The notes under the pieces were generated by a model. It ran no database searches and was not told the origin of the DNA. It saw nothing but the letters and a program-made list of their open reading frames with translations. Of a stretch of DNA of 64,000 bases, positions 1-64,000 are shown in pieces. The DNA comes from Rhodococcus pseudokoreensis (lineage in GTDB: Bacteria; Actinomycetota; Actinomycetes; Mycobacteriales; Mycobacteriaceae), in NCBI RefSeq assembly GCF_017068395.1, contig NZ_CP070619.1, forward strand, positions 4,092,001 to 4,156,000, given 5' to 3'. The stretch's first letter is position 1, and every line of letters begins with the position of its first letter. A program made the translations under genes and the position numbers.

Positions 1-66
1 CGCCAGCTGCTGGTAGTACGGCACAACCGACTGCCGATCGATCGAACCCTCGGTACTCGTAGTCAC
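1..66 (-). CDS. GntR-family transcriptional regulator, N-terminal fragment
   Basis: Only the first 22 codons lie in the window; the gene runs off the left edge. The start is a GTG at 64-66, preceded by a good ribosome binding site (AAAGGAG, 7 nt spacing). The reading frame ends in VVPYYQQLA, which is how the winged-helix domain of many GntR regulators begins (a P-x-Y-x-Q-L-A start before helix 1). It is divergent from the aldolase gene, with a 23-bp inverted repeat between them, so it probably controls that gene and itself. The subfamily cannot be judged without the effector domain. Confidence 0.6.
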   Translation of the reverse strand, partial: MTTSTEGSIDRQSVVPYYQQLA

Positions 67-175
67 GGAGCGGCTCCTTTCGGCTCTCTGATGTCTCGAT
101 CGTAGGTGTTGAGCGGCCACGGGATGTCTACGGCCTGTCCCCTTGCCCATTTGTGACCCACCCAATATAGTACGG

Positions 176-198
176 ATTGTACGTACGATACGTACAAT
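176..198. promoter_or_regulatory. Perfect inverted repeat, probable GntR operator
   Basis: Two perfect 10-bp arms, ATTGTACGTA and TACGTACAAT, are separated by the 3 bp CGA. The repeat lies in the divergent promoter between the GntR gene and the aldolase gene, 37 bp before the aldolase ATG. GntR regulators normally bind short dyads in their own promoter region, so assigning it to this regulator is a reasonable inference. Confidence 0.6.
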
Positions 199-235
199 AA
201 TCATTCGACAGGATCAACCGAAAGTGAGTCCGAAG

Positions 236-1018
236 ATGAGCATGGAATACCGGATGCGCCGCACACTGCCGAACGACCGGGCGGCGATCATCATGCCCGT
301 CGACCACGGACTGATCTTCAATCGCATCAAGGGCCTCGAGACCCCCTCGGCACCGTTCGCCGATTGGGCCGAGTCCGACGTCACCGGCTTCATGATGACC
401 CCGGGGCAGGTCAAGCAGACCGAAAAATTCTTCGCCGAGCACCCGCACCTGAGCCGCGTGCTCACCATCGACACCTACTACGACGTCACCAACCTCGACG
501 GCGGCGGCTCCCACGAGCTGATCACCACCGTCGACGAAGCCGTGCGGATGGGCGTCGACGCCGTGAAGATGCTGTTCCCGTGGAACATCTCCCGCAGCGA
601 ACGCGCCGCCATGTGCGCCCGCGTCGGCAAGGTCGTCACCGCCTGCGACGCCTGGGACATCCCCCTCGTCCTCGAACCGGTCATCATGGGCGCACCCCGC
701 ACCGACGAGGTCGCCGTCGAAGAGGAGAAGGTCGCCCGCATCGCCTACGACCTCGGCGCCCACATCATCAAGATCGCCTTCCCCGGCGAGGAGCGCACCG
801 CCCGCCTCGTCGAAGAACTGGGCGTCCCCCTCGTCATCGCCGGCGGACCGCTGGCCGGCGACGTCACCGAGACCGTCGACGCGATCGGGCAGACCCTGCG
901 CGCCGGCGCCCGCGGCATCATCGTCGGCCGCAACATCTGGCAGCGCGAACGCAGCGAGGGCGAGCGCGTGCTGAAGGAGATCGGCACCCTGACCCGGGGC
1001 GTCAGCTTCTCGTCCTGA
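236..1018 (+). CDS. Class I aldolase of the DeoC/LacD/FbaB-type family
   Basis: A 260-residue TIM-barrel Schiff-base aldolase that would cleave a phosphorylated sugar or sugar acid in the cytosol. Seen in the sequence: VDHG near residues 22-25, the candidate Schiff-base lysine in the segment HIIKIAFPG (about K179), and C-terminal phosphate-binding glycines in AGGP (about 202-205) and VGRNIW (about 231-236). The frame is open further upstream, but that part holds the operator and lacks a ribosome binding site. ATG 236 is chosen; GTG 224 and ATG 242 are alternatives. The next gene, a sugar isomerase/epimerase, has its own promoter, so the two probably form one small sugar pathway rather than a strict operon. 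The substrate is unknown; tagatose-bisphosphate, 2-keto-3-deoxy sugar and related aldolases look alike. Confidence 0.75.
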   Translation: MSMEYRMRRTLPNDRAAIIMPVDHGLIFNRIKGLETPSAPFADWAESDVTGFMMTPGQVKQTEKFFAEHPHLSRVLTIDTYYDVTNLDGGGSHELITTVDEAVRMGVDAVKMLFPWNISRSERAAMCARVGKVVTACDAWDIPLVLEPVIMGAPRTDEVAVEEEKVARIAYDLGAHIIKIAFPGEERTARLVEELGVPLVIAGGPLAGDVTETVDAIGQTLRAGARGIIVGRNIWQRERSEGERVLKEIGTLTRGVSFSS

Positions 1019-1088
1019 GCGGCGTGAACGGCAGCGGCGGACGCGTCGGCGAGCGTGCCCGGCTCGCCGTCGCCGCCGGGCATATGTC

Positions 1089-1119
1089 TTGACAAATAGC
1101 GGTACTAGAACGTACTAGT
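1089..1119 (+). promoter_or_regulatory. Promoter with overlapping palindrome before the isomerase gene
   Basis: A consensus -35 box TTGACA (1089-1094) is followed after 18 bp by TACTAG (1113-1118). The -10 box lies inside a 16-bp near-palindrome at 1104-1119, with arms ACTAG and CTAGT around a core with ACGT in the middle; one symmetric A/A position breaks perfection. A repressor bound there would block RNA polymerase. Which regulator binds it is unknown. Confidence 0.5.
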
Positions 1120-1155
1120 TGTGTTACGACGTCTCCCGACAGGAAGTGCACAGCG

Positions 1156-2121
1156 ATGAAAATCGGACTACTCACCGACTCGGTCAGCCATCTGCCCTTC
1201 GAAGCTGCACTGGACCTCGCGCGCACCCACGGACTGTCGTCCGTCGAGGTCGCCACGGGAAACTGGTCGGAGAGTCCGCATGCGGATCTGCCCGCCCTCG
1301 TGTCGTCCGACGGGGCGCGGGAGGAGTTCCTCGGCAAGATCACGTCCCGCGGGCTGACCCTCAGCGCTCTCACCGCCAACGGCAACCAACTCCACCCGGT
1401 CACCGGGGACCGGCAGGCAACGGTCGTCCGCGACACCATCACGGCGGCCAGCGCACTCGGAGTCCCGACAGTCGTCCTCATGTCGGGATTACCGGGCGCC
1501 GAGGGTGACTCGTCGCCCAATTGGATCACCACGTCCTGGCCGCCGGAGAACCTGGACATCCTCGCCTACCAATGGCAGGAGGTGGCGATTCCCTATTGGA
1601 AGGAACTCGCCGCCTTCGCGCGCGACGCCAACGTGCGTCTTGCCGTCGAAGCCTGTGGCGCCCAACTCGTCCACAACGTGTCGACTCTGCACCGGCTGAT
1701 CGACAGCGCCGGGGCGGACGTCGTCGGCGCCAATCTCGACCCCTCGCACCTCATGTGGATGGGCGCGGACATCCCCGCCGTCATCCGGTCCCTCGGCGAG
1801 TCCATCTTCCACGTCCACGCCAAGGACATCCGGATCAACCGGTGGAACGCCGAGAACGACGGTCTGATCGACACCGTTCCGATCACCACCCCGCACGACC
1901 GCGCATGGAACTACGTCACCCTCGGCCTGGGACATCCGGACGGGCAGCAGTTCTGGGCCGACTTCGTCTACAACCTCCGGTCCGTCGGCTACGACGGCGC
2001 GCTCAACATCGAGCACGAGGACGCGCTCGTCAGTTCGATCGAGGGCGTCGGCCGGGCGGCCGCACTGCTGAACCAGGTGGTGCTCACCGAAACCCCCGAC
2101 TGGACACCGGCCCGCGTGTAA
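1156..2121 (+). CDS. Sugar phosphate isomerase/epimerase (xylose isomerase-like TIM barrel)
   Basis: A 321-residue protein of the AP_endonuc_2/xylose isomerase-like family, which interconverts sugars, inosose or keto-sugar acids using a divalent metal. The expected metal ligands are all visible: E165 in AVEACG, D195 and H198 in LDPSHL, H221 in HVHAKD and E286 in NIEHED. The ATG has an AGGAAG ribosome binding site. It follows the aldolase by 137 bp but has its own promoter and palindrome. Its neighbours suggest sugar or polyol catabolism. Members of this family often sit beside Gfo/Idh/MocA dehydrogenases, and one is encoded 5 kb away at 7227-8390. The substrate cannot be read from the sequence. 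Confidence 0.8.
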   Translation: MKIGLLTDSVSHLPFEAALDLARTHGLSSVEVATGNWSESPHADLPALVSSDGAREEFLGKITSRGLTLSALTANGNQLHPVTGDRQATVVRDTITAASALGVPTVVLMSGLPGAEGDSSPNWITTSWPPENLDILAYQWQEVAIPYWKELAAFARDANVRLAVEACGAQLVHNVSTLHRLIDSAGADVVGANLDPSHLMWMGADIPAVIRSLGESIFHVHAKDIRINRWNAENDGLIDTVPITTPHDRAWNYVTLGLGHPDGQQFWADFVYNLRSVGYDGALNIEHEDALVSSIEGVGRAAALLNQVVLTETPDWTPARV

Positions 2122-2250
2122 GTGGACAACCGTATAGATGGACCAGCGTGTACGCCAGGTAACCCTTAATCTATGAGCGACAACGGCGCGGAAAGTGAAC
2201 CCGCACAGGTTCGGGCGCCGTGGGAACCCGGGATACCTAGGAGCGCGACC

Positions 2251-2931
2251 ATGCCGCTGACACCGTTCGACCCCATCACCGCGATCTACACACCGGCTCA
2301 CGCCTGGATGTACGAGACCATCGTGGCACCGGCCGTCTTCCGCTCACGCCGCGTCATCGACGAGTACTTCCTGCCGCATCTCCCCCCGAACGCCCGCATC
2401 CTGGACGTCGGTTCGGGTGGGGCGCTGTTCACCAAGTACCTCGCCGACCAGCGCCCCGACGTGCACATTCTGGGTCTCGATCTGTCTCAGGCGCAGATCA
2501 AGCGCGCCACCAAACGCATGCGCAGCTACGGCGACCGGGTGCGGTTCGACGTGGGCGACGCCACGAAGCTGGACTTCGCCGATCAGAGCTTCGACGGCGT
2601 GATCAGCTACGGCTCCATCAAGCACTGGTCGTCGCGCGAGGCCGGACTCGCCGAGTGCGTGCGTGTCCTGAAGCCGGGCGGACCGTTGCTGATCACGGAT
2701 GCAGACCGCAGCACGAGTTTCGAGGACGCCGAGAAGTTCGTCGAGGACTACAAGGCGCCGCGCATCCTCGGTGCCGTCAACCTCGCGATCTTCCACACGT
2801 GGATCGCCGGGCGCTCGATCAGTCTCGACGAGGCGCGTGACCTCGCGGGCCGGATCGAGCTCGACGACGCGACCGTAGCCCGCATCACCGACATGCCGCT
2901 CGTCATGATTTCCGGTCGCCGGCCTGCCTGA
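2251..2931 (+). CDS. SAM-dependent class I methyltransferase
   Basis: A 226-residue Rossmann methyltransferase. Motif I is ARILDVGSGGA (about residues 48-58), the acidic residue ending strand 2 is in GLDLS, and motif post-II is FDVGDA. The C-terminal half is typical of methyltransferase domain 11/25 proteins acting on small molecules. The frame is open from 2173, but the ATG at 2251 has the better ribosome binding site (AGGAG, 7 nt away), so that start is used; ATG 2173 would add 26 residues. It converges with the P450 gene, leaving 3 bp between stop codons. The acceptor substrate is unknown; members range from ubiquinone-type to steroid and antibiotic methyltransferases. Confidence 0.75.
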   Translation: MPLTPFDPITAIYTPAHAWMYETIVAPAVFRSRRVIDEYFLPHLPPNARILDVGSGGALFTKYLADQRPDVHILGLDLSQAQIKRATKRMRSYGDRVRFDVGDATKLDFADQSFDGVISYGSIKHWSSREAGLAECVRVLKPGGPLLITDADRSTSFEDAEKFVEDYKAPRILGAVNLAIFHTWIAGRSISLDEARDLAGRIELDDATVARITDMPLVMISGRRPA

Positions 2932-2934
2932 ACG

Positions 2935-4164
2935 TCACGGTCGGTCGCCTGCACGGGCCGGCAGTGACGCGATGCCGCTGACGAATGCGGAGAGCAGCAA
3001 CTCCGGCTCGCCCACCGCGTGGAGTCCGGGGTGGGCGGTGAACAGTTCCTCGAGCATGACCCGCAGCTCGAGCTTCGCGAGGTTCACGCCCAGGCAGTGG
3101 TGGATGTCCTTCGCGCCGAAGCCGAGTTGCTTGCCCGCGTTCGGGCGAGTGATGTCGAACCGATCCGGATCGTCGAAGACGCGCTCGTCGTGGTTGGCGG
3201 ACAGGTACCACATGACGACCTTGTCCCCGGCCGCGATGTGGGCGCCGCCGATCTCGGTGTCGACGGTTGCGGTGCGGCGCATGTAGGGCACCGGGGACGC
3301 GAAGCGGATCACCTCGTCGATCGTGTTGTCGATGTGGGCGGGGAAATCGGCGAGCAGCAATTCCTTCTGGCTGGGATGTTCACTGAGCAGGTGCAGCGCC
3401 CAGGCCAGCGCCTGCCGGGTGGTCTCGAAACCCGCCGTGATCAGCAGGATGACGAACGACCCGAATTCCGTCGGCGTCAGGGTCTCCCCGTCGACCATCG
3501 TCGACACCAGGCGGGACGTCAGATCGTCGCCGGGGTCGGCCTTGCGTTTCTCGCCGAGTTCGAGGGCGTACCCGTAGATCTGGCCGAGACCGGCCGCGCC
3601 ACCGGGGGCGGTGACGAATTCCTGATCCCCACCTCCGGAGACGACGTCGGCTGCCGCCGCCAGGATCATCGGCCGGTCGCTCTCCGGGATCCCGAGCAAC
3701 TCGCAGATCACCTGCACCGGCAACCGGGTCGCGGCCTCGGGGACGAAGTCGAACACCGTGTCCCGGGGCAGGTCGGCGGCGATCTGCCGGGCGTAACCGC
3801 GGACCCGCTCGCCGATGCCCCGCACCGACGCCGCGGTGAACGCCGATTGCACGATGCCCCGCAGATGCTGGTGCCGGGGGTTGTCCATCGCGATCATCGA
3901 CATGGCGAATTCGAGGATCTCGACGGGGACGTCGTCGATGGTGAAGCCCTTGGCCGAGGAGAAGACCTCCGGGTTCCGGCTCACCGCCACCACGTCGTCG
4001 TATCCGACGACCGACCAGAAGCCCGGACCGTCTGTTTCGGTGTGGAACTCGATCGGCGAACGCTGACGAAGCCCCGCGAACAGCGCGCGACGATCCGCGA
4101 AGCTGCGGTCCCAGAACACGCGTGCGGCAGGCGAGATGATTGTTTCGGACGCAGAACCCGTCAC
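2935..4164 (-). CDS. Cytochrome P450
   Basis: A complete 409-residue soluble P450. The I-helix oxygen-binding motif AGFETT is at 244-249, the K-helix ExxR is E284-R287, and the heme thiolate is C357 in the segment [11 protein letters not shown]. The glycine-rich heme loop carries an AKDI stretch instead of the usual FGxGxHxC spacing. The RRTAT and [10 protein letters not shown] segments resemble bacterial CYP124/125/142-type enzymes that act on steroids, terpenes or branched lipids; that resemblance is from memory and was not searched. No ferredoxin or reductase lies beside it, so it must use an electron donor encoded elsewhere, possibly the one at 41427-42470. It is transcribed alone. Confidence 0.9.
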
Positions 4165-4306
4165 CGGTCCCCCTCGGTCGGTCGAACAGACACTGCGACC
4201 CTACTGGGCGCGCAGCGGTTGCGCAGGTGAGGCATCACCGCAGGTCAACGGCTATGATCATAGAGTCGGCCTGCGGTGCGCCGGAGATGAACGGGGAGGA
4301 CGACCT

Positions 4307-5074
4307 GTGACGTTGAGGGTTCGACTCGGCGACCTGCGAGAGTTGCGCGATCATCCGTTGGGGACGATCGAAGCGGGATTCCGGGCCGATTTGACGCAGC
4401 AGGAGGCCTTCACCCGAGGTCGCGGCCCCTTTCCCGGTGATGCCGAGACTGTCTTCTCCGAACGGGAACTGTTCGTCACCGCTCCCGACGACGAGGTGCT
4501 GGCGGTCGCGACGATCACCGGTGTGCGCGAGTACGACGGCGAGTTCCTCGTCGACGGCGACCTGGTCGTCGACCACGAGCGGGTGGGGACGCGGCTACTG
4601 ATCAGGACCCCCGCCGAGAACGTGTTCTCCTGCGCCGACGAAGAATCGGCGTGGGCGGGCTCGATCGAACGGGCACGGTGGATCTACGTGCGGGCGCTGG
4701 TCGAGGTCGCAACGGTCAAGACCGCCTCCTACGACCGTCGGCTCGCGGGCGCGGATCCCGCTGCCGACCCCGAGGCGACCCTGGCCACCGCCGAGGAGAC
4801 GATGCAGGTGGTGCCCCGGTACGTGATGATCCACCGCAGCGGGAAGCTGCGACTCGGCGGTCCGTATGCCGACGTCGCGGACTGGGACGGGCGCGTGGAA
4901 CCCTGGTCCGACTACGGATACGTCGACTGCCTGCGCCTCGACGACGTCCTGGGCACCAGCGGCGACCTCGACATCGACGCTCTTCGGCCACTCACCTCGC
5001 GGGCGGCCGCCGCGGAACTCCTCGAGTCGCTGGGATGGGACAAGGTCATCCGCCGATTCGTCGAGGCTCGCTGA
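4307..5074 (+). CDS. Hypothetical protein, 255 residues
   Basis: I do not recognise this protein. The start is GTG 4307, six bases after a strong GGGGAGGA ribosome binding site; the frame is open upstream to 4136 without a better start. It is acidic and soluble, without a signal peptide or membrane segment. The central region is rich in D/E and aromatic residues (for example ESAWAGSIERARWIY), and the C-terminal half contains VPRYVMIHRSGKLRLGG, which could be a beta-hairpin. It is divergent from the P450 gene and upstream of guanine deaminase, with 143 bp between. Codon use is that of the surrounding chromosome, so it is very probably a real gene. Confidence 0.65.
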   Translation: MTLRVRLGDLRELRDHPLGTIEAGFRADLTQQEAFTRGRGPFPGDAETVFSERELFVTAPDDEVLAVATITGVREYDGEFLVDGDLVVDHERVGTRLLIRTPAENVFSCADEESAWAGSIERARWIYVRALVEVATVKTASYDRRLAGADPAADPEATLATAEETMQVVPRYVMIHRSGKLRLGGPYADVADWDGRVEPWSDYGYVDCLRLDDVLGTSGDLDIDALRPLTSRAAAAELLESLGWDKVIRRFVEAR

Positions 5075-5217
5075 TCGTTGCGCCGACCGCCGGACGCGCG
5101 GAATCCAACGCAGACGGCTTGGTCTGTTCGGCCGCGACCCGGGTCTGATCAGTGGCATTGTAAGTGTGGGCTGTTATCTCATCGCATGATCCGTTACCAC
5201 TCGACGGGAGTTCACGC

Positions 5218-6624
5218 ATGGCCACGCACATCCACCTCGGACACATCTTCCACATCGCAGGCGCACCGAAAGTGACCGAAGCCGCGGCCGCTCTCGTTTC
5301 GATACCCGACGGCGCCCTGGTGCTGGACGACGGTGGGCGAATCGCGTTCTGCGGCGACCGCGCGGAGATCCCGTCCGAGTACGAGTCCGGCACCGTGCAC
5401 GATCACCGGCCCGGGTTTCTGCTACCCGGGTTCGTCGACACCCACGTCCATTTCCCCCAGACGTACGCCGGCGACTCCTACGGCGGCGGGCAACTTCTGG
5501 AGTGGCTGACCCTGTGCATGTTCCCGTCGGAGGCGAAGTTCGCCGACCCGGAGTTCGCGCAGCAGGCGGCCGTCGAGTTCACCAACCGGCGCATCTCGGC
5601 GGGCACCACCGCCGCCATGGTGTTCGGTTCGGCGTTTCCGCATGCACAGGACGCGTTGTTCACCGAGACGCAGAAGGCCGGCCTGCGCATCGTCAGTGGC
5701 CGCGGAATTCAAACCGTCGGTGACGAAACCGCTCAGCCGCTGATGACGTCCGAAGAGGACGCCATCCGGCTCACCCGCGAGGAGATCGACAAGTGGCACG
5801 GCGCCGACACCGGCGACGTCGACACCGCACTGCTGCACGTGGCGATCATCCCGCGGTTCTCGCTGTCGGTGACGCCGGAAACCTTGAAGAATCTCGGGGA
5901 ACTCTACGACGAGGTACGCGACCGCGGAGTGTATGTGCACTCGCATCTCAACGAGAACAACCGTCCCGGCACCGGCGAGGTCGACTCGACCAAGGAGACG
6001 TACCAGGTGAACTCGTACCTGGACACCTACGACGGGAAGTTCCTGCCCGGCTCGGCGGTCGGCGGAAAGAGCCTGCTGGGCCGACGCACGATCCTCGCGC
6101 ACTGCGTGCACTGCCAGGACGTCGAACTGGAGCGGATGGCCGAGACCGGTACGTCGGTCTCGCACTGTCCGATCTCACAACTGTTCCTCGGATCCGGAAC
6201 GATGCCGTGGAAGCGCACGGTCGCGTCGGGTGTCACCATCTCCGTGGGAAGCGATTTCGGCGGCGGCGACGAATGGCTGATTCCGCGGGTGCTCGGCGAC
6301 GCGTTCAAGGTGCACATCACCGAGGCCGGTGACGACGGGGTGTCGATGCACCCCGCCGAGATGCTGTTCGTCGGCACCCTCGGCGGCGCCCGGGCCCTGG
6401 ACATGGAGAACCGGTTCGGCAACTTCGACGCCGGGAAGGAAGCCGACTTCGTCGTCGTCGACCCGTCGGGCACACCGACGCTCGACGGGTTACTGCGCAA
6501 CGGCTTCCGGTCGTCCGATCCCGAGCTCGCCCGCGATCAGACCCTGTTCGCGCTGCTGATGGGGATCCGCGAGACGTCCATCACCGAGGTGTACGTCGCG
6601 GGCAAACGCGCCAAGTCGTCCTAG
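5218..6624 (+). CDS. guaD: Guanine deaminase
   Basis: A 468-residue amidohydrolase that converts guanine to xanthine and ammonia in purine salvage and nitrogen acquisition. Metal-binding motifs: HVH (H76 and H78) in FVDTHVHFPQ, HSHLNEN near residue 241, AHCVHCQDVE near 300 and the aspartate in SVGSDFGGG near 343. The segment SHCPISQLFLGSG is characteristic of the GuaD/TrzN-like clade. ATG 5218 has a GGGAG ribosome binding site; the open frame reaches 5164 without one. It is transcribed alone and ends at a strong bidirectional terminator. Related ATZ/TRZ-family hydrolases share this fold, but the length and motif set favour guanine deaminase. Confidence 0.88.
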   Translation: MATHIHLGHIFHIAGAPKVTEAAAALVSIPDGALVLDDGGRIAFCGDRAEIPSEYESGTVHDHRPGFLLPGFVDTHVHFPQTYAGDSYGGGQLLEWLTLCMFPSEAKFADPEFAQQAAVEFTNRRISAGTTAAMVFGSAFPHAQDALFTETQKAGLRIVSGRGIQTVGDETAQPLMTSEEDAIRLTREEIDKWHGADTGDVDTALLHVAIIPRFSLSVTPETLKNLGELYDEVRDRGVYVHSHLNENNRPGTGEVDSTKETYQVNSYLDTYDGKFLPGSAVGGKSLLGRRTILAHCVHCQDVELERMAETGTSVSHCPISQLFLGSGTMPWKRTVASGVTISVGSDFGGGDEWLIPRVLGDAFKVHITEAGDDGVSMHPAEMLFVGTLGGARALDMENRFGNFDAGKEADFVVVDPSGTPTLDGLLRNGFRSSDPELARDQTLFALLMGIRETSITEVYVAGKRAKSS

Positions 6625-6629
6625 ACCGA

Positions 6630-6664
6630 CGGTGGTGGCCGACCTCGCGGGCCGGCCACCACCG
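6630..6664. terminator. Bidirectional hairpin terminator
   Basis: A perfect 12-bp stem (CGGTGGTGGCCG with CGGCCACCACCG) closes an 11-nt loop between the convergent guanine deaminase and lipoprotein genes. There is no long T-tract, as is usual in actinobacteria. Confidence 0.75.
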
Positions 6665-6670
6665 CGGTGC

Positions 6671-7141
6671 TCAGCTGGGGTTCACCGACGAATGATGGTT
6701 GGCGATCAACCACTTTCCGTCTTCGTACCGGTACACCCACGTGACCCGCGCCGCCACGTCCTGGCCGTTGGCGTTGATGACCCAGCGGCCCACGTTGTAG
6801 GCGAGGTTGCAGTCCGAATACTTGTAGCTTTCTTCCATCCGGGCCGTGGGGTCGGCCTTGATCAGGTTGACGAAATACTCGGTTATCTCCTCCGGAGTGT
6901 CGGCGATGGGTACCGAAAGAGTCGGCAGCAGTATCGCGTCCGGCCGGTACAGCGCGGCCACCCTGCTCGCGTCGCCGGAGACCAGTGCATCGTTCCAACT
7001 CGTGAAAAGCGCATCCAACTCACTGTCACTCGCGCGGACGCAACTGTCCTCGCTTGCGGACGTACTGTCCGAAGAACACGAGACCACCGAAATTGCCAAC
7101 GCGAGAACCGCTATGCCGGTGCCGAACGGTTTGGTGTTCAT
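6671..7141 (-). CDS. Secreted lipoprotein with SnoaL/NTF2-like domain
   Basis: A 156-residue protein. The N-terminus is a lipoprotein signal peptide: short basic start, hydrophobic core, then a VVSC lipobox with the lipidated cysteine at about residue 22. After a Ser/Thr/Glu-rich linker comes a cone-like fold of the SgcJ/EcaC or DUF4440 type, seen in FTSWNDALVSGDASRVAALY, PDAILLPT and the C-terminal VTWVYRYEDGKWLIANHHSS. The protein should be anchored outside the cytoplasmic membrane. Members of this fold bind small hydrophobic ligands or act as isomerases; no catalytic residue can be named. It is transcribed alone. Confidence 0.75.
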   Translation of the reverse strand: MNTKPFGTGIAVLALAISVVSCSSDSTSASEDSCVRASDSELDALFTSWNDALVSGDASRVAALYRPDAILLPTLSVPIADTPEEITEYFVNLIKADPTARMEESYKYSDCNLAYNVGRWVINANGQDVAARVTWVYRYEDGKWLIANHHSSVNPS

Positions 7142-7226
7142 ACCAACCTCCGCGGAGAAAGGCGCGTACGGGATCGACCCGCCAACCGATCAAGCGTAAC
7201 CCCGCGACCGGGCGGCGCGGATCGGA

Positions 7227-8390
7227 TCAGCGCACCCCGACCCACGCACCCGAAGCGACCGATGCGGTGATGGCGTCGAGGGTTTCGGCCGCGGCGACGG
7301 CGTCGGCGATCGTTGCGCCCTGGGGCTTTCCGTCGACGATCGAGGTGATGAAGTTGTTTCCCTCGATGACCTTGAGGTCGTCGTAGCTCATCGAGGACGC
7401 GGACCCCGGCTGGAAGCGCGCGTAGGCTCCGGCGTCGGGCCCCACCCAGACCGTCGTGACCGGCTGGTCCTGATACCTGCTGCCGAGGCTCGTGCCGAGT
7501 TCGTTCATCCGGCGGAAGTCCCAGTACACCGCACCTTTCGTGCCGTGGATCTCGAACCCGTAGTTGTTCTGTTCGCCGACGGCGACGCGGCTGGCGTCCA
7601 GCGTCACCCGCCCGCCCGATGCGAGGCGGAGCAGCGCGCTGACGAAGTCGTCGTTCTCCACCGGCCCCAACTTGCCGCCGGTGGCGCGCGCATGCCCGCT
7701 GGTGGCCCCCGTCGGGACGGCGCGCTGCGGGATGAAGACGGCGGTGTCGGCCACGACGGCGTCGATGTCCCCGAGCAGGTACCGGACCAGGTCGACGCCG
7801 TGCGAGGCGAGATCGCCCAGCACGCCCGACCCACCGCGCGCGTTCTCGTAACGCCAGCTCAGCGCGCCGTCCGGATGTGCCGCGTAGTCGCTGAGGAAGC
7901 GGAACCGTGCATGGGTGATGGTGCCCAGTTCGCCCGAGGCGATGAGGTCGTGTGCCATCGCGACGGCAGGTGCGTGCCGGTAGTTGAACCCGACGGTCGA
8001 CTGGACGCCGGCCTTCTCGACGGCGGCAGCAACAGCCTTCGCGTCCTCGGACGACAGCCCGACCGGCTTCTCGATCCAGATGTGTTTGCCCGCCTCGGCC
8101 ATCGCGACGCCGATCTCGCGGTGCAGAAAATTCGGTGCGGTGATGCTGACCGCGTCGATGTTCTCGTCGGCGGCGATGTCGCGCCAGTCCGTCAGCGCTG
8201 CGCCGAACCCGAACTGGGCGGCGGCTTCCTCGGCGCGACCGGGTACCTCGTCGGCGACGGCGGCCAGCCGGAGCGTCGGCGCTTCCGGGAAGTGGTGGCG
8301 CTGCCGCAGATACGCGTTGGTGTGCACTCGGCCCATCCAGCCGAATCCGGCCACTGCTACTGCGATCTCGGTGGGGTGGACGTTGGTCAA
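7227..8390 (-). CDS. Gfo/Idh/MocA-family NAD(P)-dependent dehydrogenase
   Basis: A 387-residue protein. The N-terminal Rossmann fold has the dinucleotide motif VAGFGWMGRVH (about residues 13-23), and the catalytic EKP signature is in WIEKPVGLS (about 103-111). The C-terminal alpha/beta domain includes GDLASHGVDL with the conserved histidine. Enzymes of this family oxidise or reduce sugars, inositols and sugar acids. The start is an unusual TTG at 8388-8390, with GGAG 6 nt upstream; no ATG or GTG near it is better placed. It is a single gene, divergent from nothing nearby. Together with the aldolase and isomerase near 1 kb it hints at polyol or sugar-acid catabolism, but the substrate is not defined. 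Confidence 0.85.
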   Translation of the reverse strand: MTNVHPTEIAVAVAGFGWMGRVHTNAYLRQRHHFPEAPTLRLAAVADEVPGRAEEAAAQFGFGAALTDWRDIAADENIDAVSITAPNFLHREIGVAMAEAGKHIWIEKPVGLSSEDAKAVAAAVEKAGVQSTVGFNYRHAPAVAMAHDLIASGELGTITHARFRFLSDYAAHPDGALSWRYENARGGSGVLGDLASHGVDLVRYLLGDIDAVVADTAVFIPQRAVPTGATSGHARATGGKLGPVENDDFVSALLRLASGGRVTLDASRVAVGEQNNYGFEIHGTKGAVYWDFRRMNELGTSLGSRYQDQPVTTVWVGPDAGAYARFQPGSASSMSYDDLKVIEGNNFITSIVDGKPQGATIADAVAAAETLDAITASVASGAWVGVR

Positions 8391-8569
8391 GGTCGACTCC
8401 GGAACTACTCGGTGCGGCGGGTGTCTCTACGACACTGCTGTGCGCCGGGAGCGAAGTCAATCGTTTGTGCGGACAAAGTGGCTCTCGAGGGGAATTTGAT
8501 GGGTTTCCGCCGGGCGCAGGCAGGGGACCGCCGGCCCCGGGCCAGCGTTCCCCTTGCCTTCCTCGACGG

Positions 8570-8851
8570 CTATGCGTCCGCGCGTCGCACCAACGTCGGT
8601 ACGCCGGCGTCGACCCGAACCACACACTGATCGAGCGACTCGAACATCTCGTCCCCTGACGATCCGGGAACGGAGACGTCGTGCAACACTTGCCCTCCCG
8701 ATGCCAGAAGCGACACCTGCGGAGCAACGTCCGCACCCGAGTGCGGGATCGAGTCCGCGTCCGCGGTCCGCAGGACGGCGGCGAGAATGCTGCCGGTTTC
8801 GTCCGTCAGGACCTGCACGTGGGAAATCTTCGGTGATTCCTGCGTGGTCAT
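8570..8851 (-). CDS. Hypothetical protein, 93 residues, second gene of a coupled pair
   Basis: I do not recognise this protein. It begins at ATG 8851, whose ATGA overlaps the stop codon of the upstream 93-residue gene, so the two are translationally coupled. It contains ISHVQVLTDETGSILAAVLRTADAD and GQVLHDVSVPGSSGDEMFESLDQCVVRVDAGVPTLVR in separate parts, a pattern of alternating hydrophobic residues that suggests a small beta-rich cytosolic protein. It has no cysteine cluster, signal peptide or membrane segment. The equal length and tight coupling to its partner suggest a complex of the two. Confidence 0.5.
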   Translation of the reverse strand: MTTQESPKISHVQVLTDETGSILAAVLRTADADSIPHSGADVAPQVSLLASGGQVLHDVSVPGSSGDEMFESLDQCVVRVDAGVPTLVRRADA

Positions 8852-9129
8852 GCGAGTACGCCTCCTTCGAGATGGAACCAGATGCCCGAATTCGAGCTGT
8901 TGTGAATGCCGAGCGCGTACCACTGCCTGCTGGGACCGCCGAACACCGGTTCATTGGCCGTGCCCTGCCACTGCGTCACCAGGACCTTTGGGCCGCCACC
9001 ACCCTGACTGGCATCGAGTTTCGGCGTCGCCAGCTGCGGCCCCTTCCAGATGTCCCCGAACGAGAAAGTGAATTGATTCGCCTGACCAGCGGCGAGAAAA
9101 AGCCCCTGCGGCGTTGTCGACCAAGCCAT
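8848..9129 (-). CDS. Hypothetical protein, 93 residues, first gene of a coupled pair
   Basis: I do not recognise this protein. The ATG has a GGAAGGAC ribosome binding site about 6 nt upstream. The composition is rich in Gly, Trp, Phe and Gln, with motifs FTFSFGDIWKGPQ, GGGGPKVLVTQWQG and WYALGIHNSSNSGIWFHLEGG. This looks like a small all-beta, lectin-like or coat-like domain rather than an enzyme. There is no signal peptide. The codon bias matches the chromosome, and the ATGA overlap with the following gene supports a two-gene operon. Confidence 0.5.
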   Translation of the reverse strand: MAWSTTPQGLFLAAGQANQFTFSFGDIWKGPQLATPKLDASQGGGGPKVLVTQWQGTANEPVFGGPSRQWYALGIHNSSNSGIWFHLEGGVLA

Positions 9130-9546
9130 TTCGGTGTCCTTCCGTCGATTCGCGAATGCGATACAGAACCGACCGTACGGCGACCTGCGCCGGTTGAACC
9201 GAGTAGTCGACTACGCGAATCCCGTGCCGGACGCGGTGTTCGGTGCGAATCAGGGCACGATCATTCGGTGGGCTTAGGATGGCCTACGCCAGCGTACTTC
9301 AGCCACAGCGTGCGGTGCTCGATATCCATCAAGTACCAGACCCGACCGCTCGCGCGGGGCGCCGCTCCGGATGTCCGAGGGTCAAGGTCGTCGACCACGG
9401 TGAATTACAGGCGATCGGACGCTCCGCCGCCCCGGCCCGGTAGGAGATCGGCCGACACGGCCGGACCAGTGCAGCGATCCGGTCAAACCATGGTGACCGC
9501 GGGGTTCGTCGTGCTTGGCTGGATGCACGAGACCGGATGAGGAGTC
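9130..9546. other. Intergenic region without a recognisable gene
   Basis: About 417 bp between two divergent units. I see no convincing coding frame, RNA gene or mobile element; frames that stay open here lack ribosome binding sites. It should contain the promoter of the coupled hypothetical pair and that of the antiporter gene. A GAGGAG box at 9538-9543 precedes a possible short leader frame described under findings. Confidence 0.5.
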
Positions 9547-9572
9547 ATGGTCATGACCGAGCCGTTCACGCG

Positions 9573-10859
9573 ATGACCTGGGCGATACCGGCGATCGCCG
9601 CGATGCTGCTCGCCTTCGCCGCGATCTCCCGGAAAGTTGCGGGTACCCCGCTCACGGCGTCGATCGCCTTCACGGCGGGTGGGCTCGCGCTGGGAGCGGA
9701 AGGGCTGGGCCTGATCGAGGTGGACGTCACGGACGAGACCATCAAACTGCTCGCCGAGGTAACGCTCGCACTCGTACTCTTCACCGACGCGTCGAACGTC
9801 GATCTGACCGCGCTGCGTCCCGAGATCGCAGTCCCGGCACGACTTCTCGGATTCGGCCTGCCGCTGACCATCGCCGCGGGCTTCGGCGCCGCGGTGCTCG
9901 TGTTCGACGACTTCGGCTGGCCGGAGGCGTTGCTGCTGGCGGTGATCCTGGCGCCGACCGACGCGGCGCTCGGACAAGCGGTCGTGACGCTGCCCGCTCT
10001 ACCGACGCGGGTGCGGCAAGGCCTCAACGTCGAGAGCGGACTCAACGACGGCATCTGTGTGCCACTGTTCCTGATCGTCCTCGCGGTCGCCCGCGCCGAA
10101 TCGGGGGCGATCGGTGGTGGCTCCGCCGCGCTCCTGGTCGCCGAGCAGATCGGCTACGGCATCCTCGCCGGACTGGGCGCCGGGGCGGTCGCGGCAGCCA
10201 TCGTGGTCGTCGCCGGCCGGCGCGGTGCGATCGACCCGCTGTGGATCCAAATCGTCCCGGTCGCCGCCGCCGTGCTCTCCTACACGATCGCCGTTCCGCT
10301 CGGCGGGTCCGGTTTCATCGCGGCGTTCGTCGGTGGTCTCGCCTTCGGTGCCATCCGACGGCGGGTGGGAGGTGAACTCTCGCACATGATCGAGGAGTCC
10401 GGGGATCTCTTCAACGCGGTGACCTTCATCGTCTTCGGTGCGGTGCTGCTCGGTCCCGCGCTCGGTCACCTGTCGTGGCAGGTGCTCGTCTACGCAGCGC
10501 TCAGCCTGACCGTCGTGCGGATGGTGCCGGTGGCGCTCTCCCTCGTCGGCCTGCACGCACGGGGGCCGACCATCGCCTTTCTCGGCTGGTTCGGCCCGCG
10601 CGGGCTCGCCACCATCGTCTTCGTGGTCCTGATCGTCGAGGAGTCAGGCGAACTCCCGCACGAAAACCTGCTGCTGACGACCACGCTGGTCACCATCGGC
10701 GCCTCGGTCCTCGCCCATGGACTCACCGCCGCGCCGCTCGCCGATCGTTACGCGGCTTGGTTCCGGGGGCATCCTCGGCCGGAGACCCTTCACATCGAAG
10801 CGTCCGGGGAGAAGCCGGGCGACGTCCGTCCTCGAGTGGACGACGGCGGCGAGCAATAG
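9573..10859 (+). CDS. Cation:proton antiporter, CPA1 (NhaP-like) family
   Basis: About 428 residues with roughly a dozen hydrophobic segments, so an inner-membrane protein exchanging Na+ or K+ for H+. The transport-site signature is in VESGLNDGICVP, matching the ES/xxND motif of CPA1 exchangers, and ILAPTDAALGQAV resembles the family's conserved TD region in helix 4. The length is normal for a version without a large C-terminal cytosolic domain. ATG 9573 overlaps the stop of a possible 9-codon leader; an in-frame ATG at 9537 is an alternative without a ribosome binding site of its own. It is transcribed alone and followed by a terminator. A pH or salt homeostasis role is inferred from the family. 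Confidence 0.85.
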   Translation: MTWAIPAIAAMLLAFAAISRKVAGTPLTASIAFTAGGLALGAEGLGLIEVDVTDETIKLLAEVTLALVLFTDASNVDLTALRPEIAVPARLLGFGLPLTIAAGFGAAVLVFDDFGWPEALLLAVILAPTDAALGQAVVTLPALPTRVRQGLNVESGLNDGICVPLFLIVLAVARAESGAIGGGSAALLVAEQIGYGILAGLGAGAVAAAIVVVAGRRGAIDPLWIQIVPVAAAVLSYTIAVPLGGSGFIAAFVGGLAFGAIRRRVGGELSHMIEESGDLFNAVTFIVFGAVLLGPALGHLSWQVLVYAALSLTVVRMVPVALSLVGLHARGPTIAFLGWFGPRGLATIVFVVLIVEESGELPHENLLLTTTLVTIGASVLAHGLTAAPLADRYAAWFRGHPRPETLHIEASGEKPGDVRPRVDDGGEQ

Positions 10860-10907
10860 CGCAACCATCCACTGGGGCAAACAGAGCAGGGGGGCAAACA
10901 GAGGAGG

Positions 10908-10937
10908 GCCGCCGGCACCTTCCCCGGTGTCGGCGGC
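10908..10937 (+). terminator. Hairpin terminator after the antiporter gene
   Basis: GCCGCCGGCACC pairs with GGTGTCGGCGGC (one G-T wobble) around a 6-nt loop, followed by a pyrimidine-rich TCTTCTTCCCCTC. A 13-bp direct repeat GGGGCAAACAGAG occurs twice just upstream. Confidence 0.75.
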
Positions 10938-11185
10938 TCTTCTTCCCCTCCGGGAACGCTGCGCAATGCAGGTCTTGCCCGGGCAGGGATGACAGTGACG
11001 CCATATCGCCTCTCGGCAAGTGGTCGCTCGTAGCGACTGTTCTGGTGTGGTACCCGGGGTATGAGCGCCACCGTCAGCCTCTTCAACAGCGGACTGCCCG
11101 GTGGTATTCCGACGCCTGCACAGGAGTCACGCCGTGCCACTCCCTCGGTGTCAGCTCAGCGACGGGTTGCCGACCAGCATAATGG
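10938..11185. other. Intergenic region upstream of the XRE-cupin regulator
   Basis: No gene that I trust. A 56-codon frame (11061-11231) begins with ATG but has no clear ribosome binding site and runs into the operator repeats, so it was not called. Confidence 0.4.
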
Positions 11186-11223
11186 TCATTACACTGAACG
11201 AATAGTTCATTTTACTGAACGAA
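11186..11223. promoter_or_regulatory. Tandem 17-bp direct repeats, candidate operator
   Basis: TCATTACACTGAACGAA (11186-11202) and TCATTTTACTGAACGAA (11207-11223) repeat with a 21-bp period, two helical turns, so two protein units would sit on the same face of the DNA. Between them TGAAC and GTTCA form a small inverted repeat. The repeats end 46 bp before the XRE-cupin regulator ATG and suggest autoregulation. Confidence 0.5.
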
Positions 11224-11269
11224 CTGGCTGACTGAGTTCAAGTGACCGTTTCCAGATCGAGGTGTGTGT

Positions 11270-11839
11270 ATGCCCAATTCCGAGGGGCAATCGGCGAACG
11301 ACAGGTGCGCCGCTATCGGTGAACAGATCGTGATGCGCCGAACCCAACGGGGAATGACCGCAGCTGAGCTCGCACGCCGCGCAGGTATCAGCAAAGCGAC
11401 CTTGTCAGGACTCGAATCAGGTACCGGGAACCCGACGATCACGACCCTTGATTCGCTTGCGGTGGCACTCAGAATTCCGCTCACCGACCTCATTACCGGC
11501 GATCGAGATGCCGGACCGCTCCATCTGCGAGGAACCGGCGTCGAGCCCGGCGAGGTGAAGCGTGAACTTCTCCGCAGGATCAGCGGCGGGCATTCGGTCG
11601 AAATATGGCGGATGCGACTACCCGCGAACCACTCCAGCACAGGCCTTCCTCACGCAGACGGCACAGTCGAGCAGCTCTATGTCTCGTCTGGGCACCTTCG
11701 TGCAGGACCCGTGGACAACCCCACCGCGCTGGGACCGGGCGACTTGCTCGCCTTTGCCGGCGACGCGCCGCACGTTTACATCACGTCGAACGAGCCAGTC
11801 GACTTGACCGTGACATTCATTGTCCCAGTATCAAATTGA
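11270..11839 (+). CDS. XRE-family transcriptional regulator with C-terminal cupin domain
   Basis: A 189-residue protein. Residues about 15-70 form a lambda-repressor-like helix-turn-helix (TAAELARRAGISKATLSGLE, then IPLTDLI); residues about 110-185 form a cupin_2 beta-barrel (VEQLYVSSGHLRAG, LGPGDLLAFAGDAPHVY) that would sense a small ligand. ATG 11270 has GAGG upstream; GTG 11264 is a less likely start. The stop lies 10 bp before a threonine-aldolase-type gene, so the two form an operon and the regulator probably senses an amino acid or derivative handled by that enzyme. The tandem repeats upstream are its likely binding site. Confidence 0.8.
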   Translation: MPNSEGQSANDRCAAIGEQIVMRRTQRGMTAAELARRAGISKATLSGLESGTGNPTITTLDSLAVALRIPLTDLITGDRDAGPLHLRGTGVEPGEVKRELLRRISGGHSVEIWRMRLPANHSSTGLPHADGTVEQLYVSSGHLRAGPVDNPTALGPGDLLAFAGDAPHVYITSNEPVDLTVTFIVPVSN

Positions 11840-11849
11840 AAGGTCATCC

Positions 11850-12899
11850 ATGACCACGACTGCCACCCCGCTGCAGGGATACCTCAGCGACAACGCTGCA
11901 GGCGCGTCCCCCCAGATCCTCGCCGCGATGACGGCAGCAGCCGAGGGCCTGGCCGCGCCGTACGGCAATGACGAGCTTTCACAGTCGGTGCGGACGAAGT
12001 TCGCCGACGTCTTCGACCATCACGTCGACGTTTTCCCGGTCGGCACCGGTTCGGCGGCGAACGGACTCGCGTTGGCCGCTCTGACGCCTCCGTGGGGCGC
12101 AGTCCTGTCGCACCCGGATGCTCACATCAACAACGACGAGGCAGGCGCACCGGAGTTCTTCACGAATGGTGCGAGATCAATCCTCGTGGACGGCCCGGAT
12201 TCCAAGATCGACACGGACTTGTTCCGCGCAGCAGTAGGCCGGAGGAGAGGAGATGTCCATAGCGTGCAGCCGTCCGTAGTCAGCCTCACACAGGCAACCG
12301 AGGCCGGTAGCGTCTACAGTCTGGGCGAACTCGCGGAACTGTCGTCGATCGCGCACGAGGCGGGTCTTCGTGTCCATATGGACGGTGCCCGTTTCGCCAA
12401 CGCCCTGATCGCGATCGGAGCTTCCCCGGCCGAAATGAGCTGGAAGGCAGGAGTGGACATTCTGTCGTTCGGTGCCACGAAGAACGGTGCGATGACCGCG
12501 GACGCCGTAATCTCGTTCGACAGTCGGCTCGCTACCGAACTGCAATACCGCCACAAGCGTGCAGGTCAGCTCACTTCCAAAATGCGCTTCCAGACAGCGC
12601 AGCTCGGCGCCTACCTCGACGACGGCCTCTGGCTGAACAATGCGCGTCACGCGAACGACATGGCGTCACGACTGCGCGACGGCCTCGCAGGGCTCCCCGG
12701 AGTGGAGATCCTGAGCAAGAGCGGCGCCAACATTCTGTTCTGCCATTTTCCCGAGCACCTTTCGGTCGATCTCAAAGCTCAGGGGTACGCCTTCTACGAC
12801 GACCGATGGGGACCGGGAGTCGTACGATTCGTGACGTCTTTCGCCCACCACTCATCGGACATCGACAAGCTTTTGTCGTCGGTAACCGAACTTATCTGA
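11850..12899 (+). CDS. Low-specificity L-threonine aldolase-type PLP enzyme
   Basis: A 349-residue fold-type I PLP enzyme that would split threonine or another beta-hydroxy amino acid into glycine and an aldehyde. The PLP lysine is K211 in FGATKNGAM, the pyridine-binding aspartate is D178 in HMDGAR, and the cofactor phosphate region is VGTGSAANG near residue 64. The start is ATG 11850 behind GAAAGG; an upstream in-frame ATG at 11820 overlaps the regulator gene and is less likely. It is co-transcribed with the XRE-cupin regulator. Related beta-eliminating lyases share the fold, so the exact amino acid substrate is open. Confidence 0.85.
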   Translation: MTTTATPLQGYLSDNAAGASPQILAAMTAAAEGLAAPYGNDELSQSVRTKFADVFDHHVDVFPVGTGSAANGLALAALTPPWGAVLSHPDAHINNDEAGAPEFFTNGARSILVDGPDSKIDTDLFRAAVGRRRGDVHSVQPSVVSLTQATEAGSVYSLGELAELSSIAHEAGLRVHMDGARFANALIAIGASPAEMSWKAGVDILSFGATKNGAMTADAVISFDSRLATELQYRHKRAGQLTSKMRFQTAQLGAYLDDGLWLNNARHANDMASRLRDGLAGLPGVEILSKSGANILFCHFPEHLSVDLKAQGYAFYDDRWGPGVVRFVTSFAHHSSDIDKLLSSVTELI

Positions 12900-13009
12900 T
12901 GAAGTGCGACCACGACCTTTACTTGGGGCCGCGACACCGACCGTGAGATCCGGTTCCGCTGAGCGAGATCGCGGATTCACGGCGTTGCCATGCCCTTTAC
13001 CGTCGGCGC

Positions 13010-13357
13010 ATGATCAAAGCCATCGCACTCCTCGCCCGCAGGACGGACCTCACCCGTGCCGAGTTCGTCGAGTACTACGAGAACAATCACTCGAAGTTGA
13101 TCCGTAGCCTGTTGCCGCAGATCATCGAGTATCGGCGCAACTACCTCGATCTCGATTCCGGCATCGGTGCCGACGGTGTCGCCGACCCCGACTTCGACGT
13201 GATCAGCGAGTTCGTGTTCGACGACCGCGCCGCGTACGACGCCATGCTCGCCACCCATTCCCGGCCCGACGTCCGTGCGGCGATCGAAGCCGACGAGGAA
13301 AACTTCCTGGACCGCACCCGCACCCGCATGTACGTCGTCGACGTTCGGGACAGCTGA
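13010..13357 (+). CDS. EthD-domain protein
   Basis: A 115-residue ferredoxin-like (dimeric alpha-beta barrel) protein of the EthD type: IALLARRTDLTRAEFVEYYENNH at the start and EFVFDDRAAYDAML in the middle. EthD proteins accompany oxidative degradation pathways such as fuel-ether P450s and some polyketide cyclases; their role is poorly known. It is transcribed alone. Its last 76 bp (13279-13354) are duplicated 858 bp downstream, beyond the VapBC pair, which indicates rearrangement at this locus. Confidence 0.75.
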   Translation: MIKAIALLARRTDLTRAEFVEYYENNHSKLIRSLLPQIIEYRRNYLDLDSGIGADGVADPDFDVISEFVFDDRAAYDAMLATHSRPDVRAAIEADEENFLDRTRTRMYVVDVRDS

Positions 13358-13408
13358 GACGCAGGCGGTCGCCAGGCGCGCAAAGTGGCACTAGTGGCAC
13401 CATTAGGC

Positions 13409-13657
13409 ATGGAGAGGTTAGGGCTGAAAGACCTGCGCCGGCATGCCGCCGACTACGTCAAACGTGCCGAAGCCGGGGAGACGATGCTGATCACGGTCGC
13501 CGGCCGGCCGAGCACGATCCTCGGCCCAGCCGGGCGGAAGACGTGGTGTGCCTTCGATGAGGTCGCCGATATCTTTCGGACGGATACCGACCCGACGTGG
13601 GAGGCCGACCGCGGCCTGATCGACGACCCGATCGCAGACCCCTGGGCTTCGCGGTGA
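13409..13657 (+). CDS. vapB: VapB/Phd-type antitoxin
   Basis: An 82-residue type II antitoxin. The N-terminal segment with the pattern GLKDLRRHAADYVKRAE and then TMLITVAGRPSTILGP is the Phd/YefM DNA-binding fold; the acidic, proline-rich tail (TDTDPTWEADRGLIDDPIADPW) would wrap the toxin. ATG 13409 is chosen over GTG 13385 because the fold begins there. The stop TGA (13655-13657) overlaps the GTG start of the toxin, the usual coupled arrangement. It would repress the pair together with the toxin. Confidence 0.85.
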   Translation: MERLGLKDLRRHAADYVKRAEAGETMLITVAGRPSTILGPAGRKTWCAFDEVADIFRTDTDPTWEADRGLIDDPIADPWASR

Positions 13658-14034
13658 GGACAGTGCTCGATACGAGCATTCTGATCACGAGCGATGTCCC
13701 GCCCATTGACGGGGAGGTCGCGATCAGTGCCGTGAGCCTGGCGGAACTGCACTTCGGGCTCCTGGCCGCCACCACGGCGGACCAGCGAGCTCAGCGGTTG
13801 CAGCGGCTGATTGCCGTGGAACGCAAGTTCGAACCCCTCCCCGTCGACGCAGGTGTCGCTCGAAGTTACGGGCAGCTTGCCGCCGCCGTGCGAGCATATG
13901 GCCGCAAACTTCAGCCCCGAGCCCTTGATCTGATGATCGCCGCCACCGCGCACGCGAACAACGCCCGACTCCTCACCCGCAACGCGGACGATCTTCGCGG
14001 CATCGAACACCTGCTCGAGTTCGACACCATCTGA
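13654..14034 (+). CDS. vapC: VapC PIN-domain toxin
   Basis: A 126-residue PIN-domain ribonuclease, toxin of the VapBC pair, that typically cleaves tRNA or rRNA. The acidic active-site residues are visible: D6 in VLDTS, E31 in SLAELHFG, D92 in LDLMIAATA and D112/D113 in RNADDLRGI. GTG 13654 overlaps the antitoxin stop. Length and residue set are complete, so it is probably active. The module lies between the EthD gene and a duplicated 3' fragment of it, pointing to insertion by a duplication-forming event. Confidence 0.88.
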   Translation: MRTVLDTSILITSDVPPIDGEVAISAVSLAELHFGLLAATTADQRAQRLQRLIAVERKFEPLPVDAGVARSYGQLAAAVRAYGRKLQPRALDLMIAATAHANNARLLTRNADDLRGIEHLLEFDTI

Positions 14035-14137
14035 CGGTCCCCTGCGGTAGGTGGAGTTGCCGTCACCGCGACTCGCATAACCGACCGGTAGGGCAGGAGC
14101 CTCGAGACCCTGGCCAGCACCATCTTCCAGGCCTGGG

Positions 14138-14212
14138 CTATCGAAGCCGACGAGAAGAACTTCCTGGACCGCACCCGCACCCGCCCGTACGTCGTCTACG
14201 TAGGGGACAGCT
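14138..14212 (+). pseudogene. Duplicated 3' fragment of the EthD gene
   Basis: About 76 bp starting with ATCGAAGCCGACGAG matches 13280-13354, the end of the EthD gene, at about nine of ten positions, including the coding sense FLDRTRTR. The copy continues past the place of the original stop, reading into unrelated sequence, and has no start codon. With the original it brackets vapBC as an imperfect direct repeat with an 858-bp period. No other gene is seen in 14035-14398. Confidence 0.75.
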
Positions 14213-14398
14213 CGCAGGCCTTGGCCCTGCCTGGCGTCGCCGCTCACCCGGCGGGGTAGACCGGGCTCCACTACGCGGCCCTCAGGCGATCCTTTGATCG
14301 GGTTACGCCGGAAATAGTGAGGGTAATCGGAGGGATAGGTGCCGTGGCGTTCCGGAGCACCAGCGGCGCCGAGGCCGCGCCGGTTCAGCCGAGAGCCG

Positions 14399-14640
14399 GT
14401 GCACAAGGAAGTTCGCAAGGATGGCGCGTCGAAGGAGAAGGCCGCACGAATTGCGAACTCGGCCGCAAATCGTGGTCGGTCCGGCATCGGCCGCAATGGC
14501 CGCAAGTCGTCGTCGTACCAGGACTGGACTGTCGACGAGTTGGAGAAGTCGGCGAAAGAGGTCGGTTTGTCCGGGTATTGCGACGACCGGAATTTGTTCA
14601 GACTTGCATCGGTAGCTCCGGTATCGCCATTCCAGCGTGA
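14399..14640 (+). pseudogene. Frameshifted small basic protein (DUF7218/Rho-N-like)
   Basis: The frame from GTG 14399 reads VHKEVRKDGASKEKAARIANSAA and then SSYQDWTVDELEKSAKEVGLSGY, a pattern I know from small actinobacterial stress-island proteins that end in a SAP/Rho-N-like helix pair. After the tyrosine codon at 14576 the expected ending (Y-S-x-R-x-P-E-L) is not in frame; it resumes in another frame at 14578 as LRRPEFVQTC, stopping at 14640. A small deletion near 14579 explains this. The family name is from memory. In the original frame the protein would continue with unrelated residues to 14725. Confidence 0.55.
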
Positions 14641-14880
14641 CGGGAGCTGCGTTCATATTCGACGACGACCGCGTCGAGGCGTTCGCCCGGCACGACTGCC
14701 GGAATCCCCGGAGGGAAGGGGGTGAGTTGTTCGGCGGCGATGCGCCCGGCCGCCTTGTCGGCGTCGACCATCTCGGCCGATCCGAAGAACGCCCCACCCG
14801 GAGACATGACCGATTCGAGCTGCAGCTCGTCCGGCGACGGAATCGGCGGAAACGGCATCGACCCGATCTCCGGCGACCCG
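14598..14880 (-). pseudogene. C-terminal remnant of an Orn/Lys/Arg decarboxylase
   Basis: The frame contains VMSPGGAFFGSAEMVDADKA and AAEQLTPFPPGIPAVVPGERL, the characteristic C-terminal domain of PLP-dependent ornithine/lysine/arginine decarboxylases. Only about the last 90 residues are present. The large PLP-binding domain is absent from the DNA upstream (toward 15.2 kb), which carries no recognisable part of it on either strand, so this is a 5'-truncated remnant. It overlaps the tail of the frameshifted gene at 14399 on the other strand. Bacteria use such enzymes in acid resistance and polyamine synthesis. Confidence 0.65.
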
Positions 14881-15085
14881 GTCCCCGCGACCGATCCGAT
14901 CGAGCGCCTCGGCGACCACGTCCGCCCCGCCCTGAAACGCACCGGGCACTATCAACAGACGCAGCAGGCATTACAAGCGGTACTCGCCTGCGGCAACAGC
15001 GTCATCCGGCAGCGGCGCACCTTCCGCACCGGCACAGCGCACGACCTGCTCGGCCGGACCACCCTCGCGAAACATCCGACACCGC

Positions 15086-15736
15086 GCGAAGGCTGATTAT
15101 CTTCTCCCGCACCACCTTGACGGTGTAAAGAGAACGCTTCGGTCACCCGAGGATTGCGGGCCCGGGATTGCACCTTCTCCCCGCGGGGTACTTCGACACG
15201 TACGCCGTCGTCGTGTCCGGACGCGACGACGACCAGGCCCTCCGGTTCAGACCGGAGCCGGCGGGGCCGACCGAAAGTGCTGACAGTCCGGATGAGTCGG
15301 TAACAGTCCCGTGTTCGACGAGCGTGCTGAACGGATCGCTGTGGCGGCCCGTGATCGTCACCTCACCATCGAATCTCTGACTGGCAGGAGATTTCCCCCG
15401 TTCTCGGTGCCGCCGTCCGCATCCGAGTGGTATCGAGGCAGCATCGTGGCCTATGTCAGTTCCGTGAAACACCGACTGCTGCGTGTCCCCGACGGTCCGG
15501 TCGTCAGCGAGCTCAGCGCTGATATCCATATACACGCGACCTCGGCACCGAGGCGACCCGGATCACGCGCGCATTCTTTCGGGCACTGAGCATCGACCAG
15601 AGCCGTTCTTCTATCCGGAGATTTGCACGGAGCCGCGCGGCCGGACACTACCGGCAACGGGACTTACTATTACTGAGAGTATTTCGAAGCCGCGCATGGG
15701 TTGGCAGCATCGGCGCCAGCAGAGGCGAGGGGCGGT
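15086..15736. other. Region without a recognisable gene
   Basis: About 650 bp with no frame that I can support on either strand. Frames of 60-130 codons exist on both strands but overlap one another and show no family motif or ribosome binding site. Flanked by gene remnants, it is probably decayed DNA. Confidence 0.5.
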
Positions 15737-15862
15737 TCAGCCGTTACCCGACGACTTCCTCCCGACCCGCCTCTTCAGCGAGATGTACGCGATAACGCCG
15801 ACCAGAATCAGGATTCCAATGATCTCCACGGGAAGCGAATACCCGGTAGTAGGATTCCTCAA
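15737..15862 (-). CDS. Possible 41-residue single-span membrane peptide
   Basis: The frame starts at TTG 15862 and contains one hydrophobic segment, VEIIGILILVGVIAYISL, followed by a basic tail (KRRVGRK), so a short N-out/C-in membrane peptide is plausible. The start is weak (TTG, poor ribosome binding site), and an internal GTG would give about 30 residues. It lies between the frameshifted acidic-protein gene and empty DNA. Small one-span peptides like this accompany stress clusters in actinobacteria, but I do not recognise a family. Confidence 0.35.
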   Translation of the reverse strand: MRNPTTGYSLPVEIIGILILVGVIAYISLKRRVGRKSSGNG

Positions 15863-15909
15863 GCGAGACCACCGAACCAGTTTGCACTGCACGGCTATTC
15901 GAAATCTTA

Positions 15910-16169
15910 CTACTTCTTGCCTTCGGCCCTGCCGACGCCTCCCTGATGTGCGGGCCCCACCCCGGAATCGCTGCCCTCGGTCTCGCCACCTTGAGCGGCA
16001 GGCTTCTCCTCCGCCGGTGACGCGACCGCGCCAAGTGGGGTCTCCTCGGGTTTCGGTGACTGCGTTCCGCCGGTGTCGACATGCTCGTTGCGCTCCGGGC
16101 GCCCTCCTGGGTGCTCGTCGTCCGGCCTTCAGACGGCGGGATTGGCGGCCTCGCGTCGCCGGGAGACAA
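15910..16169 (-). pseudogene. Frameshifted gene for a small acidic, Pro/Glu/Gly-rich protein
   Basis: The N-terminal part (TTG 16169) reads SPGDARPPIPPSEGR in one frame. The rest, PDDEHPGGRPERNEHVDTGG and later PEETPLGAVASP, AEEKPAAQGGETEGSDSG and a terminal RAEGKK before TAG at 15910-15912, is in another frame. The second frame has a TGA just upstream and no start codon, while its low-complexity acidic composition is clearly protein-like, so one base appears to have been lost near 16110-16120. The join would give about 86 residues, disordered and soluble. The function of such proteins is unknown. Confidence 0.5.
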
Positions 16170-16364
16170 CGAGCCGTGATCTTTGCATTAGCTAGGCCCA
16201 GGGACGCGAATGCGAAACAGCGTCTCGCGGCCGGGACAGTTCGGCTGTCGCGCTCCTCGTGGAGCGTGATTCGGTTTGCGAACATCTGGGCACTCCGTGA
16301 AGTACAGACCGTACAGCAACGTTGCGGCGCCGATCCCACAGATTTTCCAGCGAGGAGCTACGCC

Positions 16365-18503
16365 GTGTCCAAGAAGAACCCGCCCATCCCCGGAACTCCC
16401 GGGTCCGGCACTCCGACGCTCGCCGAGCCCACGGAGCCCACCGAGCCGTTGCCGCCGAAGTCCGATCAGCGGGCGCCCGAACTGCACACCGCGACTGGGC
16501 AACCCATCGAGGGGCCGGACACGGCACGCGGTCAGAAGGGTGAGCGCCTCACCACGGCGCAGGGTGTACGACTCTACGACACCGACCACTCGCTCAAGGC
16601 CGGTGAGCGGGGACCGACCCTGCTCCAGGACCACCACCTACGCGAAAAAATCACGCACTTCGATCACGAGCGTATTCCGGAGCGGGTGGTGCACGCACGG
16701 GGCGCGGCCGCTCACGGTGTCTTTCGTGCATATGGTTCCGCCGAACCGATCAGCAAGGCAGCGTTCCTCGGAAAGGACGTCGAGACGCCGGTCTTCGTCC
16801 GGTTCTCCACCGTGCTCGGCTCCCGGGGGTCGGCCGACGCCGTCCGCGACACCCGCGGGTTCGCGACCAAGTTCTACACCGGCGAAGGCACCTTCGACTT
16901 GGTGGGAAACAACATTCCGGTGTTCTTCATCCAGGACGGCATCAAGTTCCCCGACATCATTCATGCCGGCAAACCGCACCCGGACCGCGAGATCCCGCAG
17001 GCACAGAGTGCGCACGACACGTTCTGGGACTTCGTGTCCCTGCACACCGAGGCCACGGCGCACACGTTGTGGAACATGTCCGATCGAGGCATCCCGCGCT
17101 CGTATCGGATGATGGAAGGCTTCGGCGTCAACACCTTCCGGATGGTGAATGCGGCGGGCGACAGTTCGCTCGTGAAGTTCCACTGGAAGCCGAAACTGGG
17201 TGTGCACTCCCTGGTGTGGGAGGAAGCGCAGATCGTCAACGGCATGGACCCCGACTACCACCGCCGCGATCTCGCCGACGCGATCGAGTCCGGTGCCTAC
17301 CCTCAGTGGGAGTTGGGTATCCAGGCGTTCCCCGACACCCCGGAGCAGATGTTCGAGGGCATCGACCTGCTCGATCCGACGAAGATCGTGCCCGAAGAAC
17401 TGGCGCCGGTGCAGCCGATCGGGCTGATGACGCTGGACGCGAATCCGACGAACTTCTTCGCCGAGACGGAGCAGGTGGCGTTCCACCCCGGGCACCTCGT
17501 CCCGGGGATCGATGTCACCGACGACCCACTGCTGCAGGCGCGGCTGTTCTCCTACCTCGACACCCAGATCAGCCGGCTCGGCGGGCCCAACTTCGGACAG
17601 ATCCCCATCAACCGGCCACACGCGGAGGTCAACGACATGCTGCGCGACGGCATGCACCAGAACGGGGTCCATCCCGGGGTGGCGCCGTACCGGCCGAACT
17701 CCCTCGACGCCGGTTGCCCGTTCCTGGCCGGGGCCGACACGGCGTTCGTCGAGGTGCCGGTGCCGATGCCGGAATCGACGAAGCTGCGGGGCGCGCCCGC
17801 CAGTTACGACGATCACTTCTCGCAGGCCCGACTGTTCTACGCCAGTCTCAGCGCCGTTGAACAGGCCCACGTTGCCCAGGCCTACACGTTCGAGCTGGGC
17901 AAGTGCTACGAGCAAGCGATCAAGGAGCGCGCCCTTGGGGTCATCGCAAATATCGACCCCGGCCTGTGCGCGACGGTCGCCGAGGGACTCGGCCTACCGG
18001 CACCGGAGCCGACCGTCGCGTACGACTTCGCGCCGACGCCCAGCCCGGCGCTGTCGCAGGTCGGCGCCGAGTGGCCCCTGGACGGCAGGATCATCGGCAT
18101 CGTCGCCGACGAGACGTCCAATCTGTCCGAGGTGGGCGACCTCGTCGAGAAGATCGGCAAGAACAGCATGGTTCCGCTCGTCATCGGCCCCCACGGAGGT
18201 GAACTGGGCTCGGGCAAAGCCGCCGTGCCGGTGTCCCGAACGTTTCTCACGATGCGGTCGGTGGAGTTCGACGCCGTCGTCGTCGCGGCTTCGACGTCGG
18301 ACCCACGAGTCCAGGTGCTGCTGACCGAAGCGTTCCGGCACTGCAAGGCGATCGGGGGATGGGCCGTGGGTCGCGACGCCCTCGATGAGGCCGGAATTCC
18401 GGCCGACGCCCCCGGCATCGTGATCGCCGACGACGCGTCTGCCCTGTTCGTCGGCATCACTGCGCTGATGAAGTCCCACCGGGTGTGGGAACGGCTCACA
18501 TGA
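16365..18503 (+). CDS. katE: Large-subunit monofunctional catalase (HPII/KatE type)
   Basis: A 712-residue heme catalase that converts H2O2 to water and oxygen. Distal histidine H110 (in ERVVHARGAAAHG), distal asparagine N182/N183 (in DLVGNNIPVFF) and proximal heme tyrosine Y397 (in RLFSYLDTQ) are all present. The C-terminal ~150 residues form the extra flavodoxin/GATase-like domain that marks clade 2 large catalases, starting near GRIIGIVADE. The N-terminal extension is Pro/Glu-rich. GTG 16365 has GAGGAG 7 nt upstream; the frame stays open far upstream without coding character, so longer starts are rejected. It heads the stress island and ends at a hairpin. Confidence 0.95.
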   Translation: MSKKNPPIPGTPGSGTPTLAEPTEPTEPLPPKSDQRAPELHTATGQPIEGPDTARGQKGERLTTAQGVRLYDTDHSLKAGERGPTLLQDHHLREKITHFDHERIPERVVHARGAAAHGVFRAYGSAEPISKAAFLGKDVETPVFVRFSTVLGSRGSADAVRDTRGFATKFYTGEGTFDLVGNNIPVFFIQDGIKFPDIIHAGKPHPDREIPQAQSAHDTFWDFVSLHTEATAHTLWNMSDRGIPRSYRMMEGFGVNTFRMVNAAGDSSLVKFHWKPKLGVHSLVWEEAQIVNGMDPDYHRRDLADAIESGAYPQWELGIQAFPDTPEQMFEGIDLLDPTKIVPEELAPVQPIGLMTLDANPTNFFAETEQVAFHPGHLVPGIDVTDDPLLQARLFSYLDTQISRLGGPNFGQIPINRPHAEVNDMLRDGMHQNGVHPGVAPYRPNSLDAGCPFLAGADTAFVEVPVPMPESTKLRGAPASYDDHFSQARLFYASLSAVEQAHVAQAYTFELGKCYEQAIKERALGVIANIDPGLCATVAEGLGLPAPEPTVAYDFAPTPSPALSQVGAEWPLDGRIIGIVADETSNLSEVGDLVEKIGKNSMVPLVIGPHGGELGSGKAAVPVSRTFLTMRSVEFDAVVVAASTSDPRVQVLLTEAFRHCKAIGGWAVGRDALDEAGIPADAPGIVIADDASALFVGITALMKSHRVWERLT

Positions 18504-18510
18504 CAGCGCC

Positions 18511-18558
18511 GGGATGCGCTGGGGTGCGCTGACCGTCACGCGGACCCCAGCGCACCCC
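18511..18558 (+). terminator. Hairpin terminator after katE
   Basis: A 15-bp stem (GGGATGCGCTGGGGT with ACCCCAGCGCACCCC, one mismatch) closes an 18-nt loop 8 bp after the katE stop. No T-tract. Confidence 0.7.
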
Positions 18559-18661
18559 TGACCGAGCGGCTTGAATTTCGTCATGCCGGTGATGTGGGGA
18601 GACCTTCGGGGTACTCACGTCGTGGGCAGACGAGTTGACCACGCCCGGCGAAGGGGTTGGC

Positions 18662-19342
18662 ATGAACACATCGGACACCGCGGATCCGAGTCGGAGGATG
18701 GCCGCGCTCGCACGCACCCTGTCCGCGCCTCGGACGGTCGACGAGCGGCTTCGTGCCATCACCGCATCCGTGGTCGACTTGATGCCTTCCAAGACGTGCG
18801 CCGGCATCCTCCTCATATCCAAAGGATCCTCGTTCCAGACGGTGGCACCGACGTCACCGCTGCTCCGAAAACTCGACTCGGTGCAGGAAGAGCTCGGGCA
18901 GGGTCCCTGCGTGGCAGCTGCGATCAAGAATCTCGTCGTCCGCAGCGACGATCTTCGTGCCGAGACGCGGTGGCCACAGTTTGCCGCCGCCGCTGTCGAC
19001 GCAGGAATCCTCAGTTCCATATCGTTCCAGCTGTACACGGCCCGGGAAAAGATGGGAGCGCTGAACCTTTTCGCGTTCGAGCCGAACGCATTCGGCCCCG
19101 AGGAAGAAGCCACGGCCGAGGTGCTGGCAGCTCATGCCGCGCTGGCGTTGACAGCGGCGCGGACGGAAGAGCAGCTCCGATCCGCGATCTCCTCCCGAGA
19201 CATCATCGGGCAGGCCAAGGGGATGTTGATGGAACGGTTCGGCATCAACGCAATCGAAGCTTTCGAACTTCTCACCAAGCTGTCTCAGGAAACGAACATA
19301 CGACTCAACGCCGTCGCGCAGCAGGTCATCGAACGTAGGTGA
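18662..19342 (+). CDS. GAF-ANTAR domain regulator
   Basis: A 226-residue protein. Residues about 20-165 form a GAF sensor domain (ELGQGPCVAAA, SISFQLYTAREKMGALNLFAF). The C-terminal ~55 residues are an ANTAR domain (SRDIIGQAKGMLMERFGIN, then LTKLSQETNIRL), which binds paired-hairpin RNAs and causes transcription antitermination. ATG 18662 sits after GAAGGGG; TTG 18635 is a weaker start. It stands alone between katE and a hairpin, in the stress island with two further ANTAR proteins. The GAF ligand is unknown; no heme- or Fe-S-binding cysteine motif is seen. Confidence 0.85.
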   Translation: MNTSDTADPSRRMAALARTLSAPRTVDERLRAITASVVDLMPSKTCAGILLISKGSSFQTVAPTSPLLRKLDSVQEELGQGPCVAAAIKNLVVRSDDLRAETRWPQFAAAAVDAGILSSISFQLYTAREKMGALNLFAFEPNAFGPEEEATAEVLAAHAALALTAARTEEQLRSAISSRDIIGQAKGMLMERFGINAIEAFELLTKLSQETNIRLNAVAQQVIERR

Positions 19343-19356
19343 AAGGGGTCGGGTGA

Positions 19357-19380
19357 GGGTGATCGAATGTCAGATCACCC
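19357..19380. terminator. Hairpin between convergent genes
   Basis: GGGTGATC pairs with GATCACCC around an 8-nt loop, 14 bp after the GAF-ANTAR stop and before the convergent hemerythrin gene; more G/C pairs extend it. It can serve both directions. Confidence 0.6.
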
Positions 19381-19495
19381 CCACCCAGGGTGGGTGCCGC
19401 CGATGCGGGTCGTATCGACCCGTCAGTCAGATGGTGGCGGCACCGAGCTCGAGCAAAAACAAACCGGTCAGTGGCAGGGCGTCCGCATCCGACAG

Positions 19496-19996
19496 CTAAT
19501 CGAGTACGGCGTCGACCGTCTTCTTCAGAGCCGATGGTTGCGCAGGAGACCTGGGGGCCTTCTCCTTCAGCTCGAGCAACCGAACACCCATTTCCTGGAG
19601 TCGTTTGCGCCCCAGCTCCTCCCGCACTTTGGGGAACCACTCTTGTTCTTCTTCTTCGATGTGGTGCTCGACGGTTTCGATCAGCACGGTGGCCTTCGCG
19701 TCGAACCTTTCGTCGTCCGGTTTCATCCCCGCAAGCTCCGTCACCAGCACGTCGGCAACGTGGTGTTCCTCGTAGGATTCGAGGATGTCGTCCTCGAGGT
19801 CTGGGGCGAGTTCACGTACGTCCGGGTACATGACCTCGTTTTCGATGTACGTGTGCACCGTCAGTGCCTCGATGATCTTGTCGACGATGCGGCCCTTTTC
19901 GACGCGGGCGTCCGGCCCGGCGCCGCGGAAGTCCCGGAACAGCTTTCGAATTTCTTTGTGGTCGCTTTTCAGGAGCACGATCGCGTCGGTCGACAT
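19496..19996 (-). CDS. Hemerythrin (HHE) domain protein
   Basis: A 166-residue four-helix protein with diiron-type motifs in order: SDHKEIRKLF (about 11-20), HTYIENEVMYP (about 48-58), EEHHVADV (about 75-82) and HHIEEEEQEWFP (about 111-122). Such HHE proteins bind a diiron centre and are linked to H2O2, NO or heat-stress responses in mycobacteria and rhodococci. The ATG is clear. It lies convergent to the GAF-ANTAR gene in the stress island. Actual iron content and oxygen binding cannot be inferred from sequence alone. Confidence 0.88.
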   Translation of the reverse strand: MSTDAIVLLKSDHKEIRKLFRDFRGAGPDARVEKGRIVDKIIEALTVHTYIENEVMYPDVRELAPDLEDDILESYEEHHVADVLVTELAGMKPDDERFDAKATVLIETVEHHIEEEEQEWFPKVREELGRKRLQEMGVRLLELKEKAPRSPAQPSALKKTVDAVLD

Positions 19997-20091
19997 TGAT
20001 ACCTCACAGTGGTGGTCGGGGAGAGCGGGGCGAGTGCGATGTCGTCACTACGCATTACCCACTCGCGGCGGTGGCTAACACCGTCTCTCGA

Positions 20092-20475
20092 TCACCTGTG
20101 CCGGCGAAGCGGCCCGATCCGGAGCGAGAACGTGATCGCCCGCCGGGGTGTGCCACGCCGGACGACGACCCGGACTCGGCGTGTGCCTGACGCGGGGTGA
20201 CGAGGTGCCTGCGCAGGCGACCGATTCGGAGCCGGGCCGGGGTCTTCCGCGGCGGCACGGTCGTAGGCGGCACGGCGTGCCGGGTCACGGAGCAGCGCGT
20301 AGGCGGCGAGAATGCGTTGAAGTTCTTCGTCCGCCACGGGATCGGTGGTCGGCGAGGGCGTGCGGGTGTCCGGATGGTGCGCGTGCAACAAGCGCCGGTA
20401 GGCGCGAACAATCTGCGTCTGGGACGCATCAACCGTAAGTCCCAGGACTCGGTACGGGTTCCTCTCGGTGGTCAT
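20092..20475 (-). CDS. J-domain (DnaJ-like) protein
   Basis: A 127-residue protein. Residues about 6-65 are a J-domain: NPYRVLGL, the HPD tripeptide at 34-36 (HAHHPDTRTP) and the helix IV region LLRDPARRAAYDRA. J-domains stimulate DnaK ATPase. The rest is a short basic, Pro/Arg-rich tail with no zinc finger or substrate domain, so it is a type III (class C) J-protein. A GTG directly before the ATG is an alternative start. It sits downstream of the Hsp20 gene on the same strand but beyond a strong hairpin, so it is probably separately transcribed. Confidence 0.8.
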   Translation of the reverse strand: MTTERNPYRVLGLTVDASQTQIVRAYRRLLHAHHPDTRTPSPTTDPVADEELQRILAAYALLRDPARRAAYDRAAAEDPGPAPNRSPAQAPRHPASGTRRVRVVVRRGTPRRAITFSLRIGPLRRHR

Positions 20476-20534
20476 CACCGAAACCTTCCGCGAGTGGCAC
20501 CGTCCCCTGCGGGCGGTCTTGTCTCCGTCTCGTC

Positions 20535-20570
20535 ACCGTGACCGTAGGCGCCGGGGCCTGCGGTCACGGT
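20535..20570. terminator. Strong hairpin between hsp20 and the J-domain gene
   Basis: A 15-bp stem (ACCGTGACCGTAGGC with GCCTGCGGTCACGGT, one wobble pair) with a 6-nt loop. It lies 122 bp downstream of the hsp20 stop and probably ends that transcript. Confidence 0.65.
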
Positions 20571-20691
20571 GGAGAGCGCTGTGTGGCACGGGCCTCCTAC
20601 GGGCGCACGTCGGCGAGGATGCCGCCCGAATCGGTCGCGCGCAGAGTGTATTCGAGCTCGTGCCACAGCCGTTTCGTCGCACAGCTCTCGG

Positions 20692-21114
20692 TCAGGCGCT
20701 GACGGCCTTTCTTTCGGAATGTCCACTGCTGATCTCGATCTTGCGTGGCTTGGCCTTCTCCGCGAACGGGATCGTCAACCGCAGTACACCGGCGTCGTAG
20801 TGCGCCTCGATCTTGTCCGCGTCGAGGTTCTCGCCCAGGAATAGCTGCCGACTGAACAGGCCGCGTGGCCGCTCTGCCGCCACCATCTCCTGTGTCTCGT
20901 CGAGTGCCGGTCGTTCGGCGCGGACCGTCACCGTGTCGCGTTCGACGTCCAGGTCCAGCGAGTCGGCGTCGACTCCGGGGAGGTCGAATTCGACCACGAA
21001 ACGGTTGTCTTCACGCCAGGCGTCCATCGGCATCACCGCCGGACGGGCTGCGGTGCCGAGGATCTGCTGTGTCAGACGGTCGAGATCGCGGAACGGATCC
21101 GTACGCATCAACAT
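20692..21114 (-). CDS. hsp20: Hsp20/alpha-crystallin small heat-shock protein
   Basis: A 140-residue holdase chaperone. The alpha-crystallin domain spans about residues 25-125: [20 protein letters not shown], then [29 protein letters not shown] in separate strands, with the C-terminal KPRKIEI segment. The start is ATG 21114 with GGAGG 8 nt upstream; the frame opens further back without a ribosome binding site. It is divergent from an HspR-like MerR regulator, with a dyad between the two genes, a layout typical of HspR-controlled heat-shock genes. Confidence 0.93.
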
Positions 21115-21154
21115 CGTGTCCACCTCCAGAAACCCTCTCATTTCGCTAGGTAAA

Positions 21155-21172
21155 CTGCAGCAGATGCTGTAG
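21155..21172. promoter_or_regulatory. Dyad in the hsp20/HspR-like divergent promoter
   Basis: CTGCAGCA and TGCTGTAG form an 18-bp inverted repeat (one mismatch, 2-bp centre). It sits between the two divergent genes where MerR regulators usually bind. It does not match the classical HAIR element CTTGAGT-N7-ACTCAAG, so this regulator probably has a different specificity. Confidence 0.5.
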
Positions 21173-21239
21173 ATTCGGTATAGCATTGGCCACAAGCGAT
21201 GGCAAGAGGAAACCGGAGAAAATCCCGATCGGAGGCAAG

Positions 21240-21611
21240 ATGTCCGAGAAGTTCCAGTCGAGATCCCGGCGCGGGGTCTACGGCATCTCGGTGGCCTCCG
21301 AGCTGTCCGGTTTCGGCATCGCGGCGCTGCGCCTGTACGAGGAGTACGGCTTGGTGACCCCGACGCGAACCAGCGGTGGCACCCGCCGCTACAGCGACTA
21401 CGACCTGGGCCGCCTCAAACGCATCGCGGAACTCATTGACGCCGGGGTCAACCTCGTCGGGATCGGCCGGGTGCTCGACCTCGAGCACCGCACCGGCGAA
21501 CTCGAACGCCACAACCGGCGCCTCGAAGCTGCCAACGCCCGTCTGCGTGGCCGAGAGGAAGCGACGGACGTCGCCGACGTAGTTCCCGAAGCCGACCGAT
21601 TCGAGCAGTAA
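21240..21611 (+). CDS. MerR-family regulator, HspR-like
   Basis: A 123-residue protein. Residues about 12-80 are the MerR winged helix: [26 protein letters not shown] then [20 protein letters not shown] coiled-coil dimerisation helix follows ([24 protein letters not shown]). The spacing resembles HspR, the heat-shock repressor that co-operates with DnaK. It has no metal-binding cysteines. ATG 21240 lies close after GGAGG; the open frame extends to 21186 without a good start. Being divergent from hsp20, it most likely represses that gene and itself, with activity tied to chaperone availability. Confidence 0.82.
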
Positions 21612-21639
21612 GTCCATTCACCGGGAAGGGGTGTGTGTC

Positions 21640-22443
21640 ATGAGCGAGAACACCACAGTCCACCTGGCCCTATCCGAGGCCACACGAGCGCTCGAAACCG
21701 TCACCACGGCGCTGGCCACGCTGCGCGACGAGGCCGCCGCCCATGAACCACTCACCGGTGTGCTCGACCGGCTCGCCCACACGGTGGTGGCCGCGGTGCC
21801 CGAGGCCGACGCCGTCACCGTCACCCATCTCGAAGTGTCCGGCCCGCGCACGGTCGCGCTGACCGACGAGTCCGTCGCCGCCATCGACGACCACCAGTAC
21901 GAGGCAGGCCGCGGCCCGTGTCTGCAGGCCGCCACCTCCGGGCAACCGGTCCGCGCGGTGGTCGGCGAGTATGCCGAGCTGTGGCCGGAATTCACCGCCG
22001 CTGCGGAGGAGGCGGGAGTCCGGGCGTATCTCTCGGTCCCGCTGCTGGTCGCCACCCCGGGGGAAGGTCCCGGTGAGTTGGCAGGCTCGTTCAACATCTA
22101 CGCCCGGAGCGCGGCCGCGTTCGACCCGTTCGACGAGACACTCATGGAACTGTTCAGCACCGCCGCTTCGGCCGCGATCAGCAACGCCCGCCGCTGGCAC
22201 CGTGCGCGCACCCAGGTCGAGCAGCTCACCGAGGCGCTCACCACGCGGGCCGAGATCGACCAGGCCAAGGGAGTGCTGATGGCCGTGCACCGCATCACCG
22301 CCGACGAGGCTTTCGCCCGCCTCACCGACGTCTCCCAGCGCACCAACACCAAACTGCACGAACTCGCCCGCAGCGTGATGGCTCAGTGGATCGAGCGCGG
22401 CGTCCCGACCGGGAACGGTCGCCGCGAACCGGGGCAGACGTGA
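21640..22443 (+). CDS. GAF-ANTAR domain regulator
   Basis: A 267-residue protein with an N-terminal helix, a GAF domain at about residues 35-190 (YEAGRGPCLQAATSGQ, YLSVPLLVATPG, FNIYARSAAAF) and a C-terminal ANTAR domain (TRAEIDQAKGVLMAVHRIT, then LTDVSQRTNTKL). ANTAR domains bind RNA hairpin pairs to prevent termination. The ATG follows a GGGAAGGGG box; GTG 21631 is possible. It is about 30 bp after the HspR-like gene on the same strand, so the two may share a transcript. Overall architecture equals that of the protein at 18662-19342. Confidence 0.85.
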   Translation: MSENTTVHLALSEATRALETVTTALATLRDEAAAHEPLTGVLDRLAHTVVAAVPEADAVTVTHLEVSGPRTVALTDESVAAIDDHQYEAGRGPCLQAATSGQPVRAVVGEYAELWPEFTAAAEEAGVRAYLSVPLLVATPGEGPGELAGSFNIYARSAAAFDPFDETLMELFSTAASAAISNARRWHRARTQVEQLTEALTTRAEIDQAKGVLMAVHRITADEAFARLTDVSQRTNTKLHELARSVMAQWIERGVPTGNGRREPGQT

Positions 22444-22613
22444 ATCGGAATCGAGGAAGAGTTCAACCGATGACTACGTTGCGTTTTCCCGGCCCTGGCT
22501 CGAAGGCGCAGGGAAAGCGGCCGTGATCTACATGGGTGCGTCCAGCCGGCAGGGCCGTTCCGGTCGGCGAGCGAGCGGGATTGGGTGAATGTTGGCCGGG
22601 GTACTCGAGTCTC

Positions 22614-22940
22614 ATGGCACGCCCCTTCGAAGAACCCGTGGGCACCGGACCGCAGGTCCCGGTGGGAGACCCGGTGGGTAGCGACGACCCGCCGTCCAGC
22701 CCCGGCGCGCACGATGCACGTCCCGGGGTACCGCCCGAGGTGGCGAGAGGCAAAGGGATACGGCACACCCGTACCGGGGCGACCTGGACCGGTCTGGTGA
22801 TCGGAACTCTTGTCCTCGTCCTACTGTTGATCTTCATTCTCCAGAACCTCGACGGCGCGGTGATCATGGCACTCGTCGGCAGTATCAGGATTCTGCAGAT
22901 CCGCCGCGCCGCGAATCGGCAGCGGAAACTGACATCCTGA
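22614..22940 (+). CDS. LapA-like (DUF1049) membrane protein with internal deletion
   Basis: A 108-residue protein: a disordered Pro/Asp-rich N-terminus (about 50 residues), then a hydrophobic segment TGLVIGTLVLVLLLIFILQNL and a second hydrophobic stretch AVIMALVGSIRILQIRR. LapA/DUF1049 proteins normally have two transmembrane helices separated by about 25 residues, including a short periplasmic loop after the conserved LQN. Here the LQNLD ending of the first helix runs directly into the second, so the loop and the start of helix 2 appear deleted in frame. It lacks a strong ribosome binding site at ATG 22614. Confidence 0.6.
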   Translation: MARPFEEPVGTGPQVPVGDPVGSDDPPSSPGAHDARPGVPPEVARGKGIRHTRTGATWTGLVIGTLVLVLLLIFILQNLDGAVIMALVGSIRILQIRRAANRQRKLTS

Positions 22941-22983
22941 TACGTCGTGCGGTGGAGTATGGCGACGTCGGTGTGACCGATTC

Positions 22984-23739
22984 GTGCATACTTCGATCTG
23001 CGTGCTCGGCATACTGGAACGACAAGAAAGCGAGACCGGTCGAGCACAGAGAGCAGCGGGTGAAGCTGTGGACGGTGGTGAGCTCCTCGGCTCGACTGCA
23101 CCCCCACAGGGCGGAAGTTTCCGGTTCTACCTCGACGGCGAACGCTGGCAGTGGTCCGACCCCGTCGCCCGGATGCACGGCTACCAGCCGGGTGAGGTCA
23201 TCCCTACCACCGAACTTCTTCTGTCCCACAAGCATCCGGACGATCAACCGCAGGTCGCGGCACTGTTCGACAAGATGATCCACGCCGGTGAGCCGTTCAG
23301 CAGCAAGCACCGCATCATCGACACCGACGGTCGCATCCATCACGTCATCGTGGTCGGCGACCGCATGCTGGACGAGAACGACAAGGTCATCGGTACGTCC
23401 GGGTACTACATCGACGTCACCGAGACGTTGGAGACCGACCCACGCGAATACAACCAGGCGCTCACCGAGGCCGTCGCCGAACTCGCCACATCGCGGGCAG
23501 TGATCGAGCAAGCCAAGGGTGCGCTGATGCTCGTCTACGGCATCTCCTCCGAACGGGCCTTCGGCATCCTCACCTGGCGCTCACAGGAGACCAACACCAA
23601 ACTCCGCACCCTCGCCGAACGCTTCGTCGACGCCCTCGCCGCGGAGGCGACCCTCCCCGTCTCGTTCCGCGCCCGGTTCGACCACCTGCTCCTGACCGCG
23701 CACGAGCATCCCGACCGTGGGCCGGGAACAAGGAACTGA
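22984..23739 (+). CDS. PAS-ANTAR domain regulator
   Basis: About 251 residues. A PAS fold covers about 45-145 (WQWSDPVARMHGYQPGEVIP, HPDDQPQVAALFDKMI, RIIDTDGRIHHVIVVGDRM, GYYIDVTET), followed by a C-terminal ANTAR domain (SRAVIEQAKGALMLVYGIS, then TWRSQETNTKLR). It would sense a small ligand, light or redox state through PAS and act on RNA. The start is uncertain: GTG 22984 opens the frame, and GTG 23002 or 23068 are alternatives. This is the third ANTAR protein within about 5 kb. Confidence 0.8.
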   Translation: MHTSICVLGILERQESETGRAQRAAGEAVDGGELLGSTAPPQGGSFRFYLDGERWQWSDPVARMHGYQPGEVIPTTELLLSHKHPDDQPQVAALFDKMIHAGEPFSSKHRIIDTDGRIHHVIVVGDRMLDENDKVIGTSGYYIDVTETLETDPREYNQALTEAVAELATSRAVIEQAKGALMLVYGISSERAFGILTWRSQETNTKLRTLAERFVDALAAEATLPVSFRARFDHLLLTAHEHPDRGPGTRN

Positions 23740-23748
23740 TCTTCCTCG

Positions 23749-24237
23749 CTATGCGGTGGTCACGTCGGGTGGATCGGGAAGGTCGACGTCGAGGACGAAG
23801 TCGAGCCAGATGAGGGCGTCGGCGAGGGTCGCCGCGCGCATGGTGACGTCGAATTGTTCGGCAGCGGCCAGCGACTGCCGGGCCTCTTCGCGGTCCTCGG
23901 CGAGGAACGCCGACACGGTCCGCAGTACCCAGCGCTCCGACGCCGACAGGGCGTCGACGTCGACGGGCCCGCCGTCGGTGAAGCGCAGGTCGAGGATGAA
24001 CCTCTCCCCCGGTCCCGCGGCGCCCAGACGTGCGGTGACCACCCCGACGATGGCATCGACGACCCAGGCGAGCACGGCACGGTATTCCGGCCGCTCTCCG
24101 ACCGCATGCGGTTCGGCGCACACCCGGGATATCTCGCCCGAGAACCGCGCGGCGTCACGGTCACCGACCAGTTGCATCAGCCGGCCGCCGACGGCCGCGG
24201 CCGACGAACTGGTGGGGCTGTCCGCGTTCGATCCCAT
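23749..24237 (-). CDS. Hypothetical protein, 162 residues
   Basis: I do not recognise this protein. ATG 24237 begins MGSNADSP; the open frame extends to 24303 without a good start. It is acidic and mostly helical, with segments MQLVGDRDAARFSGEISRVC and VLAWVVDAIVGVVTARLG, then an acidic C-terminus ending PDPPDVTTA. There is no signal peptide. It converges with the PAS-ANTAR gene with only 9 bp between stops and probably belongs to the stress island. Confidence 0.6.
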   Translation of the reverse strand: MGSNADSPTSSSAAAVGGRLMQLVGDRDAARFSGEISRVCAEPHAVGERPEYRAVLAWVVDAIVGVVTARLGAAGPGERFILDLRFTDGGPVDVDALSASERWVLRTVSAFLAEDREEARQSLAAAEQFDVTMRAATLADALIWLDFVLDVDLPDPPDVTTA

Positions 24238-24424
24238 ACTTCGAGAGTGCCCTGACCCGGGCACCGTCACGCAGCCCGGTCGATCACACCCAGTCGCCGG
24301 CACGCGCCGGCAGCCTCAACTGACGTACCGAATGCGAACGGTGTAGTTTTGCCGGAGGCCTTATCCTCAGGGGACTCTGCGTGAGGACCGTCACGGCGGT
24401 CTGACACGGCCGAGAAATCTGCAC

Positions 24425-24440
24425 GAAACATTCACGTTAC
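24425..24440. promoter_or_regulatory. GlnR-like box upstream of glutamine synthetase
   Basis: GAAAC, 6 bp, GTTAC matches the actinobacterial GlnR half-site pattern (GAAAC-N6-GTnAC). It lies 70 bp before the glnN start. Control of this gene by nitrogen status is inferred from the known GlnR regulon, not demonstrated here. Confidence 0.45.
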
Positions 24441-24509
24441 GTTCCGTTCGTACAGTGTTGCCCCGACGCACCCCCACCTCATCCGCGGGGTACACGCGAG
24501 GAGAAACAC

Positions 24510-26687
24510 ATGAGTGGGAATGCCGTCCGTCTGCAGGCGATCAAGGACGTCGAGGCCTACGTGCCCCCGGCCGTCAGTTTCGTGGACGACGAGAAGCCGG
24601 GCGAGATCTTCGGTCAGAACGTGTTCAGCAAGGCCGTGATGCAGAAGCGTCTGCCGAAGTCGGTCTACAAGTCCGTCATCGCCACGATCGAGAAGGGCAA
24701 GCCGCTCGACCCGATGGTCGCCGACGCGGTCGCGTCCGCGATGAAGGACTGGGCACTGGAGAAGGGCGCCACGCACTACGCGCACGTCTTCTACCCCCTG
24801 ACCGGCCTGACCGCGGAGAAGCACGACAGCTTCTTCGACCCGGTCGGCGACGGCTCGGCGCTCGCCGAATTCGCAGGTAAGACGCTCGTCCAGGGCGAGC
24901 CCGACGCGTCGAGCTTCCCCAACGGCGGCCTCCGCAACACGTTCGAGGCACGCGGGTACACCGGGTGGGACGTCACCAGCCCGGCCTATGTGCTGGAGAA
25001 CCCGAACGGCAACACCCTGTGCATCCCGACGGTGTTCGTGTCGATGACCGGGGACGCGCTCGACCACAAGACACCGCTGCTGCGGTCGCAGCAGGCGATG
25101 GGTGTCCACGCGGAACGCATCCTGACGCTCTTCGGCCACGACGACGTCGAGAACATCGTCTCGTTCTGCGGACCGGAACAGGAATACTTCCTCGTCGACC
25201 GGCACTTCTTCCTCGCCCGGCCCGACCTGCTCAACTCCGGCCGCACCCTGTTTGGCGCCAAGCCGCCCAAGGGCCAGGAGTTCGACGACCACTACTTCGG
25301 TGCCATCCCGGAGCGCGTTCTCGGCTTCATGATGGACACCGAACGTGAGCTGTTCAAGCTCGGCATTCCGGCGAAGACCCGGCACAACGAGGTCGCCCCC
25401 GGGCAGTTCGAGATCGCACCGATGTTCGAACGCGGCAACATCGCCGCCGACCATCAGCAACTGCTGATGACGACGCTCAAGACGATCGCCAAGAAGCACG
25501 GCATGGCGTGCCTGTTCCACGAGAAGCCGTTCGACGGTGTCAACGGGTCCGGCAAGCACGTCAACTTCTCGCTCGGCAATTCCGAACTCGGCAGCCTCCT
25601 CGTGCCCGGCGACAACCCGCACGACAACGCCCAGTTCCTCGTGTTCTGTGCGGCCGTCATCCGCGGGGTGCACAAGTACGGCGGCCTGCTCCGCGCCTCC
25701 GTCGCGTCGGCGACCAACGATCACCGACTCGGCGCGAACGAGGCTCCCCCGGCCATCATCTCCGTCTTCCTCGGAGATCAGCTCGCCGGTGTGTTCGAGC
25801 AGATCGCGAAGGGTGCGGCCACCTCGTCGAAGGGGAAGGGCACCATGAAGATCGGTGTCGACACCCTGCCCGTGCTCCCGACCGATCCGGGCGACCGCAA
25901 CCGCACGAGCCCGTTCGCCTTCACCGGCAACCGGTTCGAGTTCCGGGCGCCGGGTTCGATGCAGACCGTCAGCGGACCCATCGTCACGATCAACACGATC
26001 ATGGCCGAGTCGCTCGACTACATCGCCACCGAACTCGAGACCGCGGTCGCGAACGGCACCGACTTCGACACGGCAGTGCAGAACCTGCTCACCGAGATCA
26101 TCACCAACCACGGTGACGTCGTGTTCAACGGCGACGGGTACTCGGAGAACTGGCAGAACGAGGCGGCCGCGCGCGGACTGCCGAACCTGCGCACCACCCT
26201 CGACGCGCTGCCCGAACTGATCACCGAATCGGCGGTCGAGCTGTTCGGCAAGTACCGGGTGTTCAACGACCGGGAGATGCACTCCCGCTACGAGATCGGC
26301 CTCGAACAGTACGCGCTGACGATCGGTGTGGAAGCACGGCTGACCCTGGAATTGGGACAGACGTCGATCCTCCCCGCCGCGATTCGCTACCAGACCGAGT
26401 TGGCGCAGAACGTCGCGGCACTGAAGGCGGCCGGCGTGGACGCGGACCTGTCCGCACTCGAGGCCGTGTCCGCACCCCTGACGAACCTCAGGATTGCGCT
26501 CGCCGACTTGAAGTCCGCCCTCGCCGCTCAGGGTGAATCGGAGGCATTGGCGGAGGCCACGCACGCGAAGGACGCCCTCCTGCCCGCGATGGCTGCCGTT
26601 CGCTCAGCAGCAGACAGCCTCGAGGACATCGTGGCCGACGACCTCTGGCCGCTGCCCACGTACCAGGAGATGCTCTACGTCCTCTGA
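24510..26687 (+). CDS. glnN: Type III glutamine synthetase
   Basis: A 725-residue enzyme that makes glutamine from glutamate, ammonia and ATP. The length (about 700-730 residues) and the start region with [17 protein letters not shown] motifs (here [18 protein letters not shown]) are typical of type III (GlnN), much longer than type I or II. The catalytic core shows [61 protein letters not shown] and [15 protein letters not shown] 24510 has GAGGAG upstream. A GlnR-like box precedes it, and a perfect hairpin follows. An extra synthetase beside the housekeeping GlnA would help at low ammonium. Confidence 0.95.
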
Positions 26688-26714
26688 CGGACTCGAGTAG
26701 ATCTGCACGTCATC

Positions 26715-26756
26715 CAGGTCCGGAACCTACGGCGCAAGCTGTGGGTTCCGGACCTG
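26715..26756. terminator. Bidirectional hairpin terminator
   Basis: A perfect 13-bp stem (CAGGTCCGGAACC with GGTTCCGGACCTG) closes a 16-nt loop between the convergent glnN and phosphotransferase genes. Confidence 0.8.
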
Positions 26757-26772
26757 TTCGTCATCTGCGCCA

Positions 26773-27861
26773 TCAGGCCAGATCGCCGAGCGCTTCGACG
26801 GATTTCCAATCGACAGCGGCGGCGCAGTTGCGCCGCAGCAGCGCAAGAATCAGCTGGTTCACCACATCGTTGTCGGGGAGAACCGCGACCGCGGCGAGGG
26901 TGACGTAGAGACCGCTGAGCAGCTGGATCCGGTAGTCGGCCGTCGCCTGATCCTCGTCGTACCCGGAGGATTTCTCCGCGAACACGTCGATGTACGTCTT
27001 CAGCAATCGCGTTTCGTGTAGTCGGCGTTCGGCGATGTCGACACTGCCCGACATGAAGTACGCGAAGTCGTACATCGGATTGCGCAAGCCGGTGAACTGC
27101 CAATCCAGGAGCACGGCCGACACTCCCGCGCCCGACTTCTCGAAGAGAACATTGTCGACGCGGGGGTCGCCGTGGGTGAGTGTCAGATGCTGCTGCGGCA
27201 GGCCATACCAGGTGCGAACCAGGGCGACGGCATCGCGAATCGCGGCCAGGAAGTCCGGCGGAAGGTCGTCGGTGAACCGCGTGAGCGCGGCCGCGGCCCC
27301 GCGCTCCGCCGCATCGCACCAGTAGTCGGAGACCTCGGACATGCGCACCAACCACGCGGGCGCTGCCTCATCGGTCAGCGGAAAGAAGCTGGAGTGCAGG
27401 CGAGCGAGTTCCGCGACAAGGGATTCCGCCTCGGCCACGCCACAACCGGCGGCCTGATTGCCGGGCGTCGTCGTTGCCGTCAAGTCTTCCAGGACGAGGT
27501 TGATGTTCGTCTCGTCGCCGGCCACCCAGTAGCACTGCGGAATTCGGCAAGCCTGTCGGCCGCCGACTTCCCGGTAGGCACCGATCTCGCGGTGGTATGC
27601 GCCGCTCCGCAGTCCGTGCTCGTGCGCACCCGGCGCGCTCGGGCGGAATTTCACCACGACCGCGGCCGGGGAATCGGATTCGGCGCGGGCATACTCGATG
27701 CCGATTCGTACCGTGTCGCTCACGTTGCCGGCGCCGATGGGCTGCGCCGAAATCGATGCGACCTCCACCCCGGTGTGGCCTGCGTGCCGCAGCACGGACT
27801 GCACCCATGCGGTGTCGATCTCGGTGGCGACGTCGAGCACTCTGGGAGTCGGGTGATTCAT
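26773..27861 (-). CDS. Phosphotransferase of the APH/EcKinase-like fold, last gene of operon
   Basis: A 362-residue kinase-like protein. The catalytic loop is THGDPRVDNVLF (about residue 224) and the metal-binding segment LLDWQFTGLRNPMYDFAYFM lies about 25 residues later; these match the Brenner motif and DxD-like aspartate of aminoglycoside/choline/ecdysteroid-type kinases. A nucleotide-binding part is visible as AAVVVKFRPS near residue 74. Such kinases transfer ATP phosphate to hydroxyls of small molecules. ATG 27861 overlaps the stop of the upstream NTF2-like gene (ATGA). It shares about the same length and plan as the kinase at 29285-30379, so it is probably a paralogue acting on a related substrate. 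Confidence 0.8.
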   Translation of the reverse strand: MNHPTPRVLDVATEIDTAWVQSVLRHAGHTGVEVASISAQPIGAGNVSDTVRIGIEYARAESDSPAAVVVKFRPSAPGAHEHGLRSGAYHREIGAYREVGGRQACRIPQCYWVAGDETNINLVLEDLTATTTPGNQAAGCGVAEAESLVAELARLHSSFFPLTDEAAPAWLVRMSEVSDYWCDAAERGAAAALTRFTDDLPPDFLAAIRDAVALVRTWYGLPQQHLTLTHGDPRVDNVLFEKSGAGVSAVLLDWQFTGLRNPMYDFAYFMSGSVDIAERRLHETRLLKTYIDVFAEKSSGYDEDQATADYRIQLLSGLYVTLAAVAVLPDNDVVNQLILALLRRNCAAAVDWKSVEALGDLA

Positions 27862-28211
27862 GACCAGGACCCTTCGAAGTAGTTGGAGTTCCACACATCC
27901 GTGATGAGTCCCGCGGTCGCCTTGAAGACCTCGATTCCGCAGAGCCGCTCTCCGGTGGACAGGCGGATCGCGTTCCACGTCAGCGTCGCGAACTCCTCGT
28001 TGCCGGAGAGGTTGGCCACCTCGAAGGTCGGTTGATTCGACGCCAGGTCGGCGCGAATGCGCTCGACTTGCTGATTTCGGCTGAGCGCGACGGTGTTACC
28101 CGCTTCGTGTCGAATGACCGGGTCGCCGCATATTTCGTGGACGAGTTCGACTCGTTGCTTGTTGTAGATCTCGAACACATATTGTTCGACGAGTTCGACG
28201 GGGGTTCTCAT
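27858..28211 (-). CDS. SnoaL/NTF2-like small protein
   Basis: A 117-residue cone-fold protein: VELVEQYVFEIYNKQRVELV at the start, FATLTWNAIRLSTGERLCGIEVFKAT in separate strands, and a final SNYFEGSW. Members are ligand-binding isomerases, hydrolases or subunits. Start and stop codons both overlap neighbours (ATGA at 28208-28211 and 27858-27861), so it is tightly coupled to the LLM oxidoreductase before it and the kinase after it. It probably helps process the substrate of this operon; no active-site assignment is possible. Confidence 0.7.
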   Translation of the reverse strand: MRTPVELVEQYVFEIYNKQRVELVHEICGDPVIRHEAGNTVALSRNQQVERIRADLASNQPTFEVANLSGNEEFATLTWNAIRLSTGERLCGIEVFKATAGLITDVWNSNYFEGSWS

Positions 28212-29245
28212 CGCAGACTCCTGTACGCCTCGACGACCGGTTCGAGTTCCGCCGGCGTCGAGCAGTGCATGATCACGCCGTCGACTCCCAGATCGAGTTG
28301 GGCAGAGACCTTTTTCGCGCAGGCCTCGGCTGATCCTGTGGCGGCTGCTTCGAGCCACTCGGCGGGCAGCACTGTGCCGATGTGTTCGATCTCGGACGGG
28401 GTTGCCACCGCGTCGCACCAGCCGTTCAATCCGGCGACCACCGGATCTTCTCGAAACCGCTGGAGCGCGTCGGGGTCCCAGTTGTTCGTCTTCACCATCA
28501 GATCCCCGTACACCTGCAGGTAGGTGGCGAGTCTGGCCACGGTCTTCTTCAGCTGCAGTTCGATGGGAAGGTGATCGGGAACCGTTGCGTAGCAAGACCA
28601 CACCTTGACCGCGGCGGGGTCACGGCCGGCCTTCTCCGCGGCGCTGCGGACCGCGTTCACACACCGCACGACGGTGTCGTCCGAGAAGTACGTGTGCAGA
28701 ACGACAACGTCCGCGGCTCGACCCGCCAGGGCTAGGGTCGCGGGCCCGAACGCGGTCAGCCCGATCGGAATGTTCTCGTCGAATGTCGAGTCGAGGCGCA
28801 GTGTCGGATAGTTTCCGGCCGGGCCGCTGTGACCCTCGACGGTCTCGCCCTTCCACAATCGGCGCATCAGACCGATGAAATCCTCCAGTTGCGCGGTGGT
28901 GACGGGCGGGAGGCCGAACGCCTTCAGTTGCGGTGCCAGACCACGACCGAGCCCGAGGACGAAGCGGCCGTTCGTCAGCCGGTGCATCGTCGTCGCCCAC
29001 GCTGCTGTCACCATCGGGTGGCGGGTGTTGTGGTTGGTCGCAGCAGTGGCGATGTTCAGGCGTTCGGTCACCGCGCCGGCCGCGCCCGTCAGCGACCCGA
29101 GTTCCTTGACGTTGAATCGTTCGGAGAAGAACGCGGTGCCCAGGCCGAGTCGCTCGGCCAGTGCCAGTTCGCCGTACATCTCTCGGGGCGACTCGACGTG
29201 TCCGCCGAGTGCGTAGAAGCCCAGTTCAGGCATCGAATCGTTCAC
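28208..29245 (-). CDS. LLM-class (probable F420-dependent) oxidoreductase
   Basis: A 345-residue TIM-barrel flavin/F420 oxidoreductase. Typical segments: GFYALGGHVESPREM, ERLGLGTAFFSERFN, GLGRGLAPQLKAFGLPP and ADVVVLHTYFSDD. The overall pattern fits the TIGR03857-like F420 group common in mycobacteria and rhodococci; I cannot distinguish F420 from FMN without modelling. It is the third gene of the leftward operon, overlapping the NTF2-like gene by ATGA, and would carry out the redox step on the operon's substrate. Confidence 0.8.
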   Translation of the reverse strand: MNDSMPELGFYALGGHVESPREMYGELALAERLGLGTAFFSERFNVKELGSLTGAAGAVTERLNIATAATNHNTRHPMVTAAWATTMHRLTNGRFVLGLGRGLAPQLKAFGLPPVTTAQLEDFIGLMRRLWKGETVEGHSGPAGNYPTLRLDSTFDENIPIGLTAFGPATLALAGRAADVVVLHTYFSDDTVVRCVNAVRSAAEKAGRDPAAVKVWSCYATVPDHLPIELQLKKTVARLATYLQVYGDLMVKTNNWDPDALQRFREDPVVAGLNGWCDAVATPSEIEHIGTVLPAEWLEAAATGSAEACAKKVSAQLDLGVDGVIMHCSTPAELEPVVEAYRSLR

Positions 29246-29284
29246 CGAATGCGCCTTTCGTCAGAATTGCAGCCGGGCGCGGAC

Positions 29285-30379
29285 CTACCCACGGTTCACC
29301 GCTGCGAGTGGGTGGATCCCGATGTGGCGGGCGCCGTCACGGTCCCGTGCATGTGTCAGGGAGTTGGTGACCATGGACAGAAACAGCTCGTCACCACGCT
29401 CGGTCCGTTCCACCAGCATCGCAGCCGCAACCCCGATGATGAAGTTGTGGAAGGTCGCGCACGCATAGTCCTGGACGAGACGTTCGAACGGATAGCCGTC
29501 GACCCCGAGGTCGACGAGTTCCGAGTGGTAGTGGCGGAGTAGTTCGTCCTCGTTCGCTCGACGCGTCGTGGCGTCCAGTGCACCACCGATGAAGTAGGCG
29601 ACATCGACCACGCCCGGTGCGTACACCACTGTCTGCCAGTCCAATACGACGAGCGGCACTTCCCCGCCGCGCGCGTCGAACAGCACGTTGTCGGGCCGGT
29701 AGTCGCCGTGCTGGACGGTGTAGGGCATCCCCTCCAGTGCCTGGTAGTAGCCGGCGATGTTGTCGACGAATTCCTGCCCCAGTGCAGTGTCGGCCTCGCT
29801 GAGCCGGCCGGCGTAGCGCTGACGAAATCCGTCGTACCATTCGGGCATCATCTCGGCGAATCGCTGCCAGTAGCTCGACGAGATGTCCATCCACGGGTTG
29901 CCTCTGAGTTCTTCCGAACCCCAGTAGGGTGCGTGGATCCGTGCTGCCTGCTCGACGGCGAGTCGCGTTTCGGCCACCGTGCAGCCGGTCAGCTGGTTTC
30001 CGGGACGTGCGGGAGTGAGATCCTCCAGGAGGAGGACGAATTCGGTATTGTTCGTATCAATTTCGGCGTGGAAGCAGGCCGGGACGCGGACCTGGAGGTG
30101 CGGCGCGATCTCGGTGTAGAAGCCGACCTCACGGGCGTAGTTGAGCTCGCTGCGTCCGGCCGCGCGACTCTGCTCGCTGTCGGAAGTCAGTTTCGCGACG
30201 AGCGACTCGGGGCCGCCGCCACCGTCGGAGTACGAGATCGTGATCTGATAACTGTCGGCGACCAGGCCGGTGCCGATCGGTTCGATTGCGGTGCCGGTCA
30301 CCCGGTTGCCGGGGGCGAGTATCCCCCTGTCGTGCAACAGTCGATCCAGCCAGCCCGCGCAAATATCAGCTGCGTGCAA
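29285..30379 (-). CDS. Phosphotransferase of the APH/EcKinase-like fold
   Basis: A 364-residue kinase-like protein with VQHGDYRPDNVLF (catalytic loop) and VVLDWQTVVYAPGVVDVAYFI (metal site), plus SLVAKLTSD for ATP binding. It parallels the kinase at 26773-27861 in length and motif spacing. Known relatives include choline/ethanolamine kinases, ecdysteroid 22-kinases and LvaA, which phosphorylates a hydroxyacyl-CoA during levulinate breakdown. It follows the PEP-synthase-like gene by 25 bp in the same operon. The substrate is unknown; the operon setting suggests a hydroxylated catabolic intermediate. Confidence 0.8.
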   Translation of the reverse strand: MHAADICAGWLDRLLHDRGILAPGNRVTGTAIEPIGTGLVADSYQITISYSDGGGGPESLVAKLTSDSEQSRAAGRSELNYAREVGFYTEIAPHLQVRVPACFHAEIDTNNTEFVLLLEDLTPARPGNQLTGCTVAETRLAVEQAARIHAPYWGSEELRGNPWMDISSSYWQRFAEMMPEWYDGFRQRYAGRLSEADTALGQEFVDNIAGYYQALEGMPYTVQHGDYRPDNVLFDARGGEVPLVVLDWQTVVYAPGVVDVAYFIGGALDATTRRANEDELLRHYHSELVDLGVDGYPFERLVQDYACATFHNFIIGVAAAMLVERTERGDELFLSMVTNSLTHARDRDGARHIGIHPLAAVNRG

Positions 30380-30404
30380 TGTCTTCTCCTTGTCGGGGGC
30401 CGGC

Positions 30405-32144
30405 TCAGATCTCGAGCACCGTCACGGCGCCGGTCGTGCCGTCGACCTCGACGAGTGCGCCGTTCGGGATGCGCTTGGTCGCGTCGGTGGCCGAGACGAT
30501 GCACGGGATACCGATTTCCCGGCTGACGATCGCGGCGTGTGAGAACGGGGCTCCGACGTCGACGACCACCGCGGAGGCGGCGACGAACAGCGGCGTCCAG
30601 GACGGGTCGGTGATCGGGGCGATGAGGATCTCCCCGGGCTCGAGGGCGGAGGGGTCGTCGGGGGTGGTCAGGACCCGGGCGATGCCCCGGGCGGTGCCGG
30701 TGCAGCCGGACACGCCGACCAGAGTCTCGCCCGCGGCCAGCGCAGCGCCGGCGGCGCCCGCGCGCAGCGGCCAGTCCTCGAGCGGCGGCACTTCGCCGGA
30801 GACGACGAACGGCGGTTTGACGTCGAAGAGTGCGCGGTAGCTCTTTTCCCGCTCGCGCACGATGTCGGTGAACGCCGAGGGATCGGCCAGGTAGGCGTCG
30901 AGTTCGTCGGCGAAGAGCATGAAGATCTGCTCGACGCTGTCCAGCGCTCCTGCCTCGACGCCGCGGCGGCCGAGCTCGCGTGCCGGAAGCCGGATTTCGT
31001 GAATCACCATGGCTGCCGTGGTACGGGCGCGTTCGCGGCCGCGGAGCCAGAGAGCGGCGGCGGCGAGGGTGGCCTCGAACTGGGCGGAGGTCTCGGGATC
31101 TTCCGCGAGAAGCTGGCGGACCATGGAAGCGGCGGCCTCGCGTTCCTCACTTCGGATGGCGCCCTTGCCTTCCGGTGCCTCGTCGTCGCCGACCTGCCGC
31201 ATGCGGTCGACGGTGGCCAGCGCCAGTTCCGGTTTGACACCCCACGTCTGGGCGCGGATCTCCCATTCCGCCGGGCCGCGGAAGTCCCAGTCCGACAGGA
31301 AGGCGTCGAGATCGGCGCGGAACGCGGTGACCGCCGGGTCGGTGCTCGCCGCCAGCCGGTCGTAGAGGCCGGGGACGCCCTCGTCGAACACGGCGGCCAC
31401 AGCCGGATCCTGGGCGGCGCGGCTGAGGGTCCACATCCGCTTGGAGGGTCCGGTGGAGTCGACGTCGCCGATGCCGCCGACCAGGGTGAGGGCAAGCTCG
31501 GGCCTGCCGACCGCGGCGGCGATCTGCGCGACGGCCCCCAGCCCCACGCCCGATTTGAGGCTGGCCTCGATGTGGTGCTTGAACAGCGGCCGCAGGATGT
31601 AGTCGAAGGAGGTGATGCGCTCGCGCAACTGCTGATCGGTCAACGCGGTCATGTCGGGCCGGTCGGCGCGGATGCGCACCACGTCCTGACGGTCGGCGTC
31701 GTACTCGGGCAGTCCGGTGGCACCGATGACCTCCTCGACCAGCCAGCCGCCGGCGCGCTCCGCGAACTCCGGGTTCTCGTCGAAGTCCCGCTTCTCGCTC
31801 TCGTAGCTGGGAATGCCGGGCATGTCGCCGAAGTACTGCAGGTCGACGGCTTCCGGCGACATCCCCGGCACGCGGACGCCGAACAGCCGCATCAGCGACA
31901 TGTTGATGTACAGGTAGCTGCCGAAGGCCGGGAGGATGTTGTAGTCGACCGTGGCGTCGTAGAGGTCGTGATCCCAGACCTTGCATGCGACGAAGGCGTC
32001 CCGCCAGCCCGGTTCGAGATTGTGCTGGAAGCCGGCGGAGGCGTTCAACGGACTGATCGGGTCGGGAAAGATCTCCCCGACGTTCGCGCGGGAGTACAGG
32101 GGAAACACCTTCGACACAGTGTCGTTGATGGGCCACTCAGCCAT
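30405..32144 (-). CDS. PEP-synthase/rifampin-phosphotransferase-like protein: middle and phospho-His domains, no ATP-grasp
   Basis: A 579-residue protein. The C-terminal ~90 residues are the swivelling phospho-histidine domain of PEP-utilising enzymes, with H536 in GAPFSHAAIVSREIGIPC. The N-terminal ~480 residues are not an ATP-grasp; the start YSRANVGEIFPDPISPLNAS resembles the substrate-binding middle domain of rifampin phosphotransferase. It therefore cannot take phosphate from ATP alone. In phenylphosphate synthase of Thauera the ATP-grasp and His parts are also on separate proteins. ATG 32144 is chosen; the frame is open to 32165. It is the first gene of the leftward operon, divergent from surE, and partner candidates are the kinases downstream or the PPDK-like protein at 39069. 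Confidence 0.8.
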   Translation of the reverse strand: MAEWPINDTVSKVFPLYSRANVGEIFPDPISPLNASAGFQHNLEPGWRDAFVACKVWDHDLYDATVDYNILPAFGSYLYINMSLMRLFGVRVPGMSPEAVDLQYFGDMPGIPSYESEKRDFDENPEFAERAGGWLVEEVIGATGLPEYDADRQDVVRIRADRPDMTALTDQQLRERITSFDYILRPLFKHHIEASLKSGVGLGAVAQIAAAVGRPELALTLVGGIGDVDSTGPSKRMWTLSRAAQDPAVAAVFDEGVPGLYDRLAASTDPAVTAFRADLDAFLSDWDFRGPAEWEIRAQTWGVKPELALATVDRMRQVGDDEAPEGKGAIRSEEREAAASMVRQLLAEDPETSAQFEATLAAAALWLRGRERARTTAAMVIHEIRLPARELGRRGVEAGALDSVEQIFMLFADELDAYLADPSAFTDIVREREKSYRALFDVKPPFVVSGEVPPLEDWPLRAGAAGAALAAGETLVGVSGCTGTARGIARVLTTPDDPSALEPGEILIAPITDPSWTPLFVAASAVVVDVGAPFSHAAIVSREIGIPCIVSATDATKRIPNGALVEVDGTTGAVTVLEI

Positions 32145-32412
32145 GCGATGCCTTCTTTCAGACAAATGTTTTGGAGTGCCGGTTTCATTCCGGAACGATG
32201 CACGTCGCCTGTCGTGTTAGCGACTGTGAATTCACATTCTTATGTGAGTGCCGTCACTCTGTCAAGGCTCCCGGGCCTTGACCGACCACGCATGTCACAA
32301 CTTTCCGCGCTCACCGGTAGACAAAAGTGTGAATACTGCGTCACAATCCTTGGATACGAGGTCTGAGCTGGCGTCTGGTTTGTGGAGGTCGGCGGAGAAG
32401 GAGAGCGCTCAC
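32145..32412. promoter_or_regulatory. Divergent promoter region with TGTGA/TCACA dyads
   Basis: Between the PEP-synthase-like gene and surE lie several dyads: TGTGAATTCACA, a perfect 12-bp palindrome at 32225-32236; CACAT-TCTT-ATGTG at 32233-32246; TGTGA-N6-TCACT at 32243-32258; and TGTGA-N8-TCACA at 32328-32345. The last closely matches 35506-35523 in the acyl-CoA synthetase/P450 promoter. CRP-family regulators recognise TGTGA-N6-TCACA, but which protein acts here is not known. Confidence 0.55.
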
Positions 32413-33198
32413 ATGCGCATTTTGGTCACCAACGACGACGGCATCGACGCACCCGGACTGCATGCGGTGGCGACAGCTCTGGCAACCGAGGGGTACGAGA
32501 TCACCATCGCCGCGCCGCGCGGCGAGTGCAGCGGCAGCGGCTCGTCACTGGGCACCCTCGAGCACGGAGCGGAGATCGCGTACACGGAGCGCCGCTTCGA
32601 GCATCTGCCTGGAGTGCAGGCGCTCAGCTTCGACGCCCCGCCTGCATTTGCGGTGTTCGCGGCGTGTGCGGGGGTGTTCGGTGCTCCACCGGACCTGGTC
32701 GTCAGCGGCATCAATCCGGGCCCGAACACCGGCCGGATGATTCTGAATTCGAGCACGGTGGCGGCCGCACTGACCGCGTCGACCCTCGGCGTCCGCGGTC
32801 TCGCCGTCAGCTGCGGGTTTCCGCCGGAGCACCGTTTCGATACCGCCGGCCGGATCGCAGTGTCGGCGGCACAGTGGATGCTCGCCCACAGCGCCCACCG
32901 TGCCGTGCTGAACGTCAATGTGCCCGATCTCGACATCAGTGAGGTCAAGGGTGTGCGGATGGCACCGCTGGCACCGCGCGGACTGCTCGGCTTGACCTTC
33001 GACAAGACCCCGGACACGGTGCGGCTGTTGCGATTCGCCAATACCGAACGTCTCGGCACCGGAACCGACTCCGCTCTCGTGCGTGACGGCTATGTGTCGA
33101 TCAGCGCCATCTCGGCCGTGGCGGCCAACTCCGAGGGCTCGGGCGTCGCGGCGCACGTCGAGGCGTGCCTGCCGTTCCCGGTGGCCTCCGAGTCCTAG
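32413..33198 (+). CDS. surE: SurE-family 5'/3'-nucleotidase (phosphatase)
   Basis: A 261-residue metal-dependent phosphatase. The N-terminal NDDG motif (D8, D9) in ILVTNDDGIDAPG, the segment CSGSGSS near residue 38 and SGINPGPNTG near residue 97 form the SurE active site. ATG 32413 has AAGGAG about 9 nt upstream. SurE enzymes hydrolyse nucleoside monophosphates or short polyphosphate. Here the gene is divergent from an operon with three phosphoryl-transfer proteins, so it may instead remove phosphate from a pathway intermediate; that is inference. A perfect hairpin follows. Confidence 0.88.
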   Translation: MRILVTNDDGIDAPGLHAVATALATEGYEITIAAPRGECSGSGSSLGTLEHGAEIAYTERRFEHLPGVQALSFDAPPAFAVFAACAGVFGAPPDLVVSGINPGPNTGRMILNSSTVAAALTASTLGVRGLAVSCGFPPEHRFDTAGRIAVSAAQWMLAHSAHRAVLNVNVPDLDISEVKGVRMAPLAPRGLLGLTFDKTPDTVRLLRFANTERLGTGTDSALVRDGYVSISAISAVAANSEGSGVAAHVEACLPFPVASES

Positions 33199-33242
33199 GC
33201 GCGGGATTCTCCTGCGCTGCAACGTGGGTCGGGCACGGGAAG

Positions 33243-33271
33243 GGGCGGGCCGGTCGTCGACCGGCCCGCCC
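33243..33271. terminator. Bidirectional hairpin terminator
   Basis: A perfect 13-bp stem (GGGCGGGCCGGTC with GACCGGCCCGCCC) with a 3-nt loop separates the convergent surE and winged-helix genes. Confidence 0.8.
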
Positions 33272-33291
33272 GTTCCGTGTTATGTGCTCGT

Positions 33292-33924
33292 TCAGCCTTC
33301 GTCGGCGGCGCCCCGGGTCCGCCCGGCGCTGAGGATGAGGTCTTCGTGCAGTTCCATCCAGATGTCGTGGTAGCTGTCGTACATCGGCCGCGCGAACGAG
33401 GCGTTGTCACCGCCACGGATGCGACCCAGCGCCGCGGAGAGGCGCGGCAGATAGCGACCGAACCGCGGCAACGCATCGACCAGTTCCGGGAGCGACGCCC
33501 GCAGTCGCTCATCGGTCTGCGCCAGCGCGCCGACGACCTCGCCGTCGTAGGTCGGGTCGCCGTGATCGTTGGGGGTGTCGTCGCTGCGCATCTGCCAGCG
33601 CTGACACACCATCTTGAAGTCGGAATTGATCGGCAGGAAACGGTCGTAGAACGCTGTCAGCGCGGTGGCCGCGCCGGTGGTGGCCGGATCCTGTGCGAGT
33701 AGCCGCAGATGCTCGGCCTTGCCCGCAGGGGTCAGCATCGCTCCCGGCATCCGGCCCTCCCGGCGCACCACCAGGCCCTGCTCGACGAGCGGATCCAGGG
33801 CTGCCGGCAGGTCCTCGACCGGCACGCCCGACAGCGCGCTGAGCACGTTGTCGTTGGCCAGTCCCTTCACGCGGAGCGAATGCAGGACGTCGAAGGTGTG
33901 TTGATCTTGCTGGGCGTGAACCAT
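33292..33924 (-). CDS. Winged-helix protein, possible regulator
   Basis: A 210-residue protein. The first ~70 residues form a winged helix (HTFDVLHSLRVKGLAND, LSALSGVPVEDLPAALDPLVEQGLVVRREG in parts, PAGKAEHLRLL). The rest is helical and aromatic-rich (LTAFYDRFLPINSDFK, QRWQMRSD), without a clear family. It may sense a ligand or another protein. The ATG follows CAGGAG. It lies just downstream of the acyl-CoA synthetase gene (60-bp gap) on the same strand, so it probably belongs to that unit and may control the TGTGA sites around it. Confidence 0.6.
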   Translation of the reverse strand: MVHAQQDQHTFDVLHSLRVKGLANDNVLSALSGVPVEDLPAALDPLVEQGLVVRREGRMPGAMLTPAGKAEHLRLLAQDPATTGAATALTAFYDRFLPINSDFKMVCQRWQMRSDDTPNDHGDPTYDGEVVGALAQTDERLRASLPELVDALPRFGRYLPRLSAALGRIRGGDNASFARPMYDSYHDIWMELHEDLILSAGRTRGAADEG

Positions 33925-33984
33925 GTCTGGCTCCTGTTCGGATGTTCGGTGGTCAAGGTGTGTCGCGGTCGGGGTGTGTCATGG

Positions 33985-35493
33985 TCAGGAAGTCGCGAAA
34001 TAGTGCGAGCGCAGGGCCTTCTTGTTGAGTTTCCCGGTGGGCAGCCGCGGCAGGCGGTCGACGAAGTCGATCGAGCGGGGCGCTTTGAAGGTCGCCAGGC
34101 AGCCGCGGCAGTAGTCGATGAGGCCGGCGGCGGTGGTGGCGTCACCCGATACACCCTCGCGCAATTCCACCATCGCCTTGACCTGTTCCCCGAATTCGGG
34201 GTCGGGGATGCCGAAGACCGCGGCGTCGACGACATCGGGATGACGCACCAGGGCGGCCTCGATCTCCTCGGGGTAGATGTTGACCCCGCCGGAGATGATC
34301 ATGAAGCTTTCCCGCCCGGCGAGGTAGAGAAATCCGTCCTCGTCGAGGTAGCCGCGGTCGCCCATGCTCTTCCAGCCGGCAGTCGCGGCGGTGTCCCCGG
34401 CATTGACGTAGGCGGTGGCGGCCGGCGGTTGAAACCAGACCTTGCCGATCTCCCCCGGCGGCACCGGGGTCCCCGCATCGTCGGTGACGTGCACGCGGGT
34501 GCCGCCGAGAGGTCGGCCGACCGACCCGGGGTGGTCGGCGGATTCGACGGCGGAGATGTAGGTGTGCCCGTAGCCCTCGGAGGCGCCGTAGTACTCGTGC
34601 AGGACCGGCCCCCACCACGCGTTGATCTGCTCCTTGACCTCCACCGGGCAGGGCGCGCCGGACGTGACGGCGGTAGTGTGCGTCGGCGACAGCGCGATGG
34701 TGTCCCTGTCGGGCAGGGCGAGGATGCGCAGCAGCATCGTCGGCACCCACTGCGAGTGAGTGACCCCGTGCGTGGCGATCGCCGTCATGGCCGCGGACGC
34801 GTCGAAGCGTTCCATACATACGACCGTGCCGCCGGCGGCCATCGTCATCAGCTGGAAGGTGAACGGCGCCGCGTGGTAGTTCGGCGCGGGCGAGAGCAAC
34901 ACCGTGTCCGAGTCGATGCCGAGTTTCTCGGCGAGACCCGCGTGGCGCGTCGGGGCGTCCGCGGGATGGATGTCCAGCAATTTCTGCCGGAACGCCTTCG
35001 GGCGGCCGGTGGTGCCGCCGCTGTAGAGGACGCGGGCGCCGAAGCGTTCGTCCGCGATGGGCGTCCTCGGGTGGTCCGCGATCGCCGTGGCGAGGTGCTC
35101 GAATTCGGGAGCTGGATCGGTGCACAGGGTCAGCGCGGTGTGCCTGCCCGGAAGGGCGGCAGCGACCGCTCCGGCGAGCGAGCCGCTGGTGACCACCGCG
35201 GCCGGCGCCGCTTCGGCGAGGAGCGCGGCGAGTTCGTCGGCGCCGAGGTGCCAGTTCACTGGTGTGACATACAGGCCCGCACGCATTCCGGCCGCGACCA
35301 CCACCGGCCATTCGATCCGGTTCTCCATCACCAGGACGATGGAATCGCCTGCTGCCACGGCCCTGCTGCGCAGGAGATGGGCGAGCTGGTTGGACTGCTC
35401 GTCCAGCTGCCGGTAGGTGAGCGAAGTACCGGAGGCGGCCATCACGAACGCGAGAGAATCGGGATGCTCGGCGGCGATTGAGGGTGGGTACAC
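33985..35493 (-). CDS. Acyl-CoA synthetase (AMP-forming)
   Basis: A 502-residue ANL-family ligase that activates a carboxylic acid via acyl-AMP to acyl-CoA. Motifs: YSGGTTGRPKAFRQ (phosphate loop), YYGASEGYGHTYI (A5), MGDRGYLDEDG (A7), FMIISGGVNIYPEEIE (A8) and the catalytic lysine in LPTGKLNKK (A10) near the C-terminus. The start is GTG 35493 after AGAGG. A TGTGA-N8-TCACT motif lies 13-30 bp upstream. Divergent from the P450 operon, it would CoA-activate the acid made by the P450, aldehyde dehydrogenase and SDR. The acid is unknown. Confidence 0.9.
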   Translation of the reverse strand: MYPPSIAAEHPDSLAFVMAASGTSLTYRQLDEQSNQLAHLLRSRAVAAGDSIVLVMENRIEWPVVVAAGMRAGLYVTPVNWHLGADELAALLAEAAPAAVVTSGSLAGAVAAALPGRHTALTLCTDPAPEFEHLATAIADHPRTPIADERFGARVLYSGGTTGRPKAFRQKLLDIHPADAPTRHAGLAEKLGIDSDTVLLSPAPNYHAAPFTFQLMTMAAGGTVVCMERFDASAAMTAIATHGVTHSQWVPTMLLRILALPDRDTIALSPTHTTAVTSGAPCPVEVKEQINAWWGPVLHEYYGASEGYGHTYISAVESADHPGSVGRPLGGTRVHVTDDAGTPVPPGEIGKVWFQPPAATAYVNAGDTAATAGWKSMGDRGYLDEDGFLYLAGRESFMIISGGVNIYPEEIEAALVRHPDVVDAAVFGIPDPEFGEQVKAMVELREGVSGDATTAAGLIDYCRGCLATFKAPRSIDFVDRLPRLPTGKLNKKALRSHYFATS

Positions 35494-35505
35494 GAGACCT
35501 CTTTT

Positions 35506-35523
35506 TGTGAATTGTTCGTCACT
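35506..35523. promoter_or_regulatory. TGTGA-N8-TCACT operator candidate
   Basis: Reads TGTGAATTGTTCGTCACT, 14 of 18 positions identical to 32328-32345 upstream of surE. It lies directly before the acyl-CoA synthetase gene. Confidence 0.5.
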
Positions 35524-35594
35524 ATCTAGGTCAGGCTACAAGCGACTCGAGTCTTCATACAAGGGGTATTTGCAAATCGGGCGATTTGTGATTT

Positions 35595-35612
35595 AGTGAC
35601 ACCAAAGTCACA
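35595..35612. promoter_or_regulatory. TGTGA-N8-TCACT-type operator candidate, P450 promoter
   Basis: On the minus strand it reads TGTGA-N8-TCACT with the same spacing as 35506-35523 and 32328-32345. Together with TTTGTGA (35585-35591) and TCACAAA (35608-35614) it forms nested inverted repeats about 32 bp before the P450 start. Confidence 0.45.
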
Positions 35613-35643
35613 AACGAACGTGACCGTGACGGGAGACATCCAA

Positions 35644-36846
35644 ATGACCACCAGCAGTGGTATCGACCTGATGGACCTGCGGGCATTCGCCTCCGGATAC
35701 GCGGACGAGATCTTCGCGCAACTGCGCAACGAGGACCCTCTGCACTGGAACGACGAACCGAACGGCCCGGGATTCTGGTCGGTGACTCGATACGCCGACG
35801 TCAAAGCCGTTGCCGCGGACCACGACACGTTCACCGTCACCGAGGGGACGCAGATCGCGAGCAGGCGCGCCGAAGGCGAAGGCGCCCGCAGCATTCATCA
35901 CGTCGACCCACCGGAGCACGGTCCGCTACGCAAGATCGTCACCCCGCACGTGCGCCCGGCCAAGGTGAAGGCCCTCGTCCCGGACATCGAGGCGGTGATC
36001 GACGACCTGCTGGACAAGGCCGTCGGCGCGGGGCCGATCGACCTGGTCGCGAACATCTCCGCCCAACTGCCCCTGGTGATGATCGGCCGACTGCTCGGCG
36101 CCCCGCTCGAGGACTGCCCGAACCTGCTGCGGTGGACGAACCAGATGGCGTCGGAGGACCCCGACTACTCCGCGGGCCCCGAGACCGCCGTGCATGCCCG
36201 CGACGAGGTGTTCGCCTACTTCCGGGCCCTCGAGACCGAGCGTCGCGCCTGCCCGGCCGACGACCTGGTCAGCGTGCTGACCGCCGCCGAACTCGACGGC
36301 GTCCCGCTCAGCCGCGGCTACCTCGACGCCTACTACCTGATCCTGATGGTCGCCGGGAACGAAACCACCCGGAACCTGCTGTCCGGCGGTGTGCTCGCCC
36401 TGCACGAGAACCCGCAATGGTGGGACCTTCTGCGCGAGAATCCGGGCAAGATCCGCTCCGCGGTCGAGGAGATGGTGCGCTGGGTGTCGCCGGTGCTGTC
36501 GATGCGGCGCACCGCCACCCGGGACGTCGAGATGCACGGCAAGACCGTGAAGGCCGGCGACAAGGTCGTCATGTGGTTCTGCTCGGCGAACCGGGACGAG
36601 CGGGTGTTCGAGGACCCGAACACGTTCCGGGCCGACCGATTCCCGAACGAACACCTGGGTTTCGGGTGGGGCGATCACGCCTGCCTCGGCGCCAACCTCG
36701 CCCGCCTCGAGGCGAAACTGTTCTTCACCAAGCTCGTCGAACGCGGCATCGGCATCGACGTGGTCGATTCCCCGAAGCGTTTGCAGAGCAACTTCTTCCG
36801 CGGCATCAAGACCCTCCCCGTGCGATTGGAGCCGCGCAATGGCTGA
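35644..36846 (+). CDS. Cytochrome P450, first gene of catabolic operon
   Basis: A 400-residue P450. AGNETT (237-242) is the I-helix motif with the less common Asn, E276-R279 is the ExxR and C347 in FGWGDHACLGANL is the heme ligand. ATG 35644 is preceded by GGGAG at about 10 nt; a GTG at 35596 lies in the operator. Its stop overlaps the aldehyde dehydrogenase start by 8 bp. The operon (P450, aldehyde dehydrogenase, SDR, PPDK-like) plus the ferredoxin reductase at 41427 suggests hydroxylation of a hydrophobic compound followed by oxidation to an acid. The substrate cannot be predicted. Confidence 0.93.
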   Translation: MTTSSGIDLMDLRAFASGYADEIFAQLRNEDPLHWNDEPNGPGFWSVTRYADVKAVAADHDTFTVTEGTQIASRRAEGEGARSIHHVDPPEHGPLRKIVTPHVRPAKVKALVPDIEAVIDDLLDKAVGAGPIDLVANISAQLPLVMIGRLLGAPLEDCPNLLRWTNQMASEDPDYSAGPETAVHARDEVFAYFRALETERRACPADDLVSVLTAAELDGVPLSRGYLDAYYLILMVAGNETTRNLLSGGVLALHENPQWWDLLRENPGKIRSAVEEMVRWVSPVLSMRRTATRDVEMHGKTVKAGDKVVMWFCSANRDERVFEDPNTFRADRFPNEHLGFGWGDHACLGANLARLEAKLFFTKLVERGIGIDVVDSPKRLQSNFFRGIKTLPVRLEPRNG

Positions 36847-38269
36847 CACCTTCGACCGGGCCGGCTGCCTGATCGACGGCGCATGGTTCCTCCCGGACGG
36901 GCCGGCGATCGACGTGATCGACCCCTACACCGAGACCGTGATCGGCGAAGTCGTCGATGCCGGGGAACGGATCGTCGACGACGCCGTCCGCTCGGCGGCG
37001 GCCGCTCATGCGGCGTGGCGGGACACCGACGTCTCCGAGCGCGCCGCACTGCTCGATCGGACCGCGGATCTGCTCACCCGTGACGGCGCGGCGATCGCGG
37101 CACTGGTCAGCCGCGAAATGGGAATGCCGATCTCGCTCGCCGAGGTCACCCAGGCCCAGCTCCCTGCCGACGTCTTGCGGGCCACCGCCCGCACCGCCCG
37201 CGACTTCCCGTGGTCGCAGGACATCGACGGGGCCACGCTGGTCCGGCGCGGCAGCGGGGTCGTCGGCGCGATCACGCCGTGGAACATGCCGGTCCACCAG
37301 ATCGTCGCCAAGGTCTCGGCCGCACTGGCGGCCGGTTCGACCGTGGTGCTGAAGGCGTCGGAGATGACCCCGTACGACGCGAACGCGCTCGCCGCGCTGT
37401 TCCTCGAGGCGGGACTTCCGGCCGGGGTGTTCAACGTCGTGACCGGGACCGGTGCGGTCACCGGGGCGGCGCTGGCCGCGCACCCGGGCCTCGCGCACGT
37501 CTCGTTCACCGGCAGCGTCGTGGCCGGCCGCGCGGTTGCCTCCCTGGCGGCGCAGACGTTGACCCGCTGCACCCTCGAACTCGGCGGCAAGTCACCTGCC
37601 GTGGTGCTGCCGGACGCGGACCTCGAGACCGCACTCACCGGGGTCGTCGCCTCCGGTCTGGTCAACTCCGGTCAGGCGTGCAACGCCACCACCCGGCTGC
37701 TGCTCCCCGAGGCGCTCGCCGCCGATGCCGCCGACGTGCTCACCGCGGCGGTCGCCCGGCACACCCTCGGTGACCCCGCCGACCCGCAGACCCGGCAGGG
37801 CCCGCTCGTCTCGGCCCGCCAACGTGACCGGGTCCTCGACTACATCGCCGACGCCGTCGCCGCGGGCGGGCATCTGCTCACCGGCACCGGCAAACCGTCC
37901 GAGGTGTCCCCGACCGGATTCTTCGTCGACCCCACCATCGTCACCGGACTGCCCGAGGACGCCCGGGCGATCCGCGAGGAAATCTTCGGCCCCGTCGTCG
38001 CGGTGCAGACCTACACCGACGTCGACGACGCGGTCCGGATCGCCAACGACTGCGCGTACGGGTTGTCGGCGGAGGTGTGGTCCGGCGACGTCGAACGCGC
38101 CCGCGCCGTGGCCGGACGGCTCGACGTCGGTCAGGTCAAGATCAACGGCGTCCGCACTCGCAATCGGCCCACAGTTCCCTTCGGTGGCGTCAAGAATTCC
38201 GGCTACGGCCGCGAACTCGGTCACCTCGGCATCGAGGAGTTCACCGACGTGACGGCGGTAATGTCATGA
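36839..38269 (+). CDS. NAD(P)-dependent aldehyde dehydrogenase
   Basis: A 476-residue ALDH. Catalytic C281 in NSGQACNATTR and general base E247 in CTLELGGKSPAVV are present, with TPWNMP (about 146-151) and FTGSVVAG (about 223-230) for the cofactor. The start ATG overlaps the P450 stop; its own stop overlaps the SDR start (ATGA). It would oxidise the aldehyde formed from the P450/alcohol-dehydrogenase steps to a carboxylic acid for CoA activation. Confidence 0.93.
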   Translation: MADTFDRAGCLIDGAWFLPDGPAIDVIDPYTETVIGEVVDAGERIVDDAVRSAAAAHAAWRDTDVSERAALLDRTADLLTRDGAAIAALVSREMGMPISLAEVTQAQLPADVLRATARTARDFPWSQDIDGATLVRRGSGVVGAITPWNMPVHQIVAKVSAALAAGSTVVLKASEMTPYDANALAALFLEAGLPAGVFNVVTGTGAVTGAALAAHPGLAHVSFTGSVVAGRAVASLAAQTLTRCTLELGGKSPAVVLPDADLETALTGVVASGLVNSGQACNATTRLLLPEALAADAADVLTAAVARHTLGDPADPQTRQGPLVSARQRDRVLDYIADAVAAGGHLLTGTGKPSEVSPTGFFVDPTIVTGLPEDARAIREEIFGPVVAVQTYTDVDDAVRIANDCAYGLSAEVWSGDVERARAVAGRLDVGQVKINGVRTRNRPTVPFGGVKNSGYGRELGHLGIEEFTDVTAVMS

Positions 38270-39072
38270 CCGGCAACACTTTCAGTGGAAACATCGTCGT
38301 CACCGGGGCGGCCTCGGGGATCGGTCTCGCGCTCGCCGACCAGTTGAGTGCGGCCGGCGCCACGGTCTACGCCCTCGACCGGCGCGACTGCCCGATCGGG
38401 TCGGTGCGGACCCTGCTGTGCGACTTCTCCGATCCCGGATCGATCAGCGACGCCGTCGCGGCCCTCCCCGGCGAGGTCACCGGGCTGGCCAATGTCGCCG
38501 GTGTTCCGGGCACCGCTGCCGCGCAGACGGTGCTGGCGGTCAACCTCCTCGGGCCGCGCCTGCTCACCGAACTCGTGCTCCCCCGCATGACCGAGGGAGC
38601 GGCGATCGTCAACGTCGCCTCCGTCGCCGCGTACCGCAACACCGAATCCCCGGAGTCGATCGACGCACTGCTGCGGGTCCGCAACCGCGCGGACCTGCAG
38701 GCCTGGCTGCGTGACCACCCTGTGAAGGGGCCCGCCGCCTACGACACCTCCAAACGCGCCCTCGTCGACTGGACGCAACTGCTGTCGGCGAAGCTGACGG
38801 CACGCGGCATCCGGGCGCTGTCGGTCAGTCCCGGACCGGTCGAGACACCGATCCTCGCCGACTTCGAAGCCAGCATGGGCGCCGACGCGATGGCACGATC
38901 CCACGACGCGGTCGGCAGGCACGGCTACCCTCACGAGATCGGCGCGGTCGTCGCGTTCGCCCTCTCTCCCGCCGCGTCCTGGCTCAACGGCATCGACATC
39001 CCGGTCGAAGGTGGCCTGTTCGCCACCCGTGCGGCCGCCAAATCCCCTGTTTTCGAAGGACTCTCGCTATGA
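38266..39072 (+). CDS. Short-chain dehydrogenase/reductase
   Basis: A 268-residue SDR. TGAASGIG (13-20) binds NAD(P); the catalytic Y159 and K163 are in AAYDTSK, and the serine is about S119 in NVASVAAY. The stretch between Ser and Tyr is long (about 40 residues), as in 3-alpha-hydroxysteroid dehydrogenase/carbonyl reductase of Comamonas. ATG 38266 overlaps the ALDH stop and its own stop overlaps the next ATG, so the operon is tightly coupled. It would oxidise an alcohol or reduce a ketone in the pathway. Confidence 0.9.
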   Translation: MTGNTFSGNIVVTGAASGIGLALADQLSAAGATVYALDRRDCPIGSVRTLLCDFSDPGSISDAVAALPGEVTGLANVAGVPGTAAAQTVLAVNLLGPRLLTELVLPRMTEGAAIVNVASVAAYRNTESPESIDALLRVRNRADLQAWLRDHPVKGPAAYDTSKRALVDWTQLLSAKLTARGIRALSVSPGPVETPILADFEASMGADAMARSHDAVGRHGYPHEIGAVVAFALSPAASWLNGIDIPVEGGLFATRAAAKSPVFEGLSL

Positions 39073-40565
39073 CCTCCTCCAGTAGCCCGGCCGAGCACGT
39101 CATCACGCTCGACGGCACCCATCCCAGCACCCGCGAGGTACTCGGCGGCAAGGCGTACAGCGTCAACAAGATGCGGGCGATGGGACTGCCGGTCCCCCCG
39201 GCGTTCGCGCTGCCCACCGGTGTCTGCGCGGTCTACCACGACAACGGCCGATCGCTGCCGGACGAGATCTGGCAGCAGGTCCTCGAACACCTGCGACGGC
39301 TCGAGGCGGAGACCGGCCGCCGGTTCGGCGCCGGTCCGTCCCCGCTGCTGGTCTCCGTTCGGTCCGGCGCCGCGCAGTCCATGCCGGGCATGATGGACAC
39401 CGTCCTCAACCTCGGCCTGACCCCCGAACTGTGTGAGGCGCTGGCCGCCGAGACCGGTGATCAGCGGTGGGCGACCGACACCTGGGAGCGGTTCTGTCAC
39501 AGTTACGCCGACATCGTCGCCGGGGACCCGAATGCCGCGCCGCCGAGCGATCCGTTCGCGCAGTTGCGATCGGCGATCGGCGCCGTCTTCGACTCCTGGA
39601 CCAACGAGCGTGTCAAGGCGTACCGAGCCCGGCACAACCTCGGCGCCGGCGCCGGAACCGCAGTCACCGTGCAGGCCATGGTGTTCGGCAACCGCGACGA
39701 GCGGTCCGGGACCGGGGTGATGTTCAGCCGGGATCCCGCGACCGGCGAGAACACCCTCTACGGCGAATGGCTGGCGAAGGCGCAGGGTGAGGACGTCGTG
39801 TCCGGGGAGAAGACCCCGAATCCCCTCGCCACCGTCGGCGACATCCTGCCCGACGTGTACCCGGAACTCGAGCGCATCGCCGAGGTCCTCGAACGTGAGC
39901 ACCGCGATCTGGTCGACATCGAGTTCACCGTCGAAAGCGGCCGGCTGTACGTCCTGCAATGCCGGGCCGGGAAGCGTGCGCCGCGCGCCGCGGTCCGGAT
40001 CGCCGTCGATCTCGTCCGCGAAGGTCTCATCACGGCCGACGACGCGGTCTCCCGCGTCTCCGCCGAGCAGGCCGCGAGCCTGGCGAAAACGCACGCGGTG
40101 CACGCCGACCGGACGGTCCTGGCCGGTGGCCTCGGCGCCGGCCCCGGTGTCGCCGTCGGGCAGGCCGTCAGCGACCTCGACCAGGCCCTCGACCTCGCCG
40201 CGGCCGGCACACCGGTCGTCCTGGTACGTCCCTCCACCGCCCCGGACGACGTGCCCGCGATGTTCGAATCGGTCGCCGTCGTCACCGAACTCGGCGGCAG
40301 CACCTCCCACGCGGCGCTGGTGTGCCGGGAGATCGGGCTGCCGTGCGTCGTCGGCGCCGGAGTCGGCACCGTCGCGAAACTGACCGGGCTGACGGTGACC
40401 GTCGACGGCGCCACCGGCACGGTCTACGAGGGCGACGCCCTGCACACCCCGGACGAGGGCGACGTCGACGAGTACCTCACCGAACTCCTCGGCTACCTGC
40501 CCGACACCGTCCCGGTGGATCATCCGCTCGCCCAGTTGCGCTCTGCGCACCTGGAACGGGCATAA
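39069..40565 (+). CDS. PPDK-like protein: ATP-grasp and phospho-His domains only
   Basis: A 498-residue protein resembling the N-terminal part of pyruvate phosphate dikinase. ATP-grasp features are GGKAYSVNKM (about 27-36), SVRSGAAQSMPGMMDT (about 96-111), DIEFTVESGRLYVLQCR (about 283-299). The phospho-histidine is H414 in GGSTSHAALVCRE. The usual PPDK continues for about 350 more residues with the PEP/pyruvate barrel; here the protein stops after the His domain. Its ATG overlaps the SDR stop. It should accept phosphate from ATP on H414 but needs another protein or a small molecule as final acceptor. Confidence 0.88.
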   Translation: MTSSSSPAEHVITLDGTHPSTREVLGGKAYSVNKMRAMGLPVPPAFALPTGVCAVYHDNGRSLPDEIWQQVLEHLRRLEAETGRRFGAGPSPLLVSVRSGAAQSMPGMMDTVLNLGLTPELCEALAAETGDQRWATDTWERFCHSYADIVAGDPNAAPPSDPFAQLRSAIGAVFDSWTNERVKAYRARHNLGAGAGTAVTVQAMVFGNRDERSGTGVMFSRDPATGENTLYGEWLAKAQGEDVVSGEKTPNPLATVGDILPDVYPELERIAEVLEREHRDLVDIEFTVESGRLYVLQCRAGKRAPRAAVRIAVDLVREGLITADDAVSRVSAEQAASLAKTHAVHADRTVLAGGLGAGPGVAVGQAVSDLDQALDLAAAGTPVVLVRPSTAPDDVPAMFESVAVVTELGGSTSHAALVCREIGLPCVVGAGVGTVAKLTGLTVTVDGATGTVYEGDALHTPDEGDVDEYLTELLGYLPDTVPVDHPLAQLRSAHLERA

Positions 40566-40642
40566 CGCAAGGTCAGAACGATGCGACACCTGCTATCAGT
40601 GATATCTTGTTCGCAAACTCGGGCGACGGAGAGGGGGCGGAG

Positions 40643-41350
40643 ATGACCACACAGCGCCAGGTCCCACCGCGCACGCTCGACGACGTCTACACCCATGTCG
40701 GCCTCGTCGAACCCGGTGCGGCCACCCCCAAACGGCCCAACCGCCGTGGGGAGCTCACCCGGGAACGCATCGTGCAGGCCGCGATCGAATGCTTCAGCGA
40801 ATACGGGTACACCCGCACCCGGGTCTCGGACATCACCCACCGCGCGAAGACCGCGCAGGGCAACTTCTACCGGCACTTCACCGACCTGGACGACGTGTTC
40901 CTCGCCGCCATGCACACCGGGCTCCAGGAGTTGTCCGAGGCCACCAGCCGCAAGACCACGACCAGCGGCGAACTCGAAGCGCTGATCGAGGTCAACATCA
41001 CCTACCTGCACGCCTACTCCCGGCACCGGCACATCCTGCGACTGCTGCGTGAAGCCGCTGCCGCCAGCGCCAACGAGGGTTTTCAGCAGTTGTGGCTGCA
41101 ACTGCGTGACGACTTCATCGCACGCACCCGCCGCTGGCTGGAGAAGCTGCACGACCGCGGGGAGATCGGGGACACCAACCTCGACCTGCTTGCCGAGTCG
41201 CTCGGTTGCATGACCGAGCAGATGGCCTACGTGCACGTCGGTCTCCCCGCCTCGACGCCCAAACGCGAACGCATCGACGAACTCGGCCGCGCCCTCGGTG
41301 AGGTCTGGTTCCGGGCACTGCCCCCGGCCGCGTCGCCCTCCCAGCACTGA
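40643..41350 (+). CDS. TetR-family transcriptional regulator
   Basis: A 235-residue TetR protein. After a 30-residue N-terminal extension comes the helix-turn-helix: TRERIVQAAIECFSEYGYTRTRVSDITHRAKTAQGNFYRHF in separate helices. The C-terminal ligand domain is helical and ends in a Pro/Ala-rich tail. ATG 40643 has a GGGGGCGGAG stretch upstream. ATCAGTGAT at about 40594-40602 is a small palindrome in its promoter. It lies between the P450 operon and the reductase gene and probably regulates one or both. Confidence 0.85.
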   Translation: MTTQRQVPPRTLDDVYTHVGLVEPGAATPKRPNRRGELTRERIVQAAIECFSEYGYTRTRVSDITHRAKTAQGNFYRHFTDLDDVFLAAMHTGLQELSEATSRKTTTSGELEALIEVNITYLHAYSRHRHILRLLREAAAASANEGFQQLWLQLRDDFIARTRRWLEKLHDRGEIGDTNLDLLAESLGCMTEQMAYVHVGLPASTPKRERIDELGRALGEVWFRALPPAASPSQH

Positions 41351-41426
41351 CCGCATTCGGTTTCCTTCGGCCGCGGCTGGCCGATCCGTGTCGCCTTCCC
41401 TTTGAGCTGCAACGAAAGATGCACCC

Positions 41427-42470
41427 ATGACCTCCGTCGCACCCGATTCTCTCGGCTACACCGTCCGTGTCGCCGATGTCATCGCCGAGACACCCGACGC
41501 CTCCTCCCTCGTCATCGACGTCCCGCAGGAGATCGCCCACCAATTCGCGTATCGGCCCGGGCAATTCCTCACCGTCCGGATCCCCAGCGAACGCACCGGT
41601 TCGGTGGCGCGCTGCTACTCCATCGCCAGCTCCCCCAGCACGGACGACCGCATCAAGGTGACGGTCAAGCGCACCGCCGACGGGTACGGCTCGAACTGGC
41701 TGTGCGACAACATCACAGCAGGCGACGCCGTGCATGTGCTGCCGCCGTCGGGCACGTTCACCCCGCACAGTCTCGACGGCGACTTCCAGCTCTTCGCCGC
41801 CGGCAGCGGCGTCACCCCGGTGATGTCGATCCTCAAGACCGTGCTGGCGTCCGCGACCGGAACCGTGTCCATGTACTACGCCAACCGGGATCGCGAATCG
41901 ATCATCTTCGACGCCGAACTCGCCGACCTCGCCAAGAAACACGCGGACCGGCTCACCGTCGAGCACCGACTCGAGAGCGAGGCCGGGTTACCGACCCCGG
42001 ACAATCTCACCCAATTCGCCGACGGCGGCCAGGCCGGCACCGTCTTCGTCTGCGGACCCGCGCCCTTCATGGCCATGGTCAAGGAGACGCTGACCGGCAT
42101 CGGATACGACCGGCACCGGATTCACGTCGAGGAATTCCGCTCCCTCGACGGCGACCCCTTCGCGCCGATCAGGCAGGTCACCGCCGACGACGACGCCGAA
42201 ACGTCGACCGTGGACGTCACCCTGGACGGCGACACCCACACGCTGTCGTGGCCGGCCGACGCCACCCTGATCGACGTCATGGTGGGCGCCGGGATCGACG
42301 CCCCCTACTCCTGCCGCGAAGGCGAATGCGGATCCTGCGCCTGCACGCTCCTGGAGGGGACCGTCGATCCCGGGGTCACCGACGCCCTCGATCCCGACGA
42401 CGTCGCCGACGGCTACATCCTCGGCTGCCAGGCGAAGCCGACCAGTCCCACGCTGAAGATCGAATTCTAG
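41427..42470 (+). CDS. Ferredoxin-NAD(P)H reductase with C-terminal 2Fe-2S ferredoxin (KshB-like)
   Basis: A 347-residue one-chain electron-transfer protein. FAD motif RCYSIAS (62-68), NAD motif GSGVTP (126-131) and CGPAPF (209-214) are followed by a C-terminal plant-type ferredoxin with C296, C301, C304 and C334. This order (FAD, NAD, 2Fe-2S) is that of 3-ketosteroid 9-alpha-hydroxylase reductase KshB and PaaE-type reductases. Located after the P450 operon, it is the most likely electron donor for the P450 at 35644. It converges with a YCII-like gene. Confidence 0.92.
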   Translation: MTSVAPDSLGYTVRVADVIAETPDASSLVIDVPQEIAHQFAYRPGQFLTVRIPSERTGSVARCYSIASSPSTDDRIKVTVKRTADGYGSNWLCDNITAGDAVHVLPPSGTFTPHSLDGDFQLFAAGSGVTPVMSILKTVLASATGTVSMYYANRDRESIIFDAELADLAKKHADRLTVEHRLESEAGLPTPDNLTQFADGGQAGTVFVCGPAPFMAMVKETLTGIGYDRHRIHVEEFRSLDGDPFAPIRQVTADDDAETSTVDVTLDGDTHTLSWPADATLIDVMVGAGIDAPYSCREGECGSCACTLLEGTVDPGVTDALDPDDVADGYILGCQAKPTSPTLKIEF

Positions 42471-42481
42471 GTCGAGGTCCG

Positions 42482-42823
42482 TCAGCTGGCGGGGTCGTAC
42501 CCGAACTCGCGCACCTCCTGCGCGCACCGGCAGGCAACCGCGAGTTTCGCGGCCCATCCCAGTGCCGCCTCACGGGACGGCAGTTCCAGTACCGCGTAGC
42601 CGCCTTCGAGCTGCGTCGTCTCCGGGTAGGTGCCCTCGGTCACGGTCCCGTCCCCATCGACCATGACGGGCGGAACGCTTCCGTCGATGCCGCCGCCGAA
42701 CACCCATACGCCGGCGTCCTTCGCCTCCTGGACCACCGCGTGCGACGCATCGGACACCGCCTGCAGATCCCCGTCGGGAACGACCATGGCGCCACTCGGG
42801 AACGAGATCAGGTACTTCGTCAT
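42482..42823 (-). CDS. YCII-related (DGPF-domain) protein
   Basis: A 113-residue protein with KYLISFPSGAMVVPDGDLQA at the start, GVWVFGGGIDGSV in the middle and GYAVLELPSREAALGWAAKLAVAC near the end, matching the YCII/DGPF fold. Its function is poorly defined; relatives sit near sigma factors or in catabolic operons. ATG 42823 has AAGGAG about 9 nt upstream. It lies 124 bp downstream of the metallo-beta-lactamase-fold gene on the same strand and converges with the reductase. Confidence 0.75.
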   Translation of the reverse strand: MTKYLISFPSGAMVVPDGDLQAVSDASHAVVQEAKDAGVWVFGGGIDGSVPPVMVDGDGTVTEGTYPETTQLEGGYAVLELPSREAALGWAAKLAVACRCAQEVREFGYDPAS

Positions 42824-42947
42824 CGCGTCGACTCCTTCTTCGCGCTCTTCTTCACCGACCTGATTCGAGGGTCTCACGTTCGGCCGCCGCCAGGATCGCT
42901 TCGATCTGCGTCACTCGATCCAGGGTGAGGCTCCGCTGCTGCCCGGC

Positions 42948-44105
42948 TCAGCGGACGGTGATTCTCTGGAGGTCGTTGCCGATGACGACCTCTCCGGCAT
43001 AGCCGCGACCGGCCCACTCGGTCCACTGGTGCGGGTCGACGACCCCGTGTGCGAAGTCGATGATGTGGGACAGCACGAGCTTCGGCACTCCGGCGCGCTC
43101 GGCGATCGCCCCCACCTGCTGCACTTCGACGTGCGATTGCAGCATGTGGTCGCGTGCCGCCGGTGTCAGGGCGCTGCCTTCGAGGTTCACGGCCTCGTGG
43201 ATCAGCACTTCGGAGCCACGCGCCAGTTCGACGAGGTTGTCGGAGACGGTGGTGTCTCCCGAGAACGTCACCGAGCCGTACTCCGTGTCGAAGCGGTACG
43301 CGAAGGAGGGAAATGCGGGGCCGTGCGGCACCAGTGTCGCCGTCACGCGGACTCGGTCATCGCTCATCACCGTGAACGGCGCGCACGGTGGGCAGGTGTT
43401 GGTGAAGTCGGCCCCCAACTCGGGCAGGGCGATCTCGTGCACGACCGGCATCGTGCTGGTGTCCGGCAGTCCGGTGTCACGCATCAGAACGTTGTTGCTG
43501 TACGCGTAGGCCTCCGTGCATTTGCGAGTGAGCTCGGCAAGTCCCGGCGTGGGGTCGGCCGGGTGCGTCACCGGAACGGTGCGCCCGCCGAATGCCTGGG
43601 GCAGTCCGCCTGCGGGTCCGGGGCCGTACACGTCCACAGGTCCGGACACACCGTCGCCGATCTGGGGGATGGTCCCGCCGCCCAGCATGAAGAAGTTGTA
43701 GTAGTCGGCGATGTGATCGGCGTGCAGGTGGGTGATGAAGATGTTTCTCAAGGCGGCGAATTGGAGTCCCGCCCGACGATATTGGGTTGCGGATGCACGA
43801 CCGCAGTCGACGACATAGGTGGTGCCGTCGACTACGAGTGCTGTCGAGATTCCGGTGCGGTCGGCCGCGATCGGCGGACCGGCCTGGGTGCCCAGCAACA
43901 CGATCTCGAAGTGGGCGTCCGGATTCGGTACCGCCGCCGGTGCGGCTGCGGCCGATTCGACCGGTCGGGTCGACGATGGAGATGCGCACGCGGTCACTCC
44001 GGCGGCGGCCGCTAGTGCGCCGATTCCGGCAAGTATCGATCTACGGCTGATCGCGGATGCCGGCCCGCGGCCGTCGGCCGATTCGGTACAGCAGGAAATA
44101 CACAT
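42948..44105 (-). CDS. Exported metallo-beta-lactamase-fold hydrolase (Tat lipoprotein-like)
   Basis: A 385-residue protein. The N-terminus has a twin-arginine pair (R21, R22 in SRRSILAGIGA) and a VTAC lipobox with cysteine near residue 40, so it should be a Tat-exported lipoprotein. The zinc motif THLHADH (H126, H128, D130, H131) is complete, and a second region SFAYRFDTEYGSVTFSGDT supports an arylsulfatase/RNase Z-like MBL fold. It is the last gene of the aromatic-degradation operon; an outside-acting esterase or sulfatase could release a phenol from a conjugate, which is inference. Confidence 0.85.
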   Translation of the reverse strand: MCISCCTESADGRGPASAISRRSILAGIGALAAAAGVTACASPSSTRPVESAAAAPAAVPNPDAHFEIVLLGTQAGPPIAADRTGISTALVVDGTTYVVDCGRASATQYRRAGLQFAALRNIFITHLHADHIADYYNFFMLGGGTIPQIGDGVSGPVDVYGPGPAGGLPQAFGGRTVPVTHPADPTPGLAELTRKCTEAYAYSNNVLMRDTGLPDTSTMPVVHEIALPELGADFTNTCPPCAPFTVMSDDRVRVTATLVPHGPAFPSFAYRFDTEYGSVTFSGDTTVSDNLVELARGSEVLIHEAVNLEGSALTPAARDHMLQSHVEVQQVGAIAERAGVPKLVLSHIIDFAHGVVDPHQWTEWAGRGYAGEVVIGNDLQRITVR

Positions 44106-44122
44106 GAACGTGTCCTCACTCG

Positions 44123-44956
44123 CTACTCGGACAGGAAGTCGGCGATCAGACTGTTGAAGCGGGTCGAGTGCTCGATCTGGACCCAGTGACCGCAGCGGCC
44201 GAACACGTGCAGCTGCGAGCGGTCGATCAGTTCGAGCAGTCGAAGCGAGTTGGACAGCGGAATGACCTGGTCGTCGCGCCCGTGGACGATGAGCGTCTCG
44301 TGCGTCAGCGACGAGATCAGGCTCTCGTCGACGGCCATCTCGTCGACACCTCGCTGCCGGGGTGCCGGGAACATGGCGCTGAACGCTTCTTGCACGCCGG
44401 GCCGGGTGGCGGCCGCGAGTCGCAGTTCGGCGAGTTCGTCGTTCACGAGCGTGCGGTCGTAGGCGAACACATCCAGGAGTTTGCGCATGGCCGGGAGGGA
44501 CGGCTCGAAACCCCAGACCGCGTCGAGCCCCGGAGTGATGTCGAATGGGACTCCGACGCTGCCCATCAGGACGAGGCGGTCCACTCGCTCGGGGTACTTG
44601 GTCGCGATGTTCAGGGCGAGTGATCCACCGAAGCTGTTGCCCACGATGGAGACCTTGTCGAGTCCGAGGGCATCGAGCAGGCCTACGAGGTGGTCGGTCC
44701 AGGTGGCCGAGTTGTACTCGACACCGTCGGGGCGCTCGGTGTATCCGAATCCGAGGATGTCCGGTGCGATGACCCGGTATTGGCTCGAGAGGGCCGGGAT
44801 GGTCGTTCGCCAGTTGGCCCAGGCGGTGACGCCGGGGCCGGAGCCGTGGATCAGGACGACCGGGGCGCCCTCGCCGACGTCGTGGTAGTTGGTGGCGATC
44901 CCGTTGACGTCGATAGTCTTCGCGATCTCGGGTGTCTGCTCGGTTGTGGTGGTCAT
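44123..44956 (-). CDS. Meta-cleavage-product (C-C bond) alpha/beta hydrolase
   Basis: A 277-residue MhpC/XylF/DmpD-type hydrolase. The nucleophile is S108 in GNSFGG, with D228/D229 in GRDDQVIP and H257 in GHWVQIEH; the oxyanion region is IHGSGPGVTAW (about 36-46). It would cleave the ring-opened dienoate produced by the extradiol dioxygenase encoded upstream. ATG 44956 has GGAG about 9 nt upstream; the frame stays open far into the next gene but without coding character. The C-C hydrolase step applies when the catechol carries a 3-substituent, so the substrate probably is an alkyl- or ring-substituted catechol. Confidence 0.9.
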   Translation of the reverse strand: MTTTTEQTPEIAKTIDVNGIATNYHDVGEGAPVVLIHGSGPGVTAWANWRTTIPALSSQYRVIAPDILGFGYTERPDGVEYNSATWTDHLVGLLDALGLDKVSIVGNSFGGSLALNIATKYPERVDRLVLMGSVGVPFDITPGLDAVWGFEPSLPAMRKLLDVFAYDRTLVNDELAELRLAAATRPGVQEAFSAMFPAPRQRGVDEMAVDESLISSLTHETLIVHGRDDQVIPLSNSLRLLELIDRSQLHVFGRCGHWVQIEHSTRFNSLIADFLSE

Positions 44957-45024
44957 CGGTTCTGCTCCAAAGATGGTGATGTTCTGGTGGTGAGGACGTG
45001 CGCCGGCGGCAACCGGCCCGCGGT

Positions 45025-45939
45025 CTACGTGACGACGGTGAGGAAGTTCTGGTCCAGTTCCCGGTGGGTGAAGTTGATGCCCCGGGCGGCCTGATCCATG
45101 GTCCAGGTGATGGTCCGGAAGTCCTTGCCGGTGCGGTATCCGCCGGAGAACACTTCGTTGCGGTTGCCGGAGGGATCGAAGAAGTAGATCGTCTCGCCGC
45201 GGGTGATTCCGTGACGGGCAGGTCCGAAGTCGATGGGCACGTCGTCCATGGAGAAGACGTCGCCGGCGTGCAGCAGGGCCGACCAGTCGGCGATGTGGTA
45301 CGCGAAGTGGTGCAGTTTGCCGTTTTCGCCTTGGACGAAGGCGATGTCGTGGGGTTGTTCGCCGCAGAACATCCAGGATCCGACGAGTTCGGTGTTGTCT
45401 TCGCCTCCGACGAGGCGTTCGGCGGCCTGGAAGTCGAGGGCTTCGGAGAGGAACCGTTCCAGCAGTGCGGGGTCTTCGGTGGTGATGAGGGTGTGGTCGA
45501 GGCGCGGGACGCCGATGCCGCGGGTCCCGCCGCGAGGCCACGGGTCCGGGTTCCACAATCCTGTTGCGGTGCCCACGTACTCGATGTCGCTGTAGAGCTC
45601 GAGGGTGTGCTCGGACGGCAGGGTCACCCGCAGGCCGTCGCCGACGGACTGGTTGTCGCCCTTACTCATCCGCTCGCACGTCGCGCCGAACGCGCGTACC
45701 CGGGTCTCGATCTCGGCAAGCGAGTCTGCGTCGGAGACCTTGTAGCCGAGTTTGGTCAGCCCGACGCCGCCTTCGCTGAGGACGACCGAGTGATGGTCGG
45801 CCTCGTCCCAGGACTTGAGGTAGACGGTGCCGTCCTCTTCGTGGACGGCGTCCATTCCGAGGGTGTTGATGTAGTGGTTCTTGGCCTCGGCGAGGTCGGT
45901 GACGTTGATGTGGACATAGCCCAGTCGCAACACGGACAT
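45025..45939 (-). CDS. Extradiol catechol 2,3-dioxygenase
   Basis: A 304-residue type I two-domain extradiol dioxygenase. The iron ligands are H149 (in RLDHTLIT), H211 (in LHHFAYHI) and E262 (in NRNEVF), with conserved H243 and Y252 nearby. The length matches XylE/AphC-type enzymes. ATG 45939 has GGAAGG upstream. It opens a catechol next to the hydroxyls, making the yellow meta-cleavage product. The gene follows the ferredoxin gene, whose product may reduce its inactivated iron. Confidence 0.93.
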   Translation of the reverse strand: MSVLRLGYVHINVTDLAEAKNHYINTLGMDAVHEEDGTVYLKSWDEADHHSVVLSEGGVGLTKLGYKVSDADSLAEIETRVRAFGATCERMSKGDNQSVGDGLRVTLPSEHTLELYSDIEYVGTATGLWNPDPWPRGGTRGIGVPRLDHTLITTEDPALLERFLSEALDFQAAERLVGGEDNTELVGSWMFCGEQPHDIAFVQGENGKLHHFAYHIADWSALLHAGDVFSMDDVPIDFGPARHGITRGETIYFFDPSGNRNEVFSGGYRTGKDFRTITWTMDQAARGINFTHRELDQNFLTVVT

Positions 45940-45986
45940 GGCTGTACCTTCCTTCGATGTGGGTTGAATTGGTTCGCGGCCACCGA

Positions 45987-46376
45987 TCAGGTGGTGCGCT
46001 CCCGGGACCGCCCGAGCCCCGCCAGGACGTCGACGAGGCGGTCCCGTTCGCCGAGTTCGATGATCACGTCCGATTGCGGAAATGCCCTGCAGGGAAGGCA
46101 CTTCTGCTGCCCCGGTTCGCGATCGGGTCCGTCGACGACGGTCTCGCTCACCGGTGTGCGGTAGGCGACGGTCCCGTCGACGAGCACGGCTCTGCAGGCT
46201 CCGCAGCCGCCGCGCCGGCACTTGTACCGGGACCGGTAGCCCTGACGGCGCAACGCATCGACGATCGTTTCGTCGGCCCGCACGCCGATGCGTATCCGGT
46301 CCGGAAACACGGTGACCTGAAACTCGCCGTTCGGCCGCGGCGCCTCGATGGCGCGGGCATCGGGGGTGTCACCCAT
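45987..46376 (-). CDS. Plant-type 2Fe-2S ferredoxin (XylT/DmpQ-like)
   Basis: A 129-residue protein with four cluster cysteines C53, C58, C61 and C93 in YKCRRGGCGACRAV and GQQKCLPCRAF. XylT-type ferredoxins next to catechol 2,3-dioxygenase genes reduce the oxidised iron of the dioxygenase. The gene is directly upstream of that dioxygenase. It has no reductase domain, so it needs a separate donor. Whether this version reactivates the dioxygenase is inferred from context. Confidence 0.8.
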   Translation of the reverse strand: MGDTPDARAIEAPRPNGEFQVTVFPDRIRIGVRADETIVDALRRQGYRSRYKCRRGGCGACRAVLVDGTVAYRTPVSETVVDGPDREPGQQKCLPCRAFPQSDVIIELGERDRLVDVLAGLGRSRERTT

Positions 46377-46430
46377 TGGTCCTCCTGAGCTGCCGCCGGT
46401 CCAAGAAGCTAGTCGGCCCCCGTCCGACGG

Positions 46431-48041
46431 CTACTTGCGGCCGAAGACGGACACGTCGTCGTTGCCGATCAGGTCGGGAACGGTCCAACCGTCGAGGTCG
46501 TACTCACTCATGAACTGCTCGGCCAGGCCCTTCATCCCCGACACCACACCGGTCGCCTGCGCGCCGAAAAGCAGTTCGGCCTTGACATTCTCGTGGTTTC
46601 CGGAGTAGTTGCGCTCGTACAGTTCGTGGCGGCCACCGAACTCGGAGCCGATCGAATCCCACAGGGCCTTCATCACCTTCACGCGCTCGACCGCGGTGAT
46701 CCCGTCGGATCCGCGCACGTACTTGTCGAGGAACGGGCGCACTTCGGGGGACTTGAAGTCCTCGGCGGACGAGGGCAGGTAGATCAGGCCGGATGCGACG
46801 TCCTGCTCGATGATCTCCTTGATCCGCGGGTAACCCTGGATCATGAACATCCGGAACGTCAGGCCGTATTCGAGCTTGGGGATGACGGTGTCGCCGATCC
46901 ACTGTTCGGGGTCACGTGCCATGGATTCGGTGAGCGACCAGAACAGGTTGCGCCATCCGATGACCTCACCGACGCGGGTCTGCACACCGCGGAAACCGCC
47001 GGCGCCGGTGCAGTCGAGGGCCTTGAGCAGCAAACCGGCGATGAAGTCGAGCTTCACGGCGAGGCGGGTGCAGCCCTGCAGCATGGCGCGGGGCAGGAAC
47101 CCGGACTGCGGGAAGAAGGTGTTGATCTTGTCGACGGCGCCGTACATGAAGACGTTCTCCCACGGCACCAGGACCTTGTCGAAGACGAGGATGGCGTCGT
47201 TCTCGTCCATCCGGGACGAGAGCGGGTAGTCGAACGGGCTGCCGACGATCGCAGCGTTCTGCGCGTAGGACGTTCGCGAGATCAGCTTCACGCCGGGCGC
47301 GCCCATCGGCACGGTGCAGATCAGGGCGAATTCCTTCTTCTTGATCGGCAGCCCGTAGTGGGCGATGAAGTTGTAGTTGGTGATCGCCGATCCGGTCGCG
47401 ACGACCTTGGCGCCGGAGACGACGAGGCCTGCGTCGGTTTCCTTCTCCACCTTCATGAACACGTCGCCGACCTCGTCCGGCGGCAGCTGGCGGTCGACGG
47501 GCGGGTTGATGATCGCGTGGTTCCAGTACAGGACCTTCTCCTGCGATTCCTTGTACCAGCGCTCCGCGTTGTCCTGGAACGGTGAATACAGCTCCTTGTT
47601 CGCGTTCAGCGTGCCGAGGAAGGACGCCTTGTAGTCGGGGCTGCGGCCCATCCAGCCGTACGTCATCCGCGCCCACGTCGCGATCGCATCTCGATCGGCG
47701 AGCACGTCCTCGGTGGACTTGGCGGTGCGGAAGAAGGGCATCGTCACGCCACCGCTGCCGGTGTCGGTGGGTGTCGTCAGGGCGTCCACGTGCTCACCCG
47801 TATGCATCCCGTCGTAAAGTCGGGCGATCATGCGCACCGAGTTGCGGAACGCCGGGTGATTCGTATGGTCCTTCACCCGTTTCCCGTGCAACCAGATCTC
47901 GCGGTCGTCGCTGATCGACTCGATGTACTCGTCGCCGGTCATGGGCTTGGTGGCGTAGATCTGGGGTTGGTTGGCCGCGGCGTTCGCCGCCGGGTTGACC
48001 TGCGTGGGGTCGGTGGGGACGGTGGGGACTGTGGTGGTCAT
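46431..48041 (-). CDS. Flavin-dependent phenol hydroxylase, HpaB/PheA1 family (large component)
   Basis: A 536-residue FADH2-dependent monooxygenase that ortho-hydroxylates a phenol to a catechol. The acyl-CoA-dehydrogenase-like fold is seen in [29 protein letters not shown] (separate strands), [10 protein letters not shown] and [12 protein letters not shown]. Relatives are 4-hydroxyphenylacetate 3-monooxygenase, PheA1 phenol hydroxylase and the 4-alkylphenol hydroxylase AphA of rhodococci. ATG 48041 has AAGGGA upstream. It follows the flavin reductase gene by 26 bp and needs reduced FAD from it. Together with the dioxygenase and hydrolase it suggests alkylphenol catabolism. Confidence 0.92.
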
Positions 48042-48067
48042 GGTGTTCCCTTCGGTACTGCGGATTT

Positions 48068-48652
48068 TCAGAGGCTGACGGTCGCTCGGGCGGATTGCCC
48101 GGGCAGGCGATGAAGAGGCGTGAAGGAGGTCGACGCGTCGAACCATCCGTTGTGCGGATCGTCCAGGCATCCCGCCCACGCACTTGCCGCATCGAGCATG
48201 CCGAGACGGTGAAACTTGCTGCGATAAAACAGCAACGGCTGTTGATCGGTAGTCGTGATGTCGACGATCTCGCCGATGAAGATGACGTGATCACCGCCGT
48301 CGTACTGCGCCCACGGGGTGCAGGAAATCGTGGCCGCCGATCCGCCGAGCAGCGGCGCGGTCGGACCGTCGGCCCACACCGGGCCCGGCACCTGCGGGCG
48401 TCCGGCGAAATGCATCGCGGTATCGACTTGAGCTTCACCGAGAATGTTCACGGCGAAGGGTTCGTCGCCGAGGTACTGGCACGCCTTCGATTTGCGGGTC
48501 AGCGTCACCTGGCACAGTGCCGGTTCGAGCGAGACCGACGTAAAAGCCGTTACCGTCGCACCGTGGGGTTCACCGTCCGCATTCCTGCATGTAATGACGG
48601 TGACTCCACTGGCGAACTGCCCGAAAATGTCACGTAGCTTGCGAGCGTCCAT
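48068..48652 (-). CDS. Flavin reductase, HpaC/PheA2 family (small component)
   Basis: A 194-residue NAD(P)H:flavin reductase. The flavin-binding fold shows [32 protein letters not shown] and [17 protein letters not shown] in successive parts; [12 protein letters not shown] is near the C-terminus. It supplies FADH2 to the hydroxylase encoded next. ATG 48652 has GAAGGGG upstream. It is the first gene of the aromatic operon, divergent from the AraC regulator, so the operon promoter lies in 48653-48881. Confidence 0.9.
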
Positions 48653-48701
48653 CGCGTGGCCCCTTCGCTTCTCGTCCTCCCGAGTCGACCTGACGTCGGG
48701 G

Positions 48702-48823
48702 TTGTGAAACCAAGGTATGACCACGGTCACAAGCCGTCGATCCACTCAGCGAAGGGGCTGTCCACACGACGCAACGTGAATTTCGGGGCATCGAGCCGCG
48801 GGCGGATCAGTGATATAAATCAC
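48702..48823. promoter_or_regulatory. Palindromes in the phenol-operon/AraC divergent promoter
   Basis: TTGTGA (48702-48707) and TCACAA (48727-48732) form a long-spaced inverted repeat around TGACC-AC-GGTCA (48718-48729). GTGAT-ATAA-ATCAC at 48810-48823 is a perfect-armed dyad nearer the AraC gene. They are candidates for AraC-regulator and polymerase control. Confidence 0.4.
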
Positions 48824-48881
48824 CAAGAGCGCAAGATCTTGGCGTCCCCGTCGGACGCCTGGAGAGGTTGGGACGACTTTC

Positions 48882-49820
48882 GTGGATACCCCGGACAGCA
48901 GCCCCCGCTTCGAGGATTGGCATCACCTCCACGAAGCGGTGGCCGACGCATACTTCCCCCACACGCTCGAGCCCTTGACGGCCGGAGCCGCCGCGGAGGC
49001 GTCGATCGGCAGCATCGACCTGGGCGCGTGCCGCATCACTCACATGGCACTCGGCGCGGAGGTCGCCCTGAAGTCGGAGCATCCGGGTGCGTACGGCATC
49101 AACATCCCGGTCAGCGGTCGACTGGAGTCGGTGATCGAGCGCACCGAGGTGGCGTCCGAAGTCGGGCAGGCGACCGCGTGCCCCCCGGGTGTCCGCACTC
49201 TCATCCCGCACTGGAATCCGTCGTGTCGATTGATCGGATTCAAGATCGACGAACACTATCTGCAGCGCGAGATGGACCGGATCCTCGACCGACCGGGGCG
49301 CAGCCTCCCCCTGCAACTCGACCTTCGCGGGGACGCCGGCCAGAGTTGGCTGAAGTTCCTGCGGTCTACCTACGATCTGGTCGCGTCCGACGACGGCCTG
49401 CTGCACAACGACTTGATGCGCATCCAACTGTCCGCGGCCGTCACCACCGGGTTCGTTCTGGCCGCCGTGCCGGACGAGGACCCCGGCAGGAGCGCGTACC
49501 GGCCCCGCGTCGTGAAGCGGGTGATCGCAGCCATCCACGACGATCCTGCGCGGGCATGGACGCCCGGGGACATGGCCGACATTGCGGGGGTCAGCGTGAG
49601 GCGACTCCAACAGGCATTCCGGGAATACGTCGGCGTGACGCCCTTCGCGTATCTGCACGATGTCCGAATCGAACGAGCACACGCCGACCTCGCCGTATCC
49701 GGGCCGCCGACAACAGTTCTCGACGTCATACTTCGGTGGGGATTCACCCATCCGGGGCGCTTCGCGGCGGAGTACCGGCGCAAGTACGGCGTACCCCCGT
49801 CTCACACCCTCACGCGCTGA
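48882..49820 (+). CDS. AraC-family transcriptional regulator
   Basis: A 312-residue regulator. The N-terminal half is an AraC_binding_2-type cupin domain (ACRITHMALGAEVAL, GAYGINIPVSG), and the C-terminal ~100 residues hold two helix-turn-helices (MADIAGVSVRRLQQAFREYVG and VILRWGFTHPGRFAAEYRRKYG). The start is GTG 48882 with a weak ribosome binding site. It is divergent from the hydroxylase operon, as PheR is from pheA1A2 in Rhodococcus, and very likely activates the operon in response to a phenol. Confidence 0.9.
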   Translation: MDTPDSSPRFEDWHHLHEAVADAYFPHTLEPLTAGAAAEASIGSIDLGACRITHMALGAEVALKSEHPGAYGINIPVSGRLESVIERTEVASEVGQATACPPGVRTLIPHWNPSCRLIGFKIDEHYLQREMDRILDRPGRSLPLQLDLRGDAGQSWLKFLRSTYDLVASDDGLLHNDLMRIQLSAAVTTGFVLAAVPDEDPGRSAYRPRVVKRVIAAIHDDPARAWTPGDMADIAGVSVRRLQQAFREYVGVTPFAYLHDVRIERAHADLAVSGPPTTVLDVILRWGFTHPGRFAAEYRRKYGVPPSHTLTR

Positions 49821-49848
49821 GAACTGAACAGCAGCAGCCGAACTCGTC

Positions 49849-51203
49849 TCACGAAGTTAGTTGTGCCAGCACTTCTGCCGCGGCTCGGTGGCCGGACCGG
49901 ACTGCCCCGTCCATGTAGCCGTTCCAGGTGTCGGAGGTCTCCGCGCCCGCCCAGTGCAGACGCCCGACGGGATCGGAGAGGGCGGCGCCGTACTGCGTCC
50001 ACACGCCGGCACCGAGTCGTCCGCCGTAGCAGCCGCGGGTGTATTCCTCGGCCATCCAGTCCTGTTCGAGGTAGTCCGTGGGTTCGCCGGCGGCAGGGCC
50101 GAAGAGCTTCGTCAGCGTCGCCACGGCCGAGGCCCGGCGCTCGGCGGGGGTCCGGAGCGCAGCGGTGCGGGCGTGGGCGCCTTCGAAGAAGCCGACGAGG
50201 ACACCGCACGAGCCGTCGGCGGGCGAGTTGTCCAGGGTGATGCTCAGCTCGTCGTCCAAGTTGAAGGCGAACCCGTTGAGTCCCGCCTCCCGCCAGAACG
50301 GCGTCGGGTAGGCAATCTGAACCTTGATCACCGACCCATCGGGATCTGCTGGGTCAGCCCGTCGCGGGAACCGGGGAGCGCGGGCCGGTATCGGAGACGA
50401 CCAGCCAACGTCGGGGGGATCGCCACGATTGCCTGTGCAGCGGTGACGGTTCCGCCGTCGAACTCGACGCCGACGCCGCTGTCGTCGTGGGTGATCGTGC
50501 GAACCGGACTGTTCAGCCGGATCACCTCATCTCCGAGCTCCGCGGCGAGCCGCTCCGAAATCTGATGTGTGCCACCGACAACACGTAACTCCTGGGCACC
50601 ACCTGTGGTGCCGACGAGACTGTCGATCATGCCGCCGGACTTGATGTAGAAGAGAAAGTGAAGCAGGGACATCTCGGCCGGTTGAGCAGAGAACAGGGCG
50701 GGCACGACCGCCTCCCAGAATGCCAGCGCCTCGGGGTGGTCCGTGTTGGCGCGCAGCCATTCGTCCAGGGTCTTGCGGTCCAGATCGGCGGCGGCGGGCG
50801 ATGCCCACGGTGACGACAGCGACACCGAGTCGGCGAGTGCCTCGAGTTCCTGCTGGAGCCGGCCGACCTCCACCGCTGCGCCATCGGAAAGACCGAACGT
50901 CTCGTCGGCGTACCTGGTGACCTTCCCCTTGTAGAGGGTGACCGCGTCGCCGTCGTCGTAGGTCGGGAAAGTGTCGAGCCCGAGTTCGCCGATCAACTTC
51001 AACACCTCGGTCTGGGTCCGGCCGATCCACTGACCACCCATCTCCACCGGGACGCCGTTGGCCAGGTGTCCGCCGAGGTTGCGCCCGGCCACCCGATCGC
51101 GTGCTTCCAGCACCGTCACGCTGCGTCCGGCGGCAGCCACAGCCCTCGCCGCCGTGAGTCCGGCGAGCCCGGCGCCGACTACGACAACATCGCAATCCGT
51201 CAT
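49849..51203 (-). pseudogene. Frameshifted flavin amine oxidase (monoamine/putrescine oxidase type)
   Basis: ATG 51203 (GGAGG upstream) starts a normal FAD amine oxidase: VVVVGAGLAGLTAA near the start, GGQWIGRTQ and then IPPTLAGRL, up to QQIPMG near codon 290. The frame then meets TGA at 50328-50330. The other frame continues without a gap in homology as VIKVQIAYPTPFW, with the conserved FAD C-terminal HWAGAETSDTWNGYMDGAVRSG, ending at 49849. One base is missing near 50332: restoring it gives MGSVIK. The second half starts with a GTG overlapping that TGA, so a split, coupled two-piece protein is possible. A TetR gene is divergent. Confidence 0.8.
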
Positions 51204-51221
51204 CACAATTCCTCCAAAAGT

Positions 51222-51239
51222 CGGTCGGTTGTCCGACCG
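51222..51239. promoter_or_regulatory. Perfect inverted repeat between amine oxidase and TetR genes
   Basis: CGGTCGG and CCGACCG are perfect arms around TTGT, 18 bp in all, in the divergent promoter. A similar sequence, CGGCTGTCCGAC, occurs at 52012-52023, upstream of the second amine oxidase gene, so the TetR protein may control both. Confidence 0.6.
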
Positions 51240-51315
51240 TAATCTAGATCACAGCATCTCGGTGTGCAAGAGTGGTGTCGAATCGGCGGGTGAGGCGACA
51301 TCGAGGAGGAAAGCG

Positions 51316-51954
51316 GTGGCCTACGTCAAGGCGGCAGAGCGCGAGACACAGATCATCGCGGCGGCGATCAGGGAGTTCAGCGAGAGGGGCGTCCCCGGAA
51401 CAACCCTTCGCGCCGTCGCCGGGCGGGCCGGCATCCCCCTCGGCACGCTGCACTACGTCTTCGCCAGCAAGGACCAGCTGCTTCGTGCAGTCATCACGAC
51501 CGTCATCGGCGAGATCTCCGAGACGCTCCGCGCCGAACTCGAGGCAGACAAGGGCGTGGAACACGCGCTGCGCCACGGGGTGGGCAACTTCTGGAACAAA
51601 CTGGTCACGAGCAGGGTCGGGCTGCAGATAATGCAGTACGAACTCATGACGTACTCACTTCGGAGCGATTCCGCCAGGGAGCTGGCCCAGCTGCAGTACG
51701 AGCGCTACGGCTCGCTCGTCACCGAGTTCTGCGAGCGGGCCGCGCAGGCAGCGGGAGAACGCTGCGCCATCGGCTTCGACACCCTCGGCCGCATGGCGCT
51801 GGCCCAGGTCGACGGGCTGATCCTGCAATACATCGCGAAGCCGGATCCCGACCGCGCTCGGCGCGATCTCGACCACGCGCTGAACATGCTCGTTCTCTAC
51901 GCCGACCCCCAGCCGGTCGCGCGCACGAAGCCGCTGAAGGCGGATACCGCCTGA
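51316..51954 (+). CDS. TetR-family transcriptional regulator
   Basis: A 212-residue TetR protein. Helix-turn-helix: ERETQIIAAAIREFSERGVPGTT, then AVAGRAGIPLGTLHYVFASKDQLL in separate helices. The C-terminal domain (MQYELMTYSLRSDS, MALAQVDGLILQYI) is a TetR_C ligand fold. GTG 51316 follows GAGGAGG. It lies between two amine oxidase genes and probably represses them in the absence of an amine. Operator candidates are at 51222-51239 and 52012-52023. Confidence 0.88.
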   Translation: MAYVKAAERETQIIAAAIREFSERGVPGTTLRAVAGRAGIPLGTLHYVFASKDQLLRAVITTVIGEISETLRAELEADKGVEHALRHGVGNFWNKLVTSRVGLQIMQYELMTYSLRSDSARELAQLQYERYGSLVTEFCERAAQAAGERCAIGFDTLGRMALAQVDGLILQYIAKPDPDRARRDLDHALNMLVLYADPQPVARTKPLKADTA

Positions 51955-52082
51955 GGTTCGGATCCGGGACGCCATTGCGTTCGGGTGGACCTCACTCTAT
52001 GTTGATTCGTACGGCTGTCCGACTTAGAAAATAGCGGGTCGCGGCCACGACACTGGATCATCGACAACCCGGAGTGAGACCA

Positions 52083-53444
52083 ATGGTGCACAGCCCGAAC
52101 GACAAGCCGGCAACCACCCTCGACACCAGCGTCGCCGTGGTCGGCGCCGGAATGTCGGGTCTGATTGCGGCCAGAGCGCTGCATCGACAGGGGATCGATG
52201 TGCTCGTTCTCGAGTCTGCGGACAGAACGGGTGGCCGGATGATGGCTGAAACCTCGGCGTTGGGCTCGCGGCTCGATCTGGGTGGGCAGTGGGTCGGCCA
52301 CGGACACCACCGGTTCTCGGCGCTGGCCGCCGAACTCGGGGCCACCGTGTTTCCCATGCGCACACCGAAGCGGCCGATCGTCGTCGGCGACGCCCGCACC
52401 ATCTCGGCCGTGAGTCCGTCGATGCTGACGGCCGCTGCCATTCTGCTGGCCTGGGAAATCCGGGCGAAGCGGGGAGCGCCGACGCGATGGAACTCGACGA
52501 CCGTGCAGGAGTGGCTTCGCAAGGTCCCGACGGTCGAAGCCCGCCGCCTCCTCGAAGTGCTCGTCGAGGTGTCGACGACCGCAGACCTCGACCGCCTCTC
52601 GATGGATGCGCTGGCCAAAATGATTCACTACCAGGGCGGACTCTCCACGATGTTGTCGACGAACGGCGGCGCACAGGAAAGTCTGATCATCGAGGGTGCA
52701 GGAACCCTGACCGACAAAATTGCCGCCGAACTCGGACCGCGGGTCCTCACGAGCAGTCGAGTGACCTCCATCAGTCGCGACGACAAGGGCGTCGTCCTCC
52801 GTACCCCATCGACTCTCATCCGAGCGTCCAAGGCGATCGTGTCGGCGCCACCACCAGTGTCGGCCAAGATCGTCTTCGACCCTCCCCTTCCGGCCGGTCG
52901 GCGCCGCCTCGAGCAGGACATGTACATGGGATCGGTGTACAAAGCGGTCGCGGTCTACGCGCATCCGTTCTGGCGCGCTACCACGGATGCCGAATTCATG
53001 TTTCTCGATGGCCCCGGCTTCGCGGTCTTCGATACCTCCCCACCCGGCGGTCCGGGCCACATGTGTGTGCTGGTGGGCGGTCGAGATGCGCGCGAACTCG
53101 ATCGACTCGACGAAGCCGGCCGCAGGCAGGCCGTCCTGGGCCCCCTCGCCGCTGCGGTCGGATCAGCCGAGATCCTGCAGCCGGCGAGCTGGCACGAAAA
53201 GTCGTGGCACCTCGACGAACACGCCTGCGGGGGATATTCGGCGCTCCCGTCCGCAGGCAGTACGGAGGGTATCTTCCCATTGCCTTCAGATCCGATCGAC
53301 AACATTCACTGGGCCGGAACCGAGACGGCGAGCGAGCACGCCGGATACATCGAGGGAGCCATCGAATCAGGCGAGCGAGCCGCGCGCGAAGTCGCAGAAG
53401 CGTTTCGGCGCGATACCGCTGCACACCGCCGATCGCCGCGGTGA
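52083..53444 (+). CDS. Flavin-containing amine oxidase
   Basis: A 453-residue FAD-dependent amine oxidase. The ADP-binding GxGxxG region is VAVVGAGMSGLIAARAL (about 16-32); GGRMMAE and LDLGGQWVGHGHHR follow. FAD-contacting C-terminal NIHWAGTETASEHAGYIEGAIESG is intact. The gene is complete, unlike the frameshifted paralogue upstream. ATG 52083 has GGAGTGAG upstream. It would oxidise a primary amine or polyamine to an aldehyde with H2O2 release. A half-operator similar to that of the TetR gene lies about 60 bp upstream. Confidence 0.9.
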   Translation: MVHSPNDKPATTLDTSVAVVGAGMSGLIAARALHRQGIDVLVLESADRTGGRMMAETSALGSRLDLGGQWVGHGHHRFSALAAELGATVFPMRTPKRPIVVGDARTISAVSPSMLTAAAILLAWEIRAKRGAPTRWNSTTVQEWLRKVPTVEARRLLEVLVEVSTTADLDRLSMDALAKMIHYQGGLSTMLSTNGGAQESLIIEGAGTLTDKIAAELGPRVLTSSRVTSISRDDKGVVLRTPSTLIRASKAIVSAPPPVSAKIVFDPPLPAGRRRLEQDMYMGSVYKAVAVYAHPFWRATTDAEFMFLDGPGFAVFDTSPPGGPGHMCVLVGGRDARELDRLDEAGRRQAVLGPLAAAVGSAEILQPASWHEKSWHLDEHACGGYSALPSAGSTEGIFPLPSDPIDNIHWAGTETASEHAGYIEGAIESGERAAREVAEAFRRDTAAHRRSPR

Positions 53445-53494
53445 ACGCAGCTGGTGATCCCGTCTCGGCCTGAGACTCCAGTACTCTACTTGGA

Positions 53495-54061
53495 GTGGCC
53501 ATTCGACCGATCCTCATCGCCGGCGATTCCAGACTCACCACGCCGGCAGTCCCGGTAACCGTGTTCGACGACGAACTCCGCGCCTTCGTCGACGACCTCT
53601 ACGAGACCAACACGGCAGCTCACGGAGCAGGTCTCGCAGCCAACCAGGTCGGCGATCCGAGAGCGATCTTCGTGTTCGACCTGATCGACGACGGGCGTCG
53701 GCACCGCGGTCATGTCGTCAACCCGACGCTCGAGACAGCTCCACTGCCGGAGACGATGCCTGATCCCGACGACCTCGAGGGATGCCTATCGGTTCCCGGC
53801 GAGCGCTATCCCACCGGCCGGGCCGAGTGGGCGCGGGTGACCGGCGTCGACAGCGCGGGTGAGCCCGTCTCGTTCGAAGGCCTCGGCTACCTCGCCCGCT
53901 GCCTGCAGCACGAAACGGATCACCTGGCCGGGCATCTGTACCTCGATCGCTTGATCGGCCGCAACCATCGCGCCGCCCGCAAGATGATCAAGAAGCGTGG
54001 CTGGTCCGAGCCGGGTAATTCCTGGATGCCCGGCGCAGATCGGAACCCATTCGGCTGGTGA
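53495..54061 (+). CDS. def: Peptide deformylase
   Basis: A 188-residue metalloenzyme that removes the formyl group from nascent proteins. All three motifs are present: [10 protein letters not shown] (44-53), EGCLSV (95-100, metal ligand C97) and QHETDHL (138-144, H139, E140, H143). The start is GTG 53495 with little space for a ribosome binding site; translation may be leaderless. Being near catabolic genes suggests an accessory copy rather than the housekeeping one, but this is not certain. Confidence 0.92.
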
Positions 54062-54125
54062 ACCACCGGGCAATCCACAAGACTGGGGATTCACCGTCAG
54101 ATATGACGAACGGAGGGCCCGCGTC

Positions 54126-54800
54126 TTGCCCGCATCCGTCGAGAGGTGGCTCTCCGAGCGCCGCCGCTCCGGCTTCAGCGTGCTCGTGGCTGCCGTTGCG
54201 GCGATACTCCTCGGCCCAGTGGGACTGTCTTCGCTCGGTTTCGCCGATGCGAGCGTGATCGTGCCCCTGGTCTATCTCGTGACATATCTCGTGGTCACGG
54301 TCGCGGCGTTCTCCCTGGCACCGGACGCGATCGTGCAGCAATGGGCGGAACGGGAGAGCCGCGGGACCATACTGCAGCGCTATGTCCTGGGCACTGCTCC
54401 CGGCCCGGGGGTGTCCCTCTTCATGGCGGCGATCGCACTCGCGGTCGCGGTGGTGTGGCTGCCGGGCCGTGGCGGCGGCGCACTGCCGGACCCGCTCCGG
54501 ATCGGCATCGCCGTCGTCCTGGTCGTCGTGTCCTGGACCTGTGTGCTGGTGTCGTTCGCGATCACGTTCTACGCGGACAACGTCGTCGAGCAGGGCCAGG
54601 GTCTGGGTTTCCCCGGCGGGTCGCCCAGGTGGGCAAGTTACGTCTACTTCGCCGTCTCGGTGATGACCACCTTCGGGACGACCGACGTCGACGTGACGTC
54701 CGATGCCATGCGCCGGACGGTCGCGGTGAACGCAGTGATCGCGTTCGTCTTCAACACGGTGACAGTCGCGACGGTCGTGTCCGTCCTCGCCGGCGCCTGA
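54126..54800 (+). CDS. DUF1345 membrane protein
   Basis: A 224-residue integral membrane protein with about six hydrophobic segments and the conserved [22 protein letters not shown] stretch (here in parts) of DUF1345 proteins, then an N-x-N-T tail region [16 protein letters not shown] 54126 is chosen, with GGAGGG upstream; the frame is open back to 53997 within the deformylase gene. The function of DUF1345 is unknown. Its position after the deformylase gene is probably incidental. Confidence 0.7.
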
Positions 54801-54944
54801 GTCACCCCGCTCGCGGAGCACCCGATGGTGCACTGTGCACTGACCTTCGGGCCGATGTGGTGAGTGTTTGCGTAGATCGCTCCCGGGCAGACGGCGCAGC
54901 ATTGGGACGCTCGCCGCATCCGTGAAACGACAGGAATTCAGTCC

Positions 54945-55733
54945 ATGCGTAGTTTCGAATTGATCGACGCCGTCGAACTCGTCGACGGGGTCCTGCAACT
55001 GACCGTCGCCAGCGCCGCCGCCGGCACCGCGATGGACGCAGTTCTGGTCAGCGCTTGCACCGAGGCCCTGCGCGCGCTTGGCACCGATGTCGGTGCCGTT
55101 CTCCTGACCGGGTCGGGCCCCAACTTCTGCGCGGGTGGCAACCTCCAGAACTTCTCCGAGTCCGACGATCGCGGCGCCTACCTCCACGAGATGGCCGACG
55201 GGTTACACGATTTCGTGCGCGCCCTCGCCGCGAGCCCCGTCCCCGTGGTCGCGGCCGTGCAGGGCTGGGCGGCCGGCGCAGGCATGAGCCTGGTGTGCTC
55301 GGCCGACATCGCGATCGGCGGCCCGTCGACGACCATGCGGTCCGCCTATCCCCGCGTCGGGCTCAGCCCCGACGGCGGCATCACCTGGTTGCTGCCCCGC
55401 ATCGTCGGGGCCGGCCGCGCCCGGGAGATCCTGCTCACCGACACCGTGATCGGCGCCGAGGAGGCGGTCCGCCTCGGGCTGCTCAGCCGCACCGTCCCCG
55501 ACGACGAAATCCGCAGCGAGGCCTTACGCGTCGCCCGCAGTTTCATCGACGGTCCCCGCGCCACCTACGCGTCGATGAGACGGCTACTGGCCCAGTCGCC
55601 CGACGCGCCCCTGCACGAGCAACTCGACGCCGAACGCGACGGGATCGCCGCCGCCGCGAACAGCAGGACGGGCAGGGAAGGCGTCGACGCCTTCGTCGCC
55701 AAGCGGAAGCCCGACTTCCGAAGCGTCAACTGA
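54945..55733 (+). CDS. Enoyl-CoA hydratase/isomerase family protein
   Basis: A 262-residue crotonase. The oxyanion-hole motifs are FCAGGNLQNF (about 62-71) and AAVQGWAAGAGMSLV (about 103-117); the active-site region GLSPDGGITWLLPRI lacks the double glutamate of classic hydratases, which argues for an isomerase or another crotonase activity. The ATG has a modest ribosome binding site. It stands alone. It could serve fatty acid or aromatic side-chain breakdown. Confidence 0.85.
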   Translation: MRSFELIDAVELVDGVLQLTVASAAAGTAMDAVLVSACTEALRALGTDVGAVLLTGSGPNFCAGGNLQNFSESDDRGAYLHEMADGLHDFVRALAASPVPVVAAVQGWAAGAGMSLVCSADIAIGGPSTTMRSAYPRVGLSPDGGITWLLPRIVGAGRAREILLTDTVIGAEEAVRLGLLSRTVPDDEIRSEALRVARSFIDGPRATYASMRRLLAQSPDAPLHEQLDAERDGIAAAANSRTGREGVDAFVAKRKPDFRSVN

Positions 55734-55769
55734 AACCTTCGAATCAGCTCGCGCACAACAAGGTAGAGG

Positions 55770-58700
55770 TCAGGTGGATTGCCGCTCCTCCACGACCCAG
55801 GCCGCGACCTGGGCTCGCGAGTTGAATCCGAGTTTGGTGAGTATGTGTTCGACATGTCCCTGCGCGGTGCGCTGTGAGATCACGAGCCGGGCGGCGATGG
55901 CCTTGTTGGTCAGCCCCTCGGCGATCAGCTCGGCGACCTGTCGTTCACGTTTCGTCAGTTTCACCGATCCAGAGGGTGTGGACTCTTTCTGGGGTCGTTC
56001 ACCGAGTGCGTACGAGACGGCGGAGTCGAGATCCATCTTCCGGCCTTGATGCTGTGCGTCCTGGTAGTCCTTTTCGGTGAGCATTCGGCGGACTGACCGT
56101 TCGCACTCGTCGTGATGTACGAGCAGGTCGGGGACGAAGACCGAAGTGCTTCCCACTGCGTGACCGATGGCTTCGGCGGCTCCCATCAAAATGGCGGCGC
56201 GCTTGGGATCGGTGCCGCCGGCGATCCACGCGAGAGCTTCGAGGCCGTTCGCGCAATTGACCGGATCGTCGACGAGGCGGCTGAGCCGCAGCCCCTCCTC
56301 GAGCAATTCGGTTGCACGACGCCGTTCGCCCTGCCGCCACTGCGCAACCGCCATGACCCACAGGACGTAGGCCCGATACACGGATTCGCCCTGACGATCG
56401 GTGATCGAGAGGGCTTCCTCGTAGCATTCGACCGCCCGGCGGGGATCGTCGTCGAGTAGCTCGTAGGTCAGACCGAGCAACGTGAGCGCCTCGACGTGTA
56501 TGACGAGCTCGCGCCTCGCTTCTCGAAGCACGGTCAGTGCACGCTCGAAACCGGAGCACGCGCGCACGAGATCACCGTTGAAAAGTCCGAAGATGCCGTC
56601 CGCGTGGTCGACGACGGCGTGCGCGACGGGATCGGGGACGTGGTCGGCCAGGGCATGCGCCTGCTCGACGAGGGCAGCGCCTTGCTGATGGTCCCGTTGC
56701 TGTTCGGCGATCAGGCAGTCAGCGTAGAGCGCTTTGGCCGTCACGATCGTCGGCGGCAAATTCGGTGACGAGAGGAATCGGTCGAGCCATCGCCGTGTCT
56801 CGCTGAGCAGACCGCGGGTACCCCAGTGCAGGCACGCCGCAGTTGCGATCTGCAAGCCTTCCTCGACGTCGCCCTCGGCGAGGCAGAACTCCATGGCATC
56901 CCGCAAGTTCGACTGTTCGCGGTTGAAGCGGGCGAGCCATTCGATTTGTCGGGGGCCGATGAACTCGGCTTCAGCGGTGCGGGCCAACTGGCGATACCAA
57001 TCCCGGTGCCGCCTACGCAGGTCCGAATAGTTGCCGGTCTGCTGAGCCTTCTCGCGACCGTAGTCGCGGAGAGTCTCGAGCAGCCGGTATCGCACCGTCA
57101 CGCCCTGGTCCTCCCGGGTCAGGATCGACTTGTCGACGAGCGATGCCACCGCGTCCAGGAGGTCCGGTGCGTCGGCGCCTTCTCCGCATACCTGTTCTGC
57201 CGCATCCAGTTCGAAACTACCCGCGAATACCGACAGCTGTTCCCATGCCCGCTGCTCCCGCGTGGTGCAGAGTTCGTAGCTCCAATCGAGACACAACCTC
57301 AGCGTCTGCTGGCGCGAGGGTGCACCGCGGCTTCCGCGCGTCAGAAGCGCGTAGCGGTCGCTCAGGCGTTGCAGAATCTGCTCGGGTGACATCGCCCGTA
57401 ACCGTGCCGCCGCCAGCTCGATCGGTAGCGGCAACCCGTCCAGCCGGCGGCAGATTCGGGTCACCGCGGTCTTGTTGGTCTCGGTCAGGGCAAAGGCCGG
57501 GACCGCGGCGGTGGCGCGTTCGGTGAACAGCGACACGGCGTCGTAGCGGGGAAGACCCTGGAGTGACGGCTCGCGATCCGGGTCGGGGACCGTCAGCGGT
57601 GGAACGCGCAACGCCACTTCCCCGCCGATTGTCAAGGGTTCCCGGCTGGTCGCGAGGACGCGCAGGCCCGGGCTCTGCTGCAACAGTGTCGTCGCGAGGT
57701 CTGCCACGGCATCGACGACTTGTTCGCAATTGTCCAGTATCAGCAGAAGTTCCCGCGACGAGAGGAAGTCCAGCAGGACTTCACGAAGAGACCGAGCCGT
57801 CTGGTCCCGCAATCCGAGGGCGGTGGCCACGACGTCGATCACCAGAGACGGGTCGCGTACCTCGCCGAGTTCGACAAGCCAAGCCCCGTCGGCGAATTCG
57901 CGCTGCATTGCTGTCGCGACCCGTATCGCCAGACGGGTCTTCCCGACTCCGCCTATTCCGGTCAACGTCAGCAGCCGCGACGATGCCAGTAGACTTCTCG
58001 CCTCGGTGAGTTCGTGCCTGCGTCCCACGAAGCTGGTCAATTCGAGAGGCAGATTTCCCGTCCGGTGGGCGGAGGGACCGAGGGATGTTCGCCGTCGAGT
58101 GTCCGGCGGGTCCGGGGCGGGGGTGTCCGGTGACGTGTGCAGAGCCATCACGTCGGCGGGCAGGCCACGGCGGAGTTGGACGTCGCGCAGACTCTCACCG
58201 AATGCGGCGGCAGAGGACGGACGGTCCTCCGGTCGGCCGGCCATCGCCTGCTCGATCACGGTGGTGATGTCGTCCGCGATTCCCTGCTCCCGAAGATCCG
58301 GTGCCGGTTCGGTGGTGATGCGGACGAACTGGGCCACCAACTGTTCGCCGCTGCGCCGCTCGAACGCTGCGTGCCCGGTGACCGCACAGAACAGGGTGGC
58401 ACCCAACCCGTAGATATCCGAGGCCGGGCTCGCGGACGCGCCGCCGAGGACCTCGGGCGCGGTGAACGCGGGCGAACCCGTGACGACGCCCGTGGCGGTT
58501 TCGAAGCCCCCGGACATGTGGGCGATCCCGAAGTCCGTGAGTGCCGGCTCGCCGTATTCGGTGAGGAGGACGTTTGCGGGTTTCACGTCACGGTGGACGA
58601 TGCCGTGCCGGTGTGCGGTCTCGAGTGCACCGGCGAGTTTGACCCCGAGGTGCAGCACCTCGTCCACCGAGAGTGGGCCGTGCCGTCGGATACGAGTGTC

Positions 58701-59033
58701 CAGGGAGCCTTGGGGGTGGTACGGCATCACGAGAAACGGATCGCCGCTTCCGGTGACGCCGACTTCGAGCACAGTCACGATGTTCGGATGGCCGGTCAGA
58801 CGACCCATCGCGCGCTGTTCGCGGAAGAACCGTTCCCGGTTCTCCTCCGCGAGATCCGTGGTCAGAACCTTGACGGCGACGGTCCGGTCGAGCGTCGCCT
58901 GCGTGCACCGGTAGACGACACCGAACCCTCCGCGCCCGATCTCCTGGGCGTCGTCGAATCCGTCCGCACTCAACTGCGCGGTGGCCGTCGGGTTCACATC
59001 GCGTCGGGTCTCGAACGGATCGTCATCGGCCAC
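55770..59033 (-). CDS. Ser/Thr kinase-STAND ATPase-LuxR regulator (PknK-like)
   Basis: A 1087-residue cytosolic regulator. A protein kinase domain covers about 25-290: IGRGGFGVVYRC, K55 in VAVKVL, HRDVKPANVLL (147-157), DFGIAHM and TGSPAFTAPEV. A STAND/NB-ARC ATPase follows with P-loop GIGGVGKT (359-366) and CEQVVDAVADL. A helical repeat region (about 680-1000) ends in a LuxR helix-turn-helix (LTKRERQVAELIAEGLTNKAIA). This is the architecture of mycobacterial PknK. It would integrate phosphorylation, ATP hydrolysis and promoter binding. It is convergent with the enoyl-CoA hydratase gene. Confidence 0.92.
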   Translation of the reverse strand: MADDDPFETRRDVNPTATAQLSADGFDDAQEIGRGGFGVVYRCTQATLDRTVAVKVLTTDLAEENRERFFREQRAMGRLTGHPNIVTVLEVGVTGSGDPFLVMPYHPQGSLDTRIRRHGPLSVDEVLHLGVKLAGALETAHRHGIVHRDVKPANVLLTEYGEPALTDFGIAHMSGGFETATGVVTGSPAFTAPEVLGGASASPASDIYGLGATLFCAVTGHAAFERRSGEQLVAQFVRITTEPAPDLREQGIADDITTVIEQAMAGRPEDRPSSAAAFGESLRDVQLRRGLPADVMALHTSPDTPAPDPPDTRRRTSLGPSAHRTGNLPLELTSFVGRRHELTEARSLLASSRLLTLTGIGGVGKTRLAIRVATAMQREFADGAWLVELGEVRDPSLVIDVVATALGLRDQTARSLREVLLDFLSSRELLLILDNCEQVVDAVADLATTLLQQSPGLRVLATSREPLTIGGEVALRVPPLTVPDPDREPSLQGLPRYDAVSLFTERATAAVPAFALTETNKTAVTRICRRLDGLPLPIELAAARLRAMSPEQILQRLSDRYALLTRGSRGAPSRQQTLRLCLDWSYELCTTREQRAWEQLSVFAGSFELDAAEQVCGEGADAPDLLDAVASLVDKSILTREDQGVTVRYRLLETLRDYGREKAQQTGNYSDLRRRHRDWYRQLARTAEAEFIGPRQIEWLARFNREQSNLRDAMEFCLAEGDVEEGLQIATAACLHWGTRGLLSETRRWLDRFLSSPNLPPTIVTAKALYADCLIAEQQRDHQQGAALVEQAHALADHVPDPVAHAVVDHADGIFGLFNGDLVRACSGFERALTVLREARRELVIHVEALTLLGLTYELLDDDPRRAVECYEEALSITDRQGESVYRAYVLWVMAVAQWRQGERRRATELLEEGLRLSRLVDDPVNCANGLEALAWIAGGTDPKRAAILMGAAEAIGHAVGSTSVFVPDLLVHHDECERSVRRMLTEKDYQDAQHQGRKMDLDSAVSYALGERPQKESTPSGSVKLTKRERQVAELIAEGLTNKAIAARLVISQRTAQGHVEHILTKLGFNSRAQVAAWVVEERQST

Positions 59034-59190
59034 GGCTAAGCCGATTCATCCGAGCCGTTTCGCTGGTTCAGCACCACTTACCTCCCGAGAACGTCTCCTC
59101 AGGATATCGCCGACGAGCGGTACCGGCGGGGGCGTTCGTCGAGGCGTAAGAATCCAGACCAGTTGGTTCAATTCGTACGGGTCGGGAGCG

Positions 59191-61545
<2,355 letters not shown>

Positions 61546-61546
<1 letters not shown>

Positions 61547-61773
61547 CAGCCCACCTGACTCTCGGCGATCTCGACGAGAAGCTGTCCCGCTTCGATCGCG
61601 TCTCCCTCTGCGACAGAGAGACTTTCGATGATTCCGGGGCCCTCTGCCTCGACCGGAATCTCCATCTTCATGGATTCGAGGATCATGATGCAATCGCCGG
61701 CGGCGACGCTGTCACCCACGGCCATCTCGATCTTCCACACGGAAGCGGACATTTCGGCGTTGATCTGGTTCAC
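61546..61773 (-). CDS. Biotin carboxyl carrier protein, 75 residues
   Basis: A free biotinyl domain. The biotin lysine is K36 in LESMKMEIPV, in a hairpin typical of BCCP/lipoyl-like domains. It starts at GTG 61773 behind AGGAAAATGCC; a longer frame upstream overlaps the carboxyltransferase gene. It is only 75 residues, without the proline-rich linker of AccB, and carries the carboxyl group from the biotin carboxylase to the carboxyltransferase encoded upstream. Confidence 0.88.
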
Positions 61774-61796
61774 GGCATTTTCCTGTTCTCTGACGT

Positions 61797-63377
61797 CTAC
61801 GGACGAATCGTCCACTGGCGGCGTTGCGGCCCGCGCTTGGATTCGAGGAGGCCGCGGGACGCCTCGACGAACGCACACACGATTTCGCGCGTTTCCCGCG
61901 GATCGATCATGTTCTCGACGCCGAATGCTTCGACTGTGGCCCACGGGTCCGACAGTGCGTACATCTTGTCTTCGACGATCCTGCGGTACTCTTCGGGATT
62001 CTCCGCCGCGGCGATCTCACGGGAGTACGCGGCTTCGACACCGCCTTCCACCGGAAGGTCACCCCACTCGGCGCTCGGCCAAGCCAATCGGAGACAGAGC
62101 CCGTCGGTCTGCGCGGTCGCCGACACCGCCATTCCGTACGCCTTGCGCACCTGAATCGTGACGACCGGGACCTCGGCTTCGACCAGCGACTGGATCGCTC
62201 GCATGCCCCAGCGGACCACACTGCCGCGTTCAGCGTCGGGTCCGACCATGAACCCCGGCACGTCGACGAAGTAGATGACGGGGAGGTGGAAGGTCGAGCA
62301 GATGTCCACGAAACGGATCTGCTTCTCCGCTGCCGCAGCATCCAGGGCACCGCCCAGGTGCATCGGATTGCTCGAGATGATGCCGACGGGGGTACCGTCC
62401 ATCCGCGCGTACCCGGTGACGATGCCCTTGCCCCAGCCTCCGCCGACCTCGAAGAATGATTCCCGGTCGACGATGGCCTCGATCATTTTCTGCGCCTTGT
62501 ACGGCCGCCGCCGGTTCTCCGGGATGATCGTCAGCAGTTCGTCGGCGCGTCGGGTGACCGGATCGGAGCGGTCTCCGCGGGGAGGCAGTTCCCAGACGTT
62601 CTGCGGCATGTAGCTCAGGAATTTCTGCATCTGCGCAATGGCGTCGGCTTCGTCCTCGGCGAGGTTGTCGATACCACCGGAGATGCCGGTGTGCACGGCC
62701 GACCCGCCCAGCTCGGACTTGCTGAGGTCCTTGCCGAGTGCGCGTTTCACCAGCGGGGGACCGCCTGCGAACATCGCCGAGTCGCGGGTCATGACGCTGA
62801 AGTGACTCAGCACGGTACGTCCTGCGGTGCCTCCCGCCGACGTGCCGCTGACCATGGTCATCACCGGCACCTCGGCCAGCAGTTCGAAGGATCTCCGCCA
62901 GCTCAGGGAGGACACCAGGTACGAGTGCCCCTTGTCGGCCTGCGCGGCGATGTCACCGCCGATGCCCTCCATGAACAACACCAGCGGAATCCGGAGTTCG
63001 TGTGCGAGGTCCTCGACGAAGCCGCCCATTCCGCCTTTCATGCGGTCGAGGTACGTCTGGGGAGCGCCGGCTCGAACCGTGAAGTCCTCACCACCCAGCG
63101 ACACCGTACGGCCGCCGAATTGCGCCAGCCCACAGACATAGCTGGACGGGATCTTTCCCACCACTTCTCCGGTCGCCGAGTGCTCCTCGAATGCCGTGTA
63201 CTCGCCGACTTCGTAGAACTCGGTGGCAGCATGCTCGATCCGCTCCCGGATCGTGAGGCGGCCCTGCTCGTGTTGCCGATCGATTCGACGCTTGCCGCCC
63301 AGCTCGCGCGACAATTCGCGGCGACGCTTCAGCTCGGCCAGCGCTCCCTCCCAGTTGAATCCGCTCATGTCGGTCAC
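61797..63377 (-). CDS. Acyl-CoA carboxylase carboxyltransferase subunit
   Basis: A 526-residue AccD/PccB-type protein of two crotonase-like halves: GKRRIDRQHEQGRLTIRERIE, SGTSAGGTAGRTV, then FVDVPGFMVGPDAERG and WPSAEWGDLPVEGGV. It transfers the carboxyl group from biotin to an acyl-CoA, making a methylmalonyl-CoA-like or other product. The start is GTG 63377, overlapping the stop of the CoA ligase gene (GTGA); ATG 63368 is an alternative. The acyl group cannot be told from the sequence. Confidence 0.92.
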   Translation of the reverse strand: MTDMSGFNWEGALAELKRRRELSRELGGKRRIDRQHEQGRLTIRERIEHAATEFYEVGEYTAFEEHSATGEVVGKIPSSYVCGLAQFGGRTVSLGGEDFTVRAGAPQTYLDRMKGGMGGFVEDLAHELRIPLVLFMEGIGGDIAAQADKGHSYLVSSLSWRRSFELLAEVPVMTMVSGTSAGGTAGRTVLSHFSVMTRDSAMFAGGPPLVKRALGKDLSKSELGGSAVHTGISGGIDNLAEDEADAIAQMQKFLSYMPQNVWELPPRGDRSDPVTRRADELLTIIPENRRRPYKAQKMIEAIVDRESFFEVGGGWGKGIVTGYARMDGTPVGIISSNPMHLGGALDAAAAEKQIRFVDICSTFHLPVIYFVDVPGFMVGPDAERGSVVRWGMRAIQSLVEAEVPVVTIQVRKAYGMAVSATAQTDGLCLRLAWPSAEWGDLPVEGGVEAAYSREIAAAENPEEYRRIVEDKMYALSDPWATVEAFGVENMIDPRETREIVCAFVEASRGLLESKRGPQRRQWTIRP

Positions 63378-64000
63378 TTCCCGCCTGTTGTGGCTGGACT
63401 CTGGCCCAGCCTGTCGAATATTCCGACCCCGCTGACAGCCGTGGAGAGGCGATGCTTTTGGATCACGCCGGTCCCCGGGCTGCGCACGAACACGGTTGCG
63501 TCGACCTGTTCGACGAATCGCGGTACCGCGTATCGCGGCAGCCGCTGTTCGCAGTGGTCGAAGAAGCCCGACACGTCGAATGCCGCGCCGTCCTCACATG
63601 CGACGAGCGCCTTGATCTCGTCTTCTCCACCCAACTGGTCCACGACACCGATCGCGGCGACATCGGCAACACCGGGTGCCTGCCGAAGGACGGCTTCCAG
63701 TTCGTAGGCCGAGATGTTCTCGCCGCGTCGGCGGAGCGAGTCGGTCATCCTGCCCTTGAAGAACAGGTAGCCGTCCTCGTCGAGGAATCCCAGGTCGCCG
63801 GTGTGGTGCCACAGGTTTCGCCATGCCTTCACCGTCGCGTCCGGCCGTCGCCAATAGCCCGACAACGTCATGTTGGGAAACAGCGGACGATGGCAGATCT
63901 CCCCTGTCTCACCGGGAGGCAATCGACGGCCGTCCGGTGCGAGAATCGTCACCTCGAACGCATCGCACGCGACGCCCGCGCTGCCGCGCCGGTGAACGTC
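63374..64000 (-). CDS. AMP-dependent acyl-CoA synthetase, C-terminal part (cut by window edge)
   Basis: The last 208 residues of an ANL-family CoA ligase. Present are PPGETGEICHRP, WHHTGDLGFLDEDGYLFFKGR (A7) and TDSLRRRGENISAYELEAVL (A8), resembling the CaiC crotonobetaine/carnitine CoA ligase group. The reading frame extends to 64000 without a start, so the gene continues outside the window. It overlaps the carboxyltransferase start by GTGA and would supply the acyl-CoA to be carboxylated. Confidence 0.88.
   Translation of the reverse strand, partial: DVHRRGSAGVACDAFEVTILAPDGRRLPPGETGEICHRPLFPNMTLSGYWRRPDATVKAWRNLWHHTGDLGFLDEDGYLFFKGRMTDSLRRRGENISAYELEAVLRQAPGVADVAAIGVVDQLGGEDEIKALVACEDGAAFDVSGFFDHCEQRLPRYAVPRFVEQVDATVFVRSPGTGVIQKHRLSTAVSGVGIFDRLGQSPATTGGK

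What the first reader, a model, noticed from the sequence alone, without database searches (positions are those of the whole stretch)
30405..32144. Phospho-histidine protein of the PEP-synthase family without an ATP-grasp domain
The protein has the mobile His domain (H536) and a rifampin-phosphotransferase-like middle domain but nothing that binds ATP. It leads an operon with two APH-fold kinases. Phenylphosphate synthase, which phosphorylates phenol, also splits the ATP-binding and His parts over two proteins. I propose a phosphoryl-transfer system acting on an alcohol- or phenol-type compound.
Basis: partly seen in the sequence, partly recalled or inferred. Interest (0 to 1): 0.75.

Follow-up and report, generated by a model that had tools for sequence, protein, structure and literature searches.

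The report
Two-part kinase with a truncated PPDK
A bacterial enzyme built like the drug-phosphorylating protein RPH, but missing the part that binds ATP, probably gets its phosphate from a separate, shortened relative of a central-metabolism enzyme that travels with it in many actinobacteria, which would be an unrecognised way of phosphorylating small molecules before they are broken down.

The parts
30405..32144 (-). Acceptor phosphotransferase 'PEPu': RPH-like substrate domain (about 1-465) plus swivel His domain (about 472-579); R370, E371, H536; no ATP-grasp
39069..40565 (+). PpdK: truncated pyruvate phosphate dikinase (ATP-grasp + swivel His414, no PEP/pyruvate domain), proposed ATP-driven phosphoryl donor; ATP-site residues K28, R98, E285, Q297, R299 (choice of residues recalled from PPDK)
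35644..36846 (+). Cytochrome P450, nearest solved structures are CYP125 and CYP124 entries (start at 35644 or 35596)
36839..38269 (+). Aldehyde dehydrogenase, overlaps the P450 gene by 8 bases
38266..39072 (+). SDR alcohol dehydrogenase (NCBIfam PRK12428, above cut-off), 4-base overlaps with ALDH and PpdK genes
32413..33198 (+). SurE-family phosphatase, divergent from PEPu
33292..33924 (-). 'MarR-like' 210-aa protein (name from the R. pyridinivorans record; no Pfam match); a relative lies beside PpdK in many relatives
33985..35493 (-). Acyl-CoA ligase (FadD/AMP-binding)
40643..41350 (+). TetR-family regulator
41427..42470 (+). Reductase with FAD, NAD and 2Fe-2S domains, likely electron donor of the P450 (inferred)
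29285..30379 (-). APH1: APH/ecdysteroid-kinase-like protein
28208..29245 (-). LLM F420-dependent oxidoreductase (TIGR03857, above cut-off)
27858..28211 (-). Small 117-aa protein, SnoaL/NTF2-like by my reading only (no Pfam match for the slightly longer frame tested)
26773..27861 (-). APH2: APH/ecdysteroid-kinase-like protein

Best explanation
The protein is the acceptor half of a split small-molecule dikinase. PpdK, the truncated PPDK encoded 7 kb away in the same conserved cluster, binds ATP and becomes phosphorylated on a His (shown in print for its tuberculosis relative VadK; inferred here). The phosphoryl group passes to His536 of this protein, either by PpdK's ATP-grasp acting on His536 directly or by His-to-His relay (inferred). 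The swivel domain then carries it to the RPH-like pocket, where Arg370-Glu371 help transfer it to a hydroxyl of a lipophilic small molecule (inferred from RPH). The phosphorylated substrate is then oxidised by the P450 and its reductase, the SDR and the ALDH, dephosphorylated by SurE and made into a CoA ester by FadD (inferred from gene content, by analogy with the Hpe and Cre pathways). I think a phenol-type substrate somewhat more likely than an aliphatic or terpenoid alcohol.
For: Fold and active site: RPH minus ATP-grasp; R370, E371, H536 align with RPH R666, E667, H825, and R666-E667 is the pair RPH needs for the second transfer (PMC4844700 passages); 120 of 120 listed proteins keep all three. 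Partner: PPDK_N was found in five genes of this genome, none HpeI-like; PpdK in 26 of 36 loci and in 19 of 19 with 10 kb on both sides; in Nocardioides zeae all 3 PPDK_N matches fall in the cluster's PpdK gene, and in Rhodococcoides fascians A44A the 2 of 3 matches that are listed do (that PpdK carries 3 PPDK_N stretches). Recurrence: a second own cluster with a 25%-identical PEPu; PpdK and acceptor frames overlapping in G050 and four mycobacterial loci; mycobacterial profile 58/11/4/75, Fisher 8e-25; 11 of 11 PpdK-only genomes have stand-alone-sized acceptors and 9 of 13 PpdK loci lie within 2 kb of one. VadK autophosphorylates His422 and lacks the pyruvate domain (PMC13400623). In M. tuberculosis TnSeq, PpdK, Rv2047c and Pks12 are among the genes more strongly required with mycobactin (PMC7058343 passages). 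Pathway logic: P450, SDR and FadD in 19 of 19 loci, ALDH 16, SurE 13; the Hpe operon likewise has a kinase pair, a phosphatase and a CoA ligase (PMC9618137 passages).
Against: No direct evidence of contact or transfer, and no complex was modelled. PpdK has its own swivel His, which HpeI lacks, so the geometry must differ. G094 has a full-length PEPu relative but no truncated PpdK; G252 and G294 have the Rv2047c type without PpdK; L028 shows no PpdK within 8.4-8.6 kb on either side. Four of 13 PpdK loci in PpdK-only genomes (G289, G305, G344, one of G223) have no acceptor within 2 kb, and at G138, G089, G109, G139, G155 and one of three G158 PpdK loci none was seen within about 10 kb. SurE is missing from 6 of 19 loci and ALDH from 3, so the proposed later steps are not universal. 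In PMC13400623 the listed VadK co-IP partners do not include Rv2047c. Fisher treats related genomes as independent. The R-E pair is changed in some distant relatives (R370 kept in 26, E371 in 22 of 31).
Confidence: 0.66

Rival explanations
1. It is an ordinary HpeHI/CreHI/PpsAB-type enzyme whose HpeI-like ATP-grasp subunit is encoded elsewhere.
For: Same fold as HpeH (RPH minus ATP-grasp; HpeH is described so in PMC12167813). HpeI-type stand-alone ATP-grasps next to HpeH-type genes do exist in the Pseudonocardia, Actinomycetospora and Microbacterium genomes looked at.
Against: None found in this genome. The five HpeI-linked proteins form one group (100/99) apart from the window type (100/100). 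In Nocardioides zeae the only PPDK_N gene found is the cluster's PpdK.
Confidence: 0.08
2. The protein is charged from PEP through the sugar PTS (Enzyme I/HPr) or by PEP synthase.
For: The genome has two PF02896 genes with frames of Enzyme I size and a PEP synthase. B. subtilis Enzyme I alone can phosphorylate rifampicin in vitro (PMC13099321 abstract).
Against: These genes lie far from this one, whereas PpdK is linked and co-occurs. Their co-occurrence with this gene was not tested.
Confidence: 0.1
3. PpdK is a regulator of metabolic enzymes (as proposed for VadK) and only happens to be a neighbour of this protein, which is a phospho-transferring regulator or a dead acceptor.
For: VadK paper: co-IP with PrpC and PrpD, effect on methylcitrate flux (PMC13400623).
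Against: The pairing recurs in several separate clades with overlapping frames; acceptor-site residues are kept; no methylcitrate gene is named in the annotated R. pyridinivorans locus (not searched for elsewhere).
Confidence: 0.1
4. PpdK plus a separate pyruvate-binding protein is a split PPDK of central metabolism; this protein is unrelated to it.
For: PpdK is the first half or so of PPDK.
Against: PF02896 was found in only three genes of the genome, none near PpdK.
Confidence: 0.06

Closest known systems
HpeHI (R. rhodochrous GD02), CreHI (C. glutamicum), PpsAB (Thauera): two-component small-molecule dikinases
   Same: Acceptor protein = RPH-like substrate domain + swivel His, no ATP-grasp; ATP half on another protein; kinase genes sit with phosphatase and CoA-ligase genes (Hpe).
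   Different: ATP half proposed to be a truncated PPDK with its own swivel His instead of an HpeI-type ATP-grasp; separate group in the tree; about 30% identity over 323-365 C-terminal residues to four HpeI-linked relatives, only the swivel aligning with the fifth; motif VDVGAPFSH instead of T/SxxGGxxxH. HpeH, CreH and PpsA themselves were not compared.
Rifampin phosphotransferase RPH-Lm
   Same: Fold of residues 318-867, Arg-Glu pair and His.
   Different: No N-terminal ATP-grasp.
VadK (Rv1127c), truncated PPDK of M. tuberculosis
   Same: PpdK of the window is of this type: ATP-grasp and swivel His, no pyruvate domain; it and a mycobacterial relative both pass the cut-off of NCBIfam PRK05878; MarR-like neighbour also in mycobacterial loci. 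VadK's own sequence was not compared.
   Different: VadK is published as a regulatory histidine kinase of the methylcitrate cycle; here it is proposed as donor for an acceptor enzyme.
Rv2047c-type protein (epimerase domain + PEP-utilising domain, beside pks12)
   Same: C-terminal part is a relative: best NCBIfam match of the window protein is PRK05865, which the 852-aa protein of L091 passes; that protein has Epimerase and PF00391 but no PPDK_N and lies beside a polyketide synthase gene.
   Different: Fused to an NAD-dependent epimerase-type domain; mechanism unknown.

Membership tests
Two-component small-molecule dikinase (HpeHI/CreHI/PpsAB) | Acceptor component with RPH-like substrate domain and C-terminal swivel His, lacking an ATP-grasp | tested here: met
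Two-component small-molecule dikinase (HpeHI/CreHI/PpsAB) | Partner is a stand-alone ATP-grasp protein (about 340-360 aa) without swivel domain | tested here: not met
   No such PPDK_N gene found in this genome; PpdK has a swivel domain. Positive control: such genes were recognised in other genomes
Two-component small-molecule dikinase (HpeHI/CreHI/PpsAB) | T/SxxGGxxxH motif at the catalytic His | tested here: not met
   VDVGAPFSH: V in place of T/S, A in place of the second G; motif from PMC12167813
Two-component small-molecule dikinase (HpeHI/CreHI/PpsAB) | Groups with HpeI-linked proteins in a tree | tested here: not met
   Separate groups, 100/99 and 100/100; HpeH, CreH and PpsA themselves were not in the tree
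Two-component small-molecule dikinase (HpeHI/CreHI/PpsAB) | ATP-dependent, AMP-forming phosphorylation needing both proteins | not testable with these tools
   needs biochemistry
Rifampin phosphotransferase (single chain) | N-terminal ATP-grasp on the same chain | tested here: not met
Rifampin phosphotransferase (single chain) | Arg-Glu pair and swivel His of the second half-reaction | tested here: met
VadK-type truncated PPDK (for the 39069-40565 product) | PPDK ATP-grasp and swivel His, no PEP/pyruvate domain | tested here: met
VadK-type truncated PPDK (for the 39069-40565 product) | ATP-dependent autophosphorylation on the His | not testable with these tools
   needs biochemistry

The most novel reading that the evidence does not exclude
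VadK-type truncated PPDKs are general ATP-driven phosphoryl donors that charge a whole family of RPH-like acceptor enzymes, in places several per donor (four mycobacterial loci have three acceptors around one PpdK), by His-to-His relay: in effect an ATP-fed, branched analogue of the sugar PTS for lipophilic hydroxyl compounds. It would include M. tuberculosis VadK feeding Rv2047c, and would give VadK a substrate-side role besides or instead of regulation.
Probability: 0.4. Interest if true: 0.85.

Novelty: new variant of a known kind. Interest (0 to 1): 0.7.

Why it matters
If true, it names the missing ATP source for a large family of actinobacterial 'PEP-utilizing enzymes' annotated without function, explains why many of these bacteria keep half a PPDK, and gives a concrete new hypothesis for VadK and Rv2047c, two tuberculosis proteins whose mechanisms are open. 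It also points to a conserved phosphorylate-oxidise-dephosphorylate catabolic pathway across several actinobacterial genera whose substrate can now be sought.

Tried and rejected
Hidden ATP-grasp in residues 1-480: rejected. HpeI-type partner in this genome: none found. Split PPDK with a free pyruvate domain: no support. APH kinases as the ATP half: both give nearly full-length matches to the EcKL kinase family and APH2 is seen in 12 of 19 clusters; not pursued further. No complex was modelled (the tool takes one chain). Substrate hints do not agree: the P450's best PDB matches are CYP125 entries, several named steroid C26-monooxygenase, and CYP124, named methyl-branched lipid omega-hydroxylase, while HpaB-family monooxygenase genes (7 of 42 loci searched; 6 of the 7 scanned, all below the model's cut-off) and a catechol 2,3-dioxygenase in the window (above cut-off) point to phenols. 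The 4-cresol comparison beyond what PMC12167813 and PMC9618137 say (P450 CreJ, phosphatase CreD) is recalled. Literature: the nine searches showed, in their listed titles and abstracts, no paper that pairs a truncated PPDK with such an acceptor; of the 20 papers listed (of 1,237) only PMC7058343 held Rv2047c. The library lacks most subscription journals. Papers: PMC12167813 outline, parts 1-3 of 6 and the Discussion; PMC13400623 abstract, passages and sections 8, 11, 17, 18; PMC7058343, PMC4844700 and PMC9618137 passages; PMC13099321 abstract and outline.

Limits of the counts. One search used E<=1e-85 and found truncated PpdK in 7 of 118 class genomes; 19 genomes (one already positive) were searched again at a lower cut-off, adding G089, G109, G142 (G116 is cut at a contig end); the other 93 negatives were not rechecked. 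All ten positives have PEPu-type matches in frames of acceptor or Rv2047c-type size; not each was tested for an ATP-grasp. Of 36 loci, 10 show no PpdK; nine of these end within 8 kb of the acceptor on at least one side, L028 at 8.4 and 8.6 kb. Twelve PpdK-less genomes of the mycobacterial set searched for comparison: 2 had a match in a stand-alone-sized frame (G216, G241). Acceptors in PpdK-only genomes were counted by frame size; six stand-alone acceptors from fetched loci (three from G345, one each from G247, G219 and G050) were scanned with Pfam, and all six show PF00391 only. In the tree 15 of 33 rows of A4 were used, over-long frames were cut to their last 440, 560 or 620 residues, and the program warns that the join of Rv2047c-type and HpeI-linked rows may be false. 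Distances are between match ends, not gene ends; overlaps are between longest frames.

Full report

2. The split as such is known. HpeHI, CreHI and PpsAB are published two-component small-molecule dikinases: HpeH has the substrate and swivel domains, HpeI the ATP-grasp, and the His of HpeH is essential (PMC12167813). So a His protein without ATP-grasp is not new by itself.

3. The partner. In this 9.87-Mb genome PPDK_N was found in five genes: a PEP synthase (the only one with PF02896), an 841-aa PPDK-like protein without a PF02896 match, and three truncated PPDKs including the window's PpdK. None is HpeI-like. Against these stand eight PEPu-type proteins with frames of 545-615 aa and no PPDK_N match. 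The PpdK family keeps the PPDK ATP-site residues and its His in 120 of 120 listed proteins, apart from one gap at K28, and PpdK lacks the pyruvate domain. Its gene overlaps the SDR gene by 4 bases in the P450-ALDH-SDR-PpdK run.

4. Conservation. A scan of species genomes with the window type gave 36 loci. Of the 19 with 10 kb on both sides, all 19 have PpdK, P450, SDR, FadD and the MarR-like gene; 16 ALDH, 16 TetR, 13 SurE, 12 LLM, 12 APH2, 9 the reductase (some genes may lie past the stretch held). They include Rhodococcus, Rhodococcoides, Nocardia, Gordonia, Aldersonia, Nocardioides, Pseudonocardia, Actinomycetospora, Sinosporangium and Microbacterium. In Nocardioides zeae all three PPDK_N matches fall in the cluster's PpdK gene; in Rhodococcoides fascians A44A the two listed of three do, and that gene carries three PPDK_N stretches. 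If a PPDK_N-type ATP-grasp charges the protein in N. zeae, it should be that one, as far as the draft genome shows. Pseudonocardia, Actinomycetospora and Microbacterium genomes also have HpeI-type genes next to HpeH-type genes; those acceptors form their own group (100/99) away from the window type (100/100).

5. The pairing recurs elsewhere. A second cluster of this genome has MarR-like, PpdK, FadD, a PEPu only 25% identical, P450 and reductase genes. In G050 the PpdK and PEPu frames overlap. In four loci of genomes I take to be mycobacteria the order is acceptor, MarR-like, PpdK, acceptor, LLM, acceptor, with PpdK and the next acceptor overlapping by longest frame (by 4 bases in two of them). 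Over 148 genomes of that genus: PpdK in 69, the 852-aa Rv2047c type in 62, both 58, PpdK only 11, Rv2047c type only 4, neither 75 (Fisher 8e-25, which ignores kinship). Of the four exceptions one (G224) has PpdK about 3 kb away at a weaker score, in one (G279) both genes carry stops, two lack it. All 11 PpdK-only genomes have acceptor matches in stand-alone-sized frames; at 9 of 13 PpdK loci one lies within 2 kb. A more distant Rv2047c type (57-59%) lies 12-13 kb from a more distant PpdK type in G239, G271, G259, G316 and G341. On the other side, no acceptor was seen within about 10 kb of PpdK in G138, G089, G109, G139, G155 and at one of three G158 loci, and G094 has an acceptor but no truncated PpdK. 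The His is kept in 31 of 31 distant relatives aligned; R370 in 26 and E371 in 22.

6. What is in print about the pair. VadK (Rv1127c) is a truncated PPDK that autophosphorylates His422 and is proposed to regulate the methylcitrate cycle; its listed co-IP partners are PrpC, PrpD and three others, not Rv2047c (PMC13400623). In a TnSeq study PpdK, Rv2047c and Pks12 are, with others, among the genes more strongly required with mycobactin (PMC7058343 passages). I know of no paper that joins the two facts; the searches are named under Tried and rejected.

7. Mechanism and its standing. Shown here: architecture, residues, linkage, co-occurrence. Shown elsewhere: His charging of VadK; His-dependent transfer in HpeH and RPH. 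Inferred: PpdK charges His536; transfer to a small hydroxyl compound; the order of later steps. Open: direct charging or His-to-His relay. The kept His on both proteins speaks for relay, but does not prove it.

8. Substrate. The P450 is nearest to CYP125 and CYP124 structures; the SDR falls in the coniferyl-alcohol dehydrogenase subfamily model. HpaB-family genes appear in 7 of 42 loci searched, and beside this cluster the window has an HpaB-type gene and a catechol 2,3-dioxygenase. This leans to an alkylated phenol, as in the Cre pathway, but a terpenoid or sterol alcohol is not excluded.

9. Verdict. A new variant of a known kind: a split dikinase with a truncated PPDK as its ATP half. Confidence 0.66 in the PpdK-charged small-molecule phosphotransferase reading.

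Noticed in passing
window 33292-33924; L063, L064, L072, L075, L082-L086, L093-L099, L101-L107: A 'MarR-like' protein (no Pfam match in the window copy) lies beside PpdK in these loci, including next to the 841-aa PPDK-like gene of this genome; not seen beside PpdK in L077, L079 or L080. It may be a PPDK partner rather than a plain repressor.
   Followed up: partly
L093-L096: An LLM oxidoreductase gene sits between two acceptor genes in these PpdK loci, as an LLM gene lies downstream of the acceptor in the window.
   Followed up: no
G279: In a 3.3-Mb genome of the mycobacterial set both PpdK and the Rv2047c type carry internal stops, as if decaying together.
   Followed up: no
L014 10189-10971: A 260-aa protein with a swivel-like domain (46% over about 107 residues) lies next to a MarR-like gene elsewhere in the genome.
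   Followed up: no
window 45025-48179: Catechol 2,3-dioxygenase (above cut-off) and an HpaB-type monooxygenase: possibly an aromatic meta-cleavage set beside the cluster.
   Followed up: partly
window 15483-18503: Long catalase frame of 1006 aa whose catalase domain starts only at residue 357; the true start may be further in.
   Followed up: no
window 55770-59033: 1087-aa protein with Ser/Thr kinase, NB-ARC, TPR and LuxR-type DNA-binding domains.
   Followed up: no
L009 15901-16293: In the R. pyridinivorans plasmid a gene annotated as PorA-family porin lies between the acceptor and the phosphotransferase gene.
   Followed up: no
P0001-P0120: All 120 listed homologues carry Pfam PF27448 besides PF00391 in the precomputed annotation; the Pfam copy here did not report it.
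   Followed up: no
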